NCBI GenBank assembly: GCA_002371295.1
Contig: DFGZ01000200.1
Location: 1 to 30,787, forward strand
DNA length: 30,787 nt
From: Oribacterium sp. UBA3737
GTDB taxonomy: Bacteria > Bacillota_A > Clostridia > Lachnospirales > Lachnospiraceae
Direction of reading: 5' to 3'
The notes under the pieces were generated by a model. It saw only the letters and a list, made by a program, of their open reading frames with translations. It did not search any database and was not told the DNA's origin. This document shows positions 1 through 30,787 of the stretch, piece after piece. Made by a program: the position numbers and the translations under genes. Every line of letters starts with the position of its first letter. The first letter of the stretch is position 1.

Positions 1-47
1 ACTCTGCCCTTCCATAGATGACCTGACAGATGTCGTACAATCTTACT

Positions 48-230
48 ATATTATGATATAAGTGTCATGGAGCACGAAAGGACGATTTATCGGCCTGAGA
101 GTGCGGAATGTGGGAGGGCGCTGATGATCCAGTGGATCATCGCTTAGCGCCGACCGAAGTGGAACGTAGACGCGAGGGCGCATAGCGCGAAGCGGTCCGA
201 TATCGACTTTTGACACTAACATCTTATTAT
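48..230. repeat. Inverted-repeat-bounded intergenic element (MITE-like)
   Basis: The segment is bounded by two inverted copies of the dispersed motif: the left end reads ATTATGATATAAGTGTCA and the right end, on the other strand, reads AATAAGATGTTAGTGTCA. The interior is GC-rich compared with the flanks and holds a strong hairpin (117-151). No convincing protein is encoded; the open frame across it is a by-product of the repeat. The layout resembles a miniature inverted-repeat element or a paired regulatory site. I see no clear target-site duplication, so mobility is only an inference. Confidence 0.45.
117..157 (+). repeat. Structured repeat, copy 1 (GGCGCT/AGCGCC hairpin)
   Basis: Outer stem GGCGCT (117-122) pairs with AGCGCC (146-151). 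Inside it GATGATCC (123-130) pairs with GGATCATC (134-141), followed by GCTT and then the tail GACCGA. A second copy with the same outer stem, GCTT and tail but a different inner stem lies at 316-355 bases past 30000. Because the inner stem differs in sequence but keeps its pairing, the structure appears to be what is conserved. The function is unknown; it resembles a REP-type palindrome. Confidence 0.55.
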
Positions 231-260
231 GTACGGAACATCGAAATACTGATATCTTGT

Positions 261-950
261 TCACGTCCTGTTCACTTCAAATATCCTGTCTGAAATTAAA
301 TGTATCACAAATGCTCCAATGCATACAGATGTAAGATAAATCAGTATTCCCATAGGCCTTCCTGTTATAGAATCGATATCTTTGAATACCATCTGAGAAC
401 TGTTATGGTATGGCGATATATAAAACATATCGCAATCACCATATTTATGAAATATGAGATTTATAAGCTCTGCTATGATGGAAAGAACCAAAAAAAGAGG
501 AAGGGTACTTACAAATCCGTAGACTCCTTTTAACGATAATCGCTTATATGAGATAAATGCAGATAACATCAGCATAAGCACATGCCATAAGAAGCCATGC
601 AACGTCAATGCCGGGAAGCCAGGATGTATGAGACCGTCATGCACAATGAGCGCCATAATACCGCCAAGAAATCCGAAATCCCGCAGGAAGGTAAGTATGA
701 CCGTTCTGAATCTATCCATATTTTTGCTCCTTCCCGGAGCTCCGTACAGAAGACAAAGGTATATGGGCATAGAGCAAAGCTGAAAGGGAAAATACCAGAT
801 TTCGTATCTTCCTCCGAACTCGACCTTCCATATCATAAGCTGCTTCCATATTTCCATCAGCAGGAACACAATTCCAAATATAACAATTATCCTGTCTTTA
901 TTATCTTTAATATCTTTCTTAACTTTATCATTTTCACATATTGAAAGCAT
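261..950 (-). CDS. YwaF/TMEM164-family integral membrane protein
   Basis: A 229-residue protein with about six hydrophobic segments and little soluble sequence, so an integral membrane protein. The stretch WYFPFQLCSMPIYLC and the following motif with conserved His residues (VHDGLIHPG, HGFLWH) match my memory of the YwaF (TIGR02206) family, and the length is normal for it. The molecular function of the bacterial family is not established. The chosen start has only a weak GGAG about 13 bases upstream. It lies 38 bases downstream of the azoreductase-like gene on the same strand with no clear terminator between, so the two may be co-transcribed. A copy of the dispersed AGTGTCA motif sits just past its stop codon. 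Confidence 0.7.
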   Translation of the reverse strand: MLSICENDKVKKDIKDNKDRIIVIFGIVFLLMEIWKQLMIWKVEFGGRYEIWYFPFQLCSMPIYLCLLYGAPGRSKNMDRFRTVILTFLRDFGFLGGIMALIVHDGLIHPGFPALTLHGFLWHVLMLMLSAFISYKRLSLKGVYGFVSTLPLFLVLSIIAELINLIFHKYGDCDMFYISPYHNSSQMVFKDIDSITGRPMGILIYLTSVCIGAFVIHLISDRIFEVNRT

Positions 951-988
951 AAATAATCATGAGCTCCGCTACTATCAGATAGTTTTTC

Positions 989-1540
989 TTAGTTGATACA
1001 ACTGATGGCTTTATCCATGATAGCATTAACATCAGCCCCATATATATCAAGTCCGGTTGCTTTTATAAGTTCCACATCCCCGATACCATAAAAATTCTGC
1101 GCAAGAGCTTTTACATATCCGAATCCAAACTCCTCAGGAACATAGTTTCCACCGGCAGTCATAACATAGTAAAGCTTCTCTGCCTTACAAAGCCCTTTGG
1201 GAATACCTTCCCGTGTATATTCAAATGTTATTCCGAGAACATTGATATGCTCTATGTACTGTTTCAGCATAGCCGGAAAAGATAAATCCCAGTATGGAGC
1301 CGCAATAACTATAGTATCCGCGGCACTAAACTGTCTTGCCATCGCAAATGAATAGTCATCAAATCTTTGCTCAGCGATCAGATTATCTCTGTTTTTGAGA
1401 AACGCTTCATCTGTCTTTGGAAAATTTATATCTTCCAGCTTGATCTCTTCGTAATCACCGGCAAGCTTTGACAGTACAGCCTCAGCAAGCTTTCTTGTTC
1501 TCGAATCACTACGCACACATGCATTTACAAATAGAACCAT
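989..1540 (-). CDS. NAD(P)H-dependent FMN oxidoreductase (azoreductase/flavodoxin-2 family)
   Basis: A 183-residue soluble protein with the flavodoxin-like fold of the AzoR/quinone oxidoreductase family: a first beta strand followed by a phosphate-binding loop (NACVRSDSRTRKLAE), the FMN-contacting segment APYWDLSFPAMLKQYIEHI at about residues 99-117, and a later TAGGNY loop. Such enzymes reduce quinones, azo dyes or nitroaromatics by two-electron transfer from NAD(P)H in the cytoplasm. The start is supported by GGAGG eight bases upstream. It is near a nitroreductase on the same strand, suggesting a small redox or detoxification cluster. The natural substrate cannot be read from sequence. Confidence 0.8.
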   Translation of the reverse strand: MVLFVNACVRSDSRTRKLAEAVLSKLAGDYEEIKLEDINFPKTDEAFLKNRDNLIAEQRFDDYSFAMARQFSAADTIVIAAPYWDLSFPAMLKQYIEHINVLGITFEYTREGIPKGLCKAEKLYYVMTAGGNYVPEEFGFGYVKALAQNFYGIGDVELIKATGLDIYGADVNAIMDKAISCIN

Positions 1541-1561
1541 CCCGAGTCCTCCATCATTTCA

Positions 1562-1669
1562 TCATCCAATATTCAGTTTTTCTTTCACCGCTCCTAGCAG
1601 AACCTGTGAGAAGTTTATCTCTGCATCCATCCAGTTTGATTTAGTCACCTGGGTATCAATAATGTCTTC
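1562..1669 (-). pseudogene. HicB-type antitoxin 3' remnant
   Basis: A 35-codon open stretch on the minus strand, bounded upstream by an in-frame stop, ends with INFSQVLLGAVKEKLNIG. This closely resembles the C-terminal ribbon-helix-helix tail typical of Firmicutes HicB-like antitoxins (the form NFSQVLQEALKEKL). There is no start codon with a ribosome binding site, no HicB N-terminal domain and no HicA partner nearby. I read it as the debris of a lost toxin-antitoxin locus. A chance resemblance is possible because the match is short. Confidence 0.5.
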
Positions 1670-1720
1670 TCAACTGTTCTAAGATTATATTCTTTATTAT
1701 ACTCCGAATTCTCATAAAAA

Positions 1721-1753
1721 GAGCCGACAGAGATTTTTAGTCTCCATCAGCTC
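1721..1753 (-). terminator. Rho-independent terminator after the nitroreductase
   Basis: On the minus strand an imperfect stem begins GAGC, ends GCTC, has an inner GAGA/TCTC pairing around an A-rich loop, and is followed by TTTTTATG. It lies downstream of the nitroreductase. The DNA from 1754 to 1884 holds nothing else clear: a GCATG/CATGC dyad at about 1783-1807, and a short coding-like stretch at 1811-1879 with an internal stop that I could not identify. Confidence 0.6.
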
Positions 1754-1884
1754 CCGGACCGTATTATCTATATGGATTTACGCATGGTGATATCTATATA
1801 CTCATGCTAATCAGATTTCCGTTAGTTCGTCAACTGTAGCCTTCTAAGCATATTCCTTTACATAATCAGGCAGCCATACAATTA

Positions 1885-2397
1885 TCAAATATAGCTGACT
1901 GTTTCTGTCAGTTCTTTTCTGCTGCCATGATTTGCAAGAGGGCCTGCTCCTTCTGCTGCATAACCGATATCAAGAAGCATCAGGATTTCCTCATTCTCAG
2001 GAAGCCCCAGATCCTCTGCAAGCTTATCAGGATCAAAGAAATTGACCCAGCAACTGTCTACACCGGCATCAGCTGCCGCCAGTATAAGATGTGTAGCCAC
2101 TATAGATGCATCCTCAACTCCTGAATCTCTCTTGTCACCGGGATATGTAAAGACGTTGTTCTTGTCAAATGCCACAACAAGGACAGTCTGTGCACCATAA
2201 CGACACGGAGTCGCCTTGTCGATCTTTGCAAGGTTCTCCTCAGACTCTACAACATAAATATGCTGTTCCTGAAGATTCTTCGCAGTAGGCGCAAGTCGTC
2301 CTGCTTCAAGGATCTCATCAAGCTTTTCTCTTTCAACTTTTCTGTCACTGTACTTCTTACATGAATAACGATTCTTTACCACTTCTTTAAATTCCAT
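1885..2397 (-). CDS. Small nitroreductase-family protein
   Basis: A 170-residue protein of the FMN-dependent nitroreductase superfamily. The N-terminus carries the family signature (VVKNRYSCKKYSDRKV), where Arg and Ser contact the FMN phosphate, followed by LDEILEAGRLAPTAKNLQ. The C-terminal half has DSCWVNFFDPDKLAEDLGLPE and a short glycine-rich end. These proteins usually work as cytoplasmic homodimers reducing nitro compounds, quinones or flavins with NAD(P)H. The length is at the short end of the family. AAAGGAAGTG upstream supports the start. Its true substrate is unknown. A copy of the dispersed AGTGTCA motif lies about 125 bases upstream. Confidence 0.85.
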   Translation of the reverse strand: MEFKEVVKNRYSCKKYSDRKVEREKLDEILEAGRLAPTAKNLQEQHIYVVESEENLAKIDKATPCRYGAQTVLVVAFDKNNVFTYPGDKRDSGVEDASIVATHLILAAADAGVDSCWVNFFDPDKLAEDLGLPENEEILMLLDIGYAAEGAGPLANHGSRKELTETVSYI

Positions 2398-2497
2398 AGC
2401 GACACTTCCTTTCTGAGAAAACAGATTTATTACATTATGCTATTTATTTTAATTGTTCACAACGCAAAAATAAAGTCCGGAAAGCAGGCAATCAGGC

Positions 2498-2550
2498 AAT
2501 TCACTACTATTTATACAGTTCCGTGAGTGTCAAAAGTATTTTCCACTCAC
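2498..2550 (+). repeat. Dispersed AGTGTCA motif with GTGAGTG/CACTCAC dyad
   Basis: GTGAGTG at 2523-2529 continues into TCAAAAGTA and then finds a perfect inverted partner CACTCAC at 2544-2550. The same core and the same dyad occur at 11596-11623. There is no T-run on either side, so it is not an ordinary terminator. It lies between the zinc-ribbon gene and the nitroreductase, both on the minus strand. Confidence 0.5.
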
Positions 2551-2574
2551 TTATGGCTAAAAACTCATCAGGCC

Positions 2575-3867
2575 TTAGCTTGTGGGAGCGTCAGCTTCGG
2601 CTTCCTTCGCGAGATCACTCACATCCATGAATCCGGTTGAAAAATCATACAGATGAGTTTTCTTATCCACAAAAGAAATGGCTATCTCGGCTTTCTTTTC
2701 TAACATCTCCGAAAGCTCTACATCATAGGAGCGAATCCGGTCGGTTTCATAGATACAGCCGGCAGGAAGCATTCCATCATGTATATTTTCAATCCCGACA
2801 GGGCTTCCATCGAGCCTAAGCTCAAGGTTATTCAGAGCATATTCTCTGTCTGAATTATTTACTATAAACAGTTTATATCCATAAAAATATTTATCGTCAT
2901 CGAAGGACGCGTAGATATCGATGTCATTGGCAGAATATATCTTCTTTTTGTCAGAAAAATCCGGCGTGTCCTTTTTCTCCGCAGTTGTATGAAGATACAC
3001 CGGTTCTTTAAGGCGGCCTGTGTATGTGTAGTCAATGGCGCTCACCTCTATATAATCGAAAATCATCTCCGAAACTTCATCCTCCGGCTCGGGATAAAGC
3101 TTCTCATAAAAGGTGACATCAGCTCTCTTCCTGAAGGAATCATAGGTATAGATGTAGCTTCGCTGATTGATGACTCCATTTATACCGCTCAGCTTCATGG
3201 CGATGGTAATGTTTTTCCCGAGGCCGTTCTCAACATGGAATCCAACCTTTGTATTTCGGCTCTCTTCATCATAGGTCTGACTTTCCGGACCGTCCTCAAC
3301 ATATATTCCTGTAACGGATATCTTTACACCGTCCTTATCGTAGATGACCCCGTCGCCCTCTATCTGATAATCAGCTGCCACGTAATGATGATTGTTCCCG
3401 TTAACATCTTCATTTCTCTGATAACGATGATAGTCATAAAGATAGTAACCGAAGGCTGCAAGAGCCATCATGAATAAAAGGATTCCGGAAATCACTGCCA
3501 TTTCCACCTTTATCCTTCTCATGATCTGTTCAGTTTCGACTTTAGCTTTTTTCTCCCGCTTTGCGATGACTGCTGCTGTGCCTTCCTCTATGAAGGAATC
3601 CTTTACTTCATGTCTCTCTGTCCACTCCGGATTGTCATCATAGGGGCCGCCGCATTGCTGACATATCTTGTAGAGACTTGTATCGATGGCAGCACCGCAG
3701 TACCGGCAGGTGATCACAGGATCCTTGTATTTTATCTTTCTGGCCTGCTCCTCTGCAGCTCTTGTCACCTCTTCTTCGCTGAAAGCATTGGCCTTGATTT
3801 TGTTGTAGCGAAATATCTCTGCGATAAGAATGATGATGAGTATTATGAAAATCGCGATAATTATCAT
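2575..3867 (-). CDS. Two-helix membrane protein with N-terminal zinc ribbon, function unknown
   Basis: A 430-residue protein. Residues 3-18 form a very hydrophobic N-terminal helix. A four-cysteine zinc ribbon follows (Cys54, Cys57, Cys69, Cys72, in CRYCGAAI and CQQCGGPY), then a charged region, a second membrane helix at about 123-145, and a roughly 280-residue domain rich in beta-strand pattern and acidic residues. With two helices, both the N-terminus tip and the large C-terminal domain would lie outside and the ribbon inside, though the topology is an inference. The C-terminal part suggests a tandem immunoglobulin-like or DUF-type extracellular module, but I do not recognise a named family. 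It looks monocistronic. Confidence 0.75.
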   Translation of the reverse strand: MIIIAIFIILIIILIAEIFRYNKIKANAFSEEEVTRAAEEQARKIKYKDPVITCRYCGAAIDTSLYKICQQCGGPYDDNPEWTERHEVKDSFIEEGTAAVIAKREKKAKVETEQIMRRIKVEMAVISGILLFMMALAAFGYYLYDYHRYQRNEDVNGNNHHYVAADYQIEGDGVIYDKDGVKISVTGIYVEDGPESQTYDEESRNTKVGFHVENGLGKNITIAMKLSGINGVINQRSYIYTYDSFRKRADVTFYEKLYPEPEDEVSEMIFDYIEVSAIDYTYTGRLKEPVYLHTTAEKKDTPDFSDKKKIYSANDIDIYASFDDDKYFYGYKLFIVNNSDREYALNNLELRLDGSPVGIENIHDGMLPAGCIYETDRIRSYDVELSEMLEKKAEIAISFVDKKTHLYDFSTGFMDVSDLAKEAEADAPTS

Positions 3868-3976
3868 CTGGAAAAACCTTCCTGACCCTATACGTATTTC
3901 CGTGTTTCGGTCAGACTGTATTGTACTGTTTTAGCTTTTCTTTTGCAAATGATGAATCGTTTTTATCACATCGTGG

Positions 3977-4002
3977 TGTAAGTGTCAAAAAACCAGCTTA
4001 CA
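3977..4002 (+). repeat. Dispersed AGTGTCA motif with TGTAAG/CTTACA dyad
   Basis: TGTAAG (3977-3982) begins the core TGTAAGTGTCAAAA and is matched by CTTACA (3997-4002). The stem sequence differs from those at 2523 and 11596, but the architecture is the same: core, A-rich loop, inverted partner. On the minus strand the core contains the hexamer TTGACA, so a role as a -35 element for the zinc-ribbon gene (about 110 bases downstream) is possible. Confidence 0.45.
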
Positions 4003-4031
4003 GGGAAACCAGGCACCGTTGGCGCCTGGTT
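3987..4031 (-). terminator. Terminator of the K+ operon, overlapping the kdpE-like stop
   Basis: On the minus strand AACCAGGCGCC pairs with GGTGCCTGGTT around a four-base loop and starts within the stop codon of the response regulator. A further CTGGTT followed by TTTT lies just beyond, giving an alternative pairing with the first AACCAG that would place a run of six T directly after the stem. Confidence 0.6.
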
Positions 4032-4737
4032 AAGTTTCACTATACCTTATCATATTGTAGCCTATGCCCATGTGGGTCTCTATCTGAGGATGCTCCGTCT
4101 CCGCATCCCCCAGCTTTTTCCTGAGTGTCGCTATGTGAACTCTGAGGGATACCTTATCAGAGCTCAGGTCTCCGCCCCAGATATGGTCAGTCATGTAGTT
4201 GTAGGTCAGTACACGGCCCACGTTTTCAGACAGAAGTTTCAGTATCTTGTATTCGGTAGGCGTCAGATGTACCACTTCATCCCTGATCCGGACCTCGGCC
4301 TTCAGAAGATCTATGCACATATCCCCGTTTGTAAAAATGGGAGATTCCTGTTCATTACGATTGAGATATGACAAGCGTCTCTGGGTTGTATGAAGTCTGG
4401 CAATCAGCTCTTCGGTGGAAAATGGCTTTGTCAGATAGTCATCTGCTCCCAGATCCAGAGCCTGAACCTTGGACGAGTCTTCACTTCTTGCGCTGATCAC
4501 GATGATGGGCATGGTGGACCACTCTCTGACGCTCCGAATGATTTCATTACCATCCATATCAGGGAGTCCCAGGTCCAGAAGCATGACATCAGGGTGAAGC
4601 ATGATACATTTCCCCAGCGCCTCCTCCCCGGTTGCCGCCGTCTCGTATCTGTAGCCGTTTATTTTTAATGTTGTGGATATGAGGTTTCTGATCGAGTTGT
4701 CATCCTCCACCACGAGAATCTGTATATTTTCCGTCAT
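4030..4737 (-). CDS. kdpE: KdpE-like OmpR-family response regulator
   Basis: A 235-residue two-domain regulator. The receiver domain (1-120) has the acidic pair Glu11-Asp12-Asp13, the phospho-acceptor Asp55 in LLDLGLPD, the Ser/Thr switch in VISARSE, and Lys104 in YLTKPFS. A winged-helix DNA-binding domain (about 135-232) follows, with the usual LTPTEYKILKLL start. GADDYLTKPFS and the partner kinase make KdpE the best match. I chose the ATG at 4737 rather than the one 36 bases upstream, because GAAGGAT lies just before it and the receiver fold starts there. It is the last gene of the K+ operon and should respond to the kinase encoded upstream, here probably controlling Ktr uptake, as no KdpFABC is in the window. 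Confidence 0.85.
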   Translation of the reverse strand: MTENIQILVVEDDNSIRNLISTTLKINGYRYETAATGEEALGKCIMLHPDVMLLDLGLPDMDGNEIIRSVREWSTMPIIVISARSEDSSKVQALDLGADDYLTKPFSTEELIARLHTTQRRLSYLNRNEQESPIFTNGDMCIDLLKAEVRIRDEVVHLTPTEYKILKLLSENVGRVLTYNYMTDHIWGGDLSSDKVSLRVHIATLRKKLGDAETEHPQIETHMGIGYNMIRYSET

Positions 4738-4763
4738 ATAAAATCCTTCATAAATCGTATTTG

Positions 4764-4877
4764 GGGCTGACACCTTTCCTGATCAGCCCTTAACATCCAT
4801 TCAGCCCGGGATGTACTCTAAGGGAGTCCATTTCTGTTTCCACTCAAGTCTGGATCAGTATCCATTCAGCCCGGGAT
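4764..4877 (-). repeat. Direct repeats and hairpin in the kdpD-kdpE spacer
   Basis: An identical 18-base direct repeat, ATCCATTCAGCCCGGGAT, occurs at 4796-4813 and 4860-4877 (64 bases apart). A third TCAGCCC at 4783-4789 pairs with GGGCTGA at 4764-4770 to form a hairpin near the kdpE-like start. The roughly 206-base spacer between the two genes is unusually long for a two-component pair and carries no reading frame of interest. A regulatory or processing role is an inference. Confidence 0.55.
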
Positions 4878-4943
4878 ATTCTCTGATCACAAATGTGAAA
4901 AACTCATGGAAACGCCGATTAAACCGGCTATTCCATCAGTGGA

Positions 4944-6884
4944 CTATATTTCTATGATCTTCAGTCTGAAGCAGAAGCCTGCGCCGTGAGGCTCCACTCT
5001 GTATGCTGTGATGGTGCCGCCATGGGCTTCAATAATGGATTTTGAAAGGCTGAGTCCCAGACCCAGACTTCTTCCCGCATCCACAACCCGATTATGGCCG
5101 GTGTAAAATGGATCAAAAATATGAGACATAACATTAAGAGCTATCCCGGGTCCGTTATCCTCTATCCGTACGACCACATACTCTCCATCCCTTTCATCGG
5201 AGACAACTATGGTTGATCCTGTCTGTGAGTATTTGATGGCATTATTTACAATATTTACCACCACCTGCATGATGAGTCTGGTGTCCATCTCCGCCATGAG
5301 GAACTCATGATCAAAGTTCTTTATGATCCTGTGCTCACTCACGTGTCTGTCCACGTGCTTCAGAGCCTCCTCCAGCACGTCCTCCACCACCTCCTGAGTT
5401 TTCATCAGCTTCACACCCTCATTAAGTTTACTGATGGACAAAAGATTTTCAACCATATTTATCAGCCACATGGAATCATCGTAAATATCCATGTAGATCC
5501 TGTGACGTTCATCCCCTGAAAGTTCACTCTCACTGTTCATAAGGGTGTAGGCATCTCCGGATATGGAGGTAAGCGGGGTCCGGATGTCATGGGAGATAGA
5601 TCTCAGAAGATTTGCCCTGAAACGCTCACTTTCCGCAAGTATCATCGCCTTTTCACGCTCTATGGCGATCCTGCGGTTTTCCATACGGATACTGCATTCT
5701 CCTATGATGGACAGAAGTATGGTCTGCTCCACCTCTGTAAATTCTCTTTCATCCATATCTATGGCTATGACACCGTAAACCGCCGCTCCCGTCATCATGG
5801 CAAGAAACTGAAAGGAGGAATCGGAAAAACGGCCGGTGAATGCCCCGGCCTTTGTCCTGTTTTTGTATACCCATTCAGCAATTTCCACGTCACTGTCTGC
5901 CATGACAGAGGACTCGGTTTTATTCTTAACATGGTGGTATACCGGTGGCTTCAGCCTGTTATCCTCGATGGAAAAGAGGACAATGTCCCTTCCTAAAAGC
6001 TGTATGAGCTGATTCACCGTGATGGAAAAGAACTCATCCTCTGTTTCCGCCTTTTCCAGAAGCTTTGTGGCATTCAGGAGAACTCTGGCCTGGTAAGCAT
6101 TGTCCGTAGCATTTTTCATGCTTTCCTTGAGCTGGGCGGAAACGGTTCCTGTCAGCACAGCTGCAAAGATACTCACCACATAGGTCATCATGTAGGAGGG
6201 GTCATATACCCTCAGGGTGAACCTGGGCTCGATGAACAGGAAGTTGAAAAGCAGTATGTACATGACCGCCGCCATAACGCCGAATCTTTTCTCAGAAGTC
6301 AGTATGGAGGTTACCAGTACCGCCATGATGTACACCGTGATGATGTTGGCATTGCTGAAGCTGGAATGATAAAAAAGGAAGGATACCAGAGTAGCCGCTG
6401 ACATTATGAAAAGTAGCTTCAATGTGTCGGAAACTATATATCTCTGTTTTCTGCCTTGATCCCTGATACCGGAGGGTCTCAGCTCACTCCTCTCATCCGG
6501 TATGATGTGAATGTCTATGTCGGGAAGCAGCTTCGTCAGCTTTTTGGAAACCGTCTGCCTCCTGTCCTGACCGCTCATACCTATATAAAGATCGGTGATG
6601 TCATGGGCACCGGCATACTCGGCTATGGCCATGATCACATCATCTCCGTATATCTCCTTGAAGACAGCTCCCAGGGATTCTGAAAGCTCTATGTTCTCCT
6701 TGAGAGCAGTGCTGACCGCCCCTTCCCTGGTTCTTACGTAGAGTGCAGTCAGACTGCTGCCGGTAAGAGTAGCGTTACGGGCTGCGATCCTTATGACTCT
6801 CGGATTACTTGGCGAACCGGAAATGCATACCAAAATATTTGATTTTTTCGATAAGCTGCTTTGCTTTATTGTATCCTCTTCCAT
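4944..6884 (-). CDS. KdpD-like sensor histidine kinase lacking the N-terminal KdpD domain
   Basis: A 646-residue membrane kinase. Residues 17-128 form a UspA-like domain; about 155-250 hold the clustered membrane helices of the KdpD transmembrane region (DUF4118); 270-395 resemble a GAF domain; His432 in SISHDIRTPL is the phosphorylation site of the HisKA domain; the ATPase domain has NIVNNAIKYS, DNGPGIA and GLGLSLSKSI. Classical KdpD is near 900 residues; the roughly 210-residue N-terminal KdpD domain is absent. Its start overlaps the preceding small gene by 80 bases, implying coupling. With the KdpE-like regulator next to it and trkH/trkA upstream, it probably senses K+ limitation or turgor. 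The 2-kb frame is intact, so the short form looks like a real variant, not decay. Confidence 0.85.
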   Translation of the reverse strand: MEEDTIKQSSLSKKSNILVCISGSPSNPRVIRIAARNATLTGSSLTALYVRTREGAVSTALKENIELSESLGAVFKEIYGDDVIMAIAEYAGAHDITDLYIGMSGQDRRQTVSKKLTKLLPDIDIHIIPDERSELRPSGIRDQGRKQRYIVSDTLKLLFIMSAATLVSFLFYHSSFSNANIITVYIMAVLVTSILTSEKRFGVMAAVMYILLFNFLFIEPRFTLRVYDPSYMMTYVVSIFAAVLTGTVSAQLKESMKNATDNAYQARVLLNATKLLEKAETEDEFFSITVNQLIQLLGRDIVLFSIEDNRLKPPVYHHVKNKTESSVMADSDVEIAEWVYKNRTKAGAFTGRFSDSSFQFLAMMTGAAVYGVIAIDMDEREFTEVEQTILLSIIGECSIRMENRRIAIEREKAMILAESERFRANLLRSISHDIRTPLTSISGDAYTLMNSESELSGDERHRIYMDIYDDSMWLINMVENLLSISKLNEGVKLMKTQEVVEDVLEEALKHVDRHVSEHRIIKNFDHEFLMAEMDTRLIMQVVVNIVNNAIKYSQTGSTIVVSDERDGEYVVVRIEDNGPGIALNVMSHIFDPFYTGHNRVVDAGRSLGLGLSLSKSIIEAHGGTITAYRVEPHGAGFCFRLKIIEI

Positions 6885-7041
6885 GACTGTAATTGGTTTC
6901 TTCTGCTGAGTCCGGCGCTTCTGAAACCTCAGATGCCTGATCTTCTATGATACCGAACTCTTTTTCTATCTGACGGGTTATTATCCTATATAGTACAGCA
7001 TTAAGGAGTATAAATCCAAAAAATAAATACCAATCATTCAT
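6805..7041 (-). CDS. Small single-helix membrane protein of the K+ operon
   Basis: A 78-residue protein with one hydrophobic segment at about residues 5-21 followed by an acidic stretch (EKEFGIIEDQASEVSE) and a basic C-terminus. A strong AAGGAGG lies before the ATG, and the gene begins 15 bases after trkA and ends 80 bases inside the kinase gene, so it is probably translated. I do not recognise the family; it is not obviously KdpF, which is about 30 residues. It may be an accessory or regulatory subunit of the transporter or the kinase, an idea that rests on position only. Confidence 0.6.
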   Translation of the reverse strand: MNDWYLFFGFILLNAVLYRIITRQIEKEFGIIEDQASEVSEAPDSAEETNYSHGRGYNKAKQLIEKIKYFGMHFRFAK

Positions 7042-7056
7042 ATCTTCCTCCTTTGC

Positions 7057-7713
7057 TTAAAGCTTAAATACCTTTCTGATTCTGCTGACAGGTCCCAGAA
7101 CCAAAACACTGCCGCTCTCATGCAGTACAGAGTCGGGAGCTATATCCATGTCCAGATTTTTTTCCGAACTCCCATTCCGGATTCCCAAAACATTCAACCC
7201 GAACTGATTTCTGATGTTCAGTTCACCTACTGTTTTTCCCTGCCAGTCCTTGGGGATGGTAACCTCAACTATGGCATATTCCCCGGTCACGCCTATGTAA
7301 TTCATGATCTGTTCAGAGCTGAATCTGAGAGCCGTCCAGTCCGCCATCTCTCTTTCAGGGAAAACCACATGGTCAGCACCGTTTCGTAAAAGGAATTTCT
7401 CCTCCTTCTCTCCGGAAGCCCTGGCCACCACATATCTCGCTCCCAGATCCTTGAGAAGTGATGTTATCTCAAGAGACGCAAGGAAATCATCTCCGATGGC
7501 AACTATACAAAGGTCAAAATTGCCTACACCTATACTGCTCAGAAAATTCTGACTGGTACAGTCGCCTATGAGTGCTCTGGTGGCAAAGGGTATAACCGCT
7601 GACACCTTTTCCTCATTCCGATCTACCGCCATAACCTGCATTCCCAGCTCCTTAAGCTTTTTTGTGGTGAAATAACCGAATCTTCCCAAACCTATGATCA
7701 AAACGTTTTTCAT
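7057..7713 (-). CDS. ktrA: TrkA/KtrA-type potassium-uptake regulatory subunit
   Basis: A 218-residue cytoplasmic protein with one RCK unit: an N-terminal Rossmann domain starting KNVLIIGLGRFG (nucleotide-binding GxGxxG) with Asp at the end of the second strand (AVDRNEEK), then a C-terminal RCK_C domain from about residue 140. The size matches KtrA of Bacillus, not the double-length TrkA of enterobacteria. It gates the TrkH/KtrB channel in response to adenine nucleotides. An ATG at 7773 overlaps the trkH stop (TGATG) and would add 20 residues, but those fall in a dispersed repeat; the ATG at 7713 is preceded by AGGAG and matches the family start. Confidence 0.88.
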   Translation of the reverse strand: MKNVLIIGLGRFGYFTTKKLKELGMQVMAVDRNEEKVSAVIPFATRALIGDCTSQNFLSSIGVGNFDLCIVAIGDDFLASLEITSLLKDLGARYVVARASGEKEEKFLLRNGADHVVFPEREMADWTALRFSSEQIMNYIGVTGEYAIVEVTIPKDWQGKTVGELNIRNQFGLNVLGIRNGSSEKNLDMDIAPDSVLHESGSVLVLGPVSRIRKVFKL

Positions 7714-7748
7714 TTCCTGTCTTCTCCTGTCTTCTCCTGTCAGATTTA

Positions 7749-7766
7749 TATTATGATGTGAGTGTT
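7749..7766 (+). repeat. Dispersed AGTGTCA-type motif between trkH and trkA
   Basis: ATATTATGATGTGAGTGTT on the plus strand, which is antisense to the operon, lying 36 bases before the preferred trkA start. In the mRNA it reads AACACTCACATCATAATAT. It is one of the best matches to the consensus left half but has lost the final CA. Confidence 0.45.
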
Positions 7767-7772
7767 CCTGCA

Positions 7773-9113
7773 TCAGCCTATCATGATGCTCTCCTTTGGA
7801 TACTGCACCGCCGGCTTTACCTTATAGAAATCCGGTGCTGCATAGAATATGGTCAGGGCACCTACTCTTCCGAAATACATAAAGCCCATTAGTATGAGCT
7901 TGGATAATGTACCCAGTGTGGGTGTAATACCTCGCGTAAGTCCTACGGTACCGAGAGCCGACGCACACTCAAAGGCTGTATCCAGAAGCGGCAGTCCCTC
8001 CACACCGCTTATCACCAGGGCTCCGAAAAACAGGAGAACCACATACAGCATCATAAGTGTGATTGCGTGAAATATGGCTGATATCTCCAGTGTTCTGTCT
8101 GAGGTTGTGATATTGTCATTTCCTCTCAGGGAATGAAACATGGTTACCACCAGAACCGCAAAGGTAGTTGTCTTCATGCCTCCGGCTGTGGATCCGGGAG
8201 ATCCGCCTATCAGCATGAGGCATATCATGAGGATCATGCTGCCCTCACTCATGGCTGTCAGATCTGCAGTGTTGAATCCGGCTGTTCTGGTGGTCACAGA
8301 CTGAAATAATGACTTAAGTATCCTGATGTGCCAGGCATCTCCGCTGAAATCAACGAAGAAGAAATACACAGCCGGAAGCACTATGAGTATCAGCGAGGTG
8401 ATCAGAACCATCTTTGTCTGGAGCCGGAAGTGTCGGAAATCTCCCTTCTTCTCCAGTATGTCCGACTGTATACCGAAGCCTATACCTCCGACGATAATCA
8501 GCAGCATGATGACGAGATTTATAAGTGGCACCCCTGCAAACCCGGTAAGAGACTGATATGGGGTGCTATAGGTTCCGGAGAGGTCAAATCCGGCATTACA
8601 AAAAGCGGATACCGCATAGAAAACTGAATTTCCCACGCTTTTCCCGAAGCTGAATCTCCCGAACATCACAGGAAACAGCAGTACCGCTCCCACAAGCTCT
8701 GTGATAAGTGTTGCCTTAAGCATGAAGAGTGTGAATCTGACTATCCCTCCCAGCTGTGAAGCGCCTATGGCGTCCTGCATGGTGAGCCTTTGGAAAAGAT
8801 TTATCTTCCTGCCTGCCAGAAGCTGAAACCATATGCTGACGGTTATGACCCCGAGTCCTCCTATCTGTATGAGGATGAGGATCACAGCCTTTCCAAAAAG
8901 CGTCCAGTGTGTTGCCGTATCATGCACCACAAGTCCCGTCACGCATACAGCGGAAACAGCTGTAAAAAGCGCGTCAAGAAAAGAAGTATCACTGCCGTAT
9001 GAGGCAAAGGGAAGTGACAGCAGCACACCACCTAAAAATATAACCAGCATGAAACTCATCAGTATCAGCTGAAAGCTGGAAACATTGAACCTGAAAAATT
9101 TTCCGGAAATCAT
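7773..9113 (-). CDS. ktrB: TrkH/KtrB-family potassium transporter
   Basis: A 446-residue integral membrane K+ translocating subunit made of four M1-P-M2 repeats. The four pore loops are visible as AVSAVCVTGLVVHDT, AVSAFCNAGFDL, SVTTRTAGFNTADL and CASALGTVGLTRG, each with the selectivity-filter glycine. The length matches KtrB (about 445). It would import K+, driven by the membrane potential and possibly Na+, with the RCK subunit encoded next. The apparent frame opens with TTG at 9125, but the ATG at 9113 has GGAGCAAGGT directly before it and is preferred. First gene of a five-gene K+ operon, divergent from bcp. Confidence 0.9.
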   Translation of the reverse strand: MISGKFFRFNVSSFQLILMSFMLVIFLGGVLLSLPFASYGSDTSFLDALFTAVSAVCVTGLVVHDTATHWTLFGKAVILILIQIGGLGVITVSIWFQLLAGRKINLFQRLTMQDAIGASQLGGIVRFTLFMLKATLITELVGAVLLFPVMFGRFSFGKSVGNSVFYAVSAFCNAGFDLSGTYSTPYQSLTGFAGVPLINLVIMLLIIVGGIGFGIQSDILEKKGDFRHFRLQTKMVLITSLILIVLPAVYFFFVDFSGDAWHIRILKSLFQSVTTRTAGFNTADLTAMSEGSMILMICLMLIGGSPGSTAGGMKTTTFAVLVVTMFHSLRGNDNITTSDRTLEISAIFHAITLMMLYVVLLFFGALVISGVEGLPLLDTAFECASALGTVGLTRGITPTLGTLSKLILMGFMYFGRVGALTIFYAAPDFYKVKPAVQYPKESIMIG

Positions 9114-9132
9114 ACCTTGCTCCAATCATAAT

Positions 9133-9184
9133 GAAGTAATTTACTTCTGTGATCTCAGTATGACAGAAATCCTGTTAAAACAGG
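9133..9184. promoter_or_regulatory. Two perfect dyads in the trkH-bcp divergent intergenic region
   Basis: GAAGTAA-T-TTACTTC at 9133-9147 and CCTGTT-AA-AACAGG at 9171-9184 are both perfect palindromes, lying between the divergent trkH and bcp starts. Their size and position fit operators for dimeric repressors. I could not assign the core promoters confidently in this region. Confidence 0.4.
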
Positions 9185-9240
9185 GTGAAGATATAAAACA
9201 GAGTTGTAAAGATTGTGTTAAGATGAGAACATAATAATAC

Positions 9241-9260
9241 GATATAAGTATCATGATATC
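9241..9260 (+). repeat. Dispersed motif variant before bcp
   Basis: GATATAAGTATCATGATATC is a variant of the dispersed motif (AAGTATCA in place of AAGTGTCA) that has become nearly self-palindromic, GATAT pairing with ATATC. It ends five bases before the AAGGAGG site of bcp. Confidence 0.4.
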
Positions 9261-9278
9261 ACATAAGGAGGTTTTATC

Positions 9279-9734
9279 ATGCTTTCAGTAGGAACTAAAG
9301 CTCCGGAGTTTGAACTGCCGGATCAGGACGGTGTCGTACATTCGTTAAAGGATTACAGCGGCAAAAAGGTTATACTTTATTTTTATCCCAAGGATAATAC
9401 TTCCGGTTGTACAAAACAGGCCTGCGGTTTTTCAGACCGCTACCCCCAGTTCACTGAGAAGGGTGCTGTTGTACTTGGTATAAGCAAAGATACTGTCGCA
9501 TCCCACAAGCGTTTTGCCGAGAAATACGGACTTGTCTTCACACTTCTTGCAGATCCGGAAAGGCAGGTCATTGAAGCCTATGATGTATGGAAAGAAAAGA
9601 AGAACTATGGCAAAGTATCCATGGGTGTTGTACGCACAACATATCTCATTGATGAGGATGGTATCATCATAAGGGCAAACGATAAAGTGAAGGCTGCCGA
9701 TGATGCAGAAAAGATGCTGGGAGAGCTCTCATGA
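9279..9734 (+). CDS. bcp: Bcp-type thiol peroxidase (peroxiredoxin)
   Basis: A 151-residue cytoplasmic peroxiredoxin of the BCP/PrxQ group. The peroxidatic Cys44 lies in YPKDNTSGCTKQACGF and the resolving Cys49 is five residues later, the classic arrangement for atypical two-cysteine Bcp. Length and the later VRTTYLIDEDG segment agree with the family. It reduces hydroperoxides using thioredoxin. AAGGAGG at 9265-9271 fixes the start. It is the only sizeable plus-strand gene in the first two thirds of the window. The 164 bases between its stop and tRNA-Gly hold no clear terminator. Confidence 0.93.
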   Translation: MLSVGTKAPEFELPDQDGVVHSLKDYSGKKVILYFYPKDNTSGCTKQACGFSDRYPQFTEKGAVVLGISKDTVASHKRFAEKYGLVFTLLADPERQVIEAYDVWKEKKNYGKVSMGVVRTTYLIDEDGIIIRANDKVKAADDAEKMLGELS

Positions 9735-9834
9735 GGATCATCCTTTCACCGGCTGAAAAATGATTGTGAATCCTGAGCACATTTATTATTTCAAAAATAG
9801 CTTATAAGTGAATCTTAGGCTTGAAAATTATTTC

Positions 9835-9863
9835 TTGACAATCACGTATCCATTCTGTATACT
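9835..9863 (+). promoter_or_regulatory. Consensus sigma-A promoter of tRNA-Gly
   Basis: TTGACA (9835-9840), a 17-base spacer and TATACT (9858-9863). Transcription should start near 9870, about 30 bases before the mature tRNA. This is the best consensus promoter in the window. Confidence 0.8.
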
Positions 9864-9898
9864 TCATGATGTTCGCAAGAGAACAGCGCAAAATGTGT

Positions 9899-9970
9899 GC
9901 GCGAGTAGTAGAGTGGTACTACGTCGCCTTGCCAAGGCGAAGATCGCGGGTTCGATCCCCGTCTCGCGCT
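9899..9970 (+). tRNA. tRNA-Gly (anticodon GCC)
   Basis: A 72-base tRNA. The acceptor stem GCGCGAG pairs with CTCGCGC and the discriminator is T, as usual for tRNA-Gly in Gram-positive bacteria. The anticodon loop TTGCCAA gives GCC, and the T arm holds GGTTCGATCC. CCA is not encoded. It has its own promoter and terminator. The sequence is identical to the copy at 30435-30506. Confidence 0.95.
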
Positions 9971-9974
9971 TCTC

Positions 9975-10006
9975 AACTCCCAGAGGAAAATCCTCTGGGA
10001 GTTTTT
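9975..10006 (+). terminator. Terminator of tRNA-Gly
   Basis: ACTCCCAGAGG pairs with CCTCTGGGAGT around a short A-rich loop and is followed by TTTTTCG. The same terminator stem recurs at 30272-30297 next to a tRNA-Gly remnant. Confidence 0.85.
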
Positions 10007-10022
10007 CGTATCTCTTCGATAC

Positions 10023-10062
10023 AAAAAAACAGACTCTCCTATTAAATCAAGGAGAACCTGTT
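10023..10062 (-). terminator. Terminator of pncB
   Basis: On the minus strand AACAGGTTCTCCT pairs imperfectly with AGGAGAGTCTGTT and is followed by a run of seven T. It faces the tRNA-Gly terminator, so the two convergent units end back to back. Confidence 0.8.
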
Positions 10063-10092
10063 TTACAGATTAATATATTTGGTTTTTCCGGT

Positions 10093-11550
10093 TTACGCCC
10101 AGTCATCCTTTGCCAGCATATCCATCTTCATCTCATAGTAAGCCGGTGTCATATCGATGTAATGGAAGTGAGGATTTTCGAATCTCTGCTCCTCTTCCCA
10201 TATTTCATTGGCGAGCTGTTCCTTTACATATACTGCGATATCCTTTGCAGACTTTTCCGGTTCAGTTCTCTTTCCGTTACTGATGACCTGCTTCTGCATC
10301 TTTTTTGCGGTACAGTTCTCAAAAGAACGAACCTTCCATGGCTTTCTCGGATCCACAAATCTGAAAGATTCTGAAAGATCCACCTCTTCCCCCTTCATCG
10401 CAAGAAGATCTGCTATGGCACGTCCTTCACTGTTATATATACGGTATACCTCTTTTAATCCGGGATTAGTGATCTTTTCAACAGTCTCTGATACCTTGAT
10501 CCTGGGCTGCATCTCTCCGTTTTCTTCAACAGCGCAAAGCTTATACACAGCTCCGAATACGGGTTCGGAACGTGAAGTTATAAGCCTCTCACCTACGCCG
10601 AAAGCATTGACCTGACCACCCTGGGCAAGGATAGAATTGATGGTGTTCTCATCAAGGCAGTTTGAGATAATGATCTTGGCATCAGGGAACCCCGCCTCAT
10701 CCAGCATCTTTCTGGTTTCCTTCGTGAGGTACGCAAGGTCTCCGCTATCGATACGGATACCAAAACTCTTTGACTGAATGCCGTTTTCCCTCATCTCCCT
10801 GAAAACCTTTATGGCATTCGGGATACCGGAATCAATAACATCATAAGTATCAACAAGAAGGATACAGTTATCCGGATAGATCTTCGCAAACTTACGGAAT
10901 GCAGTAAGCTCGTCACCGTAGTACATCACCCAGCTGTGTGCCATGGTTCCACCAACAGGAATATCAAATAACTGACCTGCGAGTACCGTTGCAGTGCTGT
11001 TAACGCCTCCGATAAGAGCGGCTCTTGCACCGTAAACGGCAGCATCGTTGTTGTGGGCACGACGTGCACCGAAATCCGAAACAGCTCTGCCCTGAGCGGC
11101 ACGTACAACGCGGCGGGCCTTTGTGGCTATAAGGCTCTGATGGTTTATCTGTGTGAGGAGCTCTGTCTCAACAAGCTGGGCCTCGACGATATTTGCAACA
11201 ACCGTTACTATAGGCTCATCCGGATAGATAACGCTGCCCTCCGGGAATGCATACACATCTCCTGTAAAACGGAAATCCGACAGATATTTCAGGAACTTTT
11301 CGTCAAACAGATTGAGACTTCTGAGATAGTCAACATCCTCAGGCTCAAAATGCATATCCTCAAGATACTGGATCACCTGCTCAAGTCCGGCAAAAACAGA
11401 AAAACCTCCCTGATCAGGATTTCTTCTGAAGAAAACATCAAATGCCACCTTAGTATCGGTGTTCTCCCCAAGGAAATAGCCATTGGCCATAGTAAGTTCG
11501 TAAAGATCCATCATCATGGAAATATTTCTTTTGTCATTAATCCCCTTCAT
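10093..11550 (-). CDS. pncB: Nicotinate phosphoribosyltransferase
   Basis: A 485-residue enzyme that joins nicotinate and PRPP (with ATP) to give nicotinate mononucleotide, the entry step of NAD salvage. The N-terminus (MMMDLYELTMANGYFL) and the segments DFGARRAH and PVGGTMAHSW (with the conserved His next to the nicotinate site), and later GIRIDSGDL and FGVGERLITS are hallmarks of NAPRTase. The length is typical. The start at 11550 is preferred over an upstream in-frame ATG because GGTGGAG precedes it and the extra residues would be coded by a dispersed repeat. It follows alr on the same strand but with 157 bases of structured spacer. Confidence 0.93.
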   Translation of the reverse strand: MKGINDKRNISMMMDLYELTMANGYFLGENTDTKVAFDVFFRRNPDQGGFSVFAGLEQVIQYLEDMHFEPEDVDYLRSLNLFDEKFLKYLSDFRFTGDVYAFPEGSVIYPDEPIVTVVANIVEAQLVETELLTQINHQSLIATKARRVVRAAQGRAVSDFGARRAHNNDAAVYGARAALIGGVNSTATVLAGQLFDIPVGGTMAHSWVMYYGDELTAFRKFAKIYPDNCILLVDTYDVIDSGIPNAIKVFREMRENGIQSKSFGIRIDSGDLAYLTKETRKMLDEAGFPDAKIIISNCLDENTINSILAQGGQVNAFGVGERLITSRSEPVFGAVYKLCAVEENGEMQPRIKVSETVEKITNPGLKEVYRIYNSEGRAIADLLAMKGEEVDLSESFRFVDPRKPWKVRSFENCTAKKMQKQVISNGKRTEPEKSAKDIAVYVKEQLANEIWEEEQRFENPHFHYIDMTPAYYEMKMDMLAKDDWA

Positions 11551-11584
11551 TTCTCCACCTGTCCGGATAAAAAACATCCTATTT

Positions 11585-11623
11585 GTTAATATAATGTGAG
11601 TGTCATAAGTAATTGCCACTCAC
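11585..11623 (+). repeat. Dispersed AGTGTCA motif with GTGAGTG/CACTCAC dyad (pncB leader)
   Basis: Core ATAATGTGAGTGTCATAAGT, with GTGAGTG at 11596-11602 and its perfect inverted partner CACTCAC at 11617-11623, the same dyad as at 2523-2550. It lies about 35 bases before the pncB start, antisense to it. A second small hairpin, GCACAC/GTGTGC at 11636-11651, and an imperfect CCGG-rich dyad fill the rest of the alr-pncB spacer. Confidence 0.5.
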
Positions 11624-11707
11624 GACAGCCCCACCGCACACATTCGTGTGCAATTGTACCATTCTCTGCCGATGCCGGATGAATCCGACACCGGACTCAG
11701 GATTCTT

Positions 11708-12877
11708 TTACATCCTGAGCATAAGTTCTCTGTAAACCACCTCGCCATCAGCGATATAGACTCTGTGAACACGCTTACTGACAGCGCACACCAGCTCGTA
11801 TGGGATGGTGCCTGCCATCTCAGCCATCTTTTCAATAGGATTGTGCTCACCGAAGATCTCCACTTCACTTCCGATGACTACGTCCGGCTTATCAGTAAGA
11901 TCAATCATGCACATATCCATGCAGATACGTCCCCGAACCGGTGCCGGACCGTTCTTCGTAAGAACACTGTATCTGTTTGACAGAGATCTCAGGAATCCGT
12001 CCGCATATCCGTAAGGCACCACGCCGATACGGGTCTTCTTTTCTGTAGTGTATAGTCCGCCGTAGCTGATCTTTGTACCCTCAGGATATATCTTAATGGT
12101 GCTGACTGTGGTCTTCATGGTCATGATAGGCTTAAGTCCGAGACGCTTTGCAAAATCGCCGTAACCGTAAAGCAAAAGTCCCGGTCGGACCATATCAAGG
12201 TAGGTCTCAGGATAGTCCACCGTAGCGCCTGTATTGGCACAATGTCTGAGCCTGAACTTCTTACCGAGCTTTTCCTCAACGGCACTCACCACATCCGTGA
12301 AGAGCTTGAACTGATGCTTTGTGTACTCCATGCACTCATCACCCTCTTCGTCGGATACGGCAAAGTGAGTGAATATACCCTCTGCATCAAGTCCCGGAAG
12401 CTTGCAGGCATCACAGATACCGTCAACGCCATGCTCGAAATAATCCCCCTCACAGATATACCCAAGTCTCGACATACCTGAATCCACCTTGATATGTACC
12501 TTCAGTGTTCCGCCATACTTAACTGCCTCTTCGCTGTACTCGATGGCCTTGGCCTCACAGGTAACCGCCTGAGTTATATTGAAGCAGATAAGTCTGTCCA
12601 CCTGCTCTCTCGGTGTGTGTCCAAGGATAAGTATGGGCATGGTGATGCCGTTAAACCTCAGTTCCATGGCCTCATCTATACTGCTGACTGCAAGATAATC
12701 CGCTCCCAGCTCCTGAAGATGCCGTGATACCTGAACGGCACCGTGCCCGTAGGCATCAGCCTTAACCACCCCAAGGAACTTGACATCCTTTCCGATGTAT
12801 TCTCTTATTTTTTTATAGTTATAGGACAGATTATCGAGATTGATCTCTGCCCATGTTCTTCTCAATGTTGACTTCAT
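11708..12877 (-). CDS. alr: Alanine racemase
   Basis: A 389-residue PLP enzyme making D-alanine for peptidoglycan. Lys39 in VVKADAYGHG is the PLP-binding lysine at the end of the first strand of an alpha/beta barrel (about 10-245); Tyr291 in PYGYADGF is the opposite-face catalytic base in the C-terminal beta domain. RPGLLLYGYG and the late RGRICMDMCMIDLTD motif are also standard. Length is normal. GAGGAG lies about 12 bases before the ATG. A perfect GTGAT-GGA-ATCAC dyad at 12917-12929 lies in its leader. Probably cytoplasmic homodimer. Confidence 0.95.
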   Translation of the reverse strand: MKSTLRRTWAEINLDNLSYNYKKIREYIGKDVKFLGVVKADAYGHGAVQVSRHLQELGADYLAVSSIDEAMELRFNGITMPILILGHTPREQVDRLICFNITQAVTCEAKAIEYSEEAVKYGGTLKVHIKVDSGMSRLGYICEGDYFEHGVDGICDACKLPGLDAEGIFTHFAVSDEEGDECMEYTKHQFKLFTDVVSAVEEKLGKKFRLRHCANTGATVDYPETYLDMVRPGLLLYGYGDFAKRLGLKPIMTMKTTVSTIKIYPEGTKISYGGLYTTEKKTRIGVVPYGYADGFLRSLSNRYSVLTKNGPAPVRGRICMDMCMIDLTDKPDVVIGSEVEIFGEHNPIEKMAEMAGTIPYELVCAVSKRVHRVYIADGEVVYRELMLRM

Positions 12878-13029
12878 TACCTATAGAAACTCCTCGTATT
12901 CATATTGTAATGCTGAGTGATGGAATCACCCATAATGAGTTTTATTGTAGCACTTATGAAGTAAAAATGTTCATTAAAATATTTTTAACAGAACAAACAC
13001 GCATGTCCCCCCACGGTTTATCTTAAAGG

Positions 13030-13068
13030 AAAATAAAAGGGCAGATCAGCTGAATCGCTGACCCGCCC
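13030..13068 (-). terminator. Terminator of the large surface-protein gene
   Basis: On the minus strand GGGCGGGTCAGC pairs with GCTGATCTGCCC around a six-base loop and is followed by TTTTATTTT, 23 bases past the stop codon. Confidence 0.85.
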
Positions 13069-13090
13069 ACACATGAAAACATCTATGCTA

Positions 13091-16000
13091 TTACCGGCCT
13101 GTTATTCTTTCAACCCAAACACCGTTTTCATCTACCATGAATCCATCCGGTGTCTTTACGCCTCTTAGCATATCCCCCTGTTCTTTTTCAAAGAAGTACC
13201 ACTTACCGTCTATAGACTTCCATCCGGTTGCCATACGTCCCATCCAGCCATCTGAATCAGGTATGAGATAGTAAGCCTTATCGTTCCAGGTAATCCATCC
13301 GGTAGACATGCCTCCTTCTGCACCAAAGAAATACCAGCTTCTGACTCCGTTGTACTCAAGGTTCAACCACTCATTCCTTGCCACAGTTCCATCAGACTTA
13401 ATGTACACCCAGCGCCCATTTATCAATGTCCATGTACCTCCGATATCGCTAAGCTCCGAAGTATTGGATTCAGGCTTTTCTGTCATCTGTCTTACAGCAC
13501 CAAGAACCATGCTATCCGAATTCGCTATGCCCGATCCGGAACCGCCGGCTCCGCTGGTGGTTTTACTGCTGCTTACACTGTCGTTTCCGCTGTCATCGCT
13601 GTCATCACTGCTGTCGTTGCTGCTGTTTCTGTTTCCGCTTCCGCTATTGTTTCCGCCGTCACCACTGCTGTCCTTGCTGCTGTTTTCACTGCTGTTTATG
13701 TTTCCGCTGTCATCATCGTTATCATCATAGTTGTCATTGTGGACTGCCTGCTTCTTCGGAATAGTCTCAGTCTTTATATGACTTGAATCACGAAGACAGG
13801 TATAAGTCCTTATCCCTGTGCTTGTGAAGGTAGGCTCCTTAGTCACTACTCCCTTATCCCACTTATGTCCAAGGGGACTTAATATAACTGATTTTCTGTC
13901 AGTTATCTCTACACTTCCGACTGCATCCTCAAACCACTTGTCACAGCTATCATCATCGCATCTGTAGTAAGCTATGTTTCCTTCTGTCTCACATCCTGGC
14001 TCCGTCCTTTCAACAAGAACCAGCTCATGCCTATGCTTCTCTGTCTTTTTCCACTGTGCGTACAGCTTTAAATCTCCACTTGGGCTTATCTCATCACAGT
14101 CCTTATATCCGTCACCGGAACCATCATTTTTGGTGTTCCATCCGCTGAAGCTGTGATCCTCATTTGTGAATGTATGGGCACGGAGTTTTACAGAAGTGCC
14201 CTCAGTAACTTTCTGATCCTCCATGGATCCCTTTCCACCATTTGGATCATAGCTGATGGTCCATGTGTCAGGCTGCTTTTCCGTAGGAATAACAGTTACT
14301 GTAAGAGTATAATTTTCATAATTCAGGGCATTCTCCACCGAAACAGTAAAGGTCTTTGTGTCATCGAAGGACCACTCTTCTTCTGTCCAACTCTTAACCG
14401 CTGTAAGCATAAGACCATCTTCTGTGCTTACAGTAAAGAACTCATCGTTTTCATTTGTGACATCTCCATATACTGCACCATCCGGAAGTTTATAACTAAC
14501 CCCGGCAGTCTTTCCCTCCTTTGCTTCCAGATAAACCGATGTCTTCAACAGATCACCCGGGATGGTTCCCTGCGGTTTTATGTTCGCAGTAGTTTCTGTC
14601 TGCTGCCCTGATTCCGAAAGCACATAGTTTTCGGAGTCATCTCCACCAAGAGTCAGATCACTGATGGTGACAGGCTTGTCTTTTCCGACGTTTTCATCAT
14701 CAAACTTACCTTTTGCAGTGACCAGAAGCTTATCCCCTTCACAGATACCATCAAAACTCACTTCATTGTATGTCAGTTCTGCATCAGTATCGCCATCATA
14801 GTTCTTATCCTTAGCTTTGATTCCGCTTACCGTAATCTCCTTTTTGGTGATTTCAGCATACACATCCTCAGGCTGTAAAAGCGTATAGTTCTCTGCAGAT
14901 TTCCCCGAAAGAACATATCCGCTGAAAGTAACCTTTTTATTTTTCCCGGCCTTTACATCCTCGAAGCTTGCCTTGCCTCCGGTGATGCTCAGATCATCAC
15001 TTTCAAGCTTTCCATCAAGGACAGCTGTACCGGTGATCACCGCATCTGTATTTCTGTTATACTCCTTGTCAGATACGGACAGTCCCGTGATTCTGATCTG
15101 CTTCTTTTTTGCTGTGAGTTCAAGCTCAGCCTCACCTCCTGTTGCATCTGATACATAGGATACCGTGATGGTGACAGGCTCTTCACTTGCCTTCAGTACA
15201 GTAATGCTTGCTTTATCCTGATCAGCCTCATCCGCTGTGACCTTCACTGCAGTTTCATCACTGCACTTCCATGTCCATTTACCGTTTGTTCCGTTTTTTT
15301 CTGCCTTTGCAGTAAGAGTGAATACATCTCCGTAAGTCTTCTCAAGCTTTGTTCCTTCGCCAATGCTTACACCGGCATCAGGCAGGTTATCAAACTCTCC
15401 CTTAACCTCAACATCCTGTGCAGGCATCACGAAGCTGAAAATGCCGTTGCTTTCTGTGACTTCCGGTTCAAGCTTTTTCCCTTCCTTATCGTAGCAGCTT
15501 ACAGCTTTAAGCAGTCTTCCCGAAAAAGCTGCTGCCTTGACAGAAACTGTGGTTCCTTCTTTACAGTAGTATCCGGCATCATCGCCGCTCTCTATGTAGA
15601 AGCTTCCTTTTGGATTTTCCCCATTATCAACATCGGAAACATCAAGGTTCTCCCCGGGAATGACACGATATATTCTTGAATAAATGTTTACTTTTACCTT
15701 ATTTTCTGCTCCTACTCCCGGAAGACCGGTTTCGTTTCCATCATAGAAAAAGCAGTTATCAACAGTTGCGCGGTCATTTATTCCTGCTATAGCTCCCGCT
15801 TTTTTCTCTTTACCATTAGTTACCTTTGCGTTTATAACCAGACAGTTTTCCACACTGCCCAAAAAAATATCTCCAGCCACACTTCCCGCATATTCTCCAT
15901 TTCCACGTGAAGAACATATTAAACTCGGGTTGAGAAGTCTCACATTTTGGATAGCTTTACCACTAAACTGTCCAAAAAGACCTATAGGATAACTGGGATT

Positions 16001-18460
16001 ATCATTAGCGACAACCAGACCACTGATAGTATGATTTCCGCCATCATAAGTACCCTTAAAATGCTTGGCTCCGGTTCCCCCGTACCCTATCGGTGTAAAG
16101 TTCTCGCCTTCAAGATCGATATCCTGTGTCTGTAGAAAGGTTTTTCCGCTTCCGTTAAGATTTGTGTCTCCATAGGTTTCCTGAGAATTGATATAAGCAG
16201 AAAGCCCGCGCAGATCATCTGCAGTCTCAATGAGATAATTACCCTTCTGATCCTTTTTGAAAAAGTGACCCCCGAGTGTTTCTCCCTGTTCATCGACTTC
16301 ATAATTAAGGGTGACAGAGCCTCCGTAATTACCGATTCCCTGCACAGTAAGTGAATACACGCCTTCTTTTGCTTCAGTTTCATCCTCCGTCCAGGTGAGA
16401 GTATAGTCTGTTCCCTCAGTTAAAGACTCACCACAGAATTTCACCTCCGGTTTATGCTTATTACGAACGGGAGCCTCACTTAACGGATAGGTATTTTCCA
16501 AGCCATTGACAGTACATACCCCATAATAGGTCTTATGATTAGAAGTATCACTATCCGGAGTATCTGATAGGATAGCATACACGCCCTCGGCAGGAATCGT
16601 TTCATAAACCCTGATGCCCTGTTCCGTACCAAAGGCAGTAACATAGTAAGCTCGGTCAAATTCATTGTTGCCATTACGATTGAATGTGCAGCTGTTATTC
16701 TCACCTGCATCAAGTTTTGAAGGAGCAAACATACAGTTGGTATAGCTGATATTTCCTATGTTCCATCCTACAAATCCGCCGTTACTGTGTGCACTTCCCG
16801 AAAATTCACCCTTGAAATCACAATTTGTAAAAGTGAGCTTGCCGCTGTCATTAACCGCTACAAAACCACCGTGTGTACCATCTCCACTGATGGATCCGTT
16901 TATGGAAACTGTACTGTGACAGTTAGTGATATTTGTATCTCCGCTGGTATGTGCAGCGATACTTGCACCGTATTTTGCTGAGGTATCTACGCTTCCGCTC
17001 ACTGTCAGATCCCTGATAGTGGCACCATCGAGATAAAGAAACGGAGCGCAGTTGTCTGTAGATGCACTAAGCTCTATATTCAGTGTATTGCCGCTGCCGA
17101 GAAAGGTTCCCTTGAACTTGTTGTCAGCGGTTCCCACACTCTCAGTGATGTTTATTTCGGTATCAAGTTTAACATACTGATTCTTATAGTCAGTTCCTGT
17201 GTTCACATGAGAAGCAAAAATTTTCCAGGCAGCATCACTGTCGATGATATAGGGTTCATTTTGGGTCCCTTTTCCTCTCAGTTCGCTGATAACTTCAAAG
17301 GACTGACTGATGCTTCCGATATAGTCTCCTTTTCCGGTAACGGTCACAGTATAGCTTCCCAAAGATGTTATGGCTGTTACTTTATCTCCATTCGGACCTA
17401 TTACCGTTACTGTATAGTCCGTGCCCTCTGTCAAAGCTTCGTCATCAAAAGTCACACCGCATACAGGCAGTGCCATGGATGCGCCTTTCATCTCATAGGC
17501 AGCCTTTAAATCTGTTGCAGCTGATCCTGGATAGTAGCAGGTATCCAGATCAAAAAACTGTATCTTTTTATATAATTTATCTGCCGCTACTTCTTCATAC
17601 CCGTAGACATATGCTCCCTGCTTTGGCTTCTCGTCTCCCCAATACCTCGTATAAGCTCGGGTCAGATTCGCCCATGTGTAAGCAAAAGTATCGAACCTTA
17701 TACCGGAACCCCTCTTAACATCAGCAGGCGCAAAAAGACAGTCAGTGATGTTTATGGTACCGCCGGAAACATTATCACCTACAAAGCCTCCACCGGCCAC
17801 AGAACTGACTGTCGAAGATTTCAGCGTGCCATGGAAGGCACAGTTCTCTATCGTCGTACTGCCGGAATCCACTCTTCCCACAAGACCGCCTATACGATCT
17901 TTTCCTATTATGTTTGAACCGACTTCACAGTTTTGAATGGTAACCTGACCTGAGGCGCAGCCTATGATGCCTCCGGAATGTGTCTTTCCGACTTTGATTT
18001 CTCCGATGACCTTAAGATTTTTTATGGTTGCCCCGTCCACATACTTGAAAGGGGCAGCATATTGAGCTCCGTCCTGATAAAAATTAATCTCCACCGTATG
18101 ATGGTTACCGTCAAAGGTTCCTTTAAATGGTTGATCCTTATCACGACCAATTAAACGAATATCATAGTCATATACAGGCGAAGTAACTTTGATATCCTTC
18201 ATGAGCTTGTAGTGCTTATCACAGTATGGCTCATAAGTACCGGAGTTATGTGTTGCCAGATGTAATGCTAAAAACTCCCAATCATCAAAGCTGTAAATCA
18301 GGTATGGATCATTCTCTGTTCCGCTTCCCTGAAGCTTTTCGACAGCAGCCCGGGATATCATGACATTCCCCGGAACCGGCACTGTGCCAAGTATCATGGC
18401 CAGTATCAAAATGATCGTAATTATTCCTTTCAGTGATACCCTGATTTCTTTATTCTGCAT
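13091..18460 (-). CDS. Large secreted modular surface protein with GLUG-type, YDG-type and cell-wall-binding repeats
   Basis: A 1789-residue protein with a signal peptide (about 1-37). Three related beta-helix regions follow, beginning near residues 41, 397 and 740, with GLUG-like repeats (GGLVGRVDSGSTTIENC) and the shared form GTENDPYLI / GTQNEPYII; each is followed by a small strand-rich unit ending YTVTVTGKGDYIG or similar. Then come Ig-like and YDG-type repeats (KEYNRNTDAVITG, KNYDGDTDAELTY), an InlB B-repeat-like unit (YDPNGGKGSMEDQ), two cysteine-containing repeats, a Ser/Asn/Asp/Gly-rich linker at about 1600-1670, and a C-terminal choline-binding-type repeat block (GWKSIDGKWYFF). No LPXTG motif is seen, so attachment is probably non-covalent via the C-terminal repeats. 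Likely an adhesin or surface-layer-associated protein; the ligand is unknown. Confidence 0.85.
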   Translation of the reverse strand: MQNKEIRVSLKGIITIILILAMILGTVPVPGNVMISRAAVEKLQGSGTENDPYLIYSFDDWEFLALHLATHNSGTYEPYCDKHYKLMKDIKVTSPVYDYDIRLIGRDKDQPFKGTFDGNHHTVEINFYQDGAQYAAPFKYVDGATIKNLKVIGEIKVGKTHSGGIIGCASGQVTIQNCEVGSNIIGKDRIGGLVGRVDSGSTTIENCAFHGTLKSSTVSSVAGGGFVGDNVSGGTINITDCLFAPADVKRGSGIRFDTFAYTWANLTRAYTRYWGDEKPKQGAYVYGYEEVAADKLYKKIQFFDLDTCYYPGSAATDLKAAYEMKGASMALPVCGVTFDDEALTEGTDYTVTVIGPNGDKVTAITSLGSYTVTVTGKGDYIGSISQSFEVISELRGKGTQNEPYIIDSDAAWKIFASHVNTGTDYKNQYVKLDTEINITESVGTADNKFKGTFLGSGNTLNIELSASTDNCAPFLYLDGATIRDLTVSGSVDTSAKYGASIAAHTSGDTNITNCHSTVSINGSISGDGTHGGFVAVNDSGKLTFTNCDFKGEFSGSAHSNGGFVGWNIGNISYTNCMFAPSKLDAGENNSCTFNRNGNNEFDRAYYVTAFGTEQGIRVYETIPAEGVYAILSDTPDSDTSNHKTYYGVCTVNGLENTYPLSEAPVRNKHKPEVKFCGESLTEGTDYTLTWTEDETEAKEGVYSLTVQGIGNYGGSVTLNYEVDEQGETLGGHFFKKDQKGNYLIETADDLRGLSAYINSQETYGDTNLNGSGKTFLQTQDIDLEGENFTPIGYGGTGAKHFKGTYDGGNHTISGLVVANDNPSYPIGLFGQFSGKAIQNVRLLNPSLICSSRGNGEYAGSVAGDIFLGSVENCLVINAKVTNGKEKKAGAIAGINDRATVDNCFFYDGNETGLPGVGAENKVKVNIYSRIYRVIPGENLDVSDVDNGENPKGSFYIESGDDAGYYCKEGTTVSVKAAAFSGRLLKAVSCYDKEGKKLEPEVTESNGIFSFVMPAQDVEVKGEFDNLPDAGVSIGEGTKLEKTYGDVFTLTAKAEKNGTNGKWTWKCSDETAVKVTADEADQDKASITVLKASEEPVTITVSYVSDATGGEAELELTAKKKQIRITGLSVSDKEYNRNTDAVITGTAVLDGKLESDDLSITGGKASFEDVKAGKNKKVTFSGYVLSGKSAENYTLLQPEDVYAEITKKEITVSGIKAKDKNYDGDTDAELTYNEVSFDGICEGDKLLVTAKGKFDDENVGKDKPVTISDLTLGGDDSENYVLSESGQQTETTANIKPQGTIPGDLLKTSVYLEAKEGKTAGVSYKLPDGAVYGDVTNENDEFFTVSTEDGLMLTAVKSWTEEEWSFDDTKTFTVSVENALNYENYTLTVTVIPTEKQPDTWTISYDPNGGKGSMEDQKVTEGTSVKLRAHTFTNEDHSFSGWNTKNDGSGDGYKDCDEISPSGDLKLYAQWKKTEKHRHELVLVERTEPGCETEGNIAYYRCDDDSCDKWFEDAVGSVEITDRKSVILSPLGHKWDKGVVTKEPTFTSTGIRTYTCLRDSSHIKTETIPKKQAVHNDNYDDNDDDSGNINSSENSSKDSSGDGGNNSGSGNRNSSNDSSDDSDDSGNDSVSSSKTTSGAGGSGSGIANSDSMVLGAVRQMTEKPESNTSELSDIGGTWTLINGRWVYIKSDGTVARNEWLNLEYNGVRSWYFFGAEGGMSTGWITWNDKAYYLIPDSDGWMGRMATGWKSIDGKWYFFEKEQGDMLRGVKTPDGFMVDENGVWVERITGR

Positions 18461-18527
18461 GATTTTCCCCCACTCTGCTCATCTATACTAGAATAATGTT
18501 GAGCATCAAAAAGCCTCTTTCTGAATT

Positions 18528-18544
18528 ACAGTTTCTATAACTGT
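18528..18544. promoter_or_regulatory. Dyad in the leader of the surface-protein gene
   Basis: ACAGTT-TCTAT-AACTGT is a perfect six-base dyad about 70 bases before the start codon and just inside the predicted transcript. Confidence 0.35.
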
Positions 18545-18576
18545 CCAAAAAATAAAAGCATTTCAGCGCCTTATAT

Positions 18577-18607
18577 GATAGTACCACTATCACCAATATT
18601 TTTTCAA
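18577..18607 (-). promoter_or_regulatory. Promoter of the surface-protein gene with overlapping palindrome
   Basis: On the minus strand TTGAAA (18602-18607), an 18-base spacer and TACTAT (18578-18583). The -10 element is embedded in GATAGT-ACC-ACTATC (18577-18591), a perfect dyad suited to a repressor site. The predicted leader is about 110 bases. Confidence 0.5.
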
Positions 18608-18674
18608 TTAAGACTTGTAATAATAATTGAGATTTTAATTTTTTATTGAACTAAGGACAGGATTACAGTCAGAG

Positions 18675-18724
18675 AAAAAGCTCAAGGGGCAGGTCAACGA
18701 TTTGGTTGACCTGCCCCTTGAGCT
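18675..18724 (-). terminator. Strong terminator after treC
   Basis: A perfect 20-base inverted repeat whose arms begin AGCTCAAGGGGCAGG, with a six-base loop, is followed on the minus strand by TTTTTCTC. It ends the kamA-treB'-treC unit. The 295-base gap between treC and the surface-protein start holds this and the promoter above. Confidence 0.9.
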
Positions 18725-18755
18725 GAAAATAATAGTTCTATGTATTTCCTTCCTA

Positions 18756-20444
18756 TCAATTCGAAAATACCAAAAACTCATACGGACATAATTTTATATT
18801 CTTTTCACTCAGTATTCTATCAGTCTTTTTCTGTTCCGATGCATCTCCTTCATCGGCTGTATAGTTCCGTAAAATGATTTTACATCCCCTGATGTCTTCG
18901 GTCTGTATGCCGGAAAGCGGCATGTTAACCTCTTCTCCTGACAAGTTTCCGTATATAATCATTTTCCGGTTTCCGAAAGTCCTCTTGTAGCATATTACCT
19001 GCTCAGGCACATCAGTATCAAAGCTGATATCTCCATCAGCGATAATCGGCATTTCCTTTCGAAGAGCTATGAGCTTCTTATAGAAGTTAAGTATGGAATC
19101 CTCATCCTGAAGTTCGGCCTTCACTGTCATTTCCTGACGGTTTTCCGGCGCCTTGATCCATGGCGTTCCATCTGTGAAACCATAATTCAGAGCCTTGTCC
19201 CATTGCATGGGAGTGCGACCGTTGTCTCTGGATCTTTCATCTATGACATACAGAGCTTCGGAATCAGATAAACCTCTGGATTTCAGAATCTCAAAGTAGT
19301 TCAGGCTTTCCACATCCCGGTAGTCCGAGATACTTCCGTAGTGAGCATTGAGCATCCCTATCTCCTCTCCCTGATAAACATAGGGAGTACCCCTCATGAG
19401 ATGTATTATTCCGGCAAAAAGCTTTCCGGATTGTTTCCAATATTTATCTTCATCCCCGAAACGGGAGATGGTCCTGGGCTGATCGTGGTTCGTCCAGAAT
19501 ACCGCATTCCATCCGCCTGCTGCAGACATCCCCTCCTGCCAGGTCTTAAGGAGCTGCTTCAGCTCCATCAAGTCCGCAGGCTTCAGAGCCCACTTATCTC
19601 CGTTTTTGTAGTCAACCTTCAGGTGATGGAAGCTGAACACCATGGAGAGCTCCTTTTCACCCGGGTTCGAATACCTGATACAGTTTTCAAGAGTCGTGGA
19701 TGACATCTCTCCTACAGTGATCATATCTTCAATCCCGGTGTCACGAACCAGCTCCTTGAGATACTCATGGATTCTGGGCCCATCGGTGTAGAATCTTCTG
19801 CCATCTCCCTCTGTATCATCCTGCAAAATCTCAGGTTTGGATACGAGATTGATGACATCGAAACGGAATCCATTCACACCCTTACGTTTCCAGAACCTGA
19901 CGATGTCCTTCAGTTCCTCCCGGACCTTGACATTATCCCAGTTAAGATCAGCCTGAGTCACATCAAAAAGGTGCAGATACCATTTTCCGAGGCTTTCCAC
20001 ATATTCCCAGGCACTTCCTCCGAATTTGGACTGCCAGTTAGTGGGCGGAGCATCAGGTGTTCCATCAACAAATTTGTAGTAATCCTGATAGTACCTGTCA
20101 CCCGTCAATGCCTTCTGAAACCACGTATGTTCAGTAGATGTATGATTGAACACCATATCCAGCATGATGCCGATTCCCCTGTCATGTGCCTGTCTTGAAA
20201 GCTCTTCAAAGTCCGACATGGTTCCGAATCGCTCATCAACCTTCCTGTAATCCGCGATATCATAGCCATTATCACGTTGTGGCGAAACAAAAAACGGAGT
20301 TATCCATATATAGTCTGTTCCCAGATCCTTAAGGTAATCCAGACGGGCAGTGATACCTCTCAGATCCCCTATTCCGTCTCCATCCGTATCATAAAAGGAT
20401 CTAGGATATATCTGATAAACTACCTTGTCCCCGAAAGATGACAT
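18756..20444 (-). CDS. treC: Trehalose-6-phosphate hydrolase (GH13)
   Basis: A 562-residue cytoplasmic GH13 enzyme that cleaves trehalose 6-phosphate to glucose and glucose 6-phosphate. The family regions are all present: region I DMVFNHTS, region II GFRFDVINL (nucleophile Asp), region III VGEMSS (acid/base Glu) and region IV NHDQPR. The segments TNWQSKFGGSAWEY, YLHLFDVTQADLNWDN, GEKELSMVFSFHHLKVDY and DYRDVESLNYFE follow E. coli TreC almost word for word, separating it from oligo-1,6-glucosidases. GGAGGG sits just before the ATG, inside the last codons of the treB remnant. The gene is intact although its PTS permease next door is broken, so its substrate supply is in doubt. Confidence 0.9.
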   Translation of the reverse strand: MSSFGDKVVYQIYPRSFYDTDGDGIGDLRGITARLDYLKDLGTDYIWITPFFVSPQRDNGYDIADYRKVDERFGTMSDFEELSRQAHDRGIGIMLDMVFNHTSTEHTWFQKALTGDRYYQDYYKFVDGTPDAPPTNWQSKFGGSAWEYVESLGKWYLHLFDVTQADLNWDNVKVREELKDIVRFWKRKGVNGFRFDVINLVSKPEILQDDTEGDGRRFYTDGPRIHEYLKELVRDTGIEDMITVGEMSSTTLENCIRYSNPGEKELSMVFSFHHLKVDYKNGDKWALKPADLMELKQLLKTWQEGMSAAGGWNAVFWTNHDQPRTISRFGDEDKYWKQSGKLFAGIIHLMRGTPYVYQGEEIGMLNAHYGSISDYRDVESLNYFEILKSRGLSDSEALYVIDERSRDNGRTPMQWDKALNYGFTDGTPWIKAPENRQEMTVKAELQDEDSILNFYKKLIALRKEMPIIADGDISFDTDVPEQVICYKRTFGNRKMIIYGNLSGEEVNMPLSGIQTEDIRGCKIILRNYTADEGDASEQKKTDRILSEKNIKLCPYEFLVFSN

Positions 20445-21066
20445 TTAATTCCCTCCAACTACAACTGCCATGACCGTATCCTTCTTTACTGCAGCAGCCT
20501 CTGATGAAACAGTCTCTGATTCCAATGTCTCTGCTGACGCTGCACCATCTTCACCGTAAAGCTCCGAAGCCGTAAGTTTTTCTTTCCTACCACTACAGTG
20601 AGACAGAAAGGAACAGCTATGGCAACCAGCATAGCCAGTGCGAAAATTCCCATATATCTGGTCTGTATGGAAAGGATTCCCGGGATACCGCCTACACCTA
20701 TCGAATTAGCCATTACTCCGCTTCCTACAGAGATCACTGCCGCTATGCAGGAACCTGCCATGGCACTGAAGAAGGGGAAGCCGTACTTAAGGTTTACACC
20801 GAACATGGCCGGCTCTGTTACTCCAAGATAGCAGGAGATACAAGCAGGTATGGATACTTCCTGGGTCTTTGCATTTTTCTTCTGAAGGTAGATCATTCCG
20901 AGAACCGCTGAGCCCTGAGCGATGTTTGAAAGGGCGATCATTGGCCAGAGAATGGTACCTCCGAAGTCAGCCACAAGCTGAGTGTCGATAGCATTGGTCA
21001 TATGATGAAGTCCGGTGATAACAAGCGGCGCATAGAGGAAACCGAAGACACCCCTTATACCTATTT
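20445..21066 (-). pseudogene. treB: treB remnant: C-terminal part of a trehalose PTS EIIC, 5'-deleted and frameshifted
   Basis: The frame encodes FLYAPLVITGLHHMTNAIDTQL, LWPMIALSNIAQGSAVLG, ACISCYLGVTEPAMFGVNLKYGFPF and GGIPGILSIQ, typical of the C-terminal half of glucose-superfamily PTS EIIC of the trehalose type. The EIIB domain and the first half of EIIC (roughly 270 residues) are absent: the sequence joins directly onto the stop codon of kamA near 21061. At an A-tract (about 20577-20585) the frame shifts; with one base added it reads KLTASELYGEDGAASAE onward and its stop (20445-20447) abuts the treC ATG. The double damage means no functional permease. The expected EIIA-like end is also missing or very short. 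Confidence 0.85.
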
Positions 21067-22173
21067 CCGGCTGCAAAGCTCCGTATCAAGCCACGTGGTT
21101 TCGTCGTCTATATCAGCACTGAAGATTCTTGACCTGTCCTCCGGATACTTGTTCTGATGGAACTTGAAAAGCATTTTACCTTCCTCAGATTCCCCCAGTA
21201 TCTCTATCTTTCCAAGAGGGTGGCTCATGGCATATCTCACACTTTTTCCTATACCGTTCTGCAGAGCCTTTGCCTCATCAACTATCCTTACTCCCTGTCG
21301 CAGCGGAACCTGAAAATGTCCCTTTACGCCGGTAACCGGACGACACTGGAAGATATAATAGGGCACTACTTCCATTCTGGTGAGTCCCCTGAGAAGTTCA
21401 CCAAGAACCTCAGGATCATCATTGACCCCGCGAAGAAGAACCGTCTGATTTCTTACCTGTATGCCCCGGCACTGCAGAGCCTTAACAGCTCGGATGGATT
21501 CTTCAGTGATTTCCCGTGGATGGTTAAACTGAGTAACAACATATAAAGGCTTAACCCCCGCATACTCAGACAAAAGTGAAAGAAGCTCTTCATCCTCATA
21601 TATCCTCTTTGGAAAAGTCACAGGTACTCTGGAGCCGAATCTGATAAAATCAAGATTTTTATTTGCCGAAAACTCTTTCAGGTATCGGGCAATGATCGCA
21701 TTGGGATTCATCAGTGCATCTCCGCCGGTAATGAGTACATTTGTGATTTCCGGATGAGCATGTACATATTCCGCCGCTTCATCCACCTTCTTGTTAAGTT
21801 CAGCATCCGATAGTCCCACAAGACGCTTCCGAAAACAATGCCTACAATACATGGCACAGACATTGGTGGACAGGATCAATGCCGTCTGCCTGTACTTATG
21901 CTGCACTCCCTCCCACTTTGTGTTTTCACTTTCACCGCTGGTGTCGAAGCTTCCCTCCTGCAAAAGTTCTTCTTCTGACGGAATACACATCTTAGCAATG
22001 GGATCTTCAGGATCCTTTAAGTCGATGAGTGAAAAATAGTAGGGTGTGATCATCATAGGAAAACGTGAAATGATACTCCAGTATTTGTCACGATCTTCAT
22101 CAGGAAGCTTAAGCGCATCACACAGTTGGTCAGCTGTCGTAATACAGTTTTTCAATTCTTTCTGCCATTCCAT
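21061..22173 (-). CDS. KamA-family radical SAM protein (lysine 2,3-aminomutase-like)
   Basis: A 370-residue radical SAM enzyme. The [4Fe-4S] ligands are Cys in CAMYCRHC at about residue 103-111, followed by the KamA signature ITGGDALM, and RFGSRVPVTFP, VVTQFNHPREIT and VRNQTVLLRGVND, which line the PLP and SAM sites. KamA enzymes move the alpha-amino group of lysine to the beta carbon; family members also act on other amino acids or on elongation factor P lysine. This copy is shorter than classical clostridial LAM (about 416) and lacks a clear C-terminal zinc-binding Cys cluster, so the exact substrate is open. AAGGGG before ATG at 22173 fixes the start; the GTG 15 bases upstream is less likely. 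It heads the unit kamA-treB'-treC. The stop codon lies at the deletion junction with treB, so its last residues may be altered. Confidence 0.82.
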   Translation of the reverse strand: MEWQKELKNCITTADQLCDALKLPDEDRDKYWSIISRFPMMITPYYFSLIDLKDPEDPIAKMCIPSEEELLQEGSFDTSGESENTKWEGVQHKYRQTALILSTNVCAMYCRHCFRKRLVGLSDAELNKKVDEAAEYVHAHPEITNVLITGGDALMNPNAIIARYLKEFSANKNLDFIRFGSRVPVTFPKRIYEDEELLSLLSEYAGVKPLYVVTQFNHPREITEESIRAVKALQCRGIQVRNQTVLLRGVNDDPEVLGELLRGLTRMEVVPYYIFQCRPVTGVKGHFQVPLRQGVRIVDEAKALQNGIGKSVRYAMSHPLGKIEILGESEEGKMLFKFHQNKYPEDRSRIFSADIDDETTWLDTELCSRK

Positions 22174-22274
22174 CTCATACCCCTTCACTTTATTAAATTT
22201 TCAGTCTTTGTCACGAACCATAAGCTTTATGTAAACTATTAAAGTTACGTCAAAAAGCTTAATATTATATATAA

Positions 22275-22304
22275 ATAATATCCGATTTAAGGGTATATGG
22301 TCAA
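22275..22304 (-). promoter_or_regulatory. Promoter of kamA (shared-promoter copy 1)
   Basis: On the minus strand TTGACC (22299-22304), an 18-base spacer and TATTAT (22275-22280). The spacer, ATATACCCTTAAATCGGA, is almost identical to that of the promoter at 23424-23453, differing at one base, and the identity extends a few bases beyond both hexamers. This degree of spacer conservation suggests a regulator binding between -35 and -10. Confidence 0.65.
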
Positions 22305-22361
22305 TGGAACGCGTTATGTATGACAGATAAAACAGAGACTATAAATGAATCCTTAAAACAG

Positions 22362-22399
22362 AAAAAGACTTTTCTCCGGCTATGAGCCAAAGAAAAGTC
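22362..22399 (-). terminator. Terminator of the seven-helix protein gene
   Basis: On the minus strand GACTTTTCT pairs with AGAAAAGTC, with an inner GGC/GCC pairing in the loop, and is followed by TTTTTCTG, 19 bases past the stop. Confidence 0.85.
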
Positions 22400-22417
22400 T
22401 CAACCACTACTATTTTT

Positions 22418-23338
22418 TTACCCAAGAATCCATCTCACAAGCCTGAGATGATGAATGATCACTATACCAACATCCATAAAAATATGCGCTATCAGAGTCG
22501 ATACAAGCACACCGTTTGACTTCCAGAGAAATCCGCTGTTGAACCCGTACCAGATGGTGAAGCCGGAATATGCAATCATCAAAAACAATATGGGCAGGTT
22601 TTTCCAGATACTGCCGATATCTCCTCTGAAATTCTCCCATGTTACATCAAAATAAAACAGTCTTCCGATAACCATCATTACAAAATATATGATGATGCTT
22701 CCGTAATTCGGACTTTGGTAGATAAAGCAAATATATACAAGTATCAGAATTACATATATAGAACTCAGAAGCCTTATGCCGGCGCGCTGCTTCGCATCTA
22801 TATATCTGAGCCTCACAAGCAGCCGGTCAAAAATCCGGTTCATGATCATGGAAACCACAAGAAATGCCACCAGAATCCAGTCCTTGTAGGTATCCCATAT
22901 AATATGTACTTCCCTTAGATTGATGCGGTCATTGATGATGTAGTACAGACTTAGCAACAGCAGCATGGCAGTGCTTGCAAAGGCCATCTCATAGAAAGAC
23001 TCTATAAACGCAAAGGGCCTTATGTCAATTTGCCGATGCAATAAAGACCGGCTGCCTCTTGACCTGCTTCTGAAGTGTCGTAACCGCCTTCTGTCCATGT
23101 CAGGTGCCTCTTCTTCAGAATAAACCTCATTCACATATACTCTGTCCGGATCATAAGTATCCATATCAGATTCATCAATATACTCGCCCTCAGAGCTCGT
23201 CCTGTCCAGCTCTTTTCTGATCCTTGCAATGATGAGGATTATTCCCATAACAACCAGCAGTGCCGCAAAGCATACCAGAAAGTATGGAACAGCTTTCTCC
23301 ATATCAAAATAATGTTCTGCGTATTCCTGAAATTCCAT
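22418..23338 (-). CDS. Seven-helix membrane protein, function unknown
   Basis: A 306-residue protein. A first membrane helix (about 16-40) is followed by a roughly 70-residue cytoplasmic loop that is first acidic (DESDMDTYDPD, SEEEAPD) and then strongly basic (residues 83-98, RRRLRHFRSRSRGSRS); six more helices lie at about 114-135, 153-170, 190-207, 212-230, 248-267 and 277-300. I do not recognise a family. The charge-switch linker looks like an anionic-lipid or nucleic-acid contacting region, but this is only suggestive. It is monocistronic, with its own terminator, a hairpin in its leader (23361-23419) and a promoter shared in sequence with kamA. RBS is GAGAG, weak. Confidence 0.75.
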   Translation of the reverse strand: MEFQEYAEHYFDMEKAVPYFLVCFAALLVVMGIILIIARIRKELDRTSSEGEYIDESDMDTYDPDRVYVNEVYSEEEAPDMDRRRLRHFRSRSRGSRSLLHRQIDIRPFAFIESFYEMAFASTAMLLLLSLYYIINDRINLREVHIIWDTYKDWILVAFLVVSMIMNRIFDRLLVRLRYIDAKQRAGIRLLSSIYVILILVYICFIYQSPNYGSIIIYFVMMVIGRLFYFDVTWENFRGDIGSIWKNLPILFLMIAYSGFTIWYGFNSGFLWKSNGVLVSTLIAHIFMDVGIVIIHHLRLVRWILG

Positions 23339-23360
23339 ATAACTCTCTTTTCAAAATAAA

Positions 23361-23419
23361 CTTCTGATGTAAGTGTCAGAATTCGTTTTAATGTCTTCAT
23401 GACACTTATATCATTATAT
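23361..23419. repeat. Dispersed motif as a long inverted repeat (leader hairpin)
   Basis: TGATGTAAGTGTCA (23365-23378) and TGACACTTATATCA (23400-23413) pair over 13 of 14 positions around a 21-base loop. This is the clearest inverted pair of the dispersed motif. It lies directly downstream of the promoter at 23424-23453, so the transcript of the seven-helix protein gene would begin with this hairpin. Confidence 0.6.
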
Positions 23420-23423
23420 TGAA

Positions 23424-23453
23424 ATAATATCCGATTTAAGGGGATATGGTCAA
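23424..23453 (-). promoter_or_regulatory. Promoter of the seven-helix protein gene (shared-promoter copy 2)
   Basis: On the minus strand TTGACC (23448-23453), an 18-base spacer ATATCCCCTTAAATCGGA and TATTAT (23424-23429). See copy 1 at 22275-22304. The copies stand 1149 bases apart and both point left. Confidence 0.65.
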
Positions 23454-23636
23454 TGAAATTGGGCTTACAAAAAATGAGTCATATCCATAAAAGAATCTAA
23501 CTCAAAGTATCTTAACTAAATGGCATTGGATGTGAACATTTACTTAATAGCCAGCGGTATTTTGCATTTTGTGCCTGCCGTTGAAAAAAAGCTGAATTTA
23601 AATTATCATTTACCAACAAAGAGGCTCACTGTATAC

Positions 23637-23695
23637 GGTCAGCCGTTGATTAGTTGTATTAAGATAACCGCTCAGCCTTAGCGGCGGTTTTTTAT
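23637..23695 (+). terminator. Intrinsic terminator in the leader of the permease genes (possible attenuator)
   Basis: ACCGCT (from 23668) pairs with AGCGG-C-GGT and is followed by TTTTTTATA, ending about 18 bases before the first permease start. A small ACGG-TCAG-CCGT hairpin precedes it at 23637-23648. A terminator inside a leader suggests either transcription attenuation or the end of a small upstream transcript. The 253 bases from 23460 to 23712 otherwise hold a 53-codon ORF (23520-23681) without a ribosome binding site, whose stop falls in the hairpin; I do not call it a gene. Confidence 0.6.
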
Positions 23696-23712
23696 AGGGG
23701 GCAAGAAGACTA

Positions 23713-24648
23713 ATGCGGATTAAACCAGCTGCAATATCATGCATCAGGGACTTTCATAAGAAAATGAAGAAGCACTGGGGTAATATCCTTATGGCTTTAC
23801 CCGCCTTTATGATTTTACTTTTGTTTGATTATATCCCCATGGGTGGACTGGTACTGGCATTTAAGGATTTTGATTATGGACAAGGTATCTGGCATAGTGC
23901 ATGGAACGGATTTGAAAATTTCAAATTCCTGATTGCCTCAAAATCAACCTTTTTTACCATTACCAGAAATACTATTCTTTACTACATAGTCTTTACTATA
24001 GTGGGAATGACTCTGCAAATTGCACTGGCCATCGCTCTGGATCAGCTGGTATTTAAACGAATGGCCAAAATGATACTGAGTATTATGATCGTTCCTGTAT
24101 TTATCTCGTTTACAGCTATTCAGTTTATTGTGTACGCGTTTTTAAGTCCCGATACAGGCATGATCAATCATATTTTTCATCTTTCCACCAAATGGTATCT
24201 GGAGCCGGGCTACTGGCCATTCATACTGACGATTGTAAAGATATGGAACGATACCGGATATGGAGCAGTATTGTATACAGCAGTGATGGCAGGAATAGAC
24301 CCAAAGCTCTATGAATCCGCAAGTATAGACGGTGCAGACATATGGCAGCAAATAAGGTACATTACTATCCCTTTACTTATGCCTGCTATGACACTGATGC
24401 TGCTCCTTTCGGTAGGCGGAATCATGCATTCAAATACAGGACTTTTTTATCAGGTCACAAGAAACAGCGGAATCCTATACGATACCACACAAGTACTTGA
24501 TTCTTACATACTTGATTCCATTTTCCATAATTCCAATTTCGGATTTACTGCGGCAGCCACCTTATTTCAGTCGTGTGTGGGAACAGTACTCATACTTGCT
24601 GCCAACTTTATCGTTCGTAAAATCAGTCCGGATTATGCTCTTTTTTAA
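23713..24648 (+). CDS. LplB-family sugar ABC transporter permease
   Basis: A 311-residue permease with six membrane helices. A long N-terminal basic stretch precedes the first helix (NILMALPAFMILLLFDYIPMGGLVLAFKDF), which is the signature opening of the LplB/YtfT-like group handling polysaccharide or oligosaccharide uptake. The EAA loop (YESASIDGADIWQQIRYITIP) that contacts the ATPase is intact. The start follows a weak GGGGGCAAGAAG site. It is followed 11 bases later by its partner permease. The matching ATPase is not in the window; such importers often share an MsmK-type ATPase encoded elsewhere. Confidence 0.88.
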   Translation: MRIKPAAISCIRDFHKKMKKHWGNILMALPAFMILLLFDYIPMGGLVLAFKDFDYGQGIWHSAWNGFENFKFLIASKSTFFTITRNTILYYIVFTIVGMTLQIALAIALDQLVFKRMAKMILSIMIVPVFISFTAIQFIVYAFLSPDTGMINHIFHLSTKWYLEPGYWPFILTIVKIWNDTGYGAVLYTAVMAGIDPKLYESASIDGADIWQQIRYITIPLLMPAMTLMLLLSVGGIMHSNTGLFYQVTRNSGILYDTTQVLDSYILDSIFHNSNFGFTAAATLFQSCVGTVLILAANFIVRKISPDYALF

Positions 24649-24659
24649 AGGTTGAAAAT

Positions 24660-25586
24660 ATGTTCAATAAATCATTCAATGCGAAATATGCCACACCAAA
24701 TAAAAAAATCACTTCAGGCCAGATTGCATTGCTGTTTTTTCTCCTTATGCTGACGATTCTTGTTTCCATACCCATACTTCTTGTTTTTGTGTCATCTGTG
24801 ACAAATGAAGCAGCAATTGCCACAGAAGGTTTTACTCTTTTTCCCTCATCGTTTTCCCTGAATGGATTTAAAGCTATTCTTAAATATGGCAGGCAGCTCT
24901 TTATTTCTTATGGAGTAACTGTCTTTGTTACCATCTCCGGAACCATACTGGGACTCCTGATTATGAGTATGTGTGCATATACTCTGACAATCCGGGATTT
25001 TCCTTTAAAGAAGTTCCTCACAGTGTTCCTCATTATTCCTATGCTTTTTTCGGGCGGACAGTTATCAAAGTACATTATTTACACTTCCGTGTATCATCTG
25101 AAGGATAGTTTTCTTTTGCTGATATTGCCTCTTTGTGTTCAAACCATGTACGTTTTTATTTTAAGAACATATATACAGGATAGTATTCCGATGGAACTAA
25201 GGGATGCTGCAAGAATAGATGGCGCCGGAGACTTCACAGTGTTTTTCCGCATAGTATTTCCTCTTATGAAACCGGCTTTGTCTGCGGTAGGATTTATGCT
25301 GGCGACGATGTACTGGAATGAATGGCAAAATGCACTTCTTTTTATTGATTCCAATGATAAGAAGCCCCTGCAGCTTTTACTGATCAATATCCAGAAAAGT
25401 ATAGACATGCTTCTGTCCAAAAGAAACATCCCGCCCGCTGCACTGGCGGCACTGCAGGGGCAGGTTCCGCAATATTCGGCAACCATGGCGACAGTTATAA
25501 TTGTAATCGCACCTGTCATGATTGCTTATCCCTTATTCCAGAGATATATCGTTAAGGGATTTACTATGGGCTCTGTGAAGGGATGA
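24660..25586 (+). CDS. LplC/YtcP-family sugar ABC transporter permease
   Basis: A 308-residue six-helix permease of the carbohydrate MalG-like family. The N-terminal NKSFNAKYATPNKKITSGQI leads into the first helix, and the EAA loop reads MELRDAARIDGAGDFTVFFRIVFP. The segment MYWNEWQNALLFI is typical of the family. AAAGG precedes the ATG. It forms the heterodimer partner of the upstream permease. Its stop lies only four bases from the stop of the convergent MATE-ATPase gene, with no terminator between, so the two transcripts must overlap. Confidence 0.88.
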   Translation: MFNKSFNAKYATPNKKITSGQIALLFFLLMLTILVSIPILLVFVSSVTNEAAIATEGFTLFPSSFSLNGFKAILKYGRQLFISYGVTVFVTISGTILGLLIMSMCAYTLTIRDFPLKKFLTVFLIIPMLFSGGQLSKYIIYTSVYHLKDSFLLLILPLCVQTMYVFILRTYIQDSIPMELRDAARIDGAGDFTVFFRIVFPLMKPALSAVGFMLATMYWNEWQNALLFIDSNDKKPLQLLLINIQKSIDMLLSKRNIPPAALAALQGQVPQYSATMATVIIVIAPVMIAYPLFQRYIVKGFTMGSVKG

Positions 25587-25590
25587 TCTC

Positions 25591-27369
25591 TCAGATTCTT
25601 ATGGTCAGAAAATTTAGACCAAGAACATTTTGATAGTTCACTTCACTGGCGATTTTAAAAATCATCCGTATACCGATATATCTGGTTGGATCTTCAAGGT
25701 CGTTAATATCGTTTCTTGCAGCGGGATCAAATGCCAGACAATCGTCTTTTATAGTCAGGATCACATCATTGTTCCTATGGATAGCCTTGACAATTACAGT
25801 GTGCTTCCGGTCATCCATGGAAAAGCCGTGTGTAACTACATTGCCAGCCATCTCTTCCAGGGACAGACCGGCAAGCATTGCTCTTTTTCGGTCGATTCCC
25901 CTTTCTTCACAAAAATGCTGAACATTTTTAGCTACTTCAACAACATGTTCCATATTTTTAACTTCAATTACTACGACCGCATCATCAGGGACACCAAAAT
26001 CTTCAGGGATCACCATTAGCTCCCCGATATTGCGAGGTATGCGCCGATTGATCACAAATGCATATAAGAAGATGATGAGGGTAGTGATCACACCATTAAG
26101 AACATTTGCTATGTATATTGCGTTGATTCCGAATCTTCCGATAAGAAGAGGGGCAGTGATGGCAACTCCCAGGACACCATCAAAGACCGCCAGAAGATTA
26201 AGCAGCACATGCTTATCCGTGGCCTGGGCATAGGCGATAAAGTGCATACAGATGATTGATAACGGCATGCAAAGCGGCAGGATTCTGAACCCCCAGGCGG
26301 TCATCATGTAAACAGGTTCAACAGGATTCTGGTAGAAGATTCTGGTAAATGGAATACTCAGAGAAATAATTCCAAGGCTTATGATGCTTTGGAGCGCAAG
26401 ATAACCTGTGAACATAAAATGCATGACGCTCTTAAGTGAATTTCTGTCTTCTTCACCCACACCAATATTGATAAGGAGTCTGGAAACTGACAGCATTCCC
26501 ACCGGAACTGCCCAGAATAGCCCCATAAGATTTCCGGCTGCAGCTAATGCCGAAAGCCCTGCACTTCCGACATAGGTATCAATAAGTCCATTTACAAGAA
26601 AACCTCGTACTGTCCCGTAGATGGTTGGCAATACACCCGGAAGTCCTTTTGTGATTATTCTGATGCTCTTCTTTAAATCAATTTTTTTCGGCACAAAACG
26701 AATATAGGATCTGCCGAGTAAAAAGTACATTGCCTCAATTACACAAAAAATCCATGTGCCCAGTGATGAAGCAAGAGCAAGTCCGAAAGCCCCTAAAGGA
26801 ATAACGAGGACGAAAATATATTCAAAGAAAAGATTAACTAAAACCCAGGAAATACTTCCCAGGACGATAAACTTCTCCCGGTTTTCGAATGAAAGAAAAA
26901 CTGACAGCTGATTACTAAGGAGCAATGGTAGAACTCCTATGGCCTGCCCCAAAAAATAATTATTCAGAGCAACTCTGACCATTGAGTCTCTTGTAAAAAT
27001 CCCGGTCAGGTCGTTAAGACTCATGAAAAGAAGTACTGCAGTAATCACAAAAGAAGAAATTACAGTAAGAATGATATCCATTGAAAAGACTTCCGCAACC
27101 TCATCCCTGCTGTTTTGTCCAATGTATTTTCCGCATTCTATCCCTGCACCACCGCTCAGAATCGCGCCCACAGCCGTAATCATCATACTGATGGGACCGA
27201 AAAGCCCGATGGCACTGGTTACCTCTATTCCCACATAATTTGCTGAAAAAAAGCTTGATACAATAGAATTGAATGTGCCCAGTGACAAAATAAGGACATG
27301 GACCGGCAAGAGTCGCAGCATAAGCTTCGATATCATTTTGTAATTACTGTCAGAATTTCTATTATTCAT
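25591..27369 (-). CDS. MATE-family transporter fused to an RsbW-like ATPase domain
   Basis: A 592-residue protein in two parts. Residues 1 to about 450 are a 12-helix MATE-type (MatE, multidrug/oligosaccharidyl-lipid superfamily) transporter with the usual internal duplication. Residues 465-592 are a soluble GHKL ATPase domain of the RsbW/HATPase_c_2 type: N-box EEMAGNVVTHG (505-515), G1 box IKDDCLAFDP (540-549), then RYIGIRMI. Such domains normally sit in anti-sigma factor kinases or phosphatase-linked switches. No His phosphorylation domain is present. The gene begins one base after the stop of the sugar-binding lipoprotein, so they are translationally coupled. The coding frame is continuous with no sign of a fused assembly error. 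Function is unknown. Confidence 0.85.
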   Translation of the reverse strand: MNNRNSDSNYKMISKLMLRLLPVHVLILSLGTFNSIVSSFFSANYVGIEVTSAIGLFGPISMMITAVGAILSGGAGIECGKYIGQNSRDEVAEVFSMDIILTVISSFVITAVLLFMSLNDLTGIFTRDSMVRVALNNYFLGQAIGVLPLLLSNQLSVFLSFENREKFIVLGSISWVLVNLFFEYIFVLVIPLGAFGLALASSLGTWIFCVIEAMYFLLGRSYIRFVPKKIDLKKSIRIITKGLPGVLPTIYGTVRGFLVNGLIDTYVGSAGLSALAAAGNLMGLFWAVPVGMLSVSRLLINIGVGEEDRNSLKSVMHFMFTGYLALQSIISLGIISLSIPFTRIFYQNPVEPVYMMTAWGFRILPLCMPLSIICMHFIAYAQATDKHVLLNLLAVFDGVLGVAITAPLLIGRFGINAIYIANVLNGVITTLIIFLYAFVINRRIPRNIGELMVIPEDFGVPDDAVVVIEVKNMEHVVEVAKNVQHFCEERGIDRKRAMLAGLSLEEMAGNVVTHGFSMDDRKHTVIVKAIHRNNDVILTIKDDCLAFDPAARNDINDLEDPTRYIGIRMIFKIASEVNYQNVLGLNFLTIRI

Positions 27370-27370
27370 T

Positions 27371-28843
27371 TCATTGTAATTCCTTCCAGGTATTGTACTG
27401 GTTTTCAGCCAGTGTCAGAATTTCCTGATAACCTGCACTATCAAGCTCTGATCTGTATTTATCCAAAGCAGCATCCACTTCTTCAGCAGAATAGCCTCCT
27501 GTTTCCAAAGTGTATCCATATTTATTATAAAGAGATAAGCAGGCTGCCCAGGTGGATGCTACTGAATCAAAATTCACTCTGAAACCATTTGCAATGGATG
27601 TTTCGGCCTCTTTATTGAATGCTTCATAAATATCCTTTTTGTTTTTGGGTTCTCCGATGGCAGGCGGTATGACAGTGACTGATCCGGATTCCCATGGACT
27701 ATGATTATAAAGTTCTCCTTTTTTCTCGATCAATCCATCTTTCATTTCATAATCGGTTCCCTCGATTCCGTATGTAAAAAGGGTTGCCAGTTTGCTGTCG
27801 GTATACATAAGTCCCATAAAATCAATACAAGCTTTAGCCTCTTCCTCAGAACTTGAGGATGTCACCCCGAAGCAGGAGCCAAGTGTGCTGTTGGAATTTA
27901 TGTAGTTTTTGGTCATTTTGATAATATTGCAATCCTGGTTATAGGTGTATGAAGCCACCTCATTTATAGGAACATCCCACCAGATTGCAAATCCCCAATC
28001 CGTTGTATTTATGGCAGTATCCGGAATGGTTTGTGCAGCTTCTTCGCTGCTGATATATCCTTTTTCTACCCAGGTGCCCATCAAACTGACAAACTCTCTA
28101 TATTCAGGCAAGCTCAGGCAGTCAACGATTTTGTTTGTTTTTCTATCAACAGCAAACATTGAATTAGAGGCTATGAAATCATAGTCATCAAGGTAGAACC
28201 TTGAAAATGCCGTCATCTTCTGGAGAAGAAACGGGTATTTGACGCCATCCTCCTTCATTTTTTCGAGTATAGGTTCCAAATCCTTAAGTTTTTTTATCGA
28301 AGTAGGATCAAATCCGTATTTTTCTGCTTTTGCAGTGGGATAAACAATATCGTATCCTTCAGATGCTTCTTTATAACATGGTATGAAATAATCATGTCCG
28401 TTGTATCTTGAAGATTTCCAGACAGAATCAGGTATGGACTCGTAAAGAACTGTTTCGGGAAGCAACTCGCTCAGATCATAAACAGCATTTTGAGGCACCA
28501 AAGAGTCTGCACCCTTCCAGTTTGCAGTCCAAAATAAATTTGTTTCTCCATTAGCGATAGCAAGATTACATTTTTCGGTATATTCCCCCTGACCGATATC
28601 TGTAAGCCTGATCTTTACATTTATTTTATCGTCAATATAATCATTGATAGCCTCTTCAATAGCCTTAACCTCATTTGTATCTGCTGAAGATATATTAAAA
28701 GTACAATGATAAATACCTATTTCCACCTTACCATCATCAATAGGATCATTGCTTTTCTTTTGAGCGCATCCTGTAAGTAAAATGCCTGACAGTGAGGCTA
28801 TGATAACTAAAGACCAAAATTTATGATTCACTGAATTATTCAC
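27371..28843 (-). CDS. Extracellular sugar-binding lipoprotein of an ABC importer
   Basis: A 490-residue lipoprotein: the lipobox LLTGC with Cys26, preceded by a hydrophobic leader, fixes a signal peptidase II site. The mature protein has the periplasmic-binding-protein fold of the LplA/DUF3502 group (KAIEEAINDYIDDKINVKIRL, LFWTANWKGADSLVPQNAVYDLSELLP). It should deliver an oligosaccharide to the LplB/LplC-type permeases. The start codon is GTG, 7 bases after AAAGGGG. It is on the opposite strand to the permeases and separated from them by the MATE-ATPase gene, which is unusual. The dispersed motif at 28873-28900 lies about 30 bases upstream and, read on this strand, supplies TTGGCA 18 bases before TACTAA, a possible promoter. 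Confidence 0.87.
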   Translation of the reverse strand: MNNSVNHKFWSLVIIASLSGILLTGCAQKKSNDPIDDGKVEIGIYHCTFNISSADTNEVKAIEEAINDYIDDKINVKIRLTDIGQGEYTEKCNLAIANGETNLFWTANWKGADSLVPQNAVYDLSELLPETVLYESIPDSVWKSSRYNGHDYFIPCYKEASEGYDIVYPTAKAEKYGFDPTSIKKLKDLEPILEKMKEDGVKYPFLLQKMTAFSRFYLDDYDFIASNSMFAVDRKTNKIVDCLSLPEYREFVSLMGTWVEKGYISSEEAAQTIPDTAINTTDWGFAIWWDVPINEVASYTYNQDCNIIKMTKNYINSNSTLGSCFGVTSSSSEEEAKACIDFMGLMYTDSKLATLFTYGIEGTDYEMKDGLIEKKGELYNHSPWESGSVTVIPPAIGEPKNKKDIYEAFNKEAETSIANGFRVNFDSVASTWAACLSLYNKYGYTLETGGYSAEEVDAALDKYRSELDSAGYQEILTLAENQYNTWKELQ

Positions 28844-28872
28844 TGAAAATCCCCTTTGTTATTAGTATTTGT

Positions 28873-28900
28873 ATGATGATGTGAGTGCCAAAAGTCGATA
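28873..28900 (+). repeat. Dispersed motif before the binding-protein gene
   Basis: ATGATGATGTGAGTGCCAAAAG continues to AAGTCGATA, matching the right end of the element at 201-230 (which also reads AAAAGTCGATA). A distant ACATCA at 28936-28941 could pair with TGATGT at 28877-28882. Confidence 0.45.
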
Positions 28901-28992
28901 CGACAATTATATTATTGATAGCATTTTTAAGTCAAACATCAGCCAGCTGCAATATATTATGAGAATGAACTTTTTGATCGATTGCACAAAAG

Positions 28993-29024
28993 AAAAAGGC
29001 GCCTCGGAGTTTCCTCCAAGACGC
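28993..29024 (-). terminator. Terminator of the NifX-FKBP gene
   Basis: On the minus strand GCGTCTTGGAG pairs with CTCCGAGGCGC around GAAA and is followed by CTTTTTCTTTT, 35 bases past the stop codon. Confidence 0.85.
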
Positions 29025-29059
29025 ACTTGCCTTTATGATCCTTTAAATGCACTCAAGGA

Positions 29060-29995
29060 TTATTCCGCAACTTCCAGAAGGGTAATGTCGAAGTTCAGTG
29101 CTTTTCCCGCAAGTCTGTGGTTACCGTCAAAGGTGACTGACTCCTCTGTCTTTGCGGTTACAGTAACCGGAAAACGCATTCCCATATCATTCATGAGCAT
29201 GACATTCTGACCTATTTCAAGATTCTCTGCACCCGGAATGTCTGAAATCTTTGATACCAGAACCTTCTTCTCATTGTACTCACCATAGGCCTCAGCCGGC
29301 TCGATATGGATGCTTCTGCTCTCTCCGACTTCCATATCAACAACTGTCCGGTCAAATCCCGGGATCATCATTCCCACACCCGCTATAAAGGATAACGGCT
29401 CGTTGCGGTCATATGATGAATCGAACTTGCTTCCGTCATCAAGAGTTCCTGTGTAGTGAACACTTACGGACTTACCTGAATTCTTGCCCTCATAAATGAC
29501 ACTCATTTCATGGCTTCCACAGCCGCCGCAACCACCTCCGCAGCCGCCACAGCCCTCTTCGCAATCATCTCCACAGCCGCCACAGCTTTCTTCTTCATCA
29601 TGGTGGTGTCCGCAACCGCCTCCGCAGCCGCCCTCCTCGTGATGATGTCCTTCATGGTGATGATCATGATGATCACAGTTCACTCCCTGAGATACCAGTT
29701 CACCGGCAAGGAACTTTTCAACTGCTTCATCTGTATTACCGGATGCTCCCGATATCACTTCGATGCCCATTTCCTTAAGAGCAGCCTGTGCACCGCCCCC
29801 AAGTCCGCCGCAGATCAGTTTATCAACCCCTGCATCCTTGAGAACTCCTGCAAGTGCCTCATGTCCCGCTGTACCTGATCCCAGAATTTCGCTGGAAACA
29901 ACCTTTCCATTTTCTACTGTATAAAGCTTAAACTCCTTTGTCTTTCCAAAGTGCTGGAATACCTGACCACCCTCATAAGTTACTGCTAACTTCAT
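29060..29995 (-). CDS. Fusion: NifX/NifB-like domain, Cys/His-rich metal-binding linker, SlyD-type FKBP isomerase
   Basis: A 311-residue cytoplasmic protein in three parts. Residues 1-105 resemble the dinitrogenase iron-molybdenum cofactor domain (MKLAVTYEGGQVFQHFGKTKEFKLY and ICGGLGGGAQAALKEMGIEV). Residues 107-162 hold 10 Cys and 12 His in repeats such as HHDHHHEGHHHEE, GCGGGCGHHH and CGGCGDDCEE. Residues 163-311 form an FKBP-type peptidyl-prolyl isomerase with the SlyD insert-in-flap region and its final HRLAGKALNFDITLLEV. SlyD normally carries a His/Cys-rich tail that binds nickel; here the metal-rich part is moved to the middle and joined to a NifX domain. AGGAG precedes the ATG at 29995; an upstream in-frame ATG would add 15 unlikely residues. 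It looks like a metal storage, delivery or folding factor; the metal is unknown. Confidence 0.85.
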   Translation of the reverse strand: MKLAVTYEGGQVFQHFGKTKEFKLYTVENGKVVSSEILGSGTAGHEALAGVLKDAGVDKLICGGLGGGAQAALKEMGIEVISGASGNTDEAVEKFLAGELVSQGVNCDHHDHHHEGHHHEEGGCGGGCGHHHDEEESCGGCGDDCEEGCGGCGGGCGGCGSHEMSVIYEGKNSGKSVSVHYTGTLDDGSKFDSSYDRNEPLSFIAGVGMMIPGFDRTVVDMEVGESRSIHIEPAEAYGEYNEKKVLVSKISDIPGAENLEIGQNVMLMNDMGMRFPVTVTAKTEESVTFDGNHRLAGKALNFDITLLEVAE

Positions 29996-30235
29996 TTCTT
30001 TTCTCCTGTTTATCGACACTGTCTCAGCCGTAAATCTCACTACCGGTGCAGATCTATCGGCTTTGTAAACTCATGTTTCTGTAACATGATACATTAATTA
30101 AAAGCTGCATACATGATATTTCCACTCATGCATACAGCCTTTAAAGTATAAAATATATGCCGGTAATTTAAAAGTGAAATCTCTCCTAGATTAACTCCGA
30201 CCGGGTTTGCTTGATGAAGGCACCTCTTGCACACG

Positions 30236-30256
30236 GACGAACCGAAGGTTCGATCC
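30236..30256 (+). repeat. Direct repeat GACGAACCGAAGGTTCGATCC, copy 1
   Basis: A 21-base sequence, GACGAACCGAAGGTTCGATCC minus its last base when quoted in short form, identical to 30367-30387 (131 bases apart). GGTTCGATCC matches the T arm of tRNA-Gly, and its first half is partly self-complementary (GAACC...GGTTC). The 195 bases from 30041 to 30235 hold nothing else I can support. Confidence 0.6.
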
Positions 30257-30268
30257 CTGACGAACGCG

Positions 30269-30297
30269 AAAACTCCCAGAGGTTTTCCTCTGGGAGT
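30269..30297 (-). terminator. Terminator of a decayed tRNA-Gly copy
   Basis: On the minus strand ACTCCCAGAGG pairs with CCTCTGGGAGT and is followed by TTTTCG, the same stem as the terminator at 9975-10006. It lies just past a tRNA-Gly 3' fragment. Confidence 0.65.
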
Positions 30298-30302
30298 AGA
30301 TA

Positions 30303-30316
30303 AGCGCGAGACGGGG
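30303..30316 (-). pseudogene. tRNA-Gly 3'-end remnant
   Basis: On the minus strand CCCCGTCTCGCGCT equals the last 14 bases of the tRNA-Gly genes, followed five bases later by the matching terminator. The rest of the tRNA is replaced by the structured repeat at 30316-30355. Confidence 0.6.
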
Positions 30317-30355
30317 GCGCTACATGCCCTTTGGCATGTGCTTAGCGCCGACCGA
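30316..30355 (+). repeat. Structured repeat, copy 2 (GGCGCT/AGCGCC hairpin)
   Basis: Outer stem GGCGCT (30316-30321) pairs with AGCGCC (30344-30349); inner stem ACATGCC (30322-30328) pairs with GGCATGT (30333-30339); then GCTT and the tail GACCGA as in copy 1 at 117-157. It is immediately followed by GCCGGAGGCGAG and the second direct repeat. Confidence 0.55.
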
Positions 30356-30366
30356 GCCGGAGGCGA

Positions 30367-30387
30367 GACGAACCGAAGGTTCGATCC
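30367..30387 (+). repeat. Direct repeat, copy 2
   Basis: Identical to 30236-30256. After it both copies continue to a short variable stretch and then AACGCGAAAA, which abuts a terminator stem, so the repeated unit is about 34 bases and lies directly downstream of each terminator on the minus strand. Confidence 0.6.
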
Positions 30388-30398
30388 TCGTTGAACGC

Positions 30399-30430
30399 GA
30401 AAAGAGCCTCAGGTTATTCCTGAGGCTCTT
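30399..30430 (-). terminator. Terminator of the tRNA cluster
   Basis: On the minus strand AAGAGCCTCAGG pairs with CCTGAGGCTCTT around AATAA and is followed by a short TT run, five bases after tRNA-Gly. Confidence 0.75.
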
Positions 30431-30434
30431 GAGA

Positions 30435-30506
30435 AGCGCGAGACGGGGATCGAACCCGCGATCTTCGCCTTGGCAAGGCGACGTAGTACCACTCTACTAC
30501 TCGCGC
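30435..30506 (-). tRNA. tRNA-Gly (anticodon GCC)
   Basis: A 72-base tRNA identical to the copy at 9899-9970, anticodon loop TTGCCAA. Last member of a minus-strand cluster fMet-Phe-Gly. The 105 bases between it and tRNA-Phe hold no gene. Confidence 0.95.
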
Positions 30507-30611
30507 GCTATTAATGTTCGTTCAACTTTCATTTCTGTGAAGAACGAAAACATTATACAAAAGATAATGAAAACCAGTGTGAATGTTATCGCTGATATTC
30601 AATATCTTGAA

Positions 30612-30684
30612 TGCCCAGAACCGGAATCGAACCAGTGACACGAGGATTTTCAGTCCTCTGCTCTACCAACGGAGCTATCTGGGC
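30612..30684 (-). tRNA. tRNA-Phe (anticodon GAA)
   Basis: A 73-base tRNA. Acceptor GCCCAGA pairs with TCTGGGC, discriminator A; the anticodon loop CTGAAAA gives GAA; the T arm is TGGTTCGATTCCGGT (one wobble). All arms pair. CCA is not encoded. Confidence 0.93.
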
Positions 30685-30691
30685 GCGTAAA

Positions 30692-30765
<74 letters not shown>

Positions 30766-30787
30766 TTATTACGAGTGTCTATACACT
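30766..30787 (+). repeat. Partial dispersed motif at the window edge
   Basis: ATTACGAGTGTCTATA resembles the dispersed motif (GAGTGTC core). It lies just before the initiator tRNA on the minus strand and runs out of the window. Confidence 0.3.

Follow-up and report, generated by a model that had tools for sequence, protein, structure and literature searches.

Among described systems, those closest to the protein studied here are SlyD, MrpORP and IssA. SlyD has been tied to nickel and, recently, to Fe-S biogenesis (PMC10653786). A C-terminal His/Cys tail is frequent, and not universal, among SlyDs (PMC11198818), the insert-in-flap is required for productive client contact, and nickel stops the isomerase of H. 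pylori SlyD even in a protein without the tail (PMC7840056). In respect to Fe-S biogenesis, contacts of SlyD with IscS, IscU, SufS or MisS, MisU are reported for E. coli and H. pylori, and loss of slyD lowers MisSU and aconitase activity in H. pylori; no defect in IscR or NsrR maturation was seen in E. coli without SlyD, and IscU needs proline switches to which, as the authors note, no isomerase has been assigned (PMC10653786). In MrpORP of Desulfovibrio, where an Mrp/NBP35 ATPase is joined to a Di-Nase domain, the related domain is reported to bind a [3Fe-4S] cluster, with CXHFGHCE and CDH as proposed ligand motifs, and the cluster in the Di-Nase-type domain is described as not efficiently transferable (PMC6345978).

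We have analysed a protein in which a NifX-type domain and a SlyD domain share one chain, encoded in a stretch of 30,787 nucleotides from Oribacterium sp. UBA3737 (contig DFGZ01000200.1), here called the window. No description of a NifX-SlyD fusion was found in the open-access literature, as represented by titles and the beginnings of abstracts; databases already list both domains, and JGI gives the protein a composite name.

Domain make-up of the fusion and its gene

The gene and its signals, all on the minus strand, are as follows.

29060..29995, minus strand: NifX-linker-SlyD coding sequence, 311 aa, ATG start
29678..29995, minus strand: NifX-type domain (Nitro_FeMo-Co, PF02579), residues 1–106, from Pfam and fold matches 2yx6 and 1o13
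29501..29677, minus strand: Cys/His/Gly-rich linker, residues 107–165, from composition, conservation and low pLDDT
29063..29500, minus strand: SlyD-type FKBP with insert-in-flap, residues 166–311, without Cys, from Pfam, Foldseek and phmmer
30003..30007, minus strand: ribosome-binding site AGGAG, 7 bases 5' of the ATG, read from the sequence
28999..29024, minus strand: Rho-independent terminator-like hairpin and T run, 35 bases 3' of the stop codon

A GTG located 45 bases 5' of the ATG gives an alternative reading of 326 aa. The initial annotation described a single-gene unit with its own terminator. The latter is borne out by the hairpin and T run, the region 28985–29065 folding far more strongly than its shuffled versions (z = −5.92), although a terminator consensus scan gave one site versus 1.7 expected; the former holds for the most part, as the fusion gene stands mostly singly, with a same-strand ORF at a distance of at most 60 bases upstream in 16 of 65 loci and downstream in 14 of 65. 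Metal riboswitches reaching the Rfam threshold were found neither in the window nor in the 7 of 80 fusion loci that were scanned, and a search for a shared motif in 67 upstream stretches brought out Shine-Dalgarno-like words alone as prominent.

The N-terminal ~105 residues had been read as a NifX-like domain and the C-terminal part as a full FKBP/SlyD domain with insert-in-flap, and the profile and structure searches agree with both assignments. Nitro_FeMo-Co (PF02579) matches residues 9–96 with 74.0 bits (cut-off 26.3) and FKBP_C matches residues 172–244 with 81.3 bits (cut-off 21.1); with phmmer, residues 173–309 align end to end with the FKBP12-IF(SlyD) chimera 5i7p, insert-in-flap included. 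The top ranks of a Foldseek search against solved structures are held by the FKBP-IF chimera and SlyD/SlpA (5i7p, 4odm, 3luo and others), with TM values by target length of 0.80 for 5i7p and 0.66–0.79 for Thermus SlyD, and are followed by the NifX folds PH0822 (2yx6, TM up to 0.86) and TM1816 (1o13, 0.82), again by target length. The best NCBIfam profile for residues 1–100 is that of MrpORP, matched in its C-terminal part with 75.4 bits, below the whole-protein cut-off of 450; of NifX, NafY and NifB proper, nifB alone matches in NCBIfam, with 18.7 bits against a cut-off of 343.65. In an AlphaFold2 model obtained with 121 homologues the mean pLDDT is 80.5, both domains being mostly above 90, and residues 108–162 are predicted to be disordered (pLDDT<50); the pTM of 0.45 means that the relative placement of the NifX and SlyD domains is not predicted. 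The isomerase-site residues, placed via the phmmer alignment to the FKBP12 part of 5i7p, are Y181, F191, D192, R197, I211, Y237 and F302, and all are invariant in the 121 aligned rows; we take their FKBP12 counterparts to be Y26, F36, D37, R42, I56, Y82 and F99, respectively. The chain ends at residue 311, directly behind the FKBP core, and has no C-terminal His/Cys tail.

Conservation was assessed on these 121 aligned rows, which comprise the window protein and the best 120 of 7315 homologues and were not chosen by the CxHH pattern. H15, H45, C62, C107, H109 and H110 are invariant in all 121 fusions. The NifX part of the window protein (residues 1–106) has a single Cys (C62) and two His (H15 and H45), all of them within this invariant set, and the linker opens with the invariant C107-x-H109-H110. 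Counting on the translation agrees with the 10 Cys and 12 His in 56 residues noted initially, for residues 107–162; the totals shift with the boundary, being 10 Cys and 11 His for 106–161, and 10 Cys and 12 His for 107–165. Across the 121 rows the linker contains 15.6% Cys and 14.6% His, versus 1.0% and 2.5% in the rest of the protein, and pooled linkers have 27.5% Gly and 24% Asp plus Glu; that of the window protein (residues 107–165) is acidic, with a pI of 4.91. The start of the linker resembles the tail at the C-terminus of NifX relatives that are free-standing or linked to DUF134. The motifs HFG and CDHH are kept in the fusion, which has F13 and T19 where CXHFGHCE has Cys; F13 is invariant in the 121 rows, and no Cys was seen at position 19 in the 32 rows inspected.

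Distribution and relatives of the fusion

Homologue scoring covered the 7996 candidates with most shared words, and both domains are present in each of the best 120 of the 7315 that scored. A second survey covered 120 genomes of the family-level group of Oribacterium sp. P6A1, 25 of which carry the fusion, five of these being counted from two-piece matches within one open frame. An assembly error or misjoin, a possibility raised with the initial annotation, is ruled out by the best 120 homologues together with the recurrence of the join in these 25 genomes: the two domains are genuinely joined, and related anaerobes commonly have the same arrangement. Genera named on fusion contigs include Butyrivibrio, Lachnospira, Oribacterium, Roseburia, Blautia, Coprococcus and Anaerovibrio, and in a genus-level set the fusion is present in 7 of 17 genomes. 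In the nearest genome, that of Oribacterium sp. P6A1, the fusion is 94% identical in protein and 86% in DNA. A tRNA stretch lies 0.3 kb upstream of the fusion in the window and ~2.6 kb away in P6A1; the tRNA-bearing stretch (30303–30684) is 97% identical in P6A1, versus 86% for the adjoining fusion gene.

A free-standing SlyD without a tail was found in 4 of the 120 genomes (G020, G030, G049 and G116), and none of the 120 has both this form and the fusion, considering matches of at least 100 bits; the SlyD counts exclude long frames with weak FKBP matches (~20 bits), which probably encode trigger factor. In the sampled group, SlyD thus usually takes the NifX-linker-SlyD form. Separate NifX domains (at least 100 bits) occur in 45 of the 120 genomes, and in the 16 such loci that were read each protein ends in a Cys/His tail, some being preceded by DUF134. 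The presence of other NifX-tail genes bears no relation to that of the fusion (10/25 fusion genomes vs 35/95 others).

A tree was made for each of the two domains, both of them quick trees on few columns. In the NifX tree all but one of the 27 non-fused rows fall into a single group that contains no fusion (SH-aLRT 97); in the SlyD (FKBP) tree the free-standing rows are scattered among the fusions and call for at least four changes, a pattern compatible with repeated loss of the NifX part, although few forks are resolved. Since SlyD exists without NifX and linker, among fusions in this tree, the SlyD part can manage without the carrier. Three rows (P0122, P0134 and P0137) were taken out before the trees were made and P0123, of similar length, was kept; some rows labelled as standing alone may be cut DUF134 fusions. 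The columns of C107, H109 and H110 are invariant in 136 non-fused rows as well, because these rows were cut by the CxHH pattern.

Gene neighbourhood and co-occurrence with metalloenzymes

No nitrogenase, hydrogenase or urease genes had been noticed near the fusion gene, and none emerged among ten other window proteins that were scanned or, by eye, among the remaining window ORFs. Other genes of the window include a radical-SAM gene (20486–22188, minus strand) that runs straight into a PTS EIIC piece covering only profile positions 200–317 of 319; by eye, this piece ends in unrelated-looking residues, as in a cut-down permease, and the radical-SAM part has what we take to be a lysine-2,3-aminomutase look. 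There are also a surface-protein-like ORF of 1789 aa with repeats of YDG, Listeria-Bacteroides and choline-binding type (13091–18460, minus strand) and a MATE-type transporter with a C-terminal histidine-kinase-like ATPase domain, HATPase_c_2 (25591–27369, minus strand).

Neighbourhoods were compared in 68 of 80 fusion loci, 12 being dropped for want of a picked ORF that corresponds to the query; there a longer ORF overlapping it in another frame or strand had probably been chosen. Across these 68 loci, no family of neighbours keeps coming back at the same position. Families were named from one to three Pfam-scanned members each, among 567 neighbour ORFs. The commonest is that of plain ABC ATPases (15/68 loci), followed by an aldo-keto-reductase family (7/68, one scanned member having a 4Fe-4S domain), a FIST/histidine-kinase family (4/68), and MATE and branched-chain amino-acid permease families (3/68 each). 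A ZIP metal permease is found within three genes of the fusion in 3/68 loci (three scanned), an iron-type alcohol dehydrogenase (Fe-ADH) family in 3/68 (one scanned) and a ferritin-like gene in 2/68 (one scanned). Since ABC ATPases are commoner than these metal-related neighbours, the latter may be there by chance, and in the lack of a fixed neighbour there is no firm tie of the fusion to iron or Fe-S genes; ZIP neighbours suit zinc as much as iron. At one locus, L041, the genes at 4559–9549 are in order those of a nitroreductase, a ZIP permease, the NifX-SlyD fusion, an aldo-keto reductase on the opposite strand, a DUF3793 protein and a flavodoxin, a row that to our eye resembles an iron or redox set; here the ZIP gene ends 58 bases 5' of the fusion, and the DUF3793 and flavodoxin genes are two and three genes after it.

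Around non-fused NifX genes, with and without tail (40 of 41 loci), rubredoxin, rubrerythrin or 4Fe-4S genes are found in 4/40 loci. Another family, represented by a single scanned protein that combines a pyridine-nucleotide oxidoreductase with a rhodanese domain, is found in 6/40, CODH in 3/40 and, by eye, a GAPDH-like family in 3/40; these counts are a hint and not a rate, since L120–L123 were picked for a known nearby CODH gene and supply all three CODH and three of the six oxidoreductase cases, and since L100 and L139 are the same place and L089 and L096 near copies. At L120 (6307–6771, plus strand) a free-standing NifX-tail protein has HFGHCE and CSHH, between the motifs of MrpORP and those of the fusion; relative to its gene, a separate DUF134 gene is found three genes earlier and a CODH gene two genes later. 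Frames of 557–594 aa at ~0.6–3.5 kb from non-fused NifX genes match the CODH profile weakly, with 33–35 bits (G136:C48, G137:C74, G032:C82), and we assume that they are probably hybrid cluster proteins.

The initial annotation hinted at nickel delivery to hydrogenase or urease, for which co-occurrence gives no backing. Four markers were counted, with genomes tallied by eye and with Ni-glyoxalase and other nickel enzymes lying outside the set: HypA (33 of the 34 genomes over the cut-off, leaving out G123, which exceeds it only through summed pieces), urease (>160 bits, 9 of 16 over the cut-off), CODH (24 of 24) and LarA-like proteins (at least 100 bits, 26 of 35). Any of them is present in 15/25 fusion genomes versus 50/95 others (p = 0.65), with no enrichment in a statistic that ignores kinship and includes genomes that may be incomplete. 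Taken individually, HypA (9/25 vs 24/95), urease (3/25 vs 6/95), CODH (4/25 vs 20/95) and LarA-like proteins (7/25 vs 19/95) all have p>0.3, and ten of the 25 fusion genomes lack all four markers as counted. Within the genus-level set, HypA and urease exceed the cut-off in 0/17 genomes and CODH in one, a genome without the fusion, so that the seven fusion-bearing genomes have none of the three over cut-off. LarA exceeds the cut-off in 4/17, reaching at least 100 bits in one; among the fusion-bearing genomes it is found in three of seven, two with ~25 bits over 50-odd positions and G139 with 136 bits. NifH (at least 240 bits, 34 genomes) is likewise not enriched (7/25 vs 27/95), and in G001 its match is at only 1.3e-7. 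The nickel reading of the fusion is weakened by these results.

Possible role of the fusion and comparison with known systems

With a NifX fold and its Cys/His tail on one chain with SlyD, the protein looks like a carrier that is tied to a foldase. That a single protein serves as carrier of a metal or cluster and also refolds its client, as proposed from the outset, is in our judgement the best reading, and we tentatively favour, at somewhat less than an even chance, its broad form: a soluble metallochaperone-foldase of anaerobes, in which iron, some Fe-S species or a different soft metal sits beside a proline isomerase and which serves apo-metalloproteins generally. The cargo, whether iron, a small Fe-S species or some other soft metal, would be bound jointly by the NifX-type domain, through H15, H45, C62 and the C107-x-H109-H110 edge, and by the flexible Cys/His linker, which would be the metal tail of NifX itself turned into a tether. 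The SlyD domain would grip unfolded or apo metalloproteins via the insert-in-flap and isomerise their prolines, and the tethered metal would be handed over, or held near, during folding of the client. Metal binding may slow the isomerase of the fusion, as nickel does in SlyD. The clients would probably be broad, iron or Fe-S proteins and assembly factors and not one dedicated nickel enzyme. The identity of the metal, its hand-over and the clients are what we infer here; nickel or zinc suits the His/Cys linker equally well as iron. In favour of this reading we count, besides the domain make-up and the six invariant Cys/His, the conserved isomerase site, the MrpORP profile match over residues 1–100, the contacts of SlyD with Fe-S assembly proteins (PMC10653786) and the scattered iron or Fe-S neighbours. 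Against it stand the two missing [3Fe-4S] Cys ligands, the lack of a fixed neighbour, the occurrence of SlyD without the carrier, the lack of an IscR or NsrR defect in E. coli without SlyD (PMC10653786) and the inefficient transfer of the MrpORP cluster (PMC6345978). A narrower proposal, in which a carrier of Fe-S (or a thioferrate-like species) and a proline isomerase in one chain make a dedicated Fe-S-assembly prolyl isomerase of anaerobes, with delivery coupled to a cis-trans switch by the Cys/His tether, appears to us unlikely.

The composition of the linker, together with the stop that nickel puts on H. pylori SlyD even without its tail (PMC7840056), would also suit a metal buffer and metal-gated chaperone, in which the linker soaks up Ni, Zn, Co or Cu, the bound metal shuts the isomerase, and NifX is a sensing or dimerising part with no cluster delivery. 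That a tail-less free-standing SlyD exists makes folding and metal handling separable, and the ZIP permease within three genes in 3/68 loci, 58 bases before the fusion in L041, points the same way. However, such a buffer leaves the invariant H15 and C62 in the NifX fold and the constant attachment of NifX unexplained; no metal-efflux family was present among the twenty Pfam-scanned neighbour proteins of the 567 neighbour ORFs, and neither the window nor the seven loci scanned gave a metal riboswitch at the Rfam threshold. We consider this account possible and rather doubtful.

Less can be said for a classical SlyD nickel metallochaperone serving the maturation of hydrogenase, urease, CODH or lactate racemase, which we regard as very improbable: it would be in line with the SlyD homology, the Cys/His region, the HypA of 9/25 fusion genomes and the few non-fused NifX genes near a CODH gene, but meets p>0.3 for every one of the four markers, the ten fusion genomes without any of them and the absence over cut-off of HypA, urease and CODH from all seven fusion-bearing genomes of the nearest genus. 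Finally, NifX might do no more than target or dimerise the protein, with the linker as a flexible Gly-rich spacer whose Cys/His are incidental or engaged in disulfide or redox sensing. Length and order of the linker do vary across the 121 rows (32–88 residues, with 0–6 CxxC, median 2); yet Cys plus His make up ~30% of pooled linkers, each row retains at least 5 Cys and at least 3 His (ranges 5–15, median 9, and 3–19, median 8), the NifX and SlyD parts of the window protein hold just one and zero Cys, and C107, H109 and H110 are constant in 121/121, so that a mere spacer seems most unlikely.

That SlyD is joined in nature to a member of a domain family known to carry Fe-S species directs attention to iron or Fe-S chemistry in this large group of anaerobes, and the finding would gain in interest if an Fe-S species were found on the fusion. 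The fusion also offers a single-gene test object in Roseburia, Blautia, Coprococcus, Butyrivibrio and Oribacterium.

In respect to known systems, the NifX-tail proteins of this bacterial group, whether free-standing or linked to DUF134, share with the fusion a NifX part that is 47–60% identical (16 loci), the ICGG and CxHH motifs and the Cys/His tail; their chain stops behind that tail, whereas the fusion continues. IssA of Pyrococcus furiosus, a thioferrate storage protein of the IPR003731 fold, similarly carries an unstructured Gly-rich tail behind this domain; that tail is cationic and aromatic with a pI of 10.7 (PMC5524996), unlike the acidic, Gly/Cys/His/Glu-rich linker that leads into SlyD. 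MrpORP is the best NCBIfam profile, shares the HFG and CDH motifs and has the same domain also fused to a protein-handling partner; however, Pfam and NCBIfam scans found no P-loop ATPase in the fusion, which has the Cys/His linker and SlyD instead, and two of the three proposed Cys ligands of the [3Fe-4S] cluster are absent from it. With the SlyD of E. coli, H. pylori and T. thermophilus the fusion shares the FKBP with insert-in-flap (~173–309), the isomerase-site residues and a disordered Cys/His-rich region, which precedes the FKBP and sits on a NifX-type domain, whereas the tail of SlyD follows the FKBP. The fusion is thus a variant of the SlyD kind of metallochaperone, in which the Cys/His metal stretch can reach SlyD from the opposite end of the protein.
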